Assembly: GCF_014681765.1 (NCBI RefSeq)
Contig: NZ_CP061500.1
Coordinates: forward strand, 62,001-126,000
Length of the DNA: 64,000 nt
Source: Roseicitreum antarcticum
GTDB lineage: Bacteria; Pseudomonadota; Alphaproteobacteria; Rhodobacterales; Rhodobacteraceae
Reading direction: 5' to 3'
Part shown: piece by piece, positions 1 through 64,000 of the stretch
Position numbering within the stretch: the first letter of the stretch is position 1
Layout: every line of letters begins with the position of its first letter
Made by a program: the position numbers and the translations under genes
The notes under the pieces: generated by a model
What the model saw: only the letters and a program-made list of their open reading frames with translations
The model's database searches: none
What the model was told of the DNA's origin: nothing

Positions 1-390
1 GGGCGCTACCGCTCGGACGTAGCCTTGGCGCAGTCGCGCGTCATGGTGGCTTGGGACCGGATCATCCTGCCCGATAACCAGACCATCGAGATCAGCGCTT
101 TCGGCGGTGACGAGCTCGGTCGTTCTGGCACGACGGGCTTTGTCGACACACGTTTTACGCAGCGTTTTGGCTCGGCCGCGCTGATTTCACTGATCGGGGC
201 ACTGCCGGCTGCTGCTGCGGGCCAGATCGAGGATGAGGCGGCGGCCGATATTGCCAGCGACGTGGGCTCAGATCTGCGCGACAGCACCCAAAGCGTCATG
301 CAGGACTATCTCGCGATCCGCCCGGTGATTTATGTCGACCAGGGCACAAGGATCACCGTCATGGTCGACCGCGACCTGGAGGTCTTCTGA
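1..390 (+). CDS. virB10: VirB10/TrbI-like T4SS protein, C-terminal part
   Basis: The reading frame is open from the first base of the window, so only the last 129 residues are seen. The visible part matches the VirB10/TrbI C-terminal beta-barrel that spans inner and outer membranes in type IV secretion cores: a segment AWDRIILPDNQTIEI, then a Gly-rich stretch (SAFGGDELGRSG), an Ala-rich helix region and the usual end ITVMVDRDLEVF. Its stop lies one base before the ATG of virB11, so the two are in one operon and probably translationally coupled. The gene order virB10-virB11 supports the call. The N-terminal membrane anchor and Pro-rich region lie outside the window. Confidence 0.9.
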   Translation, partial: GRYRSDVALAQSRVMVAWDRIILPDNQTIEISAFGGDELGRSGTTGFVDTRFTQRFGSAALISLIGALPAAAAGQIEDEAAADIASDVGSDLRDSTQSVMQDYLAIRPVIYVDQGTRITVMVDRDLEVF

Positions 391-391
391 C

Positions 392-1426
392 ATGGCCGCC
401 AGTTACCTCGAAGCCTCGCTGAACAGGCTCGGCGCCGCTGCCCAGCGTGAGGATGTGATAGAGATTTGCATCAACCCGGACGGTCAGGTCTGGGGCGAAT
501 TCCAGGGCGATCACTTCATGCGCGGGCTTGGGGCTCCGCTGAGCCAGACTGAAATCAAGGATCTGGGCAATCAGATCGCGTCGGCCGCCTCCACGACGCT
601 CAGCACCAAGAAGCCCATCGTCTCGGTCAGTATCCTCTATCGGGGCCGCCCGATCCGCGCGCAGGTGATTCAGCCGCCAGCCGTTGAGGGCGGATTTTCG
701 ATCTCGCTGCGCTTCTTCTCAACCCTGCCGCTCGAAGCCATCAAGCTTGGGTTCCTCTACGGGAAGGAGCGCAGTCTCGAAGGCCTGCGGCGGGACCGCA
801 ACCGGACCCTGCGCGACGTGGTTGGCTCTGGTGATATCGACGCTGCCTTGCGCTTTTGCGTCGAGAACAAGCTCAACATGATCGTCTCGGGCGGCACATC
901 CACCGGCAAGACCGTGGCCGCGCGCAAAATCCTCGCGCTGATCCCCCCCGAGGAGCGGATCATTACCATCGAGGAGGCGGCCGAGCTGCGCCCCGAACAG
1001 CCCAATTCCCTGACGTTGATCGCCGACCGGGATGCGGAGGCTCGCAGCGCTGACGTGCTTCTCGCCTCGACACTCCGCATGCGGCCCGACCGGATTGTGC
1101 TCGGCGAGGTGCGGGGCCGCGAGGCCATGACCTTCCTGGAGGCGATCAACACCGGCCATGGCGGCTCGCTGACCACGCTTCACGCCGAAACCCCACAGCT
1201 TGCGGTACGTCGCCTCGCCATCGCCGCCCTCAAGGCGCAAGTGCCGATGACTTATGCCGATATGGTCGATTATATCGAGGGCTCGATCGACGTCATCATC
1301 CAGGCCGGTCGCCATGACGGCGCGCGCGGCATCACAGAATTCTTCCTACCGGGCCAAAGCATGCATTCCAGCACGGTCGGGACAGGGGACAGCAACACCG
1401 AAAAGCCCTCTCTCGCTGCCGAATAA
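392..1426 (+). CDS. virB11: VirB11-like T4SS traffic ATPase
   Basis: A 344-residue protein of the VirB11/PulE secretion ATPase family, a cytoplasmic hexamer that powers substrate transfer and pilus assembly. The Walker A loop GGTSTGKT is at about residues 167-174. It is followed by an Asp/Glu box (IITIEEAAELRP), a Walker B-like region (RIVLGEVRGREA) and the His box GHGGSLTTLHAETP. The open frame runs upstream to 332, but the ATG at 392, one base after the virB10 stop, gives the usual start (MAASYLEASLNRL). Length and motifs are normal, so it should be functional. Confidence 0.95.
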   Translation: MAASYLEASLNRLGAAAQREDVIEICINPDGQVWGEFQGDHFMRGLGAPLSQTEIKDLGNQIASAASTTLSTKKPIVSVSILYRGRPIRAQVIQPPAVEGGFSISLRFFSTLPLEAIKLGFLYGKERSLEGLRRDRNRTLRDVVGSGDIDAALRFCVENKLNMIVSGGTSTGKTVAARKILALIPPEERIITIEEAAELRPEQPNSLTLIADRDAEARSADVLLASTLRMRPDRIVLGEVRGREAMTFLEAINTGHGGSLTTLHAETPQLAVRRLAIAALKAQVPMTYADMVDYIEGSIDVIIQAGRHDGARGITEFFLPGQSMHSSTVGTGDSNTEKPSLAAE

Positions 1427-1443
1427 TCAGAAAAGGACAATCC

Positions 1444-1863
1444 ATGCGTCAGACCACCCTCGCTCTTGCTCTCCTCACGCTGGCCGGGCCACTCGTGGCC
1501 CAGACCTCGCCACAGGTGACCAATGATCTCACCGTCGACATGGCACCCCAGCAGTACCGGATTTGCAACGACCGCCCCGCACGCCCGACATGGATGGATG
1601 AGATCCATCCGCGGCAGGCGTATCGGGCAACGTCAATGATGGAGCTCTATGAAATTCGCGCATGGGAAGAGATTACGGCTTCTGGTGACTGCTCATGCGA
1701 CACCCGATTTCCGGCATGGGACAGCGCCGACAACGAATACCGGCAGCAATACGAAGGTCTCGCTCAGGGCGAACACACAGCGCTACGCCTCGAATGGATC
1801 GCGAAACGCAAACAACTTCAGCCGATGGTCCGTGAAACCTGCGAAGCTCAGGGCAACTGGTAA
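1444..1863 (+). CDS. Small secreted protein of the virB operon
   Basis: A 139-residue protein with a clear Sec signal peptide (MRQTTLALALLTLAGPLVAQ, probable cleavage after AQ), so it is likely periplasmic. The mature part has four cysteines (RICND, GDCSCD, ETCEAQ), which could form two disulfides, and is rich in Trp, Glu and Arg. It has no lipobox. It lies 17 bases after virB11 and its stop overlaps the virB6 start by one base (TAATG), so it is part of the transfer operon. I do not recognise a family. By position it may be a T4SS accessory or entry-exclusion-type protein, but that is inference only. Confidence 0.75.
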   Translation: MRQTTLALALLTLAGPLVAQTSPQVTNDLTVDMAPQQYRICNDRPARPTWMDEIHPRQAYRATSMMELYEIRAWEEITASGDCSCDTRFPAWDSADNEYRQQYEGLAQGEHTALRLEWIAKRKQLQPMVRETCEAQGNW

Positions 1864-2888
1864 TGGGCGTTGTCAGCTGGATGGTTGGAACGGCTGACAG
1901 CTTTCTTGCTGACGCCGCGGAGTCCCAGTTTGGGGCGGTCGCGAGCAATACCGGCACAATCGTCCTGCTGATGGTCACGCTCTCCCTAATCGGGGTCTGC
2001 ATCAATATGGCGTTCCAGTTCCGCAGCATGGATGGCGCCACGTTCTTCTGGTATCTCGTCAAACTGACTTTGATAGGCCTCTTCGCGTTCAACTGGGCCA
2101 ACTTCAACGCTGTCGCGACCGCTGTCATCGGCGGGCTGGACTATATCGCCGGTGCGCTGATCTCGTCGGTTGGAGGTGGTGGGGCAGGGGCCACACATTT
2201 CGCAGGCGAATTTGACGTTCTGATCGAAAAGTTCAGCCAGTATCTGAACGCCATCGGCGCCAACCTGAACTGGATGACAGGGGCGATCCTCGGCGGGATC
2301 GGTCTTATCCTGCTCAGTCTTCTCGGCTTCATGACCGGCATCGTGCTGATCTTTGCCAAGATGATGCTGACCTTGATGCTCGGCCTCGCGCCGATAATGA
2401 TCGCGCTCTCACTCTTCGATGCAACCAAGGACTTTTTCCATCGCTGGGTCTCGACGACGATCAGCTATGCCTTCTACCCAATCGTCATCGCCGCCATGTT
2501 CTCGACCGTGGTCGGCATGTCGAATTCTCTCCTCGCACAACTCGGTGATCCCAACTCCGCGTCCAACATCGGGGCGCTGGTGCCGTTCTTCGTGATGATC
2601 TTCCTCGCGAAGGGGTTTGTTGCGGCGACGCCACTGATTGTGCGTGGGATCTCAGGGAACCTGATGGTGGCCGCAGCGCCTGCGGTGGTTGGTGGATCGG
2701 CCGGGGCAATGCGAGGGCTGTTCAATACCGCCGGCGTAAAGGGCAGATCTAGGATCGGCGCGCTGACCACTGGAGAGGCGATTGGGCGAGGTGTTGTTCA
2801 GAGTCCAGCGGCTGTTCGAGCGGTCGCTACGACCGCCAGTGCGCAGGTGGTCAGGATGGCGGAACGGGCGAAGCGGTTGGGAAGGTAG
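1863..2888 (+). CDS. virB6: VirB6/TrbL-like T4SS inner-membrane protein
   Basis: A 341-residue polytopic protein with about six hydrophobic segments (around residues 31-50, 62-78, 140-183 as a long double segment, 202-218 and 239-260) and a Gly-rich loop near residue 100, as in VirB6/TrbL proteins that form part of the inner-membrane DNA path. The ATG overlaps the stop of the upstream gene, so translation is coupled. The last 75 residues are Ala/Gly/Arg rich and look cytoplasmic. It is the last gene of the visible virB operon; after it the strand bias changes. Confidence 0.9.
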   Translation: MGVVSWMVGTADSFLADAAESQFGAVASNTGTIVLLMVTLSLIGVCINMAFQFRSMDGATFFWYLVKLTLIGLFAFNWANFNAVATAVIGGLDYIAGALISSVGGGGAGATHFAGEFDVLIEKFSQYLNAIGANLNWMTGAILGGIGLILLSLLGFMTGIVLIFAKMMLTLMLGLAPIMIALSLFDATKDFFHRWVSTTISYAFYPIVIAAMFSTVVGMSNSLLAQLGDPNSASNIGALVPFFVMIFLAKGFVAATPLIVRGISGNLMVAAAPAVVGGSAGAMRGLFNTAGVKGRSRIGALTTGEAIGRGVVQSPAAVRAVATTASAQVVRMAERAKRLGR

Positions 2889-3032
2889 AAATTGATGAAC
2901 TGCCGTTCACAAGATCTTCCACCAAGGATCACAATGTAGGTGGAAACTCGCCATTCGCTGCAGGCGCAACATTCGCTATGACGCCGCAGCAGCTTCCGGG
3001 TTCATCAGCGGAAACCTGCCCTTTGATAACCG
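2889..3032. other. Short spacer after virB6
   Basis: This spacer separates the virB operon from the oppositely oriented DUF5765 gene. I see no convincing gene or strong terminator in it. Confidence 0.4.
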
Positions 3033-3746
3033 TTATGCGGGTTGATGCGCGCCCATTACCTGAACCCGAATAAACGGGCTCAGCGAAATCACGATGATAC
3101 CGATCGAGAACAGACACCAGATCGCGGGTTGTTCATTGAGATTTGTTGTCAGCATGAAGGCCATGAATGGCCCCATCAAAAGGTGAAAAAGCGCAAAGCG
3201 CCACGCACCATACCAAAGTGGCAGGGCAAAGACGGCAAGGAAATAGGCCGGGAAATAGACATTGATAGGCAGGTATGAGCCGCCCCATTCCATCAAGCCG
3301 TTCAGTGGCAAGATCCAGCCAATGTGCCAGTCGCCCGAGATCAGGCATGTTTGCAGGGCGCACATTGGCGAGCCGGGTGTGCAGGGTCCAAAAGCCTCCA
3401 GCGGAACCAGTTTCAGCAGCATAAACCCGGTGGCGATTGCAGCAAGGCCATACACACTGCGCCTTTGCCAGTCGGGAACCGCGGCTGGCGCGATAGCCAT
3501 AGCAAAGGCGTTGATAAACAAGGGCTGGATCGCAATGTGCAGATAGGAGAGCGTCGTGATCGATATGTTGGCAGGGTTGGAACATTCATCCACGACCGCG
3601 TATCCGGCGGCCTGCAACCCCTCCATCAGGGTAAAAAAGGCAAGTGTGATCCAGATCGCCTTCGGCTCACCTCGTATCGCAGTCACTGCAACCGCTACGC
3701 CGCCAACTGCCACCATTGCTACCGAAACCGATGCACTCCAACACAT
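3033..3746 (-). CDS. DUF5765 family membrane protein
   Basis: A 237-residue protein beginning MCWSASVSVAMV, the typical start of the DUF5765 family, with about seven hydrophobic segments and Cys-containing loops (DECSNP; FGPCTPGSPMCALQTC). The open frame extends upstream but the ATG at 3746 gives the family start. The gene begins 19 bases after the stop of the crp/fnr 3' part, so the two formed one operon. The IS66 insertion now separates it from the original crp promoter, so expression is probably lost or depends on the IS. Function of the family is unknown to me. Confidence 0.75.
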   Translation of the reverse strand: MCWSASVSVAMVAVGGVAVAVTAIRGEPKAIWITLAFFTLMEGLQAAGYAVVDECSNPANISITTLSYLHIAIQPLFINAFAMAIAPAAVPDWQRRSVYGLAAIATGFMLLKLVPLEAFGPCTPGSPMCALQTCLISGDWHIGWILPLNGLMEWGGSYLPINVYFPAYFLAVFALPLWYGAWRFALFHLLMGPFMAFMLTTNLNEQPAIWCLFSIGIIVISLSPFIRVQVMGAHQPA

Positions 3747-3765
3747 GATCAATACCCCCCGGCTG

Positions 3766-4081
3766 TCACGCCTGCAGGCGCCGCGGAGCAGGTTTTGAAG
3801 GCACTGCAAGTGGGTGGCTAACTGATGCCAGTAACGGTCCGATCTGATCCAGATAAGTCGGCTCGAAATCAGCGAATCCGACCAGGCTGTCATAATCATC
3901 AAACGTGACGAAGCCATCACGAAACGTCACCATTCCAGATTCGCGCAGCGTGCGCAGAACCCGATTGACGTGGACAGCACTTAGCCCCAGCGCATCTGCC
4001 ATAAGGTACTGACTGAGAGGGCAAGCATAACCCGCTTTGCTCCCCATGCCGACGAGGGAAAGTCGAGCACCAAGTTCCAGT
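3766..4081 (-). pseudogene. Crp/Fnr regulator, 3' part (split by IS66)
   Basis: This segment encodes the C-terminal winged helix-turn-helix of a Crp/Fnr family regulator: LSQYLMADALGLSAVHVNRV is the recognition region. The N-terminal cAMP-binding-like domain is 7.2 kb away at 11319-11826. The break is an IS66-family insertion with an 8-bp target duplication (GTTCCAGT at 4074-4081 and 11319-11326). Removing the element plus one duplication rejoins the frame exactly, giving ...AHFLLELGARLSLVG..., the normal linker of this family, and a protein of about 271 residues. The open frame running on to 4131 is read-through into the IS end. Confidence 0.9.
4074..4081. repeat. Target-site duplication, left copy (GTTCCAGT)
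   Basis: These eight bases recur exactly at 11319-11326, just outside the two ends of the IS66 element. An 8-bp duplication is the IS66-family norm. Confidence 0.95.
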
Positions 4082-4101
4082 GTATGCGTCCGGTCTGACT
4101 G
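4082..4101 (+). repeat. IS66 terminal inverted repeat, left
   Basis: GTATGCGTCCGGTCTGACTG pairs perfectly with the complement of 11299-11318. The start resembles the GTAAGCG motif common at IS66 ends. Confidence 0.93.
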
Positions 4102-4109
4102 GTGTTGAC

Positions 4110-5636
4110 TTATTCCGCCGCCCATTTCCACGGCATGAGATCCTCAAGGCGGTTCATTTTGTGATCTGCGATGCGGGCGAGCACCCAGCGAAGCCAAGCC
4201 TCTGGATCGACATTGTTCATCCGGGCGGTTTCAATGAGCGTGTAGGCGATAGCGGCGGCGTCACCGCCCCCCTTCGACCCCATGAAGAGGTAGTTTTTCC
4301 TGCCAAGAGTCACTGGCCTGATTGAGCGCTCGCAGATATTGTTGTCCAATTCCAACTGCCCGTTATCGAGATATGCTCGAGCCTTCGGCATACGCCCCAG
4401 CGCATAGCGGATAGCCTCTGCCAGTATCGATTTGCCGGAAATCTTGGGCAACTGAAGCTGAAGCCATGCTTCAAGTTCCTCGAAGACCGGTTTTGCCTCT
4501 TCCTGCCGCACGGCAACGCGTTCCTCGACAGGCTTGTAGCGCGCCTCTTTTTCCACGGCATAGAGGGCAGCAATCCGTTTGATCGCTTCTTCGGCGATGG
4601 CAGATCCCTCACGATCATAGACCTCGACAAATTTGCGGCGGACATGAACCATGCAGGCCTGCTCGCTGGCCTTTCCATCGCCGAACAGACCGTTGAACCC
4701 TGTAAAGCCATCGGCATGCACGACCCCTTGATACCCAGCGAGATGTGTTGATGGGTGCTCGCCTTTGCGATCCACGCTGAACTGATACCACGCACAGGGC
4801 GGCGCCTGCCCATGCCAGGGGCGTTCATCACGCACGTAGCTCCAGAGCCGTGCGGTTTGGGCCTTTCCAGTCTTGCCCTTGATCTGCATCTTGACGGGGG
4901 TGTCATCAGCAAACAGCGCCGGTCCGGCCCGCACCAGCTTGCCGATATGGTCGGCCAGGGGCTCGAGCAGGGCCGTGGATCGCCCGACCCAATCGGTCAG
5001 CGTGGAGCGATGCAGATCAACCTTGTCCCGGGAATAGATCACGGACTGGCGATAAAGCGGCAGGTGATCGCAATATTTACCGACCAACACATGTGCCAGA
5101 AGACCCGGCCCCGGGCGGCCGCGCGTAATCGGGCGCGAGGGCAGCTCGGCCTGGGCGAAAGCCTCGCAGCAGGTGCAGGCCATGCGCGGCCGCACAATCC
5201 GCTTCACGATGAAATGGCCGGGGACATATTCCAGTTCTTCGGTAACATCCTCGCCGAGCTGCTTGAGCGCGCCCCCGCAATCGCCACAGGCATCGCCGGG
5301 CGAGAGTATCTCTTCCTGGCGCTCAAGGTGGTCAGGCAGTGGGGCGCGATTATGGGTGCGCTTGGCGGGCGCGGGCTGGTCCGTGTTGTCTGCGGGCGCT
5401 GCCTTTTGCGCCTTGGCGGCCGCTTCGATCTCGGCGTCTTCCTGCAGGTTGAAAGCCAGTTGATCCATGCTCTCGGACTTGGCCCCGAAACGGGCCTTGC
5501 GATGTGCCGCCAGTTCCTTCTTCAGCTTCTCGATCTGGTAGGCCTGAGACTTGATCTCGGCTGCCATCAGCTCGCTGATAGCCCGCAGTTCGGTGGGGTC
5601 TTCGGGCAGGGATTTGAAGGTATCGCGCATGCGCAA
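4110..5636 (-). CDS. tnpC: IS66 transposase TnpC
   Basis: A 508-residue DDE transposase of the IS66 family. In order it has an N-terminal leucine-zipper-like helix (about residues 15-50), a zinc-finger region with CGDCGG (about residue 117), and the catalytic domain. Acidic catalytic candidates are in [20 protein letters not shown] and [20 protein letters not shown], followed by the usual C-terminal IS66_C segment. The frame is intact, so this IS may supply transposase, but tnpB in the same element is interrupted. The stop is 28 bases from the left terminal repeat. Confidence 0.95.
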
Positions 5637-5700
5637 TTTATATCTGATCAGCCAGCCGAACGGAACGCCAAAAGAGGCTTAAACCCTATATTATTATGAC

Positions 5701-5986
5701 TTATCCAGCCTGTAGCGGCCGCCAGGTTCTTTGTGGCATGCGCCAGTCGATCCCCTCCAGAAGCATCGCCAGCTGAGCGGCTGTCACGCAAATTTTGCCG
5801 TCCTTGGCGGCGGGCCAGACAAACCGTCCCTTCTCAAGACGCTTCATAAAAAGACAGGTGCCCTGCGTATCCCACCAAATGATTTTTAACAGATCGCCCC
5901 GGCGGCCACGGAACACAAACAGATGTCCCGAATACGGATCCTCGGCCAGCAGTCGCTCGGTTTGCGCCGCCAGCGTGTTGAACCCG
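5701..5986 (-). pseudogene. tnpB: IS66 TnpB, 3' part
   Basis: This part encodes GFNTLAAQTERLLAEDP through the family signature [17 protein letters not shown] to the end LQAG. The first 21 codons are at 9388-9449, on the other side of the RIT insertion. Joining 9388 to 5986 restores ATG CGG CGC GGG TTC (MRRGF) in frame, giving a 115-residue protein of normal length. Confidence 0.9.
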
Positions 5987-6018
5987 CGCCGCTTATGTGC
6001 TGCAGCACATAAGCGGCG
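5987..6018. repeat. 32-bp perfect palindrome beside RIT copy 1
   Basis: The sequence is CGCCGC, then TTATGTGCTGCAGCACATAA, then GCGGCG, and is its own reverse complement over all 32 bases. It lies between the RIT end and the tnpB 3' part. The same palindrome is at 63206-63237 in the second IS66 element. The inner 20-mer begins TTATG and ends CATAA, like the RIT ends, and the 6-bp CGCCGC resembles a spacer between two element ends. Confidence 0.95.
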
Positions 6019-6088
6019 TTATGCGGCGGCCATGATTATGTGGAGTCCTCAGCGACGAAGCAAAGATCGCTGAGGAATCGGAAAATTG

Positions 6089-7095
6089 TCACTCAGCATA
6101 ATTTGAGCGGCGTGCCTCCTTCAACATGGCAATGAGCTTGTCCGGCGGCGAGAACGTACCCGGCTGCAGGGTCGGGGAGCTTGCGGCCGCCAAGGCTTCG
6201 AGCTTGTCGTTCGGATCAGCGCGCAAGTAGACCTCGGTGCTTTGGAGATTGGCGTGGCCTAGCCACAGCGCCACCTTTCGAATATCGCGCGTGGCGCGCA
6301 GCATGTGTTGGGCACAGCTGTGCCTCAACACATGAGGTGTCACGCGCTTTGCCGCAATTGATGGAAAAGATTGGGCGGCGGTGATCACGTGTTTGGCCAG
6401 GATATATTCGAACCCGGATCTGGTCATCGCGAAGCCCGCAGCGTTGAGAAATAGCGCTCCATCTTGTCGCTGTTGGCGGACGGCAAGCCAGGCTTTGAGC
6501 GCAATGACGCCTCCTTCCACAGTGGCAGCACGCGCTCTCGCCGCCCCTTGCCGATGACGTGATAGTGGCCGGACTTCGGAGTTCGAGTTGATCGAGCTGC
6601 AGTCCGACCAACTCGGAAACCGCAGGCCCGCCGAGAAGGCGAGGTGGAGCATTGCGCGGTCTCGGGCACCGTAAATGGTCTTGGGATCGGGCGCGTCGAT
6701 GAGCGCCTGAATCTCAGCCCTTGTCAGCGAAGCGACTAGCGTCTGGTCGGTCTTCTTTATTGGGATGGCCCGGACGCGAAGCGACTGATCAAGGCAAGCC
6801 GGCACACGATACTCCAAGAATCGGAAGAACGATTTGATGGCCGCTAATCGAGCATTACGGGATCGAGCCGAGTTGCCGCGATCCCGTTCGATATGCTCGA
6901 GGAAGGATAGGATCATTGGCACCCCGATATCTTCTACTTCCAATTGCGATGGGGCCTTTTGGAGCTGCCGCGCAGCAAAGGTGACGAGCAATTGAAAGCT
7001 ATAGGCGTAAGCGTCACAGGTGTGCGGCTGGCGCGCTGATCGCGAGGCAGGTGTTCTCGAAGAAACCGGGAAAGAGCGGGTGCGAGCGCGGTCAT
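6089..7095 (-). CDS. Tyrosine recombinase, third RIT gene (frameshifted)
   Basis: A phage-integrase-family protein with N-terminal SAM-like segment (SFQLLVTFAARQLQK) and catalytic motifs AGLR, HVLRHSCAQHML and WLGHANLQSTEVYLRAD, the last holding the probable Tyr. The ATG at 7095 overlaps the stop of the middle gene (ATGA). Two small indels are evident. After the first codons the frame must shift to read SPHTCDAYAYSFQLL. Near 6540-6630 the conserved VSELVGLQLDQL segment is out of frame and then restored. Whether these are real mutations or consensus errors is open. It acts on the RIT ends or a target site by strand exchange. Confidence 0.75.
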
Positions 7096-8022
7096 GCTGC
7101 ACCTGTCCGGTCGAAGGTCTCGGCAATATCTGCGATCTGCGCCATCAAGCTTGGTATGGCCTGAAGATACCAGTAAGTGTCGTGAACATGCGCATGGCCG
7201 AGATACGTGCTGAGAGCGAGGATGTGGCGGGATACGGCGTCGTTGTCGCATGGGCATTGTTCCAGCGATCTCACGGCGAAGCTGTGCCTCATGTCGTGGA
7301 TACGCGGTCCCGGCTGTCCCGGAGCACCCCTCAATCCGATCTTGCGCGAAATTTTCCGGAAGATCGCACTGACCGTGTCGTAGCGCGGCGGAGTACCTTC
7401 GTTGGATAAGAACAGCGCGGTAGTCTCCCCGATGATCGACAAACGAGCGGAGAGATAGCGATCGATTGCCGCACGGGTCGTGCTGTGAATCGGAACAAGC
7501 CTGCTCTTCTTGAACTTGGTGCTGGCGATGACCAGTCCGTCGTCGGTGACATCGCCAAGTCGTAAAGCCAGCGCTTCGGATATCCGCATTCCGGTCGCGG
7601 CGAGCAACCCAAACAATGTGTAATAAGTAAGCGGTCGAAGCGTACCGATCGGACCAAGCGAAGCCGCCGCGACCATGAGACCTCAATCTCCTCGGCCGAA
7701 TAGATATATGGCTGCTTCCGCCGAAATAACCCTCGACCAACGCGTCAGCCGCCGGCACTTCATGCCCGGGATCTTCGGCGTGCATCGCGATCGCGAACCG
7801 GCGTACCGTAAGCAGCCGGTTGCGTCGTTGTTCGGGAGAAGGTGCCTGGATTGCCCATGCGATGACTCGATCGCTTTTGACCATGCCGTCGCCGTGATGC
7901 TCAGCGTAGGTCACGAACATGCGCAGCAAGATCCGCTGCGTTCGGAATTTGAAACCCATCGCCTCGTGAAGCGCGACGTAGCGCGAAAGATCGTCGGTCA
8001 GCATGACACTTCTCCCGGCCAC
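7092..8022 (-). CDS. Tyrosine recombinase, middle RIT gene (frameshifted)
   Basis: The start MAGRSVMLTDDLSRYVALHE is at 8022 and overlaps the end of the first gene by 25 bases. Catalytic motifs are TGMRISEALALRLGDV, IHDMRHSFAVRSL and a final LGHAHVHDTYWYL. The N-terminal and catalytic parts are in different frames here. Compared with copy 2, this copy lacks one G of a GGG run near 7738 and one near 7681, so the region reading FRRKQPYIYSAEEIEG is out of frame. Copy 2 is intact exactly there, so the ancestral gene was probably whole. Confidence 0.75.
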
Positions 8023-9240
8023 GGTTGTGCGATCCGCTCCAGCATGATGACATCGACTTTGGCGTATAGGACCGTGGTCTCCACGGACTTGTGTCGCAAA
8101 ACCGCGCCAATCGACTGCAAAGTGGCACCGCTTCGGAGCAGGTGTGTAGCTGCCGAATGGCGTAGCAAGTTCGCTCCGCGTGATGGCGGATCCTCAATGC
8201 CAGAGCGCGTCAAAGCATGAGAAACGATCTGAGAAATAGACGGAGAACCATGAAACGGCCGAAATGGCGCGGTTACTGTCAGGAACATGCGGTCGTCGTC
8301 AACAGCTGGCCGAGCGTCATTCAGATAGCCGAGCACGGCATCGCCCGCATCCTGCGGTAGAGGCAAAAGAGTCTCGGATCGTCCCTTGCCCTTGACACGC
8401 AGGGTTCCCGAACGCCAATCAATGTGCTGAAGTCGCATCTCCGAAATGTCGCCCGCCCGCAATCCGAGACGGGCAAGGAGGAGTAGAATCGCGCGATCTC
8501 GAATACCCCGCCTGGTTTGAAGATCGCAGGACGCCACGACACGTTCGACCTGATCGGGTGACAGATAGCGCGGCAATGATGATAGTCGCCATTGCGGAAT
8601 GCGTGGCACGGCGTGTTCAAGACCAGGGCGACAGCGATCGGACGCTGCCAGAAAGCGCAAATATCCGCGCAGTGCGGTCATCATTGTCTTGGTGTAAACT
8701 ACGGAGCAGTGTTGGGCTTCGTTGAGAATAGCCATTCGGATGCCAGCTGGGCCATAAGCGTGCGGATCCGATCCCAGTGACGGGAGAAGCCGCATGACCA
8801 TTCTCCCGTGTCGTACGGCTGTCTGTTCGCGAATGCCTCGATGTCGCAGGAGCCATTCCTGGAAATCGCCAACCAGAGGGTCAACGGAGTTTGCGACGGC
8901 CTCAGCCAGAGGAGCGATGATGCCACGTCTGGCAAAACGAGATAAAACGATGAACACGGTTAAGATAGCCAGTCGAGCAGGGCACGGCTCGCCGTGTGCC
9001 CCCGCAACGACAACGATGCTTGGCGAACCGGCCAAGAATGTCGTGGTCGATGAAACCGAGTTCGACCTTCTCAATTGCAAGCCACGCGGCAAAATGGCGA
9101 GCGCAATCGGTGTAGCCTTGGATGGTCAGCGGTGAGTACCTCAGCAAAGTGAGTTCTTCAGCAAACTGGTTGACCCACGGCGTCAGTTCGCCCGCGTCCA
9201 TGGTCCTTGGTGCCGGGGCCTGTCTTTTGATGACGTTCAT
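7998..9240 (-). CDS. Tyrosine recombinase, first RIT gene (frameshifted)
   Basis: The start is chosen at ATG 9240 (MNVIKRQAPAPRTMD), preceded by the purine-rich GGGAGAG. Domains in order are an N-terminal DNA-binding segment (WVNQFAEELTLLRYSPLTIQG) and a catalytic domain with LGLRAGDISEM, LLRHSAATHLL and LRHKSVETTVLYAK. The frame changes near 8931 because two bases present in copy 2 (GGCAAGAAACG) are missing here (GGCAAAACG). It shares the operon with the other two recombinases. Confidence 0.75.
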
Positions 9241-9387
9241 ATCTACTCTCCCATGTGCCAGAATGGCGCTTGGGAAGTTTAGATTATGCCGCGCTGTCGC
9301 CCTGCAGAGATATTTTATTATCCTGCAATTAATGCCTAAAATTGCCCTCGTCGCGAAGGACTCCGCATAATCGTGGCCGCTGCATAA

Positions 9388-9449
9388 CGCCGCATATCTG
9401 TCACGCCCGCCGCCAACCAAACCCGCGTGTTGCTCGGCACTGGGATCAT
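9388..9449 (-). pseudogene. tnpB: IS66 TnpB, 5' part
   Basis: The first 21 codons of TnpB ([20 protein letters not shown] plus R) up to the RIT insertion. The ATG overlaps the tnpA stop as ATGA, the usual coupling of IS66 tnpA and tnpB. The gene continues at 5986. Confidence 0.9.
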
Positions 9450-9838
9450 GCCATCAACCCCTGCACAAGGCGCAGAACCGACGACAGCCCCGTCGGACCT
9501 TCCACGAGAATGCGCCGGCCATCCGACAGGGTAATGTCTACGCGCTGTGCTGAAGCCGCAGAGCCGAGATTGTCCGCTGCGCTGCATTCTTGCCCAGAGG
9601 TGGCACTCTCCATCGGCGAACCGTCAATCTCAACGGGAAGGAAAACCCCTTCAAGAGCCGCGCCCTCTATCGGTGCAAACCGAGCATCCTTCAGCCATTT
9701 GAAAATCAGGTTCGCATTCATCGAATAGCGCCGCGCAACCTGCGCAACTGAAACGCTCGGATTCAATGTTTGCTCGCAAATTGAACGCTTCTCGTCGTCA
9801 GACCAAAGCCGCTTCTTCTGACCCTTCTTCCCCGCCAT
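9446..9838 (-). CDS. tnpA: IS66 TnpA
   Basis: A 130-residue protein starting at ATG 9838 ([17 protein letters not shown]) with a transposase_8/HTH region ([20 protein letters not shown], then [11 protein letters not shown]). The upstream GTG at 9859 is less likely. The frame is intact and overlaps tnpB by four bases. It is a clear paralogue of, but not identical to, the tnpA at 59412, which shows that the two IS66 hosts are different elements. Confidence 0.9.
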
Positions 9839-9849
9839 CACCAACCTCA

Positions 9850-11274
9850 AGATGTCCACTTCTTTGGTTGCCGCCCGTAATGCAAGAAGTTTTGACAGTC
9901 TTGGCGTGTGATCGAGTGCGAACTTCTTTCAGGCCTCGTTGTGCGGCATTTCCAGAAGCCGCGGGCCGGGATGGTGATCTGCGGATCAGGTCCAAATCTA
10001 TCGAGCGCGCTATAAGCGCATAGTGGACAACTGGTTTTCCTGACCCAGATCTGTTCGATCATTGTGCCCATTCAGGTCGTCGTCTTCTCACACTCCCCTT
10101 GGCCCCGACTCTGGCTGATTACGACATGTAGCTCATGCCGTAGCCGCCAGCGTCGGATCTCTGTAATCCTCGTTCTTCGTCAGCATCGCCCAGATCTGAC
10201 GCGCCATCTTGTTCGCAAGCGCGATCCCGACCAGAAGCTTCGGCTTCCGCTCCAAGATGCGACCGATCCAGCTCTCCGCCGGTATCTTATGGCGCGCGCG
10301 GCCGATAATCCGACTCATTGCACCAATGATCAGAAGCCGACGGATATCGGCCTGTCCAGCCTTGGAGATCCGGCCGAGTCGTTCCTTGCCGCCTGAAGAA
10401 TGTTGGCGTGGGACAAGACCCAGCCAGGCCGCAAAGTCGCCCTCTCTTGAACTGAGACATGTCGGGCGCGAAGGCTTCAACGGCCAGAGCCGTCAATGGC
10501 CCGACTCCGGGCAGGGTTTGCACGCGTCGCGCCGTATCCGACTGAGCGGCCAGTTCCTTGAGTTTCCCGTCACGCGATGTGATGCGCGCCGTCTTCTCTG
10601 CGATCTGTGCCAGAAGGTCCCGACACTCTTCACGGACGATGCCGCACAAGTCGCAGGTCTCTGATTCAACCAAGTCTTGCATGCGCTTGATGTGCCCTAT
10701 GCCGATTGGAAAGACGTGACCGTGTTCATAGAGAATTGCACGAACAGCGTTCACGTCTTCTGTGCGTTGCCTAATCAATCGCTCCCGGCCCCGGAACAAG
10801 GCAGCCCGCGCCTGCTGATCAACCGTCTTTGGCGTGACAAACAGCATCTCAGGCTGGCGCGCAGCGATGATGATCGCATCTGCGTCGGCTGCATCATTCT
10901 TTTTGTGGCGCTTCACGAAAGGCCGAACAAACTGCGGAGCGATCAGCTTGGCCTGATGACCCATCGCTTCCATTTGGCCTGCCCAGTAGTTCGCGCTGCC
11001 GCAGGCTTCGAAGATAACCACGCTCGGGGCCAGCTTCGGCATGAACACACGGAACTGTTCACGCGTCAGCTTCTTTTTGAACTGGATCTCCCCGGTCGCC
11101 ATCAACGCCCCGTGAACCTGGAAAATGGACTTTGCCAAATCTACGCCGATTATCATATCATTCACTTTGCCGTCCTCTCCGCTTCATATGTGGTTTCACT
11201 ACCGACATGTTGGCACATTGCGATGCCGTCGGGGAGGGCGGCAACCATCCCATCTACCGATGGTGGACACTATC
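9850..11274 (-). mobile_element. IS110-family (IS1111-like) element, copy 1
   Basis: A block of about 1.4 kb holding one transposase gene. It is nearly identical to 57977-59400, in opposite orientation in the window. It lies between the IS66 end and tnpA. The flanking bases carry short inverted TGTCCAC/GTGGACA motifs (near 11266 and 9856), as expected of subterminal repeats. The exact ends cannot be fixed by eye. Confidence 0.75.
10133..11165 (-). CDS. IS110-family transposase (frameshifted near 10440)
   Basis: A DEDD-type transposase: IGVDLAKSIFQVHG at the start, FEACGSANYW, KKNDAADADAIIIAARQ, then a C-terminal transposase_20 segment LPGVGPLTALAVEAF and RISKAGQADIRRLLIIGAMS. The frame breaks near 10440, where this copy reads GAGGGCGAC and copy 2 reads GAGGGCGCGAC, a 2-base loss. 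Copy 2 is broken elsewhere, so the pair implies an intact parental gene. The product should catalyse site-specific insertion. Confidence 0.85.
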
Positions 11275-11298
11275 ACCCACTCCTCCGTTCGAGCAGGG

Positions 11299-11318
11299 CA
11301 GTCAGACCGGACGCATAC
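11299..11318 (-). repeat. IS66 terminal inverted repeat, right
   Basis: Complement of 4082-4101, perfect over 20 bases. It directly abuts the GTTCCAGT duplication. Confidence 0.93.
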
Positions 11319-11326
11319 GTTCCAGT
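11319..11326. repeat. Target-site duplication, right copy (GTTCCAGT)
   Basis: Exact copy of 4074-4081, directly outside the IS66 right end. Confidence 0.95.
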
Positions 11327-11826
11327 AGGAAATGTGCCGTTCGTTCGGCTGCGTCACGACGACCGATATTGACCAAATGCTCAACGACCATAGCCTCGTC
11401 ACGAGATGTCGCCCAAAGGACAGCGGTTGCCAGCCGGGGCGTGTCAGCAAACGCCTTCATAAGATCTGAGACATGAACTTCCGTTACTTCGATGTCGGTA
11501 ACGGGTTCGATCGTGTGATCCGAGATGTGCAAAGCCACGCTGCGAAACCCGAGAAAATCGCCTGGAATCTGGAAGTCGATAATCTGCCTCTGGCCATCTG
11601 CCAAAAGTTTATAGGAACAGGCCCAGCCAGAAATAAGAATGTAAGCCGCCTGATCCGACTGCCCCTGATGTACCAAATCGCGTCCGGCGACAAAGGTACG
11701 CCGACGCTTGTGCAGACCATCCAGCACGGACAGTTCAACATCTGATAGAGCGACAAACGCACCCAGTTTGCGCACAAGCGGTTTCGTTTCGATGATGTAT
11801 CCCCCTGTAAACGACCAAGTCTGCAA
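11319..11826 (-). pseudogene. Crp/Fnr regulator, 5' part (split by IS66)
   Basis: The N-terminal 169 residues of a Crp/Fnr protein: a cyclic-nucleotide-binding-like jelly roll (LVHQGQSDQAAYILISGWAC and FQIPGDFLGF) and the dimerisation helix (LVNIGRRDAAERTAHFLLE). No N-terminal Cys cluster for an Fe-S centre is visible, so it is not a classic Fnr. The frame then runs into IS66 DNA and stops at 11302. The remaining 102 codons are at 3766-4073. Divergent from the DUF302 gene, with an Fnr-type palindrome between them, so it may have controlled both. Confidence 0.9.
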
Positions 11827-11852
11827 TCTTATCAGAAAAAAACCACCGCCAA

Positions 11853-11866
11853 CTGATGTCGATCAG
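11853..11866. promoter_or_regulatory. Fnr/Dnr-type operator
   Basis: CTGATGTCGATCAG is a perfect inverted repeat (CTGAT, 4-base spacer, ATCAG) that differs from the Fnr/NnrR consensus TTGAT-N4-ATCAA only in the outer base of each arm. It lies 27 bases upstream of the crp/fnr start and 100 bases upstream of the DUF302 gene. It is likely the binding site of the disrupted regulator or of a chromosomal Crp/Fnr protein. Confidence 0.65.
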
Positions 11867-11965
11867 TGCGCCTTGCAGAATCTGGTTCTATGAGGTCGGA
11901 ACAGCCATCTGACTCTTTTTGTCGGATTAATGGAATGCAAAACATAAGTTGAAGAGGGAATCCTC

Positions 11966-12400
11966 ATGATCCGCGCAACCCTGCTTGCAATGACGCTTGC
12001 GACCCCGGCCATGGCCGAGGTGATGACCGTTCAAACGACGAAGTATGTTCCAGCCGCCATGGACGCGCTGGAGGCTGCGGTGCGAGAGGCCGGGGCCAAG
12101 GTCTATGCCCGGATCGACTACGCTGCCGAGGCCAACAGCGTGGAGATGGAACTTCCACCGGCCCAACTGCTGATCTTTGGCAACCCGGTCGTTGACACGG
12201 CCGCGATGCAGGGCGACATTCAGACGGGATTGATGCTGCCTCTGCGCGTGCTGGTCTATCATGGCCCAGATGGCGACACTCAGATCGCCTATCAAGACGT
12301 GACCGATATGTTCGATGGCATGAGCATCAACGTTAGGGCGGACTACGTGAACGAAATGGAAGACACCTTGCGAATGCTGATCAACAAGGCCATCGACTGA
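11966..12400 (+). CDS. DUF302 family secreted protein
   Basis: A 144-residue protein with a signal peptide (MIRATLLAMTLATPAMA) followed by a DUF302 domain (residues about 20-130; LLIFGNPVVDTAAMQ and LPLRVLVYHGPDG are typical). It is probably periplasmic. The ATG follows a GAAGAGGGAATC ribosome site. It is divergent from the crp/fnr gene and carries the Fnr-type palindrome upstream, so it may belong to that regulon. A second, cytoplasmic DUF302 protein is encoded at 44409. The biochemical function of DUF302 is not established as far as I know. Confidence 0.85.
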   Translation: MIRATLLAMTLATPAMAEVMTVQTTKYVPAAMDALEAAVREAGAKVYARIDYAAEANSVEMELPPAQLLIFGNPVVDTAAMQGDIQTGLMLPLRVLVYHGPDGDTQIAYQDVTDMFDGMSINVRADYVNEMEDTLRMLINKAID

Positions 12401-12889
12401 AGTCTTTAACTGACATTCCCCAAGTAGAATGCCCTCTGAAAACGATGCCACGGGCCCTTCTATAGCCCGTGGCCCAAGGCATTTTGACCGGATCCGATTT
12501 CGGCCTTCTATGACGAGACCATTTCAAGTCTGATCGATCCGAAGGAGCGACATTGGCTTGAGCGAGGCAGCAGCCGTTGAAGAAATTGAACCTCCGCTTC
12601 GGGCTCTTAGTAATGTATCGCCGCTCTTTGCGTGAATGCCCGTTGCCAGACCGCGAACGGCACACGATCATCTTGGTCGTTCGGCAAACCCGTTCATTTG
12701 CAGATGTTTCGCCGAAAAGTCCGGGGGGTTAGCGAAAGGCTGATCTCAGAGCCCGGCAGCAACGCTGATTGCTGCGCCACCGCATGGCGGCAAAGAGCCC
12801 AATTTGCGGATTGCTGCACTTCGAGCGAATGGCCGTTCTGACTTGACCGCTGCGAAGAAATGACAAGGTTTGGCGCGTAGAAGCATGTC
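12401..12889. other. Gene-free stretch with one terminator-like hairpin
   Basis: I find no supported gene. The short open frames here have no family resemblance. The only structure seen is the hairpin at 12448-12472. Confidence 0.5.
12448..12472 (+). terminator. Possible terminator after the DUF302 gene
   Basis: The stem CCACGGGC / GCCCGTGG is a perfect 8-bp pair with a 9-base loop, 48 bases after the stop. The T run (TTTT) comes about 9 bases later, so intrinsic termination would be weak. Confidence 0.4.
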
Positions 12890-13477
12890 TCAGGATCGGC
12901 GAAGAAGAGCCTGGCGAAGCAGTCGGGTCATCGCCGCGACATACTCATCCTCGGTCCAGCCAAGATGCAGAGTAAGTTCCCTCCACGTATCGAGGTAAGC
13001 TGTCGCGTAGAGAACTGCTGCCGCTTCGTTGATGTCCCACGCCGATGAAAGGTCACCCAAGCTGGCGATCTGCTCGGTCATTCCCAAAAAGCTTTGTTGG
13101 CGAAACTTCATGCGATCTCGCCATGCCGAACCCAGCGCAGGATCGTCGTTCTGTGCGGCCTCCAGAATCCGGGCGACCGGAAACACCGCTGACCAGAACC
13201 GGGTGTTGAGGCGCATGGCACGCTCAAGGAGTTCAGCACCGTCCTGCGCAGCACGTACGTGCGCGAGCTTGCTGCCGAGGTCGAGCGTTTCGTCCATATG
13301 CCGGACGATTGCAAGCAGCAGACCTGTCCGGTCACCGAAATGCAAATATATCGCTTGGCGTGAGACGCCCGCCTTGGCCGCCACATCTGTCAGTTTCAGG
13401 TTAGATCCGTGATTTTCTATCAGATCCCAGCTTACCTTAAGAATCTGCTCCCGGTCTGGGCCTTGCCGTAATCGGGC
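12890..13477 (-). CDS. TetR-family regulator without a normal start codon
   Basis: The HTH reads LTDVAAKAGVSRQAIYLHFG, followed by a helical ligand domain ending LLRQALLRRS. The family similarity continues upstream of the GTG at 13384 as REQILKVSWDLIENHGSNLK, so the true protein begins near 13470. No ATG, GTG or TTG is found in frame between there and the stop at about 13482. The upstream DNA is the tail of an alpha/beta hydrolase on the other strand. I infer that a deletion removed the start codon of tetR and the 5' part of its divergent neighbour. Translation from GTG 13384 would lack half of the DNA-binding domain. Confidence 0.7.
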   Translation of the reverse strand, partial: ARLRQGPDREQILKVSWDLIENHGSNLKLTDVAAKAGVSRQAIYLHFGDRTGLLLAIVRHMDETLDLGSKLAHVRAAQDGAELLERAMRLNTRFWSAVFPVARILEAAQNDDPALGSAWRDRMKFRQQSFLGMTEQIASLGDLSSAWDINEAAAVLYATAYLDTWRELTLHLGWTEDEYVAAMTRLLRQALLRRS

Positions 13478-13630
13478 ACCTTACTTGACACTCAAGCCGC
13501 CGAAGTCATCCCTGATGCATGTCTTCACATTGTGGATGGCGGTCATGCACCATGGATACATCACGCCGACCAGATTGGGCCCCCGATTTTCGACTGTCTT
13601 GGCTCGAAATCTGCGGTCGCGCTGGAGTGA
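13475..13630 (+). pseudogene. Alpha/beta hydrolase, C-terminal remnant
   Basis: About 50 codons in frame read IPDACLHIVDGGHAPWIHHA and continue to a TGA at 13628-13630. This is the usual C-terminal end of alpha/beta hydrolases, with GGH holding the catalytic His. The stop at 13469-13471 and absence of the nucleophile-elbow region show that the 5' part is missing. It abuts the start-less tetR gene. Confidence 0.6.
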
Positions 13631-13884
13631 CAAGTTCAGGAGAAAACAGACCTTCGCGTCGCCATCTTGAACGGCAGATTCGTCCCGCGCTGTGTGATTT
13701 CGTGGTTTCAGTTTTGCTACGAGCAGCCTGAATGACCGTTCTTCTCGTTGCAATGCAGCGCGAGATTTCGCGGCCGTGCAGCGGAGAAAATGCTGCGAGC
13801 ACACGCAGCGAAATTTGATCGCTCCCGGTTTGGGCTCATATTCTGCAATAGCTGCGTTTTACCCGAAGGTCGGCTGTCGTTAAA

Positions 13885-15852
13885 TCATGCATGCTCCCCT
13901 ATTATCGACCGCGTCGTCTGCACAGCCGAAGCCAACGTGGCCCGATCCCGTTCCGAGATCCCCAGATTTCCGAGATTGAGGTCAAGCTGCACGGGCGCCG
14001 ACAACGCCCCTGCGCGCGCAGCCCGACCTCGCGATGAACTCGGCGGCTTTTGCAAATCACCTTCTGTCGCTGGCGTTTGAGTCAATACTGCCGGGGATGC
14101 CTTATCATGTGATGTCCCAGCCGCCCGCACCTCGTTCAATTCCTGCCTCAACTTCTCGACAGTCTCTCGTGTTTCCGTCATCTGACGATCCCGACGCAAG
14201 CGCTCCTCGTCCGGATAGGGGAAACTGCCCACCTGACCAGCATGCAGCACCTTCAGCGCCGGGTCGTCGAAATACTTGATCCGCCGTGCCCGGATCGGCA
14301 TCTGCGCGTCGATCACGAGGATCACTTCATCAAGGTCCATGCGCCGAGCCTGATCTTCAGTTAGGAGCGGTGTGTCCTCGGTCCGCTCGGAGACGCTCCG
14401 CCCCTCGAAGGGATTGCGGCCCACTGCCCGGGAACGAGTCACCACGCGTTTTGTGGTCTTGCCGACGGCCTGGCTCAACTCCTCAATGGTCTTCTGCTCA
14501 GAGGGGGTGAGGTACAGTTTCACGCCCGCGCCGCCCTGGAGCGACCGGCGGGTGTTCTCGCCATAGATTTCGTCCAGCGCCGGGATGGTCTGAGTGACGA
14601 TCGCTAAGTTGCCGCCGAAGGAGCGCAGCGTCTTGATGCTTTCGGCGACGATCGGCATTTTCCCGAGCCGGTCGAATTCGTCGAGCATAATCATGACCGG
14701 CCAGGGTTCATCGTCGCCCGGCTCCTGCGCCTGGAGCGAGGCGATCAGGTCGGAGAAGAACAGCCGGATCAGCGGGGCCAGAGGGCGGATCATCTCGGAT
14801 TCAACCACGAGATAGATCGCGTGCGGTCTTCGCCGGATGTCCCGGAAGGAGAAATCCGAGGTCGCGGTTGCCGCGTTGATCGCGCGGTTATCCCAGGTGT
14901 CGAGACCCGAGGTCATCAAGAGCGAGAGGTAAGAGGTCAAAGTGTCGTTGTTGGTCGAGGCCATGCGCTCGAAGATCAATTTGGCGGACCTGTTCTTCAC
15001 CTCCTGGGCGCGCTTGAGGTACTCCTTCTGCTTGTCGCCCCCTGAAGCGGTGATGCGGTAGATCTCGCCGATGGTGGGCACGCCGCGCTCGAAGGCCAGA
15101 AGACCCGCCGCAACGAAGAGATCGATCCCGCCGGCCAAAAGCCCGCTCAGCTTTTCGTTGTCGGTCTGGAGGAAGAGCTTAGCAGTAAGCTTCAGCTCCA
15201 TCTGCTGCCGGTCGGGGTTGGTCATGGCCGCGATTCGCGCCAGCGGATTGTAGCGATGCGTCGGACGATCCCAGTCGGTCGGGACAAAACGGAAGACCTT
15301 GTCACCCATGCTGGCGCGGAAGCGCGAGGTCTCGCGGAAGTTCTCGCCCTTCACGTCGAGCACCACGGCCGAGCCCTTGTAGGTGAGCAGGTTTGGGATG
15401 ACGAAGCCCACGCCCTTGCCTCGGCCCGTGGGTGCCACGATCAGCGCGTGCGGGAATGTCTTCGAGACGAGGAATGGCCGCTTCGATTTCGGGGGCCCCA
15501 ATTTACCGAGGAGGAAACCGCCGCCCGGCTTGGCGAAGAAACCATTTCGCTTCATTTCGCCTCGGGTTTGCCAATGGGTCGTGCCGAAACGCGTCAACGC
15601 CTCCCCTAGCAGCGTTACGCTCAGCATCAGGGCGGCGAGACCGAAGCCGCCAACGATGAGGTTCACCCAAAGGAATTCCTTGGACGCAGATTGTGACAGA
15701 TCCGGATATTCGCGGACGAGCAGGGTGACGTCGAAACGCGTCGGCGAAAGCCCGTACCGAAACATGAGAAACCCGGTCGCCATGACATAGCCCATCGCAA
15801 GGCCGACCAGCACGAGGCTCAGGATGCCTCCGATGATCTTGCCCCTATCCAT
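13885..15852 (-). CDS. virD4: VirD4/TraG-like coupling protein
   Basis: A 655-residue ATPase that brings the relaxase-DNA complex to the T4SS channel at the inner membrane. Two N-terminal membrane segments (about residues 7-30 and 62-85) precede the Walker A region IVAPTGRGKGVGFVIPNLL (about residues 140-158) and Walker B MIMLDEFDRLGKM. The ATG at 15852 (MDRGKIIGGILSL) is chosen over the upstream frame because it follows a purine-rich stretch and gives the normal membrane start. It overlaps the relaxase stop by 8 bases. The C-terminal 100 residues are a non-conserved charged tail. Confidence 0.93.
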   Translation of the reverse strand: MDRGKIIGGILSLVLVGLAMGYVMATGFLMFRYGLSPTRFDVTLLVREYPDLSQSASKEFLWVNLIVGGFGLAALMLSVTLLGEALTRFGTTHWQTRGEMKRNGFFAKPGGGFLLGKLGPPKSKRPFLVSKTFPHALIVAPTGRGKGVGFVIPNLLTYKGSAVVLDVKGENFRETSRFRASMGDKVFRFVPTDWDRPTHRYNPLARIAAMTNPDRQQMELKLTAKLFLQTDNEKLSGLLAGGIDLFVAAGLLAFERGVPTIGEIYRITASGGDKQKEYLKRAQEVKNRSAKLIFERMASTNNDTLTSYLSLLMTSGLDTWDNRAINAATATSDFSFRDIRRRPHAIYLVVESEMIRPLAPLIRLFFSDLIASLQAQEPGDDEPWPVMIMLDEFDRLGKMPIVAESIKTLRSFGGNLAIVTQTIPALDEIYGENTRRSLQGGAGVKLYLTPSEQKTIEELSQAVGKTTKRVVTRSRAVGRNPFEGRSVSERTEDTPLLTEDQARRMDLDEVILVIDAQMPIRARRIKYFDDPALKVLHAGQVGSFPYPDEERLRRDRQMTETRETVEKLRQELNEVRAAGTSHDKASPAVLTQTPATEGDLQKPPSSSRGRAARAGALSAPVQLDLNLGNLGISERDRATLASAVQTTRSIIGEHA

Positions 15853-18202
15853 GGGTAATCCCCTTCTCGCCATGCGACGCGGCGTGGCGCGCGCGCTGTG
15901 CCTCGATATGTTCCTCAGCCAGGGCGTCGAGAACGCGCTCCATGGCCGGGCCATGAGCAGTAACCTCGCTGCTTTGGAGATAGGTCTTGGCCAATTCTAG
16001 CTGACGCAGCGGATCCTCGGTAAACTTGTCCAGCACTTCGGCATTTCCGGACCGCAGCGCGTTGATCGCGTCGGGCGTCAGGCGTTCGTTCACCTCCTCA
16101 ACAATGCGTTGCTGCTCTGCCCCAGGGATCGTTTCAGGCTCTCCGGAGGCGGCTTCGCGCACAAAAGCCAAGACCGTAGGGGCGGTCTCTTCCAGATAAC
16201 GCCGCTCAGCATAATCCTGACGCGCCTGGTCCTCGATCTCAAAGCTTCGTTCGCTGATGTAGGCACGTGAGGCCCCCAAAGCGCGAAGGTGATTGATCTC
16301 GTCCTGGACCGCCGAACCGAAGTTGTCATCCGGCATCTCCGTGCGGTAGCGAGCGACCGTGCGAAGCTCCTCGGTGATCGGACCGAGATGTTCCGACGGA
16401 TCCCGCGAGGCGAGGTCCATGTCGCCCGCGTGGAGCGTGCGGTCCCGCTCCGCGACCGCGTATTGCGGCGGCTTGCGGCTGTCAGTCGCCTGGTCCCAGG
16501 CCATCGAGGCCAGTTCGGCATGTTGGGGCGATCTTTGCGCATAGACATCAAACGCGCCGCGCGCCTCTTGCACCTCGATTGCACCCCTCTCCCGCACCGA
16601 CGAATCGTCAGAGAACGGGTAGTTGAAATCCGTCCTGCGGAACTGTGCCACCAGCTGCCGGAAATCCTGACGCTCCGTTGCCGCGAATACGTCCGGTCGG
16701 TCCCTTTCGCTGTTATGGCCTGACAGCCGCTCTGCTTCACCAAGGCGGAGTTGGATATCACCCTCTTCCTCTTCCACCTCATCGACGGCTCGCAAGACCT
16801 GCGCGCTTGTCAGGACATCGCCCAGGCGAACATGGACCGCTTCCAGCCGGTCCAGCGCCTCTTCGCGGTCCTCGGTCTTCTCGAGATCAAGATCGCCCCC
16901 CTTGCCGATGGCCTGCAGGTCCTCTGCCAGCCATTGGCGTTCGAGTGCTGCGTTGCCCGCCCCTTCGCCCAGGCGCGCAACGACGGCGTCAGCATCAATG
17001 CCGGTGCCTTTCAGAACCACGGCCAGCTTGGCCTTGACCTCATCTGTGTCGAGGCGCGCGAGATGATCCTCACTCACATTCGGCCGCGCATAAATGCCGT
17101 CCCGGGACGGTGCATCGATAAGGTCGCTTGAGCGATCCCCAAGCGGGTTCAAATGCGCCACCGAGGCCAGCACATCGGTGAGCTTGCGCTCGATCACCGG
17201 GCGCTCGGTGGCAGGGGCCCTGTCGATTGCCGCCTCGATCTGGCGGATGTTTTGGGAAAACTCGGTGATCAGCGTATCAAAGGCGGTGTCGTCGTCGGAC
17301 ATATAAATGGCTCCATCGGATTGGATTGAACTGCCGCTGGCAAGGATGGTGCTGGCCCGCTCGAGGGCTTCGGCCAGGTCTTCGAAGTTTGATCGTGACG
17401 CTTCGGCCGCAAGCCCGCGGTACATCAGGGCATTGCGGGCCACCGTCTGAAGGGCAGCTGAGAGATCAACTCCCGTGCGCTGACGTTCAACGGGGGGCCG
17501 CCCTTCTTCACGGGCCGTGTAGATTTCATCAATGTCGGCGCGATAGGTCGTGACTCCGCGGTCGAGACGACGCGTCGCCTCAAGCCGGATCCCGTGGGCC
17601 TGTGCCGCCTCAACCATCGCCACCCGGAAAGCGTCGTAGTTGAAGTGGTGATCCTTCCCGAGAAAGAACATTTCGCCATCCTTGCTGCGGCGGTTCAGAA
17701 CGATATGCGCATGTGGATGCGCGCGATCTTGGTGTATTGCAGCAATATAGTCGAATTGCGAGCCCTCGCCCTGAAAGAACCGCTCGCAGACGGCTTGGGT
17801 GATGTCGCGCACCTCCTCGCCCTTCGTGCCGACGGGAAAGGCCATCAGGAGATGCGAGGTATGGCCGAGTTTTGGGCTGTGCCGTTCGCCCCATTGGTTC
17901 TCGAAGCGCCGTGCCACGCGCTCGATCTCCGCCCCGGTCAGAGTCTTCTTGCCGTCATGGGTGCCGCGGCTGTCGAGAATGTGGCTCGATTTGGTGGTGA
18001 GATAGGTGAGCTGTGTCCGGAGCTGCGCGCCGGTATGGCAACCGCCCTTGGAGATCGGCTTGAAGATCGCCGGCGAATAGCCGCGCGCGGCGCGAACCAT
18101 CTGTGCGCCCTTCGCAAGCCCCTGCCAGCTGCCCGAGACCCGGCTCCAATCACGGTCGAAAAGCGCAGAACCCGCACCGCGCGCGCTGTCAGTCCGCGCC
18201 AT
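15845..18202 (-). CDS. virD2: VirD2-type relaxase (MOBP-like)
   Basis: A 785-residue relaxase that nicks oriT and pilots the strand. The N-terminal catalytic domain (about residues 40-240) contains the metal-binding motif IHQDRAHPHAHIVLNRR and an upstream Tyr-rich region (LTYLTTKSSHI) that may hold the nicking Tyr. The long remainder is acidic and helical, as in MOBP relaxases with C-terminal secretion signals. The ATG at 18202 overlaps the end of the MobC-like gene by 14 bases, and the gene overlaps virD4, giving a mobC-virD2-virD4 operon. Confidence 0.9.
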   Translation of the reverse strand: MARTDSARGAGSALFDRDWSRVSGSWQGLAKGAQMVRAARGYSPAIFKPISKGGCHTGAQLRTQLTYLTTKSSHILDSRGTHDGKKTLTGAEIERVARRFENQWGERHSPKLGHTSHLLMAFPVGTKGEEVRDITQAVCERFFQGEGSQFDYIAAIHQDRAHPHAHIVLNRRSKDGEMFFLGKDHHFNYDAFRVAMVEAAQAHGIRLEATRRLDRGVTTYRADIDEIYTAREEGRPPVERQRTGVDLSAALQTVARNALMYRGLAAEASRSNFEDLAEALERASTILASGSSIQSDGAIYMSDDDTAFDTLITEFSQNIRQIEAAIDRAPATERPVIERKLTDVLASVAHLNPLGDRSSDLIDAPSRDGIYARPNVSEDHLARLDTDEVKAKLAVVLKGTGIDADAVVARLGEGAGNAALERQWLAEDLQAIGKGGDLDLEKTEDREEALDRLEAVHVRLGDVLTSAQVLRAVDEVEEEEGDIQLRLGEAERLSGHNSERDRPDVFAATERQDFRQLVAQFRRTDFNYPFSDDSSVRERGAIEVQEARGAFDVYAQRSPQHAELASMAWDQATDSRKPPQYAVAERDRTLHAGDMDLASRDPSEHLGPITEELRTVARYRTEMPDDNFGSAVQDEINHLRALGASRAYISERSFEIEDQARQDYAERRYLEETAPTVLAFVREAASGEPETIPGAEQQRIVEEVNERLTPDAINALRSGNAEVLDKFTEDPLRQLELAKTYLQSSEVTAHGPAMERVLDALAEEHIEAQRARHAASHGEKGITHG

Positions 18203-18776
18203 TCTGCCCTCCTGACACCAGACCGGCGAGGGCCTTGTTTACGTCCAGATCAAGCGCCCGACGACGTGCACGGAAAAGTTGCTGGATCTGGTCGGCCAGC
18301 TCAAAAACCAGGCCCGCCAGTTCCCGGATCTCGGCATGGCTTGCCGCTGTATAGGGTGGAAGCTCACCCCGAACCTTGGCCTCGTTCAGCCGCCGCGCCA
18401 CTTGGTTGACGTTGTTGCCGACCCGGTTGAGCGCGGCACTCATCGCGCGCAATTCCTCCGTCATCGCTTCATCGGGACGCAAGATGTCGTCGGCGGCAAG
18501 CATCAGCCGCCGCATAGCGTCTGAGCGATGCGCGATGCCCCGGCGCCCGAGAGCCGCATCAAAACCGCGCAGGTCACGGGCACTGACCCGGATGCCGATC
18601 ACGCGCGAACGGCTGGCATTCGCCTCCTGCCGCTCGGTGCCGTGGTTGGACGCGTTGTAGATCGACACACGGCTGACCCCGTAGCGGGTCGCCAGCTCGC
18701 GCACGGGGACGCCTTCAGCACGCGCTTTGGCGATGCTGAGACGTTCATTCTCGGTGAGGCGACGAGCACGGGGCAT
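18189..18776 (-). CDS. mobC: MobC-like relaxosome accessory protein
   Basis: A 195-residue protein with an N-terminal helix-turn-helix like those of recombinases (LSIAKARAEGVPVRELATRY, then GVSRVSIYN) and a C-terminal MobC-type helix (LNRVGNNVNQVARRLNEA). It should bind oriT and help the relaxase melt the nick region. It is the first gene of the mobC-virD2-virD4 operon and its start is 34 bases from the large inverted repeat at 18810-18862. The added HTH is longer than in minimal MobC proteins. Confidence 0.85.
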   Translation of the reverse strand: MPRARRLTENERLSIAKARAEGVPVRELATRYGVSRVSIYNASNHGTERQEANASRSRVIGIRVSARDLRGFDAALGRRGIAHRSDAMRRLMLAADDILRPDEAMTEELRAMSAALNRVGNNVNQVARRLNEAKVRGELPPYTAASHAEIRELAGLVFELADQIQQLFRARRRALDLDVNKALAGLVSGGQNGAD

Positions 18777-18809
18777 GTAAAGTTAACGTTCCTATTTCTT
18801 GCCATCTTC

Positions 18810-18862
18810 GTACAAGCCCACCGACTCCCAGCGCAAGCGGAGTCGGGTATAAGGGCTTGTAC
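18810..18862. repeat. Nested inverted repeat, oriT candidate
   Basis: Outer arms GTACAAGCCC (18810-18819) and GGGCTTGTAC (18853-18862) pair perfectly over 10 bp. Inner arms CCGACTCC (18821-18828) and GGAGTCGG (18839-18846) pair over 8 bp. A 10-base loop and an asymmetric GTATAA bulge remain. Such an element next to mobC is the expected form of a relaxase recognition site, with the nick likely near one arm. Confidence 0.7.
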
Positions 18863-18872
18863 TCAATGTAGA

Positions 18873-18895
18873 AAATCGGCCTCCGGGGCCGATTT
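18873..18895. terminator. Hairpin, possible bidirectional terminator
   Basis: Stem AAATCGGCC / GGCCGATTT with a 5-base loop. The A and T ends could act as U tracts in both directions. It could instead be part of oriT. Confidence 0.4.
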
Positions 18896-18919
18896 CACGT
18901 CTTCTGTCAAATGCAGCGC

Positions 18920-19186
18920 GCATCGCGCTCAATGCATTTCGTTCCGCGTCTTTTGCATCGCGCATCACGCCCGTTGCAGGACGTTTCGCGCACCCCGCAT
19001 CGCGTCTTCTGGCAAAAGGCAAGCGCCCAATGCACCGCGCATTGTGCAGCGTGTCCGATGGACCGCGTCTCGTGCCTTCCGTATCCCGTCTTGCGCAATG
19101 CGCCTTTCGCCTAATGCCGAATGGAGCGTGTTTTCGGGACGCTGCAGATCGCAATCTGCAGCGCGTCGCGTGGCCTGCGCATCGCG
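18920..19186 (+). repeat. Degenerate GC-rich repeat field with GCATCGCG octamers
   Basis: GCATCGCG occurs at 18920, 18955, 18997 and 19179, within a field of related words such as GCGTCTTCTG and GCGCAT. The spacing is irregular, so these are iteron-like rather than a strict tandem array. They may bind the MobC-like or VirC proteins. Confidence 0.5.
19140..19163. repeat. 10-bp stem hairpin
   Basis: CGCTGCAGAT, loop CGCA, ATCTGCAGCG: a perfect 10-bp stem upstream of the virC1-like gene. Confidence 0.6.
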
Positions 19187-19276
19187 TCATCTGCTTGACG
19201 CGCCTCGCTCTACCGAATAGCGACATTCAGGTGTCTTTGTCTCATTTCACTATTTTTGTTAGAGGGAGCCAACATC

Positions 19277-19996
19277 ATGCCAAACGACAATCTCGTGGTG
19301 ATTGCTGTGATGGCCCGGAAGGGCGGGAGTGGAAAAACCACCGTGTCCCGCGCCCTGATCAGCGCTGCCGTGGCTGCCGGTCGCCGGGTGCTGCTGATCG
19401 ACACGGACAGCACTGGTGTGCTGGGTGCCTGGCATCAGCGAGCTGAGGCAACGGGGTTTGGGTCGCCACTCTTGCAGTCAGCTTCGGTCGAGAGTGTCGC
19501 GGCTGTCGATCGGAAGATCGAGCAGGTCTATGTGGCGGACTCCGCCGACTTCGTCTTCGTCGACACGGCCGGTGTCGGGGCCGAGTGGTCGGATGGCATC
19601 GCTGTACTCGCCGATCACATCGTCACGCCGGTCATGCTCTCAACCTCGGATCTCGATGTGGGCGCGCAAACCGCCGACTGGTTCGAGAAGCTGAAATCGC
19701 GCGTCGACGATCCCTCAAGCCTGCCACGCCATCATGTCGTCCTCAACATGGTCGACCCAAAGACCACCCGCGCCGATGCCACGCTGATCGAGGCGGCAGT
19801 TGCGCGGTTTCCGGTGATCGAGACGGTGATGATGCGCCGCAATGCCTACAAGGAAATGGATGAGAAGGGCCTACTTCATGCCGTGGCCTTGCAAAAGCAG
19901 AGGGACCCAAACCCGTTGATGCGCCCGCATGTACGCCACGTCGTCGAGGCGTTGGAAGAGGCCACTGACATTTTGAATAACATCTTGGCGGCGTGA
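19277..19996 (+). CDS. virC1: VirC1-like ParA-family ATPase
   Basis: A 239-residue P-loop ATPase with deviant Walker A ARKGGSGKTT near residue 15, Walker A' (LLIDTDSTG) and Walker B-like FVFVDTAG. It resembles VirC1, the ParA-like protein that gathers relaxosomes at the T4SS at the cell pole. The ATG at 19277 follows AGAGGGAGCC, so the upstream frame start is not used. It is followed 10 bases later by a VirC2-like gene and faces the mob operon across oriT, the same layout as virC and virD in Agrobacterium. A plasmid-partition ParA is an alternative, but no parB follows. Confidence 0.85.
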   Translation: MPNDNLVVIAVMARKGGSGKTTVSRALISAAVAAGRRVLLIDTDSTGVLGAWHQRAEATGFGSPLLQSASVESVAAVDRKIEQVYVADSADFVFVDTAGVGAEWSDGIAVLADHIVTPVMLSTSDLDVGAQTADWFEKLKSRVDDPSSLPRHHVVLNMVDPKTTRADATLIEAAVARFPVIETVMMRRNAYKEMDEKGLLHAVALQKQRDPNPLMRPHVRHVVEALEEATDILNNILAA

Positions 19997-20006
19997 GGGC
20001 AGACCA

Positions 20007-20663
20007 TTGCGTAAGAAGATACCAACCATCACCCGGCCCGATACAGCCTATTCAGCAACGCTGAGGCAAGACAGTGGAAAGAACCCGGTAGGAGAGGAAA
20101 TAGGGAGTACCGCGGCGCGTGTTCAAACCGCAAATGACGCCGTTACCACGGGGCGAGAATATCATTCCGATGCGGAGTCCGTTGATGCCAAGGATGAGCC
20201 GGGACGGGAGGTGGAGCGAGCAAAGGCGACCGACGGTCCACCGCTAGCTGCCAAAGGCTCCCCCCTTACACGAAAGATCGACATCCGGGTCAACGCGCTC
20301 GCAAGGCAGGAGGCGGCGCTTTTGGCTTGCGGCGTCGATCCTGCGCATGTGGTCCGCGCCGCCCTGCGTCGCGCGGTCAAGGGCTGGCAACTGGCTCCGG
20401 TCTTTGCGCCTCCCTCTGACGAGCGGCGCACCCGCAACATGCAATGGCAAGCCCGCACGTCGCTGGCCGTCTACACTGCTCATTTGCATGTTCTTCTCCG
20501 TGAGAATGATCCACTTGATGTGCTGAGCAAGTGGGCCCTGATCCGCGGCCAGGTCGAGCCGCGGATCTGGGCCGAAATTGACGCTCTGATCGAGGAACTC
20601 AAGGATTTTGCTGCAGCGCCGCATGACCCCGATAACGCTGAAACAACCGATATAGATAGATAA
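20007..20663 (+). CDS. virC2: VirC2-like ribbon-helix-helix protein
   Basis: A 218-residue protein with a disordered, acidic N-terminal 90 residues and a C-terminal domain that begins TRKIDIRVNALARQEAALLA and continues with a helix VVRAALRRAVKGW, matching the VirC2 RHH-type DNA-binding fold. The TTG start at 20007 is 10 bases after the virC1 stop. It should bind near oriT (overdrive-like) and boost transfer with VirC1. Confidence 0.7.
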   Translation: MRKKIPTITRPDTAYSATLRQDSGKNPVGEEIGSTAARVQTANDAVTTGREYHSDAESVDAKDEPGREVERAKATDGPPLAAKGSPLTRKIDIRVNALARQEAALLACGVDPAHVVRAALRRAVKGWQLAPVFAPPSDERRTRNMQWQARTSLAVYTAHLHVLLRENDPLDVLSKWALIRGQVEPRIWAEIDALIEELKDFAAAPHDPDNAETTDIDR

Positions 20664-20802
20664 CTCGCGTCGGACCGGTGAGTTTTCGCCGATCAAATCG
20701 GACTCATCTTGCAGTTGCAGAAACCTGCCCTTACTACCCCAGCAAGAATTTTTGCGGCCTCCGTATTCACAAGGAATGAGGTCCAAGGAAGAGGAACAGA
20801 TC

Positions 20803-21042
20803 ATGACCACAAAGCCCCGCCTCACCGGCGAACCGATCATGCGCATCCTCTGCAAGAAGACCGACAGCCTGGTGGGCTACCTCTACCAATGGGACAATGG
20901 CGATCTGCAACCGGCGTGGCTGAACGAGGCCATGGCGAAAGTCCGATATGAACCGATTGTTCGGGATATTGCGCCCAGCCCCCTTGACCAGCAAGAAGCA
21001 GGACAGAAGCCGCTTGATCCGCTACCGCTGGTGAATGCCTAG
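20803..21042 (+). CDS. Small protein, unknown
   Basis: A 79-residue protein. The ATG at 20803 follows AGGAAGAGGAACAGATC. It contains LTGEPIMRILCKKTDSLVGY and then WDNGDLQPAWL, with a Pro-rich tail. The start of the sequence reads like small plasmid or phage-related proteins. I do not recognise a family. It sits alone between virC2 and fic. Confidence 0.6.
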   Translation: MTTKPRLTGEPIMRILCKKTDSLVGYLYQWDNGDLQPAWLNEAMAKVRYEPIVRDIAPSPLDQQEAGQKPLDPLPLVNA

Positions 21043-21106
21043 CGTCATAGGTTGATTTCATCTGACATTGAGGTTGGCAGGCACATCCGTTGATCGATAG
21101 TATTGA

Positions 21107-21147
21107 CTTCTATGCATCACAAATGATCTTAATGTGAGCTATAGAAG
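21107..21147. promoter_or_regulatory. Inverted repeat in the fic promoter region
   Basis: CTTCTAT (21107-21113) and ATAGAAG (21141-21147) form a 7-bp inverted repeat around an AT-rich 27-base centre, with TTGACT at 21104 as a possible -35. It ends 15 bases before the fic start, so it may be an autoregulatory operator. Confidence 0.35.
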
Positions 21148-21162
21148 GGATGTCTATAACTC

Positions 21163-22269
21163 ATGGCCTGGAACTGGACACTGCCCGATTGGCCGGATTT
21201 CCGGTATGACGCCACCGTTCTGGAGCAGTTCGAGCGGAAGTTTCTGCTGTCGTCGGGCGAGATCGTCGGTGCCGTGTATCATGTCAGCCCATCAGAGCGC
21301 GAACAACTGCGCATCGAACTTCTGAGCGAAGAAGCGATGCAAACCAGTGCAATCGAGGGCGAAATCCTCGACCGGCTGAGCGTCCAGTCGTCTTTGCGCC
21401 GCCATATGGGGCTAGACCCTGACAGCTACCCCACCAAGCCGCGTGAGCAGGGCGTGGCGGAAATGATGGTGGACCTCTATTCGGGTTTTGCTGATCCGCT
21501 CGACCACGAGACGCTGTTTCGCTGGCACCGGATGCTCCTGTCACACGATCATCGGATGGAGGCCATTGGCGAGTACCGACAGCACACCGAGGCAATGCAA
21601 ATCGTCTCGGGACGCCTTGACCGCCCGACAATACATTTTGAAGCGCCTCCCTCAGTTCAGGTCGCGCCGGAGATGGAGCGCTACGTTGAATGGTTCAACA
21701 AGACCGGACCCGGCCGCGCAACGCCGCTCTCAGCCCTGACGCGTGCGGGGCTTGGCCACCTATACTTTGAGAGCATCCATCCTTTCGAGGATGGCAATGG
21801 CCGGTTGGGCCGCGCCGTGGCTGAAAAATCCCTGGCGCAGAACATTGGCCAACCGAGCCTCATAGCGCTTGCCTTCACCATCGAAAAAGAACGGAAGGCC
21901 TATTACGACCAACTCGAGTACCATCAGAAGACGCTGGACGTGACAGAGTGGCTCGTGTGGTTCGCCGAGATCGTCCTGAAAGCCCAGCAGGTCACGCTCG
22001 AGCGGGTCGGGTTCTTCATCAGCAAGGCGCACTTTTACGACCGGCACCGCGGTCAGTTTAACGAGCGCCAGGACAAAGCTATCGCGCGGATGTTTCGGGA
22101 AGGTCCCGCCGGGTTCAAAGGCGGGCTCAGCGCCGAGAATTACCTCAAGATCACCGGCACCTCGCGCGCGACCGCGACCCGGGACCTGCAGGACCTAGTC
22201 GAAAAGGGTGGGTTGAAACGAACTGGTGAGCGGCGGCACACGCGATACTGGTTAAACTTGGAGGTCTGA
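21163..22269 (+). CDS. Fic-family protein (AMPylase-type)
   Basis: A 368-residue Fic protein. The N-terminal part (DUF4172-like, residues about 1-90) carries TSAIEGE near residue 64, which matches the inhibitory S/TxxxE[G/N] motif of self-inhibited (class II) Fic enzymes. The core motif HPFEDGNGRLGRA (about residues 206-218) is complete, with catalytic His and ATP-binding Arg residues. The C-terminal 90 residues form a winged-helix-like region (LKITGTSRATATRDLQDLVE). It should transfer AMP to a target protein and may sense or repress through its HTH. It is directly upstream of the restriction operon but separated from it by palindromic operators. Confidence 0.92.
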   Translation: MAWNWTLPDWPDFRYDATVLEQFERKFLLSSGEIVGAVYHVSPSEREQLRIELLSEEAMQTSAIEGEILDRLSVQSSLRRHMGLDPDSYPTKPREQGVAEMMVDLYSGFADPLDHETLFRWHRMLLSHDHRMEAIGEYRQHTEAMQIVSGRLDRPTIHFEAPPSVQVAPEMERYVEWFNKTGPGRATPLSALTRAGLGHLYFESIHPFEDGNGRLGRAVAEKSLAQNIGQPSLIALAFTIEKERKAYYDQLEYHQKTLDVTEWLVWFAEIVLKAQQVTLERVGFFISKAHFYDRHRGQFNERQDKAIARMFREGPAGFKGGLSAENYLKITGTSRATATRDLQDLVEKGGLKRTGERRHTRYWLNLEV

Positions 22270-22370
22270 TCCGCGTCGTAACATTGGAAAGAACAACGCC
22301 AGCGGTCTGCGCAGTCAGTACTGCCAAGCTTCGTAGTGATGGACTGGCAATTCTAGCACTTTGATCTGTA

Positions 22371-22400
22371 TTTTTGCTGTAGGCCGGTCTACAGCAAAAA
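22371..22400. promoter_or_regulatory. Palindrome 1 before the restriction operon
   Basis: TTTTTGCTGTAG and CTACAGCAAAAA are perfect 12-bp arms around GCCGGT, and a T-rich run follows (ATTTTATTG). It can be both a terminator for fic and, through its core CTGTAG-N6-CTACAG, an operator copy related to the one at 22435. Confidence 0.6.
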
Positions 22401-22434
22401 TTTTATTGACGCTGCCGCTTCCAGGCCTTATGTG

Positions 22435-22452
22435 CTGTAGGACAGCCTACAG
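22435..22452. promoter_or_regulatory. Palindrome 2 before the restriction operon
   Basis: CTGTAG-GACAGC-CTACAG has the same core arms as 22377-22394. It ends 8 bases before the ATG of the half-size hsdS, so a protein bound here would block translation start or transcription of the operon. Confidence 0.6.
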
Positions 22453-22460
22453 AGATCAAA

Positions 22461-23066
22461 ATGCTACTTGCAGATACTTGCACCATTCACAGCGGATACA
22501 CAGCCCGGGGCCGACTCGAAGCCACCGAGGCCGGCGGCGTTCTCGCAATTCAACTGCGCGACATTTCTCCCGAGGGGGTCATCAACCCAGAACGCCTTAC
22601 GCGCGTACAATTGGAGGGCTTGGCTGACCGCTACTTCGTGCGGGCAGGCGACGTTGTGTTTCGGTCGCGGGGAGAGCGAAACACAGCGTCCGTTCTAGAC
22701 AAACGGCTGCAGGAGCGTGCGCTTGCAGTTTTGCCATTGCTTGTGCTGCGCCCGAAACATGATGTCGTGATACCGGAGTATTTGGCCTGGGCCATCAATC
22801 AGCCGCCTGCACAACGCCACTTTGATGTAGCGGCGCGCGGCACAAACATCCGGATGATCCCCAGATCCAGCCTCGACGACCTGAAACTTGAGATCCCTGA
22901 CATTGAGACCCAAGGAAAGATTGTTGCGATTGATGCTCTTGCTGAACAGGAGCGCGCGCTAGCCCTGCTCGTCGCCGAGACTCGCAGAAAGATGATGAGC
23001 CTGATCCTCGTCGAGCGAGCGAACAGGCTGCGCCCCAAAACACGGCAGGAAAGGACGTCGAAATGA
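22461..23066 (+). CDS. Half-size type I specificity subunit (HsdS-like)
   Basis: A 201-residue protein with one target-recognition domain: LRDISPEGVINPERLTR, FVRAGDVVFRSRGERNTAS, LLVLRPKH and the closing RGTNIRMIPRSSLDDLKLEI, then a helix (LDALAEQERALALLVAETRR-like) typical of the HsdS spacer. Complete HsdS proteins have two such units and about 400 residues; the one at 25604 is complete. It overlaps hsdM by four bases (ATGA). It may work as a homodimer or give the methylase a second specificity. Confidence 0.85.
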   Translation: MLLADTCTIHSGYTARGRLEATEAGGVLAIQLRDISPEGVINPERLTRVQLEGLADRYFVRAGDVVFRSRGERNTASVLDKRLQERALAVLPLLVLRPKHDVVIPEYLAWAINQPPAQRHFDVAARGTNIRMIPRSSLDDLKLEIPDIETQGKIVAIDALAEQERALALLVAETRRKMMSLILVERANRLRPKTRQERTSK

Positions 23067-24580
23067 CCGACCAACTCACACAGCAACAGGTCAACCAGAC
23101 GGCTTGGGCCGCTTGCGACACCTTCCGAGGCGTCGTCGATGCCGGACAGTACAAGGACTACATCCTGGTGATGTTGTTCCTGAAATACATCTCTGACCAC
23201 TGGAACGACCACCTCGAAACCTATCGCAACCAGTATGGCGGCGATGAAGCGCGGATCCGGCGTCGACTTGAGCGCGAGCGCTTTGTTCTTCCGGAGGGCG
23301 CCAGCTTCTACGATCTCTATGAAGCGCGTAATGAGGCCAATATCGGGGAGCGGATCAATATCGCGTTGGAGAGGATCGAAGATGCGAACCGCGCCAAGCT
23401 TGAAGGTGTGTTCCGCAACATCGACTTCAACTCCGAGGCCAATCTCGGGCGCGTCAAAGACCGAAATCGCCGCCTTAAGAACGTGCTGGAGGATTTCGCC
23501 AAGCCTGCACTCGACCTACGCCCCAGCCGCGTGACAGAAGACATCATCGGCGAGTGTTATATCTACCTCATCTCGCGTTTTGCGTCTGACGCGGGCAAGA
23601 AAGCTGGCGAGTTCTACACGCCGTCTGCTGTCTCTCGTCTGTTGGCGAAGTTGGCTGCCCCCAAGGTCGGCGACACCATCTGCGACCCGGCCTGCGGGTC
23701 CGGTTCGCTGCTGATCTGTGCGGCAGAGGAGGTCGGCTCCGAGAACTTCGCCCTCTACGGCCAGGAAGTGAACGGCGCGACATGGGCGTTGGCACGTATG
23801 AACATGTTTCTGCATGCCAAGGACGCTGCACGCATCGAATGGTGCGACACCCTCAACAGTCCTGCGCTGGTTGAGGCCGATCACCTTATGAAATTCGATG
23901 TGGTTGTGGCGAACCCGCCATTCTCCCTCGACAAATGGGGGGCAGAGGACGCGGCAAGCGATCAGTTCAAGCGGTACTGGCGCGGCATCCCGCCGAAGTC
24001 CAAGGGCGACTATGGCTTTATCACCCACATGATCGAGATCGCCAAGCGTCAGAGCGGCCGTGTGGCCGTCATCGTTCCGCATGGTGTTCTGTTCCGGGGC
24101 GGGGCCGAGGGGCGGATCCGGCGGGCGCTGATCGAAGAGAACCTGCTCGACGCGGTCGTTGGCCTTCCTGCCAACCTCTTCACCACCACTGGCATCCCGG
24201 TCGCAATCCTGATCTTCGACCGTTCCCGCGAACAGGGCGGCGCGAATGAAACCCGGCGCGATGTTCTGTTTATCGACGCCAGCAAGGAATTCACGCCCAG
24301 CAAGACGCAGAACGTGATGGACGAGGCGCATGTCAACAAGGTGTTGGAGACCTATACCACCCGTGCCGAGGTCGACAAATACTCGCATCGCGCCAGCATG
24401 GAAGAGATCGCCGAGAACGACTTTAACCTGAATATTCCCCGCTACGTCGATACCTTTGAGCCAGAGGAAGAAATCGACGTTGCCGCTCTGCAAAAACAGA
24501 TCACCAATATCGAGGCAGAGCTGATCGAGGTCCGCGGGCGCATGGCTGGCTACCTGAAGGAGCTTGGCGTCGATGTCTGA
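23063..24580 (+). CDS. hsdM: Type I restriction-modification methylase HsdM
   Basis: A 505-residue N6-adenine methyltransferase. The N-terminal HsdM_N helical domain (residues about 5-140) precedes SAM motif I CDPACGSGSLLI (about residue 207) and motif IV VVANPPFSLDKWG (about residue 281), with GEFYTPSAVSRLLAKL before motif I. It is coupled to the upstream half hsdS and overlaps the next gene by eight bases. It should protect host DNA with HsdS and form the restriction complex with HsdR. Confidence 0.96.
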   Translation: MTDQLTQQQVNQTAWAACDTFRGVVDAGQYKDYILVMLFLKYISDHWNDHLETYRNQYGGDEARIRRRLERERFVLPEGASFYDLYEARNEANIGERINIALERIEDANRAKLEGVFRNIDFNSEANLGRVKDRNRRLKNVLEDFAKPALDLRPSRVTEDIIGECYIYLISRFASDAGKKAGEFYTPSAVSRLLAKLAAPKVGDTICDPACGSGSLLICAAEEVGSENFALYGQEVNGATWALARMNMFLHAKDAARIEWCDTLNSPALVEADHLMKFDVVVANPPFSLDKWGAEDAASDQFKRYWRGIPPKSKGDYGFITHMIEIAKRQSGRVAVIVPHGVLFRGGAEGRIRRALIEENLLDAVVGLPANLFTTTGIPVAILIFDRSREQGGANETRRDVLFIDASKEFTPSKTQNVMDEAHVNKVLETYTTRAEVDKYSHRASMEEIAENDFNLNIPRYVDTFEPEEEIDVAALQKQITNIEAELIEVRGRMAGYLKELGVDV

Positions 24581-25607
24581 TGGCGAAATCATCCTTTACA
24601 GCACCGAGGACGGCGCGGCTGAGATCCAGCTGCGCGCCGTTGACGGCACCGTCTGGCTCAGCCAGATCGAGATCGCCGAACTGTTCCAGACCTCCAAGCA
24701 AAACGTCAGCCTGCATATCCGCAAAATTCTGGCCGAGGGCGAGTTGGACCCCGAGTCAACTGTCAAGGAATACTTGACAGTTCAAACCGAGGGCCCCCGT
24801 CAGGTGAAGCGGTCTGTCACCCTCTACCGGCTCGAGATGATCCTCGCCGTGGGATACCGGGTGCGCAGCCCGCGTGGCGTGCAGTTCCGCCGCTGGGCGA
24901 CATCTGCGCTGAAGGAATTCCTCGTCAAGGGCTTCGTCATGAATGACGAACGCCTGAAGGATCCCAAGTGGGACTACTTCGACGAGCTTCTGGAACGCAT
25001 CCGCGACATTCGGGCGTCCGAGGCGCGGTTCTACCAGAAGGTGCGCGACATCCTGGCGCTGAGCGAGGATTACGATGCGCAGTCGTCGGCCGTTCCGACC
25101 TTTTACGCCACGATCCAGAACAAGATGCTTTACGCCGTTACCAGCCACACGGCGGGCGAGTTGATCCGCGCGTGGGCTGATGCAGACAAGCCCAACATGG
25201 GCCTGACCACCTGGAAGGATGCCGGCAAGGGTCGCGCACTGCGCAAGGCGGATGTCGGCACCGCCAAAAACTATCTGGGCGAGGCGGAGATCAAGGAACT
25301 GAACCTGATCGTTGAAACCTTCCTGAACACCGCCGAGCTGCGCGCAAGCCGCCGCCAGACCATGCGGCTGGCCGATTGGGACGGTGTGCTGGATACCTTT
25401 CTGACCAGCAACGAACTGCCCCGGTTGCAAAGCGCGGGGTCAGTGTCGGCCAAACAGGCCGAACGCATCGCGCATGGCCGCTATGCCGCCTTCGACAAGG
25501 CACGCAAGGCCACGCAGGCGCTTGCGGCCAGCGAGACCGATGAACTGGACGAGTTGAAGCGGATCGCCGATGGCGCGAAAGGGCGGAAGAAGGGGGAGGG
25601 AATATGA
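24573..25607 (+). CDS. rhuM: RhuM-family protein
   Basis: A 344-residue protein starting at ATG 24573 (MSDGEIILYSTEDG). The N-terminal half has the RhuM signature: VWLSQIEIAELFQTSKQNVS, SVTLYRLEMILAVGYRVRS and FRRWATSALKEFLVKGF, an HTH-type DNA-binding fold. The C-terminal half resembles a Fic/Doc-associated virulence-RhuM helical region. RhuM genes are often found inside type I restriction operons. The role is not established; a regulator or toxin-like effector are both possible. It overlaps hsdM and hsdS on both sides, so it is expressed with them. Confidence 0.85.
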   Translation: MSDGEIILYSTEDGAAEIQLRAVDGTVWLSQIEIAELFQTSKQNVSLHIRKILAEGELDPESTVKEYLTVQTEGPRQVKRSVTLYRLEMILAVGYRVRSPRGVQFRRWATSALKEFLVKGFVMNDERLKDPKWDYFDELLERIRDIRASEARFYQKVRDILALSEDYDAQSSAVPTFYATIQNKMLYAVTSHTAGELIRAWADADKPNMGLTTWKDAGKGRALRKADVGTAKNYLGEAEIKELNLIVETFLNTAELRASRRQTMRLADWDGVLDTFLTSNELPRLQSAGSVSAKQAERIAHGRYAAFDKARKATQALAASETDELDELKRIADGAKGRKKGEGI

Positions 25608-26833
25608 AGACCCCTGCAAATTGGCAAAGCGTCTTGATGCACAGAATTGCCGATGTTCGGTCGGGCCTCTCAAAGAGCTCGAACCGTGAGGGGCAAAGTG
25701 TCAAAAAGCCATATATGCGAGTGGCTAACGTTCAAGATGGCTTTATCGACCTTTCCGAAGTTCAGGAAATTGATGTCCCCATAAATCAGGTTGCCCGCTT
25801 TACATTGATGCCGGGTGATATTCTCCTAATCGAAGGCAACGGTAATCCAGAGAACCTTGGTCGCGGATGTATCTGGGGAGGCCAAATTCCTGACTGCGTG
25901 CATCAGAACCATGTGTTTGCAGTAAGAACATTGAAAGATGCCAAATTATTGCCCGACTTCTTGATGCTTCAACTCCAGTCCCGCAGGGGTCGAAACTACC
26001 TTCTTTCGTGCGCAAAAAGCTCTACGGGTCTTGCCACCCTCAATGCAAGCCAGTTAAACCAATTCCCGGTTCATCTCCCCCCACTCCCCGAACAGCGCAA
26101 GATCGCCGAAATCCTGCGGACATGGGACGAGGCTATCGAAAAGCTGACCGCGCTGCGCAGCGCGAACTTGTCCCGCCGCATCTGGATGCGCTCTCACCTG
26201 TTCACAGGCCGCATACGGCTGCCCGGCCATACCGGCGCGTGGCGCGAGGTAACCTTGGGCAAGGTCCTGACCGAACACGGGCTGAATGGCGCTGGCGCGG
26301 AAGAGGTGTTCTCGGTCTCGGTCCACAAGGGACTGATCAACCAGATCGAGCATCTTGGCCGGTCCTTCGCCGCCGCCGACACGGGCCATTATAACCGCGT
26401 CCTGCCCGGCGATATCGTCTATACCAAAAGCCCGACAGGTGAGTTTCCGCTTGGCATCATCAAGCAAAGCAAGATCGCGCAAGAGGTCATCGTCTCGCCG
26501 CTCTACGGGGTGTTCACACCCGCGACCCACGCGCTTGGCGTGATCCTGGATGCGCTGTTCGAATCCCCCATCGCAGTGCGCAACTACCTGCACCCGCTGG
26601 TGCAGAAGGGTGCCAAGAACACCATCGCCATCACCAACCGCCGCTTCCTTGAAGGCAAACTGCGCCTGCCGATGGACCCCGCCGAACAAGCCGCAATCGC
26701 CGAGGTCGCAATAACAACGCAGGCGGAACTGGCCTGCATCGACGCCGAAATCGACGCCCTGACCCGCCAGAAGCGCGGCCTGATGCAAAAGCTGCTGACG
26801 GGTGAATGGCGTGTGAAGGTGGAGACAAACTGA
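25604..26833 (+). CDS. hsdS: Type I specificity subunit HsdS, full length
   Basis: A 409-residue protein with two target-recognition domains (about residues 10-150 and 205-360), each followed by a helical spacer: LPPLPEQRKIAEILRTWDEA marks the first. The second spacer ends LTRQKRGLMQKLLTGEWRVK, a normal HsdS terminus. The first 100 codons use less GC-rich wording than the rest, as expected for a horizontally exchanged recognition domain. It starts inside the end of rhuM (ATGA). Confidence 0.93.
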   Translation: MKTPANWQSVLMHRIADVRSGLSKSSNREGQSVKKPYMRVANVQDGFIDLSEVQEIDVPINQVARFTLMPGDILLIEGNGNPENLGRGCIWGGQIPDCVHQNHVFAVRTLKDAKLLPDFLMLQLQSRRGRNYLLSCAKSSTGLATLNASQLNQFPVHLPPLPEQRKIAEILRTWDEAIEKLTALRSANLSRRIWMRSHLFTGRIRLPGHTGAWREVTLGKVLTEHGLNGAGAEEVFSVSVHKGLINQIEHLGRSFAAADTGHYNRVLPGDIVYTKSPTGEFPLGIIKQSKIAQEVIVSPLYGVFTPATHALGVILDALFESPIAVRNYLHPLVQKGAKNTIAITNRRFLEGKLRLPMDPAEQAAIAEVAITTQAELACIDAEIDALTRQKRGLMQKLLTGEWRVKVETN

Positions 26834-28230
26834 TGGCCCGTGGCTTCCAGCAGCATGACCCCGAGCGCGATGGCACCCTAGAGGTCGAGGAAGTGCATCC
26901 CAATTTCGTTGAGGTCTTCTTCGTCCCGCCGCATCACAGCTTGCGTTCGTCCGGGCTCGACCCGGCGCAGGCAAAAGCGCACAGGGCAAAGCTGCTGGAT
27001 ATCAACGGCCAGGACCGGTTCCTGACCATCTACCCGATTGGGACTTTCGGCGACAAACCCGATTTTCTGAAACCAAAGTACGCCCAAGTCGAACGGATCA
27101 CCCTCGCCGATAAGCACATCGTTGTGCCCACGACGCCCAAAGGCGTTCTTAACATTCTAGAGAACCTGCCGTCCGCCTTCACCAAGGACTTTGCCTACGG
27201 GCTTGGTCTGGCAAAGCCATACCGGTTCATCATTGACGCCGTCGAAACCCTGTCGGACTGCACCGAGATCGTGATCAGCGGCAAGGAAGAGACCGGCCCG
27301 GCCTCGAACGAAAAGCTGTTCTTCATTTCGAACAAGGACTTTGAGCTGGCGCGGCGCGAAATGAACAGCATCGACAATCTGGCTCAGTCCGCCGCGCGCG
27401 CCGTCAAAGGGACGGCGGCTCACAACATTCTGGCCGAGCGTCTTGGTGTGGCCAAGCTTGACCCCAAAGTCGGGCGGCATCCCTATCGCAAGCTGTTCAC
27501 CACAGTAGCGCAGGGCAAGACCGAGCTTTCGGAAGAGGATCAGAATGCCGTTATCGGAGCACTGACTAACCACGCTGCCGACATTGCCGAGGTTCAGCCG
27601 GAAAAGCTAGCCAAGCTGCGTAGCGACATCGAACTGGTGACACTGGAAGCGCTGATCAGGCGATATGAGGCGATGCTGGGCGAGACGCTCGTTGAAGACC
27701 GCTGGCAGGACTTCTTCAACGAAAACCCGTTCATCCTGAACATGGCTTTCGGCTATCCCGTCATCAAGGTGCGGGACCAAGCCTCTGTTGGAGGACGGAA
27801 ACTATCTGGTGACGGCGAGAAGATCACCGATTTTCTGGTCAAGAACAGCCTGACCAACAACACCGCGATCTTCGAGATCAAGACGCCGCAGACCGCGATC
27901 TTGAACAAGACGCCGTTTCGCGAGGGCGTATATACGCCGTCTTCTGACCTTTCCGGATCGATCAATCAGGCGCTGGATCAGAAGTATCAGTTCCAGAGCC
28001 ATATCGCGCAGATCAAGCATAACTCGCGCATCTCTGACCTCGAGTCCTATGCCGTGCACTGCTGCCTTGTCATCGGCAAGACGCCCGAGGGCGATGACAG
28101 GAAGAAGTCCTTCGAGCTGTTCCGGCGCAATTCCAAGGACGTCGAGATTGTGACGTTCGATGAGCTTCACGAGAAACTGAAACAGCTGGGCGCATTCCTG
28201 CGTGCCGCTGAGGGAGGGGCAGCCGCATGA
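26833..28230 (+). CDS. Shedu-like nuclease (DUF4263/SduA family)
   Basis: A 465-residue protein whose C-terminal third has the DUF4263 nuclease core: WQDFFNENPFILNMAFGYPV, EKITDFLVKNSL and AIFEIKTPQTAIL, a D...E-x-K type PD-(D/E)XK arrangement at about residues 295-355. The N-terminal 290 residues are an unassigned sensor-like region. Shedu is a known single-gene anti-phage defence. Here it is embedded between hsdS and hsdR with one-base (TGATG) and four-base overlaps, so it is made with the restriction complex. Family assignment is from motif recognition only. Confidence 0.75.
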   Translation: MARGFQQHDPERDGTLEVEEVHPNFVEVFFVPPHHSLRSSGLDPAQAKAHRAKLLDINGQDRFLTIYPIGTFGDKPDFLKPKYAQVERITLADKHIVVPTTPKGVLNILENLPSAFTKDFAYGLGLAKPYRFIIDAVETLSDCTEIVISGKEETGPASNEKLFFISNKDFELARREMNSIDNLAQSAARAVKGTAAHNILAERLGVAKLDPKVGRHPYRKLFTTVAQGKTELSEEDQNAVIGALTNHAADIAEVQPEKLAKLRSDIELVTLEALIRRYEAMLGETLVEDRWQDFFNENPFILNMAFGYPVIKVRDQASVGGRKLSGDGEKITDFLVKNSLTNNTAIFEIKTPQTAILNKTPFREGVYTPSSDLSGSINQALDQKYQFQSHIAQIKHNSRISDLESYAVHCCLVIGKTPEGDDRKKSFELFRRNSKDVEIVTFDELHEKLKQLGAFLRAAEGGAAA

Positions 28231-29066
28231 AGTTCATCTATATCGACGAAAGCGGTTCGCGCGATCAGGGCGACGTCTTCGTAACGTGTGGCCTGATGGT
28301 GGATGCGTACAAGCTACGCAAGAAGACCGCAGACTTCGATCAGCGGCTTGAGGCTTTGTTCGCCAAGCATCCGGGAAACAGGGCGGATTTCAAGACGAGC
28401 CGGTTCATCAATGGCAAGGGTGGCTGGCGCGAGATCGACGCGGTGGAGCGAAAGGAGTTCCTCAAGAGCGTTTGCGAACTGGCTGTCGAGAATGGTGGCA
28501 AGATCTTCGGGTTGGGATTGTCTTTTGCCGCTTTTGACGTTGCGACAGCGGCAGGCCATGCTCAGCCGGTAGGCACGACTTACTGGCTTGCGTCGGCAAT
28601 GTTCACAGCCTGCCTTGTCCAGAAAAAGATGCAAGCCGTCAAGAATAGCAAAGGTCTGACTGTCGTCATTATGGATGACAACAAGGCCGAGATGCCCAAG
28701 CTGTCAGACGAACTCTATCAGGGCAATGCATGGTTCGATGGCCTCTACCAGCTTCGGGGGAAGAAGCGCGGGAAGGCCGTCTGGTTGGAGCGCACTAAGA
28801 AGGATCGGTTCGACCACATCATCAACACGGCCTTCGCGATCAAGTCGGACCATTCTTCAATGGTGCAAGTCGCGGATGCGATGTCCTACGTCTACCGGCG
28901 GCATTTGGAATTGGCCGCCGTCGCTGAGACCTGGGTGGGCGAAAAGGATTATTACACCGAACTGGTCGCCATTCTCGAACCTGCACGAGAAACCCACGGC
29001 CATTGCCCGGACGAGCCTTGCGTCAAGTTTTTCAAGTCAGCGAAGCATCCGGAGTGGAAATTGTGA
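28227..29066 (+). CDS. DUF3800 domain protein
   Basis: A 279-residue protein with the DUF3800 start MKFIYIDESGSRDQGDVFVT and later acidic residues (VVIMDDNKAE) and VQVADAMSYVYRRHLE, consistent with the RNase H-like fold predicted for this family. Such genes are frequently next to mobile or defence genes. It overlaps the Shedu-like gene by four bases and hsdR by four bases, so it is in the same operon. Nuclease function is predicted for the family, not shown here. Confidence 0.85.
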   Translation: MKFIYIDESGSRDQGDVFVTCGLMVDAYKLRKKTADFDQRLEALFAKHPGNRADFKTSRFINGKGGWREIDAVERKEFLKSVCELAVENGGKIFGLGLSFAAFDVATAAGHAQPVGTTYWLASAMFTACLVQKKMQAVKNSKGLTVVIMDDNKAEMPKLSDELYQGNAWFDGLYQLRGKKRGKAVWLERTKKDRFDHIINTAFAIKSDHSSMVQVADAMSYVYRRHLELAAVAETWVGEKDYYTELVAILEPARETHGHCPDEPCVKFFKSAKHPEWKL

Positions 29067-32000
29067 CTTTCGATGCGGCCGAAAAACATCAATCCCAGAT
29101 TCCGGCGCTGCAATTGCTCGTCGCACTTGGCTTCACGCCACTGTCCCAGGTTGATGCAGTTCGCATGCGTGGCGGCCGTCTGCGCAACGTGGTGTTGGAC
29201 GATGTGCTGGCCGATCAGGTTCAGAAGATCAATCGCTTCACCCATCGCGGTCGGGATTATAGCTTTGACCTTGAGGACGCGCACGAAGCCATCCGACGAT
29301 TAAAGCCCACTCCGGATCGGCAAAAGGGTCTCCGTGGCACCAACCAGGATATTTACGACACCCTCGTCCTTGGCACGACGATCACCAAGACGATCCAGGG
29401 AGACTCCAAGTCCTATTCGTTCCGCTACATCGATTGGGAGACCCCGTCGAACAACGTTTATCACGTGACGGCCGAAGTCTCCGTCGAGCGGACAGCTAGC
29501 ACGCAGACCAAGCGGTGCGATATCGTTGCCTACGTGAACGGCATCCCATTCGTCGTGATCGAGAACAAGCGGCCGACCGAGAGCCTAAAGAAGGCCGGTA
29601 GCCAGCTGATCGGCTATCAGAACGAAGACAACATCCCGCAGCTGTTCCACTTCGCGCAGCTTCTCATGGTGATGAACCGAGTCGAGGCGCGCTACGCCAC
29701 AGTAGGCACACCTCGGCAATTTTGGCAGTTGTGGCGGGATGAGGAGGACCGGGACGAAACTATCGATCCGCTGACAAATCGGCCCCTCACCACAGCAGAG
29801 GCCAACGCAGTCTTCTCAGGCGACTTTGCCTTTGCGCGCGCACATTTCGAGGCTTTGGCCGCTGAAGGTCAGCGCACGATTACGTCGCAGGACCGCGCTA
29901 TTCATGCGATGTGTCGTCCGGAACGCCTACTTGATCTTATCCGTCGTTTCACAGTGTTCGATGGAGGCACACGCAAGGTGGCACGGCACCAACAGTTCTT
30001 TGGGATCCGAAAGGCAGTCGAACGGGTCCGCCAGTTCGGACTGGACGGGCGGCGCAAGGGTGGTGTGATCTGGCACACACAAGGGTCGGGTAAGTCGTTG
30101 ACGATGGTGATGCTTGGGAGATCACTAGCGCTTGACAAGCTGATCCCCAATCCGCGCATTTTGATCGTCACCGACCGCGACGATCTCGACAAGCAGATCA
30201 AGGATACGTTCAAATCCTGCGAGTTAGAACCCGTGCGGGCGACCAGCGGCGCGCACTTGATCGATCTAATTCGGAACCGCACACCGCTCGTAACGACCAT
30301 CATCAACAAATTCGATACGGCGGCCAAAGCTGCTGAACATGTTGACGAAGACGCCAATGTTTTCGTTCTAGTCGATGAAAGCCATCGCTCACAGACGGGT
30401 CGTTATGGCGGTCATAGCCAATTCGCCACGCGGATGCGCCGTCTGCTGCCAAATGCCTGCTATCTCGGTTTCACGGGAACGCCGCTCCTAAAGAAAGAGA
30501 AGAATACCCTCTCGACCTTCGGGGGCCTTATCCACAAGTACGCGATAGATGAGGCAGTCGCTGACGGAGCCGTGGTGCCTCTCCTCTATGAAGGCCGTCT
30601 TGTCGAGCAGGAAGTCAATGGCGGCGTTATTGACAGATGGTTCGAAAAAATCAGCGAAGGGCTTACCGAAAACCAGAAGGCAGACCTGAAGCGCAAATTC
30701 TCCCGCATGGACGCCCTGTCGAAGACCGGACAGGCGATCCGGGCCAAGGCCTTCGACATATCCGAGCATTTCCGCCAGCACTGGCAAGGCACAGGGTTCA
30801 AGGCACAGCTTGTCGCGCCTTCCAAGGCAGCTGCCGTTCGCTTCAAGGAAGTGCTCGACGAGATCGGGCATGTCACCAGCGAAATCGTCATCTCTCCTCC
30901 TGATGACAACGAGGGAAACGAGGAGGTCGACAAAGAATCGAAAGACATCGTGCGCGTCTTCTGGGCTCGAATGATGGCCCGCTACAAAACTGAAGATGAA
31001 TACACGCGACAGATCATCGAGGCGTTCAAGGGCTCGAGCGACCCGGAGATCCTGATCGTGGTGTCGAAGCTGCTGACAGGGTTCGATGCGCCACGCAACA
31101 CCGTGCTTTATGTCTGCAAGTCACTGCGCGAGCACAATCTGTTGCAGGCAATCGCTCGCGTGAACCGGCTCTACGAAGACGGAGCAACCGAGAAGCAGTT
31201 TGGCTTCATTATCGACTATGAGGGGCTGCTCGGGGAGCTGGATACCGCACTCACGACCTACAGCGCATTCGAGGGCTTTGACGCCGCCGACCTAGCCGGC
31301 ACGGTCCATGACGTGCGCGAAGAAATCCGCAAACTGCCCCAGCTGCACGATCAACTCTGGGACCTGTTCAAGCCGGTCAAGAACAAGAAGGACATGGAGC
31401 AGTTCGAGCAGTTCCTCGCTGATGAGGCGATCCGTCAGGAATTCTACGAAAAGCTGAAGGCTTTTAGCCGCTGTCTCCACATCTCGCTGTCGTCGGACAA
31501 GCTCTTCGACGTGTTCGACGAGGGAAAGATTGATGCCATGAAGCGGGACTGGAAGCAGTTTTCCGAACTGCGGCGGTCTGTTCAATTGCGCTACCAGGAG
31601 ACCGTTGACGTCAAAGAGTTCGAACCGAAAATCCAGAAGCTGCTCGACGACCATGTGGTTGCGATGCCAGCCGAGACCATCATCGAGATGGTAAACATCA
31701 ACGACCCGGACGCGTTGAAAGCAGTGGTGGAGGAAACGGGCGTTACCGAGGCCTCAAGGGCTGACAGGATCGCCAGTGCGACGCGGCGGGCGATTACCGA
31801 AAAGATGGACGAAGACCCAACCTTCTATCGCAGTTTCTCCGAACTTTTGGAGGCAACGATCCGCGACTATCGGGCTAAACGCATTTCCGAGCGCGATTAC
31901 CTAAAAAATGTTGTCGATTTGGCGAGCAAAATTGCTCGCAAGGACCGCGGCCGCGAAGTGCCGGAGGCGATCAAAGGCAACGACGATGGCCAGGCATTTT

Positions 32001-32278
32001 TTGGAATTCTTGAAGGCACGCTCGCGACCGACGATGGCACACCGATTAATTCAGATGAAGTTGCCTCTATTGCACTGACAATAATCGACATCATCAAGTC
32101 CCATCACATCGTCGACGTCTGGTCCAACGACATCGCTCAAAACAAAATGCGCAACGCCATTGACGATTATTTCTTTGATGTCCTGCGCGATGAGCGCGGA
32201 ATCGAACTGACGCACGAAGTGATGGACGATCTTGAACTCAAGATTATGGACCTGGCCCGAGCGCGGTTCCCTGGATGA
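29063..32278 (+). CDS. hsdR: Type I restriction endonuclease HsdR
   Basis: A 1071-residue restriction subunit. The nuclease domain has RCDIVAYVNGIPFVVIENKR (D...E-x-K, about residues 152-171). The SF2 helicase motor has Walker A HTQGSGKSLTM (about residue 341), DEAD-box-like VLVDESHRSQTG, GFTGTPLL and a C-terminal motif AIARVNRLYEDG. A helical EcoEI_R-type C-terminal domain follows. The GTG at 29063 is preferred as start because it overlaps the DUF3800 stop (GTGA); the open frame upstream is shadow. It translocates and cuts unmodified DNA. Confidence 0.95.
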   Translation: MTFDAAEKHQSQIPALQLLVALGFTPLSQVDAVRMRGGRLRNVVLDDVLADQVQKINRFTHRGRDYSFDLEDAHEAIRRLKPTPDRQKGLRGTNQDIYDTLVLGTTITKTIQGDSKSYSFRYIDWETPSNNVYHVTAEVSVERTASTQTKRCDIVAYVNGIPFVVIENKRPTESLKKAGSQLIGYQNEDNIPQLFHFAQLLMVMNRVEARYATVGTPRQFWQLWRDEEDRDETIDPLTNRPLTTAEANAVFSGDFAFARAHFEALAAEGQRTITSQDRAIHAMCRPERLLDLIRRFTVFDGGTRKVARHQQFFGIRKAVERVRQFGLDGRRKGGVIWHTQGSGKSLTMVMLGRSLALDKLIPNPRILIVTDRDDLDKQIKDTFKSCELEPVRATSGAHLIDLIRNRTPLVTTIINKFDTAAKAAEHVDEDANVFVLVDESHRSQTGRYGGHSQFATRMRRLLPNACYLGFTGTPLLKKEKNTLSTFGGLIHKYAIDEAVADGAVVPLLYEGRLVEQEVNGGVIDRWFEKISEGLTENQKADLKRKFSRMDALSKTGQAIRAKAFDISEHFRQHWQGTGFKAQLVAPSKAAAVRFKEVLDEIGHVTSEIVISPPDDNEGNEEVDKESKDIVRVFWARMMARYKTEDEYTRQIIEAFKGSSDPEILIVVSKLLTGFDAPRNTVLYVCKSLREHNLLQAIARVNRLYEDGATEKQFGFIIDYEGLLGELDTALTTYSAFEGFDAADLAGTVHDVREEIRKLPQLHDQLWDLFKPVKNKKDMEQFEQFLADEAIRQEFYEKLKAFSRCLHISLSSDKLFDVFDEGKIDAMKRDWKQFSELRRSVQLRYQETVDVKEFEPKIQKLLDDHVVAMPAETIIEMVNINDPDALKAVVEETGVTEASRADRIASATRRAITEKMDEDPTFYRSFSELLEATIRDYRAKRISERDYLKNVVDLASKIARKDRGREVPEAIKGNDDGQAFFGILEGTLATDDGTPINSDEVASIALTIIDIIKSHHIVDVWSNDIAQNKMRNAIDDYFFDVLRDERGIELTHEVMDDLELKIMDLARARFPG

Positions 32279-32991
32279 AGCCTGTGGGACACAGCGTCAG
32301 ATATGGTGAACACAGCATCGATTTCTTCATCGTGCGCCGTGACCGGACAACGCTGGAGATCGCTGTCGAGCCAGATGCTTCCGTGGTCGTCGCAGCGCCG
32401 ATGGATGCTCCACTGTTGGCAATTGAAGAAAAGGTTCGAAAGCGCGCTGCATGGATCCGCCGTCAGCAGCGATATTTTACCCAGTTCCTTCCACGAACAC
32501 CTGATCGGCAGTACGTGGCGGGCGAAACCCATCTTTACCTTGGACGTCAGTATAGGTTGAAGGTGGTTCCTCACGTCCAAGCCGTGGTAAAGCTCGCCCG
32601 AGGCTTCATCGTCGTGCAAACTCATAGACCGGAGCGACCAGAGGTCACACGCGAACTTGTCGATGCTTGGTACCGGCAGAAGGCCCAAAAAAAATTCGCT
32701 GAACGTCTCGAGTTGAATTTGCTTCGCTTCCCTGCACCCGAGGAATTCCGGCCGAAGGGATTGATCGTGCGTCAACTTCGACAAAGATGGGGATCCATGT
32801 CACCCTCTTCGCGCCTCATGCTCAATCGCAGGCTGATTGAGGCTCCCGTGGATGCCATTGACTATGTCATCACCCACGAACTTTGCCACATTGCCGTTCC
32901 ACACCATGGCCCAGAGTTCTTTGAAATCTTGGATAGGGTTCTACCCGATTGGCCAGCTCGGAAAGACAAGCTTGAAAAAAAGATGGCTTGA
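32275..32991 (+). CDS. YgjP/SprT-like metallopeptidase (DUF45/M48)
   Basis: A 238-residue protein of the YgjP family. The zinc motif is VITHELCHIAVPHHG at about residue 198, preceded by LIVRQLRQRWGSMSPSSRLM, a conserved family segment. It starts four bases before the hsdR stop (ATGA) and closes the operon. Members are often linked to type I restriction operons. A protease that clears stalled or DNA-bound protein is the obvious idea, but this is inference. Confidence 0.9.
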   Translation: MKPVGHSVRYGEHSIDFFIVRRDRTTLEIAVEPDASVVVAAPMDAPLLAIEEKVRKRAAWIRRQQRYFTQFLPRTPDRQYVAGETHLYLGRQYRLKVVPHVQAVVKLARGFIVVQTHRPERPEVTRELVDAWYRQKAQKKFAERLELNLLRFPAPEEFRPKGLIVRQLRQRWGSMSPSSRLMLNRRLIEAPVDAIDYVITHELCHIAVPHHGPEFFEILDRVLPDWPARKDKLEKKMA

Positions 32992-33019
32992 GCTGACACT
33001 TTTCTGAAAGCAGCATTGA

Positions 33020-33325
33020 TCAAGGTGTGTACCCCCGCCGCTTCTTCACCACTGCAAGCTTCATCAGCGCTGTGACGGCGCGCCCTTCATCGGGATGCTG
33101 CTCGATCATCATCTGCCCGCGCGCGCCGATGCGGCCCCATTCACGTACGAGGCTGGCGCCACCAAAGAGATCAGGCTGAATACTCATGCGGTAGAAGCGC
33201 CGCATATTGAGAGCGGGATCGACCCGACGCATCTGCAGGTCGGTCGGGAACACTTCAAGTTGAGCGACGGTATGAGACATATCGTGATCCAGCAGGCTTT
33301 CTTCCATGATATCAGGTGGAAGCAT
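33020..33325 (-). CDS. WGR-domain protein
   Basis: A 101-residue protein with a WGR domain: MRRFYRMSIQPDLFGGASLV, then REWGRIGARGQ. The ATG at 33325 follows AAGGTGGAACGGC. The protein is little more than the domain, typical of small plasmid WGR proteins. It is 38 bases after the DUF2493 gene on the same strand, so probably one operon. Confidence 0.8.
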   Translation of the reverse strand: MLPPDIMEESLLDHDMSHTVAQLEVFPTDLQMRRVDPALNMRRFYRMSIQPDLFGGASLVREWGRIGARGQMMIEQHPDEGRAVTALMKLAVVKKRRGYTP

Positions 33326-33363
33326 GCCGTTCCACCTTGATTTCCCGTGAGGGGAAAGGGGGC

Positions 33364-34296
33364 TCACGCCCCCTTCTCGAACTTCATGACCGGGATGCCC
33401 AGCTTCTTGGCTTTGTCGGCAAGGTTCTCTTGGATCCCCGTGCCCGGGAAGACGAGGACGCCCACAGGCAGCACATCCAACAACGCGTCGTTGCGCTTGA
33501 AGGGGGCTGCTTTGGCGTGCTTGGTCCAGTCAGGCTTGAAGGCGACCTGCGTGACGCCCCGGGCTTCGGCCCATTTAGCGGCGATGAGCTCGGCGCCCTT
33601 GGGGCTTCCACCGTGAAGCAGGACCATGTCGGGATATTTGGTCTTGACCTGATCGAGCTTGCCCCAGATCAGGCGGTGATCGTTAAAATCGGTCCCGCCG
33701 GTGAGGGCGACCTTGGGGCCTGCGGGCAGCATCACCTCGGTTTCCGCGCGGCGCTTGGCGGCCAGGAAGTCGCGGCTGTCGATCAGGGCTGCGGTCATGT
33801 GCTGTCGGTTCACCATCGAGCCGGTGCGGGGCCGCCAGGCCGATCCTGTGTGATGGACAAACTCGGTGGCGGCGTGATCGCGCATCATGTCCATGCAGTT
33901 GCGCCGTTCGATCAAGGTCAGGCCTTCAGCCGTGAGGCGCTCAAGCTCGACGGATTTCACCTCGGAGCCGTCCTGCTCGCGCTGCAGGCGGCGCTGCGCC
34001 TGTTCGTTGTCATCCAGCGACCGCTCGATCCGGGCCGTGGCGCGGTGGAACAGGTTGACCTGGCCCCAGAGCACCTCTTCGAGGTCGGGCTCCATGCGGG
34101 TGTCTTCCAGGCTTGCGACGAGGGCATCGAAGATGTCGGCGACTGCAACCGCGAGGCGCTGCCCATCTGGCATCGGGCGCGGATCGGGCTCATCAAAAGG
34201 GCGGAAGCCATAAAGCTGCAACTCGTCGAGCGCATGGGCGGTCTGGGATGCGGTGTGGGCGGGTTCATAAGCATCGTCGTGGGTCTGGATCGTCAT
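33364..34296 (-). CDS. DUF2493 (SLOG-like) protein
   Basis: A 310-residue protein whose C-terminal part (about residues 195-305) is the DUF2493 domain: VALTGGTDFNDHRLIWGKLD, VLLHGGSPKGAELIAAKWA and VGVLVFPGTGIQENLADKA, with the Rossmann-like GG/GGSPKG loops of the SLOG nucleotide-binding group. The N-terminal half is helical. The ATG at 34296 follows GGAGGCAAAAACAA. Common on rhodobacterial plasmids; ligand unknown. Confidence 0.85.
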   Translation of the reverse strand: MTIQTHDDAYEPAHTASQTAHALDELQLYGFRPFDEPDPRPMPDGQRLAVAVADIFDALVASLEDTRMEPDLEEVLWGQVNLFHRATARIERSLDDNEQAQRRLQREQDGSEVKSVELERLTAEGLTLIERRNCMDMMRDHAATEFVHHTGSAWRPRTGSMVNRQHMTAALIDSRDFLAAKRRAETEVMLPAGPKVALTGGTDFNDHRLIWGKLDQVKTKYPDMVLLHGGSPKGAELIAAKWAEARGVTQVAFKPDWTKHAKAAPFKRNDALLDVLPVGVLVFPGTGIQENLADKAKKLGIPVMKFEKGA

Positions 34297-34664
34297 TTGT
34301 TTTTGCCTCCGGGCCTGTCTCGTCCGCGCGACAACCCGCGCGGCCTTCATGGGCAGCTCTGAGCCGTCATGGCGGACGCCCCTTCACCCCCTCTTCGGGG
34401 CCGGAACGCATGTGGAGGAGGGCGGCAGGCAGGCTATTTGTTTCGCGATGCAAAGCGGGGCTCGTCCCCCGCGGCGGAAATAGCCTGCCTGCCGCCCTTG
34501 AGGGGGCGGACCCTTTGACGGCAGCACGCCCATCTCTTGAAGGCCGTGCGGGTGCCGGGTGGATGAGCACTGCCCGAGACGAGGCAAAGGCGACGATCGA
34601 GACTCGCGACAGGGATGCATGACCCCTGCCCCGCAGCCTTGAACCGCCCCTTGCGCGACGTTGC
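34297..34664. other. Gene-free spacer with a long inverted repeat
   Basis: I see no gene. The main structure is the 21-bp inverted repeat at 34419-34498. Confidence 0.5.
34419..34498. repeat. 21-bp perfect inverted repeat, 38-base loop
   Basis: Arms AGGGCGGCAGGCAGGCTATT plus T (34419-34439) and the exact complement at 34478-34498. The loop itself contains GCGGGG/CCCCGC pairing (about 34455-34472), so a cruciform or large RNA hairpin is possible. It lies between the Toprim gene and the DUF2493 gene. It may be a terminator/attenuator or a single-strand origin. Confidence 0.7.
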
Positions 34665-35696
34665 TCAGAGCTTAAGGCGATGCCGATCCTCAAGCTCGAT
34701 CTGCTCTGCCAGATGCTGGCGCAGCACCTCATAGCCGTTCGCCCGGAGATCATCGTTGAAATCCCCGAGCCGTGGTTCCAGCACCCGCACGGAAACACCT
34801 GCCTCTGTGGCTCTGGCGCTCAACCTCTCCCCCGCGCGCTGCCCGGCCGGATCGCGGTCAATGGCGATGTAGAGGCGCGAGAGCTCTTCTGGCAGCAAGA
34901 CAGCTCCAAGGTGGCCCGACGAGAGCGCCGCCCAGACGGGAAGGCCGGGGACCACCTCGGACAGGGACAGCATGGTCTCGATGCCTTCGCCGACCACGAG
35001 GATGTCATCATGTGGGCTCAGTCTGACGGCATTGCCCAAGATGTGACCCATGGCCCGCCGCTGCGTCTCGACAGATGCCTTTCCCTGTCCGTCAGGCGCA
35101 AGCCAGGTCCGATGTACACCCTGCAAAGCCCCTGCCCCATCGGTGACAGCCGCGATCAGCGCCGGTCTGGGGACGGGCTTGGTCTGGCCCTCATTCCGAT
35201 GCCAGCACTTCGGGTGGAAGCGCAGGGCGTTGCTCGCGCCACATTGGGTTATGCCCCGGGAGCGGAGGTAGGTTTCGGCAAGCGTGCCTGCGACCGGCAC
35301 CGAGGCCGCGAACAGGCGTGCGGCAGCGGCTGGTGTGCCGCCGGTTCCTTTAGCTTTCCTTGGCAACGGGATATCCAGGAGGACCGGCTGCGGACGGCCC
35401 AGATGCGCGCGGGCCTCAGCCAGAAGATCGGGAAAGCGTGAGATCCCTGTCCGCTCGCGGATGATGTCCAGGAGATCGCCATGCTCGCCGGTTGCGCCAT
35501 CAGTGAACTTTCCAGCCGCGCCCGGACCGGATGCCGGACCCGCCAGCCGCACGAAGAGCGAGCGGCCGGGATTGTTCTGCAGATCGCCCACGATCCAGTA
35601 AGACCCTTCCCGCCGCCCGGCAGGAAGGTATGCACGACAAACGCTTTCGGCATTTGCTGCCAGATCGCGAACAAGGTCTTCAGTCTCAGAATACAT
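34665..35696 (-). CDS. Toprim-domain protein (primase-like)
   Basis: A 343-residue protein with an N-terminal DUF7146-like region (residues about 20-200; SYWIVGDLQNNPGRSLFV) and a C-terminal Toprim_3 domain: ILVVGEGIETMLSLS holds the acidic Glu and LYIAIDRDPAGQ the DxD-type pair. It is three bases after the 1459-codon helicase gene. Similar plasmid pairs are thought to act in DNA replication or transfer priming. Catalysis is not shown. Confidence 0.85.
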   Translation of the reverse strand: MYSETEDLVRDLAANAESVCRAYLPAGRREGSYWIVGDLQNNPGRSLFVRLAGPASGPGAAGKFTDGATGEHGDLLDIIRERTGISRFPDLLAEARAHLGRPQPVLLDIPLPRKAKGTGGTPAAAARLFAASVPVAGTLAETYLRSRGITQCGASNALRFHPKCWHRNEGQTKPVPRPALIAAVTDGAGALQGVHRTWLAPDGQGKASVETQRRAMGHILGNAVRLSPHDDILVVGEGIETMLSLSEVVPGLPVWAALSSGHLGAVLLPEELSRLYIAIDRDPAGQRAGERLSARATEAGVSVRVLEPRLGDFNDDLRANGYEVLRQHLAEQIELEDRHRLKL

Positions 35697-35699
35697 GAA

Positions 35700-38600
35700 T
35701 CAGTTCCCTCCGCGATCATGTAGTCCTGTCACGGAACAACGCGCAAGTAGACGATCAAGCACCGCGATGCCAGCCTGATCAACCGGACAGAAGAGGCGCA
35801 GTTTCCAGCTGATGATCTCCGAGAAGAAGCCATCCGCCTTGAGCCTGTCCTTGGCGGCCTCCGAGAAGCCCGACAGTTCGATCCGGTTCACCCCCATCAC
35901 GCGGGAACGGTGGAGTTCCATCCCCTCAGCCAAGCGCACCACTGTCTTGCCCTCGAGAACGAGGGCATGGACCTGCGCGCTTGTGAGCTTTGGAGCATCA
36001 GTGGCGAGCGTTGTCGCGACCCAAGTCGGCGAGACACGACGACCGATAATCCGCTGGCCGTCATCGGTCTGGAGCCGATAGACCCGGGTTTCATCTTGGG
36101 GAAGCTGTTTCCAGATCGGCAGCAGCAGACCTGCCACGATGTGAAGTGTGGATTCCGAGAACTCCGGCACATCCGCGAGCTCTGCGGTCCAAGCTGCCGA
36201 GAAGGCTGTACGATCCGCCTCAAGCCAATGGGTGTCGTCCATAATCCTCGCTGGCACTGTGCTGGCTTCCGTAGGGCGGATCAGCCGCAGTCGAGGCTCA
36301 ATCGTGCCGTCGTCCAACATCAAGCTGGTCGCTGGCACCTGCACTGCGGCACGACCTGAGCGGCTGTTGACCAGAAGCCTCCCTTTGGGGTCGTCGAGCC
36401 AACCAAGCGCATCCGCCAGTGACGTCGGCATGTTGCGGCGCTTTTCCGCAATGGTCAGAAGCTGGGTTGCAGCACCTGAGCCAGGATGGGTGTAGATCAC
36501 CCGTGCATCCGTGACGCGGAAACTTTCGGCGCGCAGCGTCTCGAGCCCGAGATCATAGACCCCGGCAGCGATGGCACCTTCAATCCGCTGGTCGAGAAGC
36601 TCTTCGAAGGCCGCAAACAGCACGGCTTGCATGTCGATTGTCAGCGCCAGCAGGCGATTGAGGAAAGTCGTGATCGGCGGCAGGTCGTCCTTGAGGCCGG
36701 TATCATCGGTAAGGCTGAGACCCGTTGCATTCTCAAAAGCCGCGAGTGAGCAGCCCGGCACATCGCCGCGATAGAGCCGGCGGTAGAGTTGACGCAAGGC
36801 ATCGCGGGCATAGGGCGACTCGAGATTGTCCTCGGGCCGGAACAGCCCCTGCCCCCCGGTCTGGCGCTGGCCGCGCGTGATCGCCCCAAGCGTGTCGAGA
36901 CGCCGCGCGATGGTGGAGAGGAACCGCTTCTCCGCCTTCACGTCCGTGGCCACCGGCCGGAACAGCGGCGGCTGCGCCTGATTGGTCCGGTTGGTGCGGC
37001 CCAGACCTTGGATGGCGGCATCGGCCTTCCAGCCCGGCTCGAGGAGGTAATGGACGCGCAGGCGCTGGTTCTTCGCCCCGAGGTCAGCATGATAGCTACG
37101 TCCCGTGCCGCCCGCCTCTGAAAAGATCAGGATACGCTTATGGTCATCCATGAAGGCTGCAGACTCGGACAGATTGGCGGACCCGGCGCGGGACTCGACC
37201 ACAAGCCGGGCCGCAGCCCCCTCGCCCTTGCGCACGATGCGACTCGAGCGGCCCGTCACCTCGGCGACGAGATCGGTGCCGAAGCGCTGGACGATCTGGT
37301 CGAGCGCCCCCGGCACGGGCGGAAGCGAGGCCAGCTTTTCGATCAGGGCATCCCGCCTGCGGGCGGCCTCGCGGCATTCCACCGGTTGGCCGTCCCGCAT
37401 CACAGGGCGGGAAGAGAGGTTGCCTTCGCTGTCGGTGAAGGGCTCGTAGAGCTGAACCGGGAAGGAATGAGCGAGATAATCCAGGACATATTCGCGCGGC
37501 GTAATGTCGACCCGGATGTCGTTCCACTCGTCGGTCGGGATCTCCGACAGGCGGCGTTCCATCAGTGCCTCTCCCGTCGAAACAATCTGGATGACGGCCG
37601 AATGGCCCGCCGCCAGGTCAGAGTCGATTGCGGCGATCAGGGTGGGGGTTTTCATCGAAGTGAGCAGGTGACCAAAGAAGCGCTGCTTGGCGGACTCGAA
37701 GGCAGAGCGCGCGGCGGACTTGGCCTGTCGGTTCAACGTGCCGTTGTCTCCAGCGATATTCGCGGCCTCCATCGCGGCGGCAAGGTTGTTGTGGATGATG
37801 GCGAAGGCCCCGGCATAGGCATCATAAATGCCCCTTTGTTCGGGACTGAGCGCATGCACCAGCATCTCGTATTCTACGCCGTCATAGGAGAGCGACCGGG
37901 CCGTATAGAGGCCGAGGGACCGTAGATCGCGGGCGAGCACCTCCATCGCGGCGATGCCACCGGCCTCGATCGCTTCGACAAACTCGGCGCGGGTTGCGAA
38001 GGGGAAATCTTCTCCACCCCAAAGGCCAAGCCGCTGCGCATAGGCCAAATTATGCACTGAGGTTGCGCCTGTAGCGGAGACATAGACCACGCGCGCATTC
38101 GGCAGCCTGTGCTGCAAGCGCAGACCCGCCCTGCCCTGCTGCGAGGCCGTAACATCGCCGCGCTCGCCCCTCCCGCCAGCGGCATTGGCCATGGCGTGGC
38201 TTTCGTCGAAGAGGATGACCCCATCGAAGTTCTGCCCAAGCCAGTCGACGATCTGATCGACACGGGATTTCTTGGCTCCACGCTCTTCCGAGCGCAGGGT
38301 CGCATAAGTAGTGAACAGGATACCTTCAGTGAGCAGGATATCGCGGCCTTGCGCAAAACGCGACAGCGGCGTTACCAGCAGCCGTTCCTGGCCAAGAGCC
38401 GACCAGTCGCGCTGCGCGTCCTCAAGCAGCTTGTCGCTCTTGGAGATCCAGAGCGCCTTGCGACGACCCTGCGCCCAGTTGTCGAGCAGAATCCCGGCCG
38501 CCTGACGGCCCTTGCCCGCGCCAGTGCCATCCCCTAGGAAAAAGCCGCGCCGGAAGCGGACGGCATCGGTCGCATCACCCGGTGCAGCTGAAACCATGTC

Positions 38601-40079
38601 GCCAGTCTCGTCCACGGTCCAGGACCCGGCGAGATGCGTGCCATGCGCTTCGCCCGCATAGATCACAGTCTCAAGCTGCGCATCCGAGAGGAGACCATCG
38701 CCCAGAATGGCGGCTGGCAGCTTCGGGCGGTAGCTGGGTTTCGGCGGCGCAACCGAAGCCATCGCCGCCGATTGCACAAGCTTGGTCGGATGCGGCTCCG
38801 CACTGGGGATGTCGATAGCCTGCAGGCGGAAGGTCTCATAAATTGCATCCGACAAGCGCGCATTGGCATCGTCCTCGGTCGCATCCCGCAGCGTATAGGC
38901 AAGATCCTCGGCATTGATTTGTGTTGCGGTGTTGGCGGTGGCTGTTGCGAACGTGGCGCGCGGCCTGCCATTGGCGGTTCGCGTGGCGGGGACAGTATTT
39001 CCCGGGAAGGGGGAACTGGTTCCCTGCGCTGCCGTTTCGCGCGCATCCAGTGCAAGGCGCGGGGGCACATTGGTCGTGATCAAAGACAGCAGACTGGCCA
39101 CATCGGACGATATGGGGCGGGTGAGATCGGCGGTGATGTCGCCCTTCTCTCCACCCCGGCACTTGTCGAACACCGAAATACGCGTCTCGAAGCTGGTGCC
39201 GTGTTTGGCGAAAGCCGCACCGGACACCGCGCTCGTGAAGACGAGGTGCGCGGACTCGGTCAGTTTTGCGAAGGTCTCGCTCCAGGCTGGCGCATTGGGG
39301 GCAAAACTTGCGCCAGTGATAGCCACGAGTCGCCCACCCGGGGCAAGCCGCGCTAAGGCCGAGCGCAGATGCCGCGCCGTCGCCTCCGTGCTGCGGGTAT
39401 CGACATTGGCCACCGCTGAAAACGGCGGATTCATCAGGATCACACTCGGGCGAAGGTGCGTGTCGAGGTGATCGTCGATCTGAGCGGCGTCAAAGCAGGT
39501 GACAGGGGATTCCGGAAAGAGAAGGCGCAGCAGATCAGCCCGGGTCTCGGCAAGTTCGTTGAGCGCGAGGCTGCCGCTTGCGATCATGGCCAGGATGGCC
39601 AGAAGCCCGGTCCCGGCAGACGGCTCCAAGACCAGATCGCGCGCGGTAATCTGTGCTGCCGCAAGTGCCGCCAGCCCCATGGGCAGCGGTGTCGAGAATT
39701 GCTGGAAGCGCTCCATCTCCTCGGACCGCCGCGTATGGGTTGGCAAAAGGCCGGACACCTTGGCAAGGATCGGCAGCAGCGCGGCGGGTGATCCGGCACG
39801 CGTCAGCAGCGCCCGGCCAAACTTCCGCAGGAAGAGGACCAGCGCCACCTCGCAAGCCTCATAGGCCAGCTTCCAGTCCCAAGCTCCATCGGCATCTGAA
39901 CCGCCAAAGGCTTGCTCCATCTCTAGCCGCAGGCGCAGCCCGTCGATTTGGAAGCCCTGTGCCAGGTCGGTTTGCAGCGCTTCAGCAACGGCGATGATCG
40001 CTGCAGCAGTATCTGGGGAGGGGGTTGAGGCAACGGGCGCAAGCGCGCGAACGGATGCAACAGGGGCGAGATGGGTCAT
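35700..40079 (-). CDS. Strawberry-notch-like helicase with N-terminal methylase
   Basis: A 1459-residue protein. An N-terminal methyltransferase-like part has LVLEPSAGTGLLAILA (about residue 149) and an NPPF motif (VILMNPPFSAVAN). The central SF2 helicase has Walker A LGDGTGAGKGRQAAG and DEAH-like ILFDESHAMANAAGG. The C-terminal strawberry-notch region has IFSEAGGTGRSYHAD and IQGLGRTNRTNQAQPP. Such giant genes are common on alphaproteobacterial plasmids and phage-like elements. A purine-rich leader element precedes it (40123-40171). Function is likely DNA maintenance or anti-restriction, not demonstrated. Confidence 0.9.
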   Translation of the reverse strand: MTHLAPVASVRALAPVASTPSPDTAAAIIAVAEALQTDLAQGFQIDGLRLRLEMEQAFGGSDADGAWDWKLAYEACEVALVLFLRKFGRALLTRAGSPAALLPILAKVSGLLPTHTRRSEEMERFQQFSTPLPMGLAALAAAQITARDLVLEPSAGTGLLAILAMIASGSLALNELAETRADLLRLLFPESPVTCFDAAQIDDHLDTHLRPSVILMNPPFSAVANVDTRSTEATARHLRSALARLAPGGRLVAITGASFAPNAPAWSETFAKLTESAHLVFTSAVSGAAFAKHGTSFETRISVFDKCRGGEKGDITADLTRPISSDVASLLSLITTNVPPRLALDARETAAQGTSSPFPGNTVPATRTANGRPRATFATATANTATQINAEDLAYTLRDATEDDANARLSDAIYETFRLQAIDIPSAEPHPTKLVQSAAMASVAPPKPSYRPKLPAAILGDGLLSDAQLETVIYAGEAHGTHLAGSWTVDETGDMVSAAPGDATDAVRFRRGFFLGDGTGAGKGRQAAGILLDNWAQGRRKALWISKSDKLLEDAQRDWSALGQERLLVTPLSRFAQGRDILLTEGILFTTYATLRSEERGAKKSRVDQIVDWLGQNFDGVILFDESHAMANAAGGRGERGDVTASQQGRAGLRLQHRLPNARVVYVSATGATSVHNLAYAQRLGLWGGEDFPFATRAEFVEAIEAGGIAAMEVLARDLRSLGLYTARSLSYDGVEYEMLVHALSPEQRGIYDAYAGAFAIIHNNLAAAMEAANIAGDNGTLNRQAKSAARSAFESAKQRFFGHLLTSMKTPTLIAAIDSDLAAGHSAVIQIVSTGEALMERRLSEIPTDEWNDIRVDITPREYVLDYLAHSFPVQLYEPFTDSEGNLSSRPVMRDGQPVECREAARRRDALIEKLASLPPVPGALDQIVQRFGTDLVAEVTGRSSRIVRKGEGAAARLVVESRAGSANLSESAAFMDDHKRILIFSEAGGTGRSYHADLGAKNQRLRVHYLLEPGWKADAAIQGLGRTNRTNQAQPPLFRPVATDVKAEKRFLSTIARRLDTLGAITRGQRQTGGQGLFRPEDNLESPYARDALRQLYRRLYRGDVPGCSLAAFENATGLSLTDDTGLKDDLPPITTFLNRLLALTIDMQAVLFAAFEELLDQRIEGAIAAGVYDLGLETLRAESFRVTDARVIYTHPGSGAATQLLTIAEKRRNMPTSLADALGWLDDPKGRLLVNSRSGRAAVQVPATSLMLDDGTIEPRLRLIRPTEASTVPARIMDDTHWLEADRTAFSAAWTAELADVPEFSESTLHIVAGLLLPIWKQLPQDETRVYRLQTDDGQRIIGRRVSPTWVATTLATDAPKLTSAQVHALVLEGKTVVRLAEGMELHRSRVMGVNRIELSGFSEAAKDRLKADGFFSEIISWKLRLFCPVDQAGIAVLDRLLARCSVTGLHDRGGN

Positions 40080-40122
40080 CTGGAAACTCCGGAATGAGGA
40101 ACAGGATCAGGACCGGACACCC

Positions 40123-40171
40123 TCTCTCGGGCACCCTTAGGCCTAACCTTTCCCGGCCCTCCTCTTTCTCT
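40123..40171 (-). promoter_or_regulatory. Shared 49-bp leader element A
   Basis: On the plus strand it starts TCTCTC and ends CCCTCCTCTTTCTCT, with AGGC and CTTTCCC in the middle, 43 bases upstream of the helicase start. The element at 54874-54922 has the same length, ends and spacing to its gene. Confidence 0.55.
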
Positions 40172-40255
40172 CAAACGCCTTGATCCCGACAGTCAGCTTG
40201 ATTTTGTTCCTATTATGTTCTATATTCAAAACTAAGCCAGAAAGGGAATTCCCAG

Positions 40256-40549
40256 ATGGAAAGCACCACTTATGCCCTGCCCGCAACGCCGAAACAGATC
40301 GCTTACGCGCGTTCACTCGCACTGCGCAATCAGACCCTTCTGCCGTGGGAGGTTCAGCAGGATCGCCGATCCCTCAGCGCCTGGATCGAGGCGCAGGCCA
40401 AGTTGAACCCTGTCGCGCAGGACAGCCGCCCAACTTCAAAGCAAGTCGCCTTCGCCGAACGTCTCGCGCGCATCAAGCGGCGCGCCGTGCCGGATGAGTG
40501 CTTTCGCGACAAAGGGCTGATGTCGAAGTGGATCGATGGGAACAGGTGA
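40256..40549 (+). CDS. Small protein, unknown (duplicated motif)
   Basis: A 97-residue protein with two similar segments, PTPKQIAYARSLALRNQ-like near residue 10 (ATPKQIAYARSLALRNQT) and PTSKQVAFAERLARIKRRAV near residue 58, each followed by a Trp-containing helix (LSAWIEAQ, MSKWIDGNR). The duplication suggests two short DNA- or protein-binding repeats. It is divergent from the helicase gene; TTGTTCCTATTATGTTC upstream may hold its promoter. Family not recognised. Confidence 0.65.
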   Translation: MESTTYALPATPKQIAYARSLALRNQTLLPWEVQQDRRSLSAWIEAQAKLNPVAQDSRPTSKQVAFAERLARIKRRAVPDECFRDKGLMSKWIDGNR

Positions 40550-40753
40550 GCGGCGCCACCTGGTCTCAAAGCACTCACATTTCGTTGCAGTCTCAGCGCG
40601 ATTGCAACGTAACAGTGACTCGTGCATCGGTTCGATTGCGTCGACCGACTGGTTAACGGCACGTCCGAAACAGTCCGGCTTCGATGAATTGCTGTGCCTC
40701 AGTATGACCTGGGCACATGGTTCGAGCCAACTTCGGAGTGCGGTCCGGTTTGA
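40550..40753. other. Spacer without a gene
   Basis: This spacer lies between the small protein gene and the sensor kinase. I see no supported gene or structure. Confidence 0.4.
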
Positions 40754-42157
40754 TCACGCCTCTCCGAGCGGCAAGCGCACGACGGCTTCCAGTCCGTGGT
40801 CTGGCGAGTTGCGTAGCACGACGGAACCACCATGTGCCTGAATGATGGTCCGGGCAATTGCGAGGCCCAGGCCGACGCCCCCTGTGTCACGGCTTCGCGA
40901 ACTTTCAAACCGCACGAAGGGTTCAAACACAGCCTCAAGCTGATCATCGGGTAATCCCGAACCCTTGTCAGCGATGGATATGATAACCGTCCCCGGTTCC
41001 TGCGTCAGAGTCACCTTGGCGACGCCACCGTAGCGGACCGCGTTATCGATCAGATTGCGCAGGGCGCGGTTAAGAGCGTGGGGACGGATGGTCGCGAACA
41101 GCGGCTCGATGGGTGCGAGGGTTGCGCGGTCCCCCCCAACATCGTTCACCAGATCCCCCAGCATCGAGGTGAGGTCGACCGTGGCGGTGGGCTCTGCCTT
41201 GGCGACACCGCGCGCGAACTCCAGCGTGGCCTCGACCATCGCCTGCATTTCCTCGACCAATGCCTTCAGCCGGATGCTGTCTTCGGTTTCGTCCAGCATT
41301 TCAATCCTGAGCCGCATCGCGGTCAGGGGGGAACGCAGGTCATGGCTCAGGGCCGCAAGCATGTGGGTGCGCTCGTTCACGAAACGGGTCAGGCGGTCTT
41401 TCATCCGGTTGAAAGCCTGCGTGGTATCACGCACCTCGGCCGGGCCCGTCATCGGCAGCGGTTCCGCATCAAGCCCTCGGCCCAGCCGATCGGCACCAAT
41501 TGCAAGGACACGCATCGGGCCCACCACCCGACGCGCAGTCCACCATGCAACCAAAGCGACGGCCACCGCCATCAGCAGCAGCGGCAACAAGGCTTGCGGT
41601 GAAAGCTGCGGGCCAGGCCGATGAAACATCGTCCGCACGTTCAACCAATCGCCGCCCGCGAGACGGATCGACAGTGTCATCTCGATAGGGTCGGTTCGTC
41701 CCGCCATCATTGCTTCGTGCATCGGGCGCATTGCTTCAGGCATGCCGTCGGGCAAGGGAAATGGATCAATTGCAAGGGCATGGACATCGGCCCGGACCTC
41801 CCGCTCCGGTTCGCCGAGGATCTGCCGGATTTGGCGCAGAACGACGTCAGCATCGCTGCTATTGTGCGGCGCTTCCGGGTCGGACCCCACAGCAAATCTA
41901 ACCAGTGGCGAATCTGCGGCCCGCAAGATTGACGGGTGCAGGTCGACGGGCGCATCGTCCAGCAACAAGACCACATTCGCCGCGCGTCCTGCCGCCTCCA
42001 ACCCCAGTGCCGCGCGCACGGCCCGGTTACGCTCGTCGGTCAGCAACAAAAGGCCCAGTCCCTGCGTGATGGCCAATGCCAGCAACAGCATGGCCAGCAA
42101 CTGACCTCCCAGGGAATGCGGGAAGATCTGGCGCAGAAAGGAGAGCCGCTGGTTCAT
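40754..42157 (-). CDS. Sensor histidine kinase of the metal island
   Basis: A 467-residue kinase. It starts MNQRLSFLRQIFPHSLGG, has a first membrane helix (about residues 17-42), a periplasmic sensor of about 130 residues and a second membrane helix (LLPLLLMAVAVALVAWW), then HAMP, and the phospho-acceptor LAALSHDLRSPLTAMR. The ATPase domain shows NLIDNAVRYGG, DKGSGLP and VGLGLAIARTI. The ATG overlaps the response-regulator stop (ATGA), so the pair is coupled. The sensor contains several Met and His residues (MPEAMRPMHEAMMAG), consistent with copper or silver sensing, but that is inference. Confidence 0.9.
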   Translation of the reverse strand: MNQRLSFLRQIFPHSLGGQLLAMLLLALAITQGLGLLLLTDERNRAVRAALGLEAAGRAANVVLLLDDAPVDLHPSILRAADSPLVRFAVGSDPEAPHNSSDADVVLRQIRQILGEPEREVRADVHALAIDPFPLPDGMPEAMRPMHEAMMAGRTDPIEMTLSIRLAGGDWLNVRTMFHRPGPQLSPQALLPLLLMAVAVALVAWWTARRVVGPMRVLAIGADRLGRGLDAEPLPMTGPAEVRDTTQAFNRMKDRLTRFVNERTHMLAALSHDLRSPLTAMRLRIEMLDETEDSIRLKALVEEMQAMVEATLEFARGVAKAEPTATVDLTSMLGDLVNDVGGDRATLAPIEPLFATIRPHALNRALRNLIDNAVRYGGVAKVTLTQEPGTVIISIADKGSGLPDDQLEAVFEPFVRFESSRSRDTGGVGLGLAIARTIIQAHGGSVVLRNSPDHGLEAVVRLPLGEA

Positions 42158-42879
42158 GGGAGCGCCCTCACATCTGCGGCAAGGCTGTAGCCTCCACCCC
42201 ATACGGTGGCGATCAGTGCGGGCTTGGCGGGATCGGCCTCGATCTTGCGGCGCAGGCGGCTGATCTGGTTGTCGATGGTTCGATCAAACACCTGCGCCGC
42301 GCGACCCGAGGTCAGATCGAGCAGTTGTTCACGGCTGAGCACGAAGCGCGGACGTTCCAGAAACGCTGTGAGCAGGCGAAACTCGGCGGTTGTGAGCGCC
42401 ACTTCGACGCCGTCGGCGTCGGTCAGGGTCCGGCGGTCGGTATCCAGAACCCAGCGGTCGAATGCCAGCCGGTGTCCGGCCAGACTGCCGCCAACCACTT
42501 CGACCCGGTCGGACCGGCGCAGGATCGCCTTGATCCGGGCCAGCAATTCGCGCGGGTTGAAGGGTTTGGGCAGATAGTCATCCGCCCCGACTTCCAACCC
42601 CACGATGCGGTCGGTTTCATCGCCCAGGGCGGTCAGCATCAGGATCGGGATGCCACCCTGCGCGCGCAAGCGGCGGCAGACCGACAGGCCATCCTCGCCC
42701 GGCATCATCACATCCAGGACGATCAGGTCGAACTGTCCGACCTTCATCGCCGCGTCCATCGCCACGGCGTCGGCGGCCGAAGTTGCCCGCATGCCATTCT
42801 TTTCAAGATACCTCACCAGCGCATCGCGAATCTCGCGGTGGTCATCGACAATCAGAATGTTGGGCGGATCGGGCATCAT
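42154..42879 (-). CDS. OmpR-family response regulator
   Basis: A 241-residue regulator. The receiver has ILIVDDHREIRDAL, the phospho-acceptor Asp in LIVLDVMMPGEDG (about residue 55) and the Lys in DDYLPKPFNPRELLAR. The C-terminal winged helix contains FVLSREQLLDLTSGR and VFDRTIDNQISRLRRKIE. An AGGAGA ribosome site precedes the ATG at 42879. It is divergent from the EF-hand gene, with an inverted repeat between them. Confidence 0.93.
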   Translation of the reverse strand: MMPDPPNILIVDDHREIRDALVRYLEKNGMRATSAADAVAMDAAMKVGQFDLIVLDVMMPGEDGLSVCRRLRAQGGIPILMLTALGDETDRIVGLEVGADDYLPKPFNPRELLARIKAILRRSDRVEVVGGSLAGHRLAFDRWVLDTDRRTLTDADGVEVALTTAEFRLLTAFLERPRFVLSREQLLDLTSGRAAQVFDRTIDNQISRLRRKIEADPAKPALIATVWGGGYSLAADVRALP

Positions 42880-42932
42880 CTTTTCTCCTGATGATCACCC
42901 TAGCTGAACCTGCCGCCTGCGCGCACGATAGA

Positions 42933-42969
42933 TTGTCGCAAACCGTCTTTGCGCCGCTGCTTGCGACAG
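42933..42969. promoter_or_regulatory. Inverted repeat between regulator and EF-hand gene
   Basis: TTGTCGCAA (42933-42941) and TTGCGACAG (42961-42969) pair over 8 of 9 bases, 19 bases apart. A related CAGTTTGATACAAAA stretch follows. This is a plausible site for the OmpR-type regulator acting on both divergent promoters. Confidence 0.45.
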
Positions 42970-43059
42970 TTTGATACAAAATACCGTTCCGGCTGACAAA
43001 CTCGTGGGACATCTGCCCCCCAGATTGGGTTCATCACAATCCAATCCAGGAGAGACAGA

Positions 43060-43566
43060 ATGAAACGTTCAACCAAATTTGCCCTTGCCGCCGTTGCTAC
43101 CCTTGGCGTTGGCGCCGTTGCGGTGCCGGTGATTGCCCAGCAGACCCACATGCAGCACGGCGAGATGATGGGCAGCGGAATGGGAATGATGGGCGGTCAT
43201 GACGGCATGATGGGTGGCGCAATGGGCATGATGATGGGCGGGGCCGGGAGTTATGCAATGGCCACGTTTGACCCCAACAGCGACGGCACACTCAGCCCCG
43301 AAGAAATGACGGCCGGCATTCAAGCCGAACTCACAACCTATGACACCGACGCCAACGGCGCGCTTTCGCTGGACGAATTTGCCGTGATGCACGCGGCGCA
43401 CACCCGGCCGATGACAGTGCGCGCCTTTCAGATGCATGATGCGGACGGCGACGCGCAGGTGACGGACGCTGAAATGGCGGCAATGGCTGCGATGATGCAA
43501 GACCACATGAGTGAACGGCAGGGCGACATGCCGGGCGCGGGTCACGGCATGATGGGCAATAACTGA
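43060..43566 (+). CDS. Secreted EF-hand, Met-rich protein
   Basis: A 168-residue protein with a signal peptide (MKRSTKFALAAVATLGVGAV, then cleavage near AQ). The mature N-terminus is Met/Gly/His rich (HMQHGEMMGSGMGMMGGHDG), suited to Cu(I) or Ag(I) binding. It is followed by three EF-hand loops (DPNSDGTLSPEE, DTDANGALSLDE, DADGDAQVTDAE). A likely periplasmic metal-binding protein. It opens the plus-strand metal operon and faces the two-component system across a shared control region. Confidence 0.85.
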   Translation: MKRSTKFALAAVATLGVGAVAVPVIAQQTHMQHGEMMGSGMGMMGGHDGMMGGAMGMMMGGAGSYAMATFDPNSDGTLSPEEMTAGIQAELTTYDTDANGALSLDEFAVMHAAHTRPMTVRAFQMHDADGDAQVTDAEMAAMAAMMQDHMSERQGDMPGAGHGMMGNN

Positions 43567-43639
43567 CACTCTATTTTCCCCGCCAGTCGCGCCAGGCGGC
43601 GTCTGGCGGGGCGACCCGATCACGGATCAGGAGGGAACG

Positions 43640-43756
43640 ATGATGAACGGATATGGTATGGGTTTTGGAATGGGCTTCGGCTGGCTCTGGATGATCGTCA
43701 TCCTTGTGCTGGTCGGCCTCGCAATTGCGGCGCTGATTAAATACCTGCGCAAATAG
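43640..43756 (+). CDS. 38-residue membrane peptide
   Basis: The sequence is MMNGYGMGFGMGFGWLWMIV followed by a hydrophobic helix and a basic end KYLRK. It is preceded by a strong AGGAGGGAACG ribosome site (ATG at 43640). One membrane helix is predicted, with a Gly/Met-rich N-terminus. Small membrane proteins of this kind are common in copper islands. It is too short for most gene finders. Confidence 0.7.
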   Translation: MMNGYGMGFGMGFGWLWMIVILVLVGLAIAALIKYLRK

Positions 43757-43856
43757 TGGCTGCACTCCCTTGCGAAGCCGCAGGCATTATCGATTTGGGA
43801 ACGTTCGATGCCCGAGTAAAGTTGAAATAGAAGCTACAATCTATCGGGAGTAAAAG

Positions 43857-44342
43857 ATGAACTATGGACGTTTCTTTGCAATGATCGCGACTTCGACGGT
43901 CGTGATGTTTGGATTAATGTATCTCAACACCTACGCGCTCGACCACATCTTCTTCTCGCAAACGCGCATGTGGATGGCGTTCTATATGGGTGCGGTGATG
44001 GCGATCATCATGCTCGCTTTCATGTTGGGCATGTATTCCAACAAGAGGGTCAATCTCGCGATCTTCGCGGGCGCGGTTGTAACCTTCGCCCTGTCGCTCT
44101 GGCTCGTCCGAAGCCAAGAGACGGTCGACGACCTCGCTTGGATGCGAGCCATGATCCCGCACCATTCCATCGCCATCTTGACCAGCGAGCGCGCGAATAT
44201 CTCGGACCCGAGGGTCCGGGCACTGGCAGATGCAATCATAGAGGCGCAGCTCAGCGAAATTGCTGAAATGAAGAGATATATCGCTGACATCGAGGCGAAC
44301 GGCGAGGCACCTGCGGGCACACCCCGAGCGGAAGTCGAATGA
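43857..44342 (+). CDS. DUF305 family membrane protein
   Basis: A 161-residue protein with three N-terminal membrane helices (about residues 7-28, 40-62, 70-86) and a C-terminal DUF305-like segment with WMRAMIPHHSIAILTSERA, the MIPHH motif typical of the family. His and Met residues suggest metal binding. It is in line with the other genes of the metal cluster. Function is not established. Confidence 0.85.
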   Translation: MNYGRFFAMIATSTVVMFGLMYLNTYALDHIFFSQTRMWMAFYMGAVMAIIMLAFMLGMYSNKRVNLAIFAGAVVTFALSLWLVRSQETVDDLAWMRAMIPHHSIAILTSERANISDPRVRALADAIIEAQLSEIAEMKRYIADIEANGEAPAGTPRAEVE

Positions 44343-44408
44343 CGCCACAGTCGGCTGGAAAGTAGACGTCGCTGCTGGAATAGAAATCATGAACAGAAAG
44401 GAACGACA

Positions 44409-44795
44409 ATGGACTATACAATCAACCGCCTGATAGCGGACGCCGATTTTGACGCCGTCGATGCGCGCACCCGCACGGCATTGACCGACAAGGGTTTTGG
44501 CATCCTGACCGAGATCGACGTCAAGGCGACGATGAAGAAGAAGCTGGATGTCGAGATGCCGGCCTATCGCATCCTCGGTGCGTGCAACCCGAAAATGGCC
44601 CATGAAGCCATCGCGATTGAGCCGCGTGTGGGCGCAATGCTGCCCTGCAACGTAATCCTGCGCGAGGTTGATGGCGGCGTCGAAGTCAGTGCCATCAATC
44701 CGGTAGCTTCAATGCAAGCAATCGACAATGCCGAACTGCATGCCGTTGCCGGTCAGGTACGTGATCTCCTGAAGAAGGCTGTCGAGGCGGTCTGA
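44409..44795 (+). CDS. DUF302 family cytoplasmic protein
   Basis: A 128-residue protein with the DUF302 domain and without a signal peptide: DKGFGILTEIDVKATMKKKL, YRILGACNPKMAHEAI and MLPCNVILREVDGG. It ends directly against the VTT gene (stop 44793-44795, ATG 44796). It contrasts with the secreted DUF302 protein at 11966. Confidence 0.9.
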   Translation: MDYTINRLIADADFDAVDARTRTALTDKGFGILTEIDVKATMKKKLDVEMPAYRILGACNPKMAHEAIAIEPRVGAMLPCNVILREVDGGVEVSAINPVASMQAIDNAELHAVAGQVRDLLKKAVEAV

Positions 44796-45467
44796 ATGCG
44801 CCTGCGCACCGGTATCCTCGTAGCAATTGTCGCACTCGGGCTCGTCGCTCTCGGGGTGTGGTGGTTTGCGCCGTCGATGCTGGTTGATGCCCAGCAGCTT
44901 CTGGACCGCGAAGCGCTTGAAAAATTGGTAGCGCGCGCGGGCCTCTGGGGCCCCCTATTGATCATCAGCCTCATGACCGTTGCGGTGGTCGCCAGTCCCA
45001 TTCCGAGCGCACCGATCGCATTGGCCGCAGGTGCTGCCTATGGGCATGTCTGGGGCACCATTCAGGTCGTGATCGGGGCCGAGCTTGGGGCGCTGATTGC
45101 CTTCGGTCTGGCACGGGTTCTGGGGCATGATGTCTTGCGGCGGGTTTTCGGCACTTCTGTCGATGCAGGGCTGCTCGGATCGCAGAACGCGCTGACGGGA
45201 ACGGTATTCGCAAGCCGCCTGATGCCGTTCGTATCCTTCGACATCATCAGCTACGCGGCAGGGCTCAGCCGCCTGCACGCCTGGCGTTTCGCACTGGCGA
45301 CGCTGGCAGGCATCATTCCAGCGAGTTTTGTCCTCGCGCATTTTGGCGGTGAGGCAGTCAGTGGTGACATTGGTCGGACCACATGGGCGGTGCTGGGTCT
45401 CGGCCTGATCACCGGTTTGCCCCTGCTCTGGATCGCGACACGGCGGCAAGCCGGGAAGGAAACCTGA
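44796..45467 (+). CDS. VTT/TVP38-DedA-type membrane protein
   Basis: A 223-residue protein with about five membrane segments. The VTT domain shows GPLLIISLMTVAVVASPIPS, AAGAAYGHVWGTI and GALIAFGLARVLGHD, and SRLMPFVSFDIISYAAG follows, the usual conserved block. Members move lipids or act in metal stress. It overlaps the next gene by one base (TGATG). Confidence 0.9.
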   Translation: MRLRTGILVAIVALGLVALGVWWFAPSMLVDAQQLLDREALEKLVARAGLWGPLLIISLMTVAVVASPIPSAPIALAAGAAYGHVWGTIQVVIGAELGALIAFGLARVLGHDVLRRVFGTSVDAGLLGSQNALTGTVFASRLMPFVSFDIISYAAGLSRLHAWRFALATLAGIIPASFVLAHFGGEAVSGDIGRTTWAVLGLGLITGLPLLWIATRRQAGKET

Positions 45468-46780
45468 TGGCGGAAGGCTACAAAGAGAACAGCATCACCC
45501 TGCCCGGCGCGGTTGCAATGGGTACTGGCGTGATGATCGGTGCGGGCATCTTCGCCCTGACAGGACAGATTGCCGAACTTGCGGGACCCCTGTTTCCGCT
45601 GTCGTTCGTCGCGGGGGCGATCGTGACCGCGTTCAGCGCTTACACCTACATCAAGATGTCGAACGCCTTTCCGTCCGCAGGCGGCATCGGGATGATCCTG
45701 AAGAAAGCCTACGGGCCGACGACGATTGCGGCAGGTGCAGCGCTCCTGATGACCCTGTCGATGGTCATCGCCGAAAGCCTCGTCGCCCGGACCTTCGGCA
45801 CTTACACGCTGCGGGCCTTTGGCGGCGACCCGGACAGCGTCCTCGTCCCAATCATCGGCGTCGGGCTGATCGTCGTTGCTTATCTTGTGAACGTCTCCGG
45901 CAGCCGCTCGGTCGGGCTTCTGTCTATCATCATGGCCGTGATCAAGGTCGGCGGCATTGCGCTGTTCGGTGTCGCAGGCCTATGGGCGAGCGGCCTTACC
46001 TTCGAGGCATCCAGCGGCGATACGGGTGCCACCGGCTTTGTGGCTTCCGTCGCGCTGTCGATCCTCGCCTTCAAGGGCTTCACCACCATCACCAACAGCG
46101 GGGCCGAGGTCACCGAGCCACACCGCAACGTGGGCCGGGCCATCGTGCTGTCCATCGCAATCTGCGTGATCGTCTATCTGCTCGTCGCCTTCGCAGTCGG
46201 CTCCAGCTTGCCAATCGACCGCATCGTGGCGGCCAAGGACTATGCCCTTGCCGAGGCGGCCCGGCCCGCGCTCGGGCAGACCGGCTTCTATCTGACCGTA
46301 GCGTTGGCGCTTGTGGCCACGGCCTCCGGGTTGATCGCGAGCGTCTTCGCGGTGTCCCGGATGCTGGCCATGCTGACCGATATGGAGATGATCCCGCACA
46401 GCCATTTCGGAATGCCCGGCACGATCAAAGACCACACTTTGGTATACACCGTCGTGATCGCAGGTTTTCTGACGGTCTTCTTCGACCTCAGCCGCATCGC
46501 CTCGCTCGGCGCGTTCTTCTATCTGGTGATGGACATGATCATTCACGCGGGCGTCTACCGAAACCTCCGTCACGACATCGGGGCGCGGGGGTGGGTCATG
46601 TTGACGGCGATCGTGCTGGACGCCGTGGTCCTGACCGCCTTCGCGGCGATGAAATGGCAGTCAGATCCGCTGATCGTCATACTTGGCGTCATCGGCATGG
46701 CATTGGTGTTCGCGTTCGTGGGCGTCTTTCTCGCTCGCAATCCCGTAGGCGAGAACGATCACGATCAGCATAAAAAATAG
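45467..46780 (+). CDS. APC-family amino acid permease-like protein
   Basis: A 437-residue transporter with about 12 membrane segments. The N-terminal signature GVMIGAGIFALTG (TM1) and GFTTITNSGAEVTEPHRNVG are characteristic of the APC superfamily. The ATG at 45467 overlaps the VTT stop. Its substrate is unknown; its placement in a copper cluster is unusual. It is the last gene before the CopA-type ATPase and its putative operator. Confidence 0.9.
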   Translation: MAEGYKENSITLPGAVAMGTGVMIGAGIFALTGQIAELAGPLFPLSFVAGAIVTAFSAYTYIKMSNAFPSAGGIGMILKKAYGPTTIAAGAALLMTLSMVIAESLVARTFGTYTLRAFGGDPDSVLVPIIGVGLIVVAYLVNVSGSRSVGLLSIIMAVIKVGGIALFGVAGLWASGLTFEASSGDTGATGFVASVALSILAFKGFTTITNSGAEVTEPHRNVGRAIVLSIAICVIVYLLVAFAVGSSLPIDRIVAAKDYALAEAARPALGQTGFYLTVALALVATASGLIASVFAVSRMLAMLTDMEMIPHSHFGMPGTIKDHTLVYTVVIAGFLTVFFDLSRIASLGAFFYLVMDMIIHAGVYRNLRHDIGARGWVMLTAIVLDAVVLTAFAAMKWQSDPLIVILGVIGMALVFAFVGVFLARNPVGENDHDQHKK

Positions 46781-46781
46781 C

Positions 46782-46806
46782 TTGAGGTTCCAGTGACTGG
46801 ATGCCT
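46782..46806 (+). promoter_or_regulatory. MerR/CueR-type operator-promoter
   Basis: TTGAGGTTCCAGTGACTGGA followed by TGCCT has a -35-like TTGAGG and an inverted repeat TGAGGTTCCAGT / ACTGGATGCCTCA. Position and symmetry match MerR-family copper promoters with a long spacer. It lies 36 bases upstream of the ATPase start. No MerR regulator is in this window, so a chromosomal or off-window CueR would be required. Confidence 0.55.
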
Positions 46807-46841
46807 CACGCTAAAACAAGTCAAAAGAAAGTTGGCAGGAT

Positions 46842-49175
<2,334 letters not shown>

Positions 49176-49198
49176 GCAAACCAAAAAAGGAGATACGC

Positions 49199-49396
49199 AT
49201 GACAACGTTCCACATTCCCGACATGAGTTGCGGCCATTGCAAGGCGACGGTCGAAAAGACCATCCATGCTCTCGACCCGGCGGCACAGATCGCGTTCGAC
49301 ATGGCGGCGCGACGGATATCGGTCGAGAGCAGCACTGACGCGGCGCATGTTCAGGCTGCCTTGGCTGAGGCCGGATATCCTGTGGCTTCGACCTGA
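49199..49396 (+). CDS. copZ: CopZ-like copper chaperone (HMA domain)
   Basis: A 65-residue HMA protein with the MxCxxC motif (IPDMSCGHCKATVEKTI) and a typical beta-alpha-beta-beta-alpha-beta length. AAAAAAGGAGA precedes the ATG. It delivers Cu(I) to the ATPase encoded immediately upstream, which itself lacks an HMA domain. Confidence 0.93.
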   Translation: MTTFHIPDMSCGHCKATVEKTIHALDPAAQIAFDMAARRISVESSTDAAHVQAALAEAGYPVAST

Positions 49397-49434
49397 GTTG
49401 TCTTGATCTGGCCGCCCGGATCTATGCCGTCCCG

Positions 49435-49878
49435 TCAACTTTCGTCGGACGTGCTCCGCTCCGCCTGATACTGCCGCTCGCGCTCGGGCCAGTGCGATTT
49501 GATGTAGGTTAGGATGTCCGCGATCTCATCGGCATTCAGCACGTCGCCAAACCCCGGCATGCCGCTGTCGAAGGCCACTCCCATCTGAGTAAGCGCCTCC
49601 GCGCCACCATAGGTGATATAGGCGATCAGATCGGCGTCGGAATGATGCCAGGTATGGCCGGTGGCGTCATGGGGTGGCGCGGGGAGACGCCCGTCAGACC
49701 CCGCGCTTTGCCAGTCCGGCTGACCCTTCAGATTTCCGCCATGGCAGGCTGCGCAGTTCGCGTCGTACAGGACGCGGCCGCGCGCCACTGCGGCACCGTC
49801 GCGCGCAAACAGATGGATCGCGGCCCAGACGGTACCCAAGATGGCGACCCCTGCAAGCATGAGTATGCCGAGCCTCAC
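49435..49878 (-). CDS. c-type cytochrome 1 (single heme)
   Basis: A 147-residue protein with an N-terminal membrane anchor ([20 protein letters not shown]) and the heme motif CAACHGG. The axial Met is probably in [10 protein letters not shown]. Start at the GTG 49878 gives the normal anchor; the open frame upstream overlaps the end of the other cytochrome. Followed by a convergent copZ. Probably a periplasmic electron carrier with the multicopper oxidase. Confidence 0.8.
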
Positions 49879-49927
49879 ATCGGTTCTCTGGGTGAATTGA
49901 AACGCGCCGGGCTGGAAGTCCGCCGCA

Positions 49928-50380
49928 TCAGTTGATCCCGTTGGCACGCTGCAACTCGCGCACGTAAGCAACGATCGCACCGAGTTCTCCATCCGTCAGG
50001 CGTTGCTCGACCGGTGGCATGTCGCCGAACGGCCAGTGATGCGCTCGTACCCCGTTCCGCGCCGCCAGAACGAAGGCCATGTCCCCGTGGTGGCCGGGCT
50101 CGTAGATGCGATGCACCAGCGGCGGCGCGACGCCGTCTTGCCCGGCGGCATTCGTGCCATGGCAGGAAGCGCAGACCGCGTTGAAATAAGTTTCGCCTTG
50201 CTGCGCCATGGCCGAAAGCCCCTCGGGCACGACGACATCCGCCAAAGAAGCTCCTGCGATCTGCGCGCCGTCCGGGGCAGAGGCGGAAACCGGTTCTTCG
50301 GTAGTCTGGCCTTGTGTCCAATACCAACCCGCCACGGCGATGATGGCGACGACAAGTGCGCCGATGAGTCCCTTGTTCAT
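49928..50380 (-). CDS. c-type cytochrome 2 (single heme)
   Basis: A 150-residue protein with an N-terminal anchor or signal ([20 protein letters not shown]) and CASCHG heme motif. A probable axial Met is in [15 protein letters not shown] ribosome site precedes the ATG. It lies between the multicopper oxidase and cytochrome 1 on the same strand, so they may be one operon for periplasmic copper or electron handling. Confidence 0.9.
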
Positions 50381-50516
50381 GTTAGATCTCCAATTTATCT
50401 TCGCCGATCATGCGGCGTCTGTGCGGCTCTCTTGCGGTCGGCTCCTGACCGCCCTGGTGAGGCGCACTGTGAATGTGTTTGCCACCAGGTGGCGTCTTGC
50501 TTCGGTGGCCGATGTA

Positions 50517-52031
50517 TCAGGCTGAGACGGCGAACTCGGTCATCATGCCGGTGAACAGATGCGGCATGTGGTGGCAATGCAGCATCCAGCGCGCGGCCTC
50601 GCCGGCATCCAGCGCGACCGTCACCATCGTCATCGGCGGCACATAGACCGTATCGCGGATCGCACCGTCCAGGCTGCGTCCGTTGACGTTCACCACCTGG
50701 AACACGTGCCCGTGCAGGTGCATCGGATGCCCCATCATCGACATGTTGTGGAACGTCAGATGCACCCGCTCGCCGCTTCTGGCGGTGATCGGCGTGTGGC
50801 TGCCCCAGACCTGTCCGTTTATGGTCCAGAGGTAAGGCTGCATCGCACCGCCCAGCATGATCATGTGGGATCGGTCCACCGGACGCGGCACCAGCGAGGG
50901 GTCACCTTCCGCCCGTACCGCCCGCAGCAGCATCTCCTGCGCGAGATCGATATCGAATGCACCGCTGTCGGTCTCGGCCAGATCATCGATCCGCCGCACT
51001 TCCGCACCTGCGGAGGCGAGAATGATGCCTGTGCGTTCTCGTGCGCCTTCGCGCAGGGCGAGGATCGGGAAGGCCCCCGCTTCCGGCAGATCAATTTCCA
51101 CATCAAGACGCTGCGCCATGGCAAGACCGAAGCGTGTGCCCGCCACCGGCTCAACGCCGTGACCATCCACCGCCACAAGACGCGCAGAAACCCCGCCTGT
51201 GTCGATCCAGAAGGACGTTGCTGCGGCGGCATTAATCACCCGCAACAGAACGCGGCCCCTGCGTTCGACCGTGACCACCTCGGGGTCGGCGAGCGTGCGG
51301 TCATTGGCAAGATAGGCGTCGAAGTCAAAGTCGTTCAGGTCCATGACCATTCCGCCAGAGCCCATCCCGCCCATGGTCATCCCGGGCATGGACATGCCGG
51401 AATGGTCCATGCCAGACATGCCGCTCAGGTTCTGCGCCGGAGCGTCCACTTCGCCCATGTCGTGATGCACGGCGCCTCCCGTGATCTCGGCCATAACCTC
51501 GGCCGCGGGACGGAAGGAGAAATCATGCAGGAACATCACCACCTCCTGGCGGTCGGCCGTCAGGTCCTCGGGCCTGCGCACGATCAGCGGAGCCGCAAGC
51601 AGGTTCATCTCCTGCACCGGAACATGGCTGTGCATCCAATGCGTTCCGGGCATCGGCGCATAGTCGTAACTGCGCATCTCGCCTTGCTGCAAAAGCGACA
51701 TCGGCAGGTTCGGCACGCCGTCCTGTGCGTTGGGCGGGATCTGACCGTGCCAGTGGATGATCGTTTCCTCGTCCAAAGCATTGGTCAGATCCACGCGGAA
51801 TCTCTGACCGGGGTCGAGGATCAGCCCTTGCCTGCCCGCTTCATTGGTCAGGCCCATGACGGTGGCGGCGCGACCACCGACGTCGATCACCCGCGTCTGT
51901 GCTGTCAGGGTAAGGGGTCTAGTTTGCGCGAGGGCCAAACGCGGCAAGGCGGTGGTGGCAGCCAAGGCTGCGGATGCAGCCAGAAAGCCGCGGCGTGTCA
52001 GTTCATGTCTCATTTTGAATAAATCCATCAT
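50517..52031 (-). CDS. Multicopper oxidase (CopA/CueO type)
   Basis: A 504-residue exported oxidase with a Tat signal (LTRRGFLAASAALAATTALP). All copper-site motifs are present: HWHGQIPP, WMHSHVP, HPMHLHGHVF and WMLHCHHMPH. A Met-rich insert (HSGMSMPGMTMGGMGSGGM) is typical of copper-tolerance oxidases and may bind Cu(I). The start is uncertain between 52031 (MMDLFK) and 52013 (MRHELTRR); both keep the Tat signal. It oxidises periplasmic Cu(I) and may use the neighbouring cytochromes. A short GCCCC/GGGGC hairpin overlaps the first start. Confidence 0.93.
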   Translation of the reverse strand: MMDLFKMRHELTRRGFLAASAALAATTALPRLALAQTRPLTLTAQTRVIDVGGRAATVMGLTNEAGRQGLILDPGQRFRVDLTNALDEETIIHWHGQIPPNAQDGVPNLPMSLLQQGEMRSYDYAPMPGTHWMHSHVPVQEMNLLAAPLIVRRPEDLTADRQEVVMFLHDFSFRPAAEVMAEITGGAVHHDMGEVDAPAQNLSGMSGMDHSGMSMPGMTMGGMGSGGMVMDLNDFDFDAYLANDRTLADPEVVTVERRGRVLLRVINAAAATSFWIDTGGVSARLVAVDGHGVEPVAGTRFGLAMAQRLDVEIDLPEAGAFPILALREGARERTGIILASAGAEVRRIDDLAETDSGAFDIDLAQEMLLRAVRAEGDPSLVPRPVDRSHMIMLGGAMQPYLWTINGQVWGSHTPITARSGERVHLTFHNMSMMGHPMHLHGHVFQVVNVNGRSLDGAIRDTVYVPPMTMVTVALDAGEAARWMLHCHHMPHLFTGMMTEFAVSA

Positions 52032-52087
52032 GCCCCCAAAGGGGCGCATCGGTCAGAAGCCGTAGTACGGCTCCGCGCGTTAACCGT

Positions 52088-52447
52088 TCAGATGGATTTG
52101 GGAGGGCGGTCGGCCGGATCGCCGGAGCGCCCGCGCAAAACGAGTGACACCGTAGCCCGATGCGAAATCGGGCGAAATGCGATTGGAGCTGCGTCCGAAG
52201 ACGTAAACCAGGTTGCAATCGATCCGAGACAGGCGATTGCACAGCCTCCGGACATTGCATGATCGGGACCGCCGCAATGCTCCATCGCATCGGAATGCCC
52301 ACTCACCACAGTTTGTTCATTGTGACAAGACACCGACGTTTTCGGCATCTCGCCAGCCATTGTCGCATGCGGAAGGACGCCGAAAAATGCGACGGCAATC
52401 ACAAGCAAGAGAGAAAAGAGATGTCTCGGCATTGAACATTTCTGCAT
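52088..52447 (-). CDS. Secreted Cys/His-containing protein
   Basis: A 119-residue protein with a signal peptide (MPRHLFSLLLVIAVAFFGVL, from residue 6) and a mature part with three His and five Cys residues near its start (SCHNEQT, EHCGGPDHAMSGGCAIACLG). It ends RPPKSI, as in small DUF2946-like copper proteins. It is upstream of the multicopper oxidase on the same strand. A metal-binding or sensing role is likely but inferred. Confidence 0.7.
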   Translation of the reverse strand: MQKCSMPRHLFSLLLVIAVAFFGVLPHATMAGEMPKTSVSCHNEQTVVSGHSDAMEHCGGPDHAMSGGCAIACLGSIATWFTSSDAAPIAFRPISHRATVSLVLRGRSGDPADRPPKSI

Positions 52448-52609
52448 AAAGTTAGCGAATATCTAGGACTTGCCGGGGTTTTCCGCAAGACACGATGCCG
52501 TTTACAATAATTTGTCCCTGATCCCGTTCAGGCAGTTTGATAGAGCGATTATTCAAACACGCCCTGAGATACGAAGACATTGTATCCTTCCACCGCATGA
52601 TTGACCCAT
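52448..52609. other. Spacer between copper island and plasmid core
   Basis: This is AT-richer than its surroundings. It includes a CTTGC/GCAAG inverted pair around 52468-52490 that could belong to the promoter of the secreted protein gene. I see no gene. Confidence 0.4.
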
Positions 52610-53254
52610 TTACCCAAACCTTCGCCCAGCCTCAGTAAAGGTGTATTCGTTCACAATGATCCCCTCCTCGATGGCCTCGTCGGAGGTGAGGTGATCGTAT
52701 TCAGCCTGCAGCTGGCCATAGAGCCAGCGTGCGAGGTCACGCAGCGCTTCAGTGACGATCTCTTCGGTGCCGTCGGTTGGCGGCTGCCAGGTCGGGCTGT
52801 CGCGGGTGACATCCACGGACATGGTGTATTCGTGGTAGTAACGGCCCCGGTGGCTTGCCTCGGCTGAGAGCTGATAGAAGTTCCGCCGCTGGATGGCCTG
52901 CAGCCGGTCGGCAATGCCGTGCAGGGTGACGTCCTGCGGGGCATAGTCGCGGATGCGCTTGGTCGCGCCCTTGGCATGGCAGAAAAAACCCTCGAAGCAA
53001 GCTCCATCACCCTGCGACCAGAACCCCGAAAACCAGATGCAGGGCTTTCGGCGCGTGCCCCCGCCCATCAACCGGACGGGCGTGGTTTTCAAGTGGATGC
53101 CGAGGATTTCGCAGATGCGCTCGAAATCCTCATAAACCGCATCCCACCAGTCGTCATGTGGCCCCAATTCACGATACCAACTGCGGGCCAAGTCTTTGGC
53201 AGCATCAGAAAGCTCCGCAAACTGATAAACCGTTGTGCAGATGACATCAGACAT
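52610..53254 (-). CDS. Plasmid core protein, unknown
   Basis: A 214-residue protein rich in aromatic residues (SWYRELGPHDDWWDAVYEDF; CIWFSGFWSQGDGACFEGFF). Homologues on related plasmids are sometimes labelled as antitoxin of a stability system, but I see no supporting motif. It overlaps the next gene by eight bases, so it belongs to the core operon. Confidence 0.75.
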   Translation of the reverse strand: MSDVICTTVYQFAELSDAAKDLARSWYRELGPHDDWWDAVYEDFERICEILGIHLKTTPVRLMGGGTRRKPCIWFSGFWSQGDGACFEGFFCHAKGATKRIRDYAPQDVTLHGIADRLQAIQRRNFYQLSAEASHRGRYYHEYTMSVDVTRDSPTWQPPTDGTEEIVTEALRDLARWLYGQLQAEYDHLTSDEAIEEGIIVNEYTFTEAGRRFG

Positions 53255-53666
53255 CGACGCCCTCCCCGTTCAGCGCGGCGGCAAGCCACTCATTGGTATT
53301 GGTCCAGCCGATTGTCGTCCGCGCGCCGAGATCGATGACATGTGCGCCACCGCCGAATGCATCCAGTCGGGGGCGGGAACAGGTGTTGGCATACTCAAAT
53401 CCCCAGAGGCCGGTCAGATCGAGATCTGCGGCAACGCGCAGTACAAAGGCGATAACGCTTTCGACGTCACCGCTGTCGTCGTCGTGGATCCAGAGGATGC
53501 TGCTGTCGGGTCCGTCTTGTCGTGACAAGTCAAAGCCACTGAACCGAGGATCGTCGGTCAAATCATCCTCGTCGCGTAATTGGACAAAGAGGTCCATCGC
53601 ACGGATGGCGTTTGCAGATGTGCCCACATCGATGAGGCACGAGAAGTGGGTGAAATAGTCAGCCAT
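53247..53666 (-). CDS. Plasmid core protein, unknown
   Basis: A 139-residue acidic protein (MADYFTHFSCLIDVGTSANA; ILWIHDDDSGDVESVIAFVL). No recognised domain. The ATG at 53666 follows TGGAGACCCC. It overlaps the 214-residue gene and is in line with the rest of the minus-strand core block. Confidence 0.75.
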   Translation of the reverse strand: MADYFTHFSCLIDVGTSANAIRAMDLFVQLRDEDDLTDDPRFSGFDLSRQDGPDSSILWIHDDDSGDVESVIAFVLRVAADLDLTGLWGFEYANTCSRPRLDAFGGGAHVIDLGARTTIGWTNTNEWLAAALNGEGVDV

Positions 53667-53750
53667 GGGGGTCTCCAGATGGAAAGAACCCGGCCGAGGG
53701 GCCGGGCAAAGTTTGGGGATGGACGGTATTGGTGCGGTAGAACCCGACGA

Positions 53751-53948
53751 TCAGCCTGATCGTGGTTCCGCAGGTGTTTGCCGCGCCGCATGCTGGTCGA
53801 GCATGTCGCGGTAAAAGCGCTTGCGCGCCTCCCGAAAGCTACGCACCGCCAACGTGTCAGGATGAAGTGCTCGGATCGCCGCACGGACGACGGCTAACCG
53901 CGACGCCTTCGGCGGCAGGCCGAGGCGCAGATAGGCGGGGTCGGTCAT
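53751..53948 (-). CDS. Small protein, J-like helical start
   Basis: A 65-residue basic protein (MTDPAYLRLGLPPKASRLAV, then ALHPDTLAVRSFREARKRFY). The HPD motif and the two-helix spacing recall a J domain, but the protein is short and I do not insist on it. It starts one base before the end of the DUF6915 gene. Confidence 0.6.
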   Translation of the reverse strand: MTDPAYLRLGLPPKASRLAVVRAAIRALHPDTLAVRSFREARKRFYRDMLDQHAARQTPAEPRSG

Positions 53949-53949
53949 T

Positions 53950-54327
53950 TCATGTGCCCTCCGCCACGAGTGAGGCGATGTGTGGATCGACCAGCGCCTC
54001 GAGTTTTTCAGCCCGGCCCATCCACGGCTCGGGTCGGATCGCTTTAACCCAGTCCGCAAAGCTCGGAATGAAGCCAAGGTCTTCCTTCACGTGCTGCTCG
54101 CCCACCCAGCGAGTCGGGATGATCCGGCCCGTCGATAGGGTCAGCGTCGGACCGAAGATCGTCTCGGCCATGAAGATGCCCTCTGCATGGTGACGCAGAG
54201 CGCGGTGCCGGAAGTCTGCGGTGATCTCCTTGGATGCGTCAAACCAGGTGTGCACGGCCAAGAAATCGTCGACAGTGCCGCCCCATTTCTTCACCGAGGA
54301 CAACGCGTGGTGATAGGGATGTGCCAT
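53950..54327 (-). CDS. DUF6915 family protein
   Basis: A 125-residue protein starting MAHPYHHALSSVKKWGGTVD with the His-rich DFRHRALRHHAEGIFMAE, the signature of DUF6915. A GGAGG ribosome site precedes the ATG at 54327. Common in plasmid and phage-like core blocks. Function unknown. Confidence 0.8.
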   Translation of the reverse strand: MAHPYHHALSSVKKWGGTVDDFLAVHTWFDASKEITADFRHRALRHHAEGIFMAETIFGPTLTLSTGRIIPTRWVGEQHVKEDLGFIPSFADWVKAIRPEPWMGRAEKLEALVDPHIASLVAEGT

Positions 54328-54337
54328 GCTCGCCTCC

Positions 54338-54829
54338 TTAAAAGTCGTGGGCGTAGAGTTCGGACGAGATGAAGCGCTCGTTGAACTCCAGATGGATGCA
54401 GCGGGCACTGGCATCGAAGCAGAACTCTCCATAGGCACCGTCGTTGTTTTCCCAGCCGCCATGGGTGTCGCTGAGGAAATCGTAGGCCAGCTGCTCGACA
54501 ACATCTTCGAGCGAGAGGTTCCGCATCTCCACCTCGGGGTCATCCCAGGTCAGCGCGGCATAGGCGATCTGGGTCTTGGGGAAGTCGACGGCCATCTCGC
54601 CCGCCCAGGCCGAAATGCTCTCGATCTGTCCGCTGTCGCCATAGCCGTCAAAGCTGACGGTGACATGGGTGATACCCGCCGCGGCAAGACCGTCGAAAAG
54701 GCGATTCTTGTTGGCTGGACGCAGGGCCGCGACCCGAGCATCGCGTTCTGCCTGTCGCGCCAGCATCGCGGCGAAATCGATCTTGGACGGCGCCATCGGG
54801 GCAGCGAGAGTAGGTTCAATCTGGGACAT
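54338..54829 (-). CDS. DUF6878 family protein
   Basis: A 163-residue protein with GITHVTVSFDGYGDSGQIES and EDVVEQLAYDFLSDTHGGWE, which match DUF6878. It is the first gene after leader element B (54874-54922) and may therefore start a sub-operon. Function unknown. Confidence 0.8.
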   Translation of the reverse strand: MSQIEPTLAAPMAPSKIDFAAMLARQAERDARVAALRPANKNRLFDGLAAAGITHVTVSFDGYGDSGQIESISAWAGEMAVDFPKTQIAYAALTWDDPEVEMRNLSLEDVVEQLAYDFLSDTHGGWENNDGAYGEFCFDASARCIHLEFNERFISSELYAHDF

Positions 54830-54873
54830 TGGTTTTCTCCTTGAAAGGTGGAAGGGTGTGAACCACGGGACTT

Positions 54874-54922
54874 TCTCTCATCCCCGAAAGGCTCAAACTT
54901 TCCCCTTCCCTCCTCTGGCTCT
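54874..54922 (-). promoter_or_regulatory. Shared 49-bp leader element B
   Basis: On the plus strand it begins TCTCTC and ends CCCTCCTCTGGCTCT, as in element A, with AAAGGCTCAAACTTTCCCC in between. It is 44 bases upstream of the DUF6878 start, against 43 for element A. Confidence 0.55.
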
Positions 54923-54928
54923 TAGGCG

Positions 54929-55447
54929 TCACGCGGCGATCTGCAGGGCGCGGGCTGCGAAAGCACGCCACAGCGGGTCAACAAGGCGCGCGTCAAAGAG
55001 ATCGGCGCGATGACGCAGCCGCTGCGCAAGATCAGGCTCGCGCCAGTCGGCGGCGCGGAGGGATTGCGCCCGCAACGCGCTCGCCTCACGCACCACCGCC
55101 CGGGCCTCGGCCGCGCTGGTCACCGGATGACACCACGCTACAGCGCCGTCACTGGCGGCTCCGGCCAGAACGAGGCGTTCATCGCGATCCAGGATCGCCA
55201 GGATTTGTGGCGCATCATCCGGCGTGACATGCTCTGCGTAATCGATCGCACCCCGCATGGCCTCGGCCAGACTGGCGAAACGATCGAGAACCTTTGGACG
55301 CGCCTGCCCCGACATCATGGCGGCAGGCACTTGGACTGCCATCGTAAGGGCGAAAGGCAAGCTTTGATCTGCAACGGCAGTCGGGAAGCTCGGCGGCAAG
55401 CCTGTTTTCTGCGTTGCCGGCGGGATCGAGAAGGGAAGGTCAAACAT
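54929..55447 (-). CDS. Plasmid core protein, unknown
   Basis: A 172-residue Ala-rich protein; start at MFDLPFSIPPATQKTGLPPS (55447), upstream frame not used. It contains ILAILDRDERLVLAGAASDG and a C-terminal helical part. Family not recognised. A third, weaker leader-like sequence (55476-55522) lies upstream. Confidence 0.65.
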   Translation of the reverse strand: MFDLPFSIPPATQKTGLPPSFPTAVADQSLPFALTMAVQVPAAMMSGQARPKVLDRFASLAEAMRGAIDYAEHVTPDDAPQILAILDRDERLVLAGAASDGAVAWCHPVTSAAEARAVVREASALRAQSLRAADWREPDLAQRLRHRADLFDARLVDPLWRAFAARALQIAA

Positions 55448-55557
55448 GTCAAAATCTCCGACGGCGCGGGAAGCCTCTCTCCCCGCCTCATCCGTCAAAA
55501 GTCAAACCACCGCCCTCTTCCTCGAAAAAGGCGACGGCGGTCGTTCAACGTGAGACG

Positions 55558-55998
55558 TCAGATCTTGCCGAGCCCCCGCAGGCTTAGCTCCGTTCCGGCC
55601 CCCACGATGATGTGGTCGTGCAGCGTCAGGCCGAGATACTTGCAGCCCTTCTGGATCTCCTTGGTCATGCTGAGATCGGCCTCCGACGGGCTCGGATCAC
55701 CTGAAGGATGATTGTGGATCAGAATCAGGGCACTGGCGTTCAGCATCAGTGCACGCTTGATCACTTCGCGCGGGTAGACCGGGACATGGTCCACCGTGCC
55801 GACCGCCATTCGCTCATCCGAGATGATGCGGTTCTTGCGGTCGAGATATAGAACATGGAACCGCTCGACTGGCCCGCGCACGGTGAGCGCGCAATAGTCA
55901 CGCACCGCCTGCCAGCTGCCGATGACCGGGTTCTGGCTGAGGTAACGACCCAGAATTTCGCGGGCGTTGAGGATGATTGTTTCTTCCTGTGGGGTCAT
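55558..55998 (-). CDS. RadC-like JAB-domain protein
   Basis: A 146-residue protein with the JAMM/MPN metal motif LILIHNHPSGDPSPSEAD (about residues 90-107) and a preceding FHVLYLDRKNRIISDE, as in RadC (YeeS-type) proteins of mobile elements. The ATG at 55998 is preferred (MTPQEETIILNAREILG). It lacks the N-terminal helix-hairpin-helix of chromosomal RadC. Exact role unknown. Confidence 0.92.
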   Translation of the reverse strand: MTPQEETIILNAREILGRYLSQNPVIGSWQAVRDYCALTVRGPVERFHVLYLDRKNRIISDERMAVGTVDHVPVYPREVIKRALMLNASALILIHNHPSGDPSPSEADLSMTKEIQKGCKYLGLTLHDHIIVGAGTELSLRGLGKI

Positions 55999-56121
55999 GG
56001 ATATCTCGATGAAATGAATGCGTCGCGGCCCCTGCCCTGTTTGGGGCGAGGCCATCGGCGCTTAAGGGGGAAAGGGGAGCGACCGCCGCAGATACAGGCG
56101 GTCGCTGACAATCGAGCGGCG

Positions 56122-57320
56122 TCAGCCAACCCGGTCGAGAAGCTTCTTGGCGTGGCTTTCCAGGGTGAGCCGTGCATCCTGCTGGGGTTTCTCACGCGCC
56201 AGACGCGTGATCCCCTGGACAAAATCGAAGATGCTCTCGGGCGGATGGCCCTCCTCCATCAGCACTTTGTCGATGATCTTACCCGACTCTGCTTTTGAGA
56301 AGCCACGTTTGCGCAGAAAGTCCGCGCGGTCCTCGTCACTGCGCGCCACGATCTGCTGCCGCGCCGCCTTGATACCGTTCATGAAACTTTGCGGCGAGGA
56401 ATTGGCAAATCGGGTCAGCGCGGGCGCTGCCTCGTGGGCAAAGCGGGACGCCGCGTATTTCGAGTGACGGATCTTGATCTCCTGAAAATCCTCGACGCCC
56501 CAAAGATTGCGGTTCTGGCAGACGGCGCGCAAATAGAAGCTGGCCATGCCGAGCGTCTTGGCGCCCACCTCGGAATTCCAGCAGTAAAAGCCCCGGAAGT
56601 AGAGATCAGGGGAGCCATCAGGCAGCTTGCCCGCCTCGATCGGATTGCGATCATCTACGAGGAACAGGAAGACATCACGGTCCGAGGCATAAAGCGTGGT
56701 GGTATCACGGCTGATTTCGACATCGGGATTGTAGACCCCGGTCGACCAGTCGAGCACACCCGGCACCTTCCAGCGCGTATCGCCGGTGCCATTGCCTGCA
56801 ATCCGCTGCACCGCCTCGACCAACTCGTGATCATGGATGCGGCCATAATCAGGGCCGGTGACAGCGCGAAGTTCGGTGCGGCCATCCTCGGTCTCGAAGG
56901 TTTTCACCTGCTCAGCGCGGTGATTGGTCAGACCATATTGCAGGTTGATCCCCGCCAATGGCGCGGGCAGCTGCCGCAGGTAGGATGCCGGCGCGCCGAC
57001 GATACTCGCAAGCTGGCCAAAGGCCCAATGCGTCGGTGCCACCGGTTCCTGCGCCTTCGGCAGGATCAAATGCAGCCGGTCGGGGCTGTCACGCGCCGCT
57101 TCGACCCGGATATCGGCGGTCTGCACCACCCGGCTGCGGCTGCGCTCGGAGCGACCCTTTACGCTGGCCCAGAGATCATCGAGCGAGAGATACCGCTCGT
57201 CATCGGGCCGGTTGAACCACTCCGACGACACCCGCCCGTTCCGCTCACCGCGGCTCACATCTACCCTATAGCCACCTGCCCTGTTGGCTGTACAGGGTCC
57301 AAAACTTCCACAACACCCAT
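56122..57320 (-). CDS. DUF932 protein with a probable frameshift near its start
   Basis: The main frame encodes GGYRVDVSRGERNGRVSSEW, then LYASDRDVFLFLVDDRNPI and RFRGFYCWNSE-type text (LYFRGFYCWNSEVGAKTLGM), the DUF932 signature of plasmid proteins. The best start, ATG 57320 with GGAGGAATACCG in front, reads MGVVEVLDPVQPTGQVAIG and then stops (TAG at 57261-57263). One extra G in the GGTGGC stretch near 57273 would join it to the main frame. So either a base is missing or the protein starts further in. Known family function is unclear; it is often next to RadC. Confidence 0.75.
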
Positions 57321-57478
57321 CGGTATTCCTCCGTGACAGGCGCTGGAAGCCACTCTCCCAGCCTTCAACCCGTCGCGAAAGCAACCAACACCTCTCTGAC
57401 TCTCAAACGCAGGCCGAGGTCGAAGCACCGCCTATCGGCAAGCAGCCCGACACAGGGACAGGGATACCGGGTGCTGGT

Positions 57479-57931
57479 CTAATTGTTGGGTCTAGACTTC
57501 AAGCTGGCCACCGCATCAAGGAAGGCCTGATCCAGCACCGGATCATCCCATTTGCCAGCGACAGCCATCCAGCGATCCAGATCCTCCCGAAAACCCGGAT
57601 CGTCGTTCTTCATGTGAAACGTGAACAGGCGATTGACGATGTCACGCATCAGGCTTGCCATCTGGACGTCGTCGATATGAGCGGCTTTGGGCCATGGTAT
57701 TTTCCGACCCGTCGCATCGATCACCCAGACATCGGAATAGTCCCCCGTCCTGGTTATCGGCACCGTGCCTGCGTGCAGGTCTTCGAGGTGTGTATTCCGA
57801 ATGCAGATCATCGCCATGATCTTCGCAAGGTTGGCCGCGATGCGGTCTTCGTCAGCGGGTTTCATGGACAAATCCTCATATGATAGCGAAACATCGACCT
57901 CTGGCTTGTGTGGCACGAGGCCCAGGATCAT
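57479..57931 (-). CDS. Unknown protein next to IS66 element 2
   Basis: A 150-residue protein (MILGLVPHKPEVDVSLSYED; ICIRNTHLEDLHAGTVPITR; WMAVAGKWDDPVLDQAFLDA). The ATG lies within the 8 bases next to the IS66 left end (57925-57932), so the gene may be complete or cut at its first codons. I do not recognise the family. The promoter, if any, now lies in or beyond the IS. Confidence 0.65.
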   Translation of the reverse strand: MILGLVPHKPEVDVSLSYEDLSMKPADEDRIAANLAKIMAMICIRNTHLEDLHAGTVPITRTGDYSDVWVIDATGRKIPWPKAAHIDDVQMASLMRDIVNRLFTFHMKNDDPGFREDLDRWMAVAGKWDDPVLDQAFLDAVASLKSRPNN

Positions 57932-57976
57932 TGTAAGCGTCCGGCCTTGCTGCTCTGACGCGCCATAGAGTGCGTT

Positions 57977-59400
57977 GATAGTGTCCACCAATGATAGATG
58001 GGATGGTTGCCGCCCTCCCCGACGGCATCGCAATGTGCCAACATGTCGGTAGTGAAACCACATATGAAGCGGAGAGGACGGCAAAGTGAATGATATGATA
58101 ATCGGCGTAGATTTGGCAAAGTCCATTTTCCAGGTTCACGGGGCGTTGATGGCGACCGGGGAGATCCAGTTCAAAAAGAAGCTGACGCGTGAACAGTTCC
58201 GTGTGTTCATGCCGAAGCTGGCCCCGAGCGTGGTTATCTTCGAAGCCTGCGGCAGCGCGAACTACTGGGCAGGCCAAATGGAAGCGATGGGTCATCAGGC
58301 CAAGCTGATCGCTCCGCAGTTTGTTCGGCCTTTCGTGAAGCGCCACAAAAAGAATGATGCAGCCGACGCAGATGCGATCATCATCGCTGCGCGCCAGCCT
58401 GAGATGCTGTTTGTCACGCCAAAGACGGTTGATCAGCAGGCGCGGGCTGCCTTGTTCCGGGCCGGAGCGATTGATTAGGCAACGCACAGAAGACGTGAAC
58501 GCTGTTCGTGCAATTCTCTATGAACACGGTCACGTCTTTCCAATCGGCATAGGGCACATCAAGCGCATGCAAGACTTGGTTGAATCAGAGACCTGCGACT
58601 TGTGCGGCATCGTCCGTGAAGAGTGTCGGGACCTTCTGGCACAGATCGCAGAGAAGACGGCGCGCATCACATCGCGTGACGGGAAACTCAAGGAACTGGC
58701 CGCTCAGTCGGATACGGCGCGACGCGTGCAAACCCTGCCCGGAGTCGGGCCATTGACGGCTCTGGCCGTTGAAGCCTTCGCGCCCGACATGTCTCAGTTC
58801 AAGAGAGGGCGCGACTTTGCGGCCTGGCTGGGTCTTGTCCCACGCCAACATTCTTCAGGCGGCAAGGAACGACTCGGCCGGATCTCCAAGGCTGGACAGG
58901 CCGATATCCGTCGGCTTCTGATCATTGGTGCAATGAGTCGGATTATCGGCCGGCGCGCCATAAGATACCGGCGGAGAGCTGGATCGGTCGCATCTTGGAG
59001 CGGAAGCCGAAGCTTCTGGTCGGGATCGCGCTTGCGAACAAGATGGCGCGTCAGATCTGGGCGATGCTGACGAAGAACGAGGATTACAGAGATCCGACGC
59101 TGGCGGCTACGGCATGAGCTACATGTCGTAATCAGCCAGAGTCGGGGCCAAGGGGAGTGTGAGAAGACGACGACCTGAATGGGCACAATGATCGAACAGA
59201 TCTGGGTCAGGAAAACCAGTTGTCCACTATGCGCTTATAGCGCGCTCGATAGATTTGGACCTGATCCGCAGATCACCATCCCGGCCCGCGGCTTCTGGAA
59301 ATGCCGCACAACGAGGCCTGAAAGAAGTTCGCACTCGATCACACGCCAAGACTGTCAAAACTTCTTGCATTACGGGCGGCAACCAAAGAAGTGGACATCT
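57977..59400 (+). mobile_element. IS110-family (IS1111-like) element, copy 2
   Basis: This is nearly identical to the complement of 9850-11274 apart from small indels, and lies at the equivalent site of a different IS66 element. Ends are approximate: identity begins close to TAGATGGGATGG (57995) and ends near GTGGACATCTTGAGG (59391-59405). Confidence 0.75.
58086..59117 (+). CDS. IS110-family transposase (frameshifted)
   Basis: Same DEDD protein as copy 1 (IGVDLAKSIFQVHG, KKNDAADADAIIIAARQ, LPGVGPLTALAVEAF). Here the frame breaks near 58460, where two G residues of copy 1 are missing (TTCCGGGCCGGAGCG against TTCCGGGGCCGGGAGCG), and again near 58953. The region broken in copy 1 is intact here. 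Only one of the copies would be needed to give a full-length gene by combination. Confidence 0.85.
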
Positions 59401-59411
59401 TGAGGGCAGTT

Positions 59412-59804
59412 ATGGCGGGTCAGAAGGGTCAGAAGAAGCGGTTCTGGTCGGATGAGGAGAAGGTGTCGATCTGTGCGCAAACATGTGCGCCGGATGTTTC
59501 GGTCGCGCAAGTTGCCCGACGGTACGCGATGAACACCAACCTGATCCATAAATGGCTGCGTGATCCCAAGTTTGCGCCGGATCGAGAGATCGTTGAAGTC
59601 GAGGTTGCTGAGACGCCATGCTTTCTGCCTGTTGAGATAGTTGACCGTCCAGCCACTGAAGAACCGGGCCCCGCGCGTGCAGCCAATGCCGCATCCGGCC
59701 ACAGCGCAATTGAGATCGACATCGCGGGCGGCCATCAACTGAGGATTGTCGGCAGCTACGATCCCGAAGCACTGGCCCGGCTGATCCGAGGCCTTTCTGC
59801 ATGA
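59412..59804 (+). CDS. tnpA: IS66 TnpA
   Basis: A 130-residue TnpA ([40 protein letters not shown]). Intact, overlapping tnpB as ATGA. It differs clearly from the 9446-9838 protein in the second half, so the two IS66 are distinct family members. Confidence 0.9.
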
Positions 59805-59862
59805 TCCCGGTTCCGGCGAACACGCGTGTCTGGCTGGCGGCTGGCGTGACTGACATGCGTCG
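59801..59862 (+). pseudogene. tnpB: IS66 TnpB, 5' part
   Basis: [20 protein letters not shown] plus R, then interrupted by RIT at 59863. It continues at 63238. The break is after the same two bases of the same codon as in element 1. Confidence 0.9.
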
Positions 59863-59932
59863 TTATGCGGCGGCCATGATTATGTGGAGTCCTCAGCGAC
59901 GAAGCAAAGATCGCTGAGGAATCGGAAAATTG

Positions 59933-60934
59933 TCACTCAGCATAATTTGAGCGGCGTGCCTCCTTCAACATGGCAATGAGCTTGTCCGGCGGCGAGAACG
60001 TACCCGGCTGCAGGGTCGGGGAGCTTGCGGCCGCCAAGGCTTCGAGCTTGTCGTTCGGATCAGCGCGCAAGTAGACCTCGGTGCTTTGGAGATTGGCGTG
60101 GCCTAGCCACAGCGCCACCTTTCGATATCGCGCGTGGCGCGCAGCATGTGTTGGGCACAGCTGTGCCTCAACACATGAGTGTCACGCGCTTTGCCGCAAT
60201 TGATGGAAAAGATTGGGCGGCGGTGATCACGTGTTTGGCCAGGATATATTCGAACCCGGATCTGGTCATCGCGAAGCCCGCAGCGTTGAGAAATAGCGCT
60301 CCATCTTGTCGCTGTTGGCGGACGGCAAGCCAGGCTTTGAGCGCAATGACGCCTCCTTCCACAGTGGCACACGCGCTCTCGCCGCCCCTTGCCGATGACG
60401 TGGATAGTGGCCGGACTTCGGAGTTCGAGTTGATCGAGCTGCAGTCCGACCAACTCGGAAACCCGCAGGCCCGCCGAGAAGGCGGGTGGAGCATTGCGCG
60501 GTCTCGGGCACGCGTAAATGGTCTTGGATCGGGCGCGTCGATGAGCGCCTGAATCTCAGCCCTTGTCAGCGAAGCGACTAGCGTCTGGTCGGTCTTCTTT
60601 ATTGGGATGGCCCGGACGCGAAGCGACTGATCAAGGCAAGCCGGCACACGATACTCCAAGAATCGGAAGAACGATTTGATGGCCGCTAATCGAGCATTAC
60701 GGGATCGAGCCGAGTTGCCGCGATCCCGTTCGATATGCTCGAGGAAGGATAGGATCATTGGCACCCCGATATCTTCTATTCCAATTGCGATGGGGCCTTT
60801 TGGAGCTGCCGCGCAGCAAAGGTGACGAGCAATTGAAAGCTATAGGCGAGCGTCACAGGTGTGCGGGCTGGCGCGCTGATCGCGAGGCAGGTGTTCTCGA
60901 AGAACCGGGAAAGAGCGGGTGCGAGCGCGGTCAT
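59933..60934 (-). pseudogene. RIT third recombinase, copy 2 (several frameshifts)
   Basis: Catalytic pieces FRFLEYRVPACLDQ, VLRHSCAQHMLRATRD and WLGHANLQSTEVYLRAD are present but in different frames. Relative to copy 1 there are single-base losses and gains, for instance near 60125, 60178, 60369, 60402 and 60484. Confidence 0.8.
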
Positions 60935-61850
60935 GCTGCACCTGTCCGGTCGAAGGTCTCGGCAATATCTGCGATCTGCGCCATCAAGCTTGGTATGGCC
61001 TAGATACCAGTAGTGTCGTGAACATGCGCATGGCCGAGATACGTGCTGAGAGCGAGATGTGGCGGGATACGGCGTCGTTGTCGCATGGCATTGTTCCAGC
61101 GATCTCACGGCGAAGCTGTGCCTCATGTCGTGGATACGCGGTTCCCGGCTGTCCGGAGCACCCCTCAATCCGATCTGCGCGAAATTTTCCGGAAGATCGC
61201 ACTGACCGTGTCGTAGCCGGCGGAGTACCTTCGTTGGATAAGAACAGCGCGGTAGTCTCCCGATGATCGACAAACGAGCGGAGATAGCGATCGATTGCCG
61301 CACGGGTCGTGCTGTGAATCGGAACAAGCCTGCTCTCTTGAACTTGGTGCTGGCGATGACCAGTCCGTCGTCGGTGACATCGCAGTCGTAAAGCCAGCGC
61401 TTCGGATATCCGCATTCCGGTCGCGGCGAGCAACCCAAACAATGTGTAATAAGTAAGCGGTCGAAGCGTACCGATCGGACCAAGCGAAGCCGCCGCGACC
61501 ATGAGACCCTCAATCTCCTCGGCCGAATAGATATATGGCTGCTTCCGCCGAAATAACCCTCGACCCAACGCGTCAGCCGCCGGCACTTCATGCCCGGGAT
61601 CTTCGGCGTGCATCGCGATCGCGAACCGGCGTACCGTAAGCAGCCGGTTGCGTCGTTGTTCGGGAGAAGGTGCCTGGATTGCCCATGCGATGACTCGATC
61701 GCTTTTGACCATGCCGTCGCCGTGATGCTCAGCGTAGGTCACGAACATGCGCAGCAAGATCCGCTGCGTTCGGAATTTGAAACCCATCGCCTCGTGAAGC
61801 GCGACGTAGCGCGAAAGATCGTCGGTCAGCATGACACTTCTCCCGGCCAC
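60931..61850 (-). pseudogene. RIT middle recombinase, copy 2 (several frameshifts)
   Basis: The start MAGRSVMLTDDLSRYVALHE is at 61850. The region PYIYSAEEIEGLMVAAASLG is in frame here while broken in copy 1, but later parts are broken by losses such as CGCAGTCG against CGCCAAGTCG near 61382. Confidence 0.8.
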
Positions 61851-63058
61851 GGTTGTGCGATCCGCTCCAGCATGATGACATCGACTTTGGCGTATAGGAC
61901 CGTGGTCTCCACGGACTTGTGTCGCAAAACCGCGCCAATCGACTGCAAAGTGGCACCGCTTCGGAGCAGGTGTGTAGCTGCCGAATGGCGTAGCAAGTTC
62001 GCTCCGCGTGATGGCGGATCCTCAATGCCAGAGCGCGTCAAAGCATGAGAAACGATCTGAGAAATAGACGGAGAACCATGAAACGGCCGAAATGGCGCGG
62101 TTACTGTCAGGAACATGCGGTCGTCGTCAACAGCTGGCCGAGCGTCATTCAGATAGCCGAGCACGGCATCGCCCGCATCCTGCGGTAGAGGCAAAAGAGT
62201 CTCGGATCGTCCCTTGCCCTTGACACGCAGGGTTCCCGAACGCCAATCAATGTGCTGAAGCATCTCCGAAATGTCGCCCGCCCGCAATCCGAGACGGGCA
62301 AGGAGGAGTAGAATCGCGCGATCTCGAATACCCGCCTGGTTTGAAGATCGCAGGACGCCACGACACGTTCGACCTGATCGGGTGACAGATAGCGCGGCAA
62401 TGATGATAGTCGCCATTGCGGAATGCGTGGCACGGCGTGTTCAAGACCAGGGCGACAGCGATCGGACGCTGCCAGAAAGCGCAAATATCCGCGCAGTGCG
62501 GTCATCATTGTCTTGTGTAAACTACGGAGCAGTGTTGGGCTTCGTTGAGAATAGCCATTCGGATGCCAGCATAAGCGTGCGGATCCGATCCCAGTGACGG
62601 GAGAAGCCGCATGACCATTCTCCCGTGTCGTACGGCTGTCTGTTCGCGAATGCCTCGATGTCGCAGGAGCCATTCCTGGAAATCGCCAACCAGAGGGTCA
62701 ACGGAGTTTGCGACGGCCTCAGCCAGAGGAGCGATGATGCCACGTCTGGCAAGAAACGAGATAAAACGATGAACACGGTTAAGATAGCCAGTCGAGCAGG
62801 GCACGGCTCGCCGTGTGCCCCCGCAACGACAACGATGCTTGGCGAACCGGCCAAGAATGTCGTGGTCGATGAAACCGAGTTCGACCTTCTCAATTGCAAG
62901 CCACGCGGCAAAATGGCGAGCGCAATCGTGTAGCCTTGGATGGTCAGCGGTGAGTACCTCAGCAAAGTGAGTTCTTCAGCAAACTGGTTGACCCACGGCG
63001 TCAGTTCGCCCGCGTCCATGGTCCTTGGTGCCGGGGCCTGTCTTTTGATGACGTTCAT
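61826..63058 (-). pseudogene. RIT first recombinase, copy 2 (several frameshifts)
   Basis: The start MNVIKRQAPAPRTMD is at 63058. RFLARRGIIAPLAEAV-type text is in frame here but broken in copy 1. Frames break near 62928, 62570, 62517 and 62330 through 1-8 base losses. Confidence 0.8.
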
Positions 63059-63205
63059 ATCTACTCTCCCATGTGCCAGAATGGCGCTTGGGAAGTTTAG
63101 ATTATGCCGCGCTGTCGCCCTGCAGAGATATTTTATTATCCTGCAATTAATGCCTAAAATTGCCCTCGTCGCGAAGGACTCCGCATAATCGTGGCCGCTG
63201 CATAA

Positions 63206-63237
63206 CGCCGCTTATGTGCTGCAGCACATAAGCGGCG
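63206..63237. repeat. 32-bp perfect palindrome beside RIT copy 2
   Basis: Identical to 5987-6018. Here too it lies between RIT and the tnpB 3' part, although RIT has the opposite orientation. Confidence 0.95.
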
Positions 63238-63523
63238 TGGGTTCACGACGTTGGCTGCGCAGGCTGAACAGACATTGAAGCAAGATCCGTTCAGCGGGCA
63301 TCTGTTTGTCTTTCGTGGTCGTCGTGGCGATCTGATCAAGATCATCTGGTGGGATGGCCAGGGGGCGTGCCTGTTCAGCAAGCGCCTTGAGAAGGGCCGG
63401 TTCGTGTGGCCATCGGCCAAGGACGGCAAGATCGCTCTGACCGCCGCGCAGTTGGCGATGTTGTTGGAAGGGATCGATTGGCGTTTGCCTCAACGCAGCT
63501 GGACACCGCTCAAGGCAGGATAA
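63238..63523 (+). pseudogene. tnpB: IS66 TnpB, 3' part
   Basis: Continues TnpB with [17 protein letters not shown] and [20 protein letters not shown]. Joining 59862 to 63238 restores ATG CGT CGT GGG TTC (MRRGF). Confidence 0.9.
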
Positions 63524-63572
63524 ATTCGCCTGCGGGATTCCCGCCGGGTCGTCGTTTTGCTATGATCCGGCC

Positions 63573-64000
63573 ATGCTGGACGTAGCCAAATCCCTGCCAG
63601 AAGACCCTGATGAACTGAGACAGTTCACAGCACTTTTGCTCGCGGAGGTAAAATCGCAGGCGATGTTGATTGAGAAGCTGCGACACCAATTGGCAGGTCA
63701 ACGGAACCACCGGTTTGGCACCTCATCCGAGAACATAGAGCAGCTTCAGCTGGCACTGGAAACGAGCGAGATCGCTGTCGCAAAGATGACGGCAAAGCTG
63801 CGGCTTCCAGACGAAGAACCAAAAGACAAACCGAAGCGCCGCCCAATCCCCGATCACATCCCGCGCATGGAAGTCGAGCTGACCCCTGGTGATGATGATT
63901 GCGCTCAGTGTGGTGGTGGCCTACGCCGCCTGGGCGAAGATGTGACCGAGGAACTGGAATACATTCCCGGACGCTTCATCGTGAACCGCATTGTGCGGCC
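63573..64000 (+). CDS. tnpC: IS66 transposase TnpC, N-terminal part
   Basis: The first 142 residues (MLDVAKSLPEDPDELRQFTA; IEKLRHQLAGQRNHRFGTSS) with the zinc-finger motif [20 protein letters not shown]. It continues beyond the window. The sequence differs strongly from the TnpC at 4110-5636. Confidence 0.9.
   Translation, partial: MLDVAKSLPEDPDELRQFTALLLAEVKSQAMLIEKLRHQLAGQRNHRFGTSSENIEQLQLALETSEIAVAKMTAKLRLPDEEPKDKPKRRPIPDHIPRMEVELTPGDDDCAQCGGGLRRLGEDVTEELEYIPGRFIVNRIVR

Follow-up and report, generated by a model that had tools for sequence, protein, structure and literature searches.

A predicted VirD2-type origin of transfer beside a phased heptad array in Roseicitreum antarcticum

What is the function of the intergenic segment that separates mobC from virC1 (18777–19276) in Roseicitreum antarcticum, and what is the role of the long series of short repeats that it carries? 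We examined the segment within a window of 64 kb (the whole stretch of DNA analysed, to which all positions refer). The window is part of contig C3 of a five-contig genome, and the named records examined with the same locus are plasmids. Our best explanation, to which we give a probability of about 0.72, is that a conjugative element of the VirD2-type MOBP class has its origin of transfer (oriT) in this segment, and that the oriT is joined to an extensive array on which a ParA/ribbon-helix-helix protein pair would land. The original prediction had also proposed an oriT here. That proposal is now backed by a conserved nic-like motif, a covarying hairpin, the synteny of relaxase, MobC and VirD4 genes, and the occurrence of relaxase-less oriT–mobC units elsewhere, and from these sequence comparisons it stands as a predicted oriT.

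Genes flanking the segment

Three genes run leftwards from the segment on the minus strand. The product of mobC (18189–18776) combines an N-terminal helix-turn-helix (HTH; Pfam HTH_23, E = 1.4e-6) with a short MobC match (3.9e-5), confirming the extra HTH that had been claimed for it. The second gene encodes a VirD2-like MOBP relaxase (15845–18202) that matches Pfam Relaxase (1.2e-13), the NCBIfam VirD2 model (2.8e-21, under the equivalog cut-off) and NCBIfam MobP1 (6.9e-5, under that model's own cut-off). As for VirD2-type MOBP oriTs, a relaxase of the MobA/VirD2 nuclease family is therefore encoded adjacent to the segment. The third gene encodes a VirD4-like coupling protein (13885–15954; Pfam T4SS-DNA_transf, 1.1e-81), whose start codon is uncertain. 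Rightwards, on the plus strand, lie a gene for a virC1-like ParA ATPase (19277–19996; Pfam VirC1, 1.2e-22) and a gene for a virC2-like protein (20007–20663). The divergent arrangement of a mobC-virD2-virD4 operon and virC1 is thus present as described, with Pfam or NCBIfam matches for MobC, the relaxase, VirD4 and the VirC1-like ParA. Two open frames that overlap the segment, at 18528–19220 (+) and 18792–19226 (−), were set aside as likely by-products of the GC-rich sequence.

The 20007–20663 gene matched no Pfam family, and sequence comparison against Pfam and the PDB gave no hit to VirC2. The AlphaFold2 model of its product contains two beta-alpha-alpha units (residues 88–124 and 149–203), with 110 residues at a pLDDT of at least 90. 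The best row from VIA-align was VirC2 of pTiC58 (2rh3; Z 4.9, rmsd 4.9, 108 aligned), a middling score with mechanosensitive-channel rows just below it, and Foldseek gave an E of 0.18 for the model against the VirC2 fold. From the model, we predict that the protein is VirC2-like by fold, with a tandem ribbon-helix-helix (RHH) C-terminal domain. Of the virC1-virC2 pair that had been claimed, VirC1 is recognised by sequence, while virC2 is a predicted VirC2-like fold with a modest match.

Predicted nic site and a nested hairpin kept by selection

We placed the nick by homology with the motifs of relatives and by the MOBP consensus, predicting cleavage of the + strand between 18801 and 18802, at CTATTTCTTG^CCA (equivalently, TATTTCTTG^CCA). 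The predicted nic region, CCTATTTCTTGCCA (18791–18804, +), had not been named in the original prediction; the nic itself is 25 bases upstream of mobC. With a nick at this place, the leading DNA from 18802 on (hairpin, array and virC1) would enter the recipient first, and mobC-virD2-virD4 would enter last.

All 14 columns of 18791–18804 were invariant in the 52 aligned sequences (window counted in). From plasmids and genomes found via the relaxase or DNA similarity, we gathered 69 distinct 120-nt sequences upstream of mobC, of which 68 contain CCTATTTCTTGCCA and the remaining one, from plasmid L115, reads TATTTCCTGCCA. Among 11 distant plasmids compared, nine carry TATTTCCTGCCA or TATCCTGCCA at the place of nic. 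The former is found in seven of them (L115–L121), whose relaxases are 39–51% identical over the best piece, and the latter, which is the canonical motif, in L124 and L125, whose relaxases are about 32% identical; no nic motif was recognised in L122 and L123. Read from these sequences, the motif of the window's clade grades toward the canonical MOBP TATCCTG^CCA across distant relatives. The MOBP nick consensus is reported as (C/T)ATCCTG(C/T), with ATCCTG the core required by VirD2 and RP4 TraI (PMC3772185). Exact ATCCTG is absent from both strands of 18777–19276, and the homologous place reads TTTCTTG^C, two of six bases off the core, which we count against our best explanation. Compared with known MOBP oriTs, the window itself lacks the exact core, and its relatives grade to the exact motif.

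An 8-base spacer, CCATCTTC (18802–18809, +), separates the predicted nic from a perfect nested inverted repeat (18810–18862). Its outer arms (18810–18819/18853–18862) are 10 bp and its inner arms (18821–18828/18839–18846) 8 bp long, exactly as had been described. Such a nest was found in 0 of 300 dinucleotide shuffles of 18777–19276, where a lone 10-bp repeat without the nest was reached in six. Two further hairpins that had been claimed are also present: a small one, AAATCGGCC/GGCCGATTT, between the nested repeat and the array (18873–18881/18887–18895), and a 10-bp inverted repeat, CGCTGCAGAT/ATCTGCAGCG, within the array (19140–19149/19154–19163). Of 80 distinct sequences, 72 have an arm of at least 6 bp at the place of the small hairpin.

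Folded as single-stranded DNA, the nested stem gave a z of −6.28. Across 52 sequences, 97.8% of its cells are paired and seven pairs have changed on both sides, giving a covariation score of 0.202, compared with 0.060 for shuffles and at most 0.053 for slid-partner controls. This covariation shows that the nested hairpin is kept by selection. A recognised nic motif was present in 14 of 20 loci tried, and z was −2 or lower for the 3′ side in 11 of these and for the 5′ side in two; the 3′ fold is weak in L105, L120 and L125. In eight of the 14 minimum-energy folds, including folds in which the stem sequence is unrelated, exactly 8 nt lie between nic and the beginning of the stem on its 3′ side. 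Loci L101 and L105 start as in the window (8 nt) with extra pairs within the spacer, and the start differs in L119 (9 nt), L124 (5 nt) and L143 (21 nt), while L125 has no stem near nic. As in MOBP oriTs, an inverted repeat thus lies beside the predicted nic; here it is nested, 8 nt off and covarying, but on the 3′ side. The MOBP oriTs of RP4 and Helicobacter pylori tfs4 likewise have a (C/T)ATCCTG(C/T)-type nic and, close by, an inverted repeat, placed 5′ of nic, a difference that we also count against our explanation; the available text of that source describes no phased array (PMC3772185).

A phased heptad array associated with VirC1-type ParA

The array (18899–19213, +), defined by phase count and period-7 power, is a series of 45 consecutive 7-bp units that each begin with G, spanning 315 bp. 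The commonest bases by position are G-C-A-T-C-G-C, of which the leading G alone is fixed; 43 of the 45 units have a pyrimidine at position 7, and none has A at position 2. With a period-7 power of 5.99, it exceeds every other part of the window (mean 0.74, sd 0.47). The next-longest run of one base at spacing 7 in the 64 kb has 10 copies, and runs at spacings 4–6, 8–13 and 15 reach at most 13. Given the local G content, a run of 45 units from a set start has a probability on the order of 1e-26.

This region had been described as a field of four octamers. Four copies of the octamer GCATCGCG are present on the + strand of the segment (at 18920, 18955, 18997 and 19179), at least four occurred in 0 of 2000 segment shuffles (mean 0.13, both strands), and any octamer reached four copies in 1 of 1000. 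All four copies are in-phase heptads in one shared 7-bp frame. Counted across all 64 kb, the 18 sites of GCATCGCG do not significantly exceed the 11.5 expected, since 7 of 100 shuffles reached 18, and the + strand is without a copy in 10 of 76 distinct sequences. We therefore rejected the octamer as the unit: the octamers are real, but the field is a 7-bp phased array in whose frame they lie.

Within the window's clade, the longest run has 22–57 units in all 76 distinct intergenic sequences with virC1 (the window and 75 others), a set that omits sequences without virC1 in the stretch, orphan loci (described below), L115, and loci with a mobC match short of its start. Sequences without virC1 in the stretch have runs of 18 (L096), 53 (L075), 30 (L054) and 13 (L064, a 209-bp remnant). 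In 886,732 bases from 80 loci, there are 120 spacing-7 runs of at least 16 copies, and all 120 lie inside the mobC–virC1 gap; none of that length occurs in these bases at spacings 5, 6 or 8–12. The 29 relatives of 552 bp that align without gaps vary at 4 of 51 phase-G sites and at 115 of 306 sites of the other positions (Fisher p = 9e-6). The 561- and 562-bp groups, for which gapped alignment is needed, show no clear sparing of G. The distance from nic to the first heptad is 97 nt in 75 of 80 sequences, 90 nt in three, and 92 and 89 nt in one each.

Using a distant VirC1-like ParA as query against 394 genomes of the family, we obtained 34 places in 32 genomes; 30 of these places were taken as loci (window included). 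Each of the 30, many of which belong to the window's clade, has a phased run of at least 12 copies, at spacing 7 in 29 and at spacing 8 in L170 (23 copies). Runs at other spacings in these loci reach 14, so the run of 13 in L144 is not telling alone. Conversely, the array is found in none of six ParA-less plasmids with the same type of HTH-MobC and relaxase (L115, L116, L117, L120, L121 and L125), nor is there one in L139. Within the window's own genome, one of 17 ParA-family loci has an array, namely that of the window. Class-wide searches found MobC in 3 of 385 genomes and VirC1 in 3 of 385, the own genome being counted in each.

Beyond the window's clade, we compared five distant plasmids with ParA. 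There are 54 heptads in L118, runs of 17, 16 and 15 in L119 and 42 octads in L122; L124 has a strong period with a mean of 7.4 rather than 7.0, and L123 has no clean run, with a periodogram peak at 4.0. The records of L118, L119 and L122 were not among the 20 matches listed by a DNA-similarity search of plasmids. Nine further plasmid loci were chosen from 50 plasmid rows listed, leaving out Agrobacterium and Rhizobium records and near duplicates. In five of these (L193, L194, L195, L197 and L198), a period close to 7 stands out over every one of 100 shuffles, L197 being a short stretch without an annotated transfer gene; L201 has a period of 6.45. The peaks of L196 and L199 (7.05 and 7.95) do not rise above 100 mononucleotide shuffles, and their runs of 13 and 12 are suggestive. 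No array was found in L200, where ParA lies beside a replication gene in a stretch without an annotated transfer gene. L191 and L192, whose ParA proteins are 28–35% identical and outside the family, have no spacing-7 run of at least 11. These comparisons show conservation, covariation and phasing at this locus, and the association of the array with VirC1-type ParA.

Spacing varies by lineage, being 8 in L122 and L170, 7.4 on average in L124, 6.45 in L201 and perhaps 8 in L199.

Seven genomes carry orphan loci (L102–L108) with the same nic and hairpin, a MobC that is 40–44% identical, and 19–31 heptads on the opposite strand; two of these loci sit in chromosome-sized contigs of 3.55 and 4.08 Mb. 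In larger regions around four of the orphans (L128, L129, L131 and L132), only mobC among the window's transfer genes turned up a relative; the relaxase, VirD4 and VirC1 turned up none. The other three have no relaxase or VirC1 relative within the ∼2–3 kb examined. With the window's relaxase as query (E of 1e-8), six of the seven orphan genomes gave no match and the seventh gave a C-terminal piece. HipA-type genes lie beside L129 and L131 (Pfam). A 41-kb Pukyongiella plasmid of the window's clade (L126; NZ_CP043622.1 31713–41166) has the oriT core and mobC with no relaxase in the stretch examined, and a relaxase is present on another plasmid record of its species. Its array (L096/L126) has 18 heptads with no ParA nearby, and L130, from the window's clade, has 46 heptads beside a split mobC match, again with no ParA nearby. 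The orphans, L126 and L130 break the pattern of an array adjoining its own ParA, and look like hitch-hikers. That they keep the array and hairpin without a relaxase or ParA nearby argues that both serve transfer. The array is not essential in every system: the Dinoroseobacter shibae plasmid L116 is ParA-less and without an array, and conjugation is reported for D. shibae sister plasmids (PMC4886583; PMC5613091).

An 18-copy spacing-7 run was also seen at L110. The 16-kb region around it (L133; G128:C10:420000-436000) has no MobC, relaxase or VirC1 relative, and a distant MOBP relaxase is encoded on a different contig of that genome.

Proposed role of the array and comparison with known systems

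Our proposed mechanism combines what is reported for VirC1/VirC2 and overdrive with what is reported for RHH proteins on heptads. VirC1 and VirC2 interact mutually and with VirD2 and VirD1, and VirC1 binds overdrive and takes the substrate to the polar channel (PMC4285021, PMC4949242). On pSM19035, an RHH ParB binds contiguous 7-bp repeats, at least four of which are needed for ParA activation (PMC9499535). By analogy, the relaxase, aided by HTH-MobC, would nick the + strand at TATTTCTTG^CCA and remain attached to the 5′ end. The nested hairpin 8 nt away probably serves recognition by the relaxase and MobC, and re-closure. The VirC2-like protein would bind the 45 heptads cooperatively, probably with one RHH unit per 7 bp, like omega on its 7-bp parS. 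VirC1 (ParA) would then engage the array filament and carry the relaxosome to VirD4/VirB, as VirC1 does with overdrive for T-DNA. Once occupied, the array could in addition control expression of the two divergent operons, those of mobC and virC1. We infer the proteins that bind the array, and its role in delivery, from these likenesses.

A wider reading is tentative, and we judge it somewhat more apt to fail than to hold. It states that relaxosomes with a VirC1-type ParA generally bear a ‘transfer centromere’, a long array phased at 7 to 8 bp onto which a VirC2-type RHH protein loads; the sequence of the array would drift freely but its phase would stay. Elements that are integrated and lack a relaxase and ParA would keep a copy so that the VirC1/VirC2 of another element can fetch them, and the Ti overdrive would be a shrunken relative.

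An array of this form might instead be chiefly a partition site of the omega parS kind, with VirC1 and the VirC2-like protein segregating the plasmid and the oriT merely a neighbouring module. A ParA, an RHH protein and heptads are indeed the layout of pSM19035 (PMC9499535), and the array often abuts the start codon of ParA (L166–L169 and L118). We nevertheless consider partition unlikely as the main role, since nic, hairpin, mobC and array persist in the orphans with no ParA nearby, also in the two that sit in chromosome-sized contigs, 75 of 80 distinct sequences hold the array at 97 nt from nic, and another ParA-family gene on the same contig (C3:14155) is without an array. The original prediction had suggested that the HTH of MobC might recognise the repeats, which would make the array an operator or architectural element for MobC. 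MobC has the HTH that this calls for, the four larger orphan regions yielded no relative of a window transfer gene apart from mobC, and L126 has mobC and the array with no ParA in the stretch. The six ParA-less relatives that share this HTH-MobC and the hairpin, yet have no array, make such recognition less likely, and in L118 and L119 the array adjoins ParA, some 350–400 bp from nic and mobC; as an account of the array, we hold a MobC site to be highly unlikely.

The conserved leader raises a different doubt, that it is only the ribosome-binding or promoter region of mobC, with the hairpin an attenuator and the oriT elsewhere. An AGGA does lie ∼13 nt ahead of the ATG on the mobC strand. The 14 consecutive invariant bases extend well past the AGGA, however, distant relatives L124 and L125 have a canonical MOBP nic at the same place, and neither strand of 18777–19276 contains ATCCTG; we count all three against this account and leave it a very slim chance.

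Returning to an oriT joined to a landing array, the parallel with the Agrobacterium virC/virD arrangement that had been drawn earlier is borne out, and is extended by the predicted VirC2-like fold of the second gene (a modest match): a VirD2-type relaxase, a divergent ParA-type VirC1 and a predicted RHH second gene here resemble the VirD1/VirD2 border with VirC1/VirC2 and overdrive there. The Agrobacterium border nic reads ...TG^CCA, like the motif of the window. Overdrive, too, is an accessory site adjoining the point of cleavage (PMC4285021, PMC4949242). Its candidate counterparts here are the cis array next to the predicted nic, the VirC1 match given above (Pfam, 1.2e-22) and, for VirC2, the modest fold match. 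The window's VirC1 is 25–27% identical to the Agrobacterium proteins among the matches listed. Agrobacterium exports T-DNA and has VirD1, whereas self-transfer is proposed here, with HTH-MobC and no annotated VirD1; the hairpin at nic is a further difference from the border. The array, at 45 heptads and 315 bp, also far exceeds the 24-nt minimal overdrive (PMC5030305) and the 83-bp native overdrive region (PMC13277942). A possible bridge to Agrobacterium is locus L199, which has 12-copy runs at spacing 8 and is annotated with virD1, a relaxase, ParA and a VirC2-family protein.

The delta/omega/parS system of pSM19035 from Streptococcus shares with this locus a ParA, an RHH protein and contiguous non-palindromic 7-bp repeats. 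It has 7–10 WATCACW repeats per site, and the available text of the source mentions no oriT, in contrast to the 22–57 degenerate, G-anchored heptads beside nic and the predicted two-unit RHH protein here (PMC9499535). With 45 heptads, the window's array exceeds the four contiguous 7-bp repeats that mark an omega-type parS; its G-C-A-T-C-G-C does not follow the WATCACW consensus. In R388 stbABC/stbDRs, a ParA-like protein, a DNA-binding protein and direct repeats also lie by oriT and link stability with transfer, but the repeats are two sets of five 9-bp units with 2-nt spacing, bound by StbA (PMC3098194). NAH7 is alike in outline only, in that type I partition proteins stimulate transfer and ParR binds the oriT region; its protein families differ (PMC12421886).

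Among the matches listed from the openly licensed literature, neither a heptad array at an oriT nor a mapped oriT of this plasmid group appeared in titles or the beginnings of abstracts, which is weak evidence of novelty. The word oriT is absent from the roseobacter-plasmid papers searched for it, and some roseobacter genome reports have one mention each. How VirC1/VirC2 use overdrive to bring DNA to the type IV channel is, in our judgement, still loosely understood. The loci described here pair the same kinds of proteins with a very large regular target, making binding, ATPase activation and delivery directly measurable. The phase of the array together with nic also provides a rule for finding oriTs and relaxase-less mobilisable elements in Rhodobacteraceae.

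Elsewhere in the window, 21163–32278 holds genes for a Fic protein, type I restriction (HsdS, HsdM, HsdS and HsdR), a RhuM-like gene and a Shedu SduA gene, and this restriction/Fic/Shedu block is on the side predicted to enter the recipient first. At 6089–9092, two tyrosine-recombinase genes (6089–7126 and 7998–9092) surround an unassigned frame, with IS66- and IS110-type transposases outside them. At 34665–40079, a gene for a Toprim-domain protein lies in tandem with one for a strawberry-notch-type helicase of 1459 aa.
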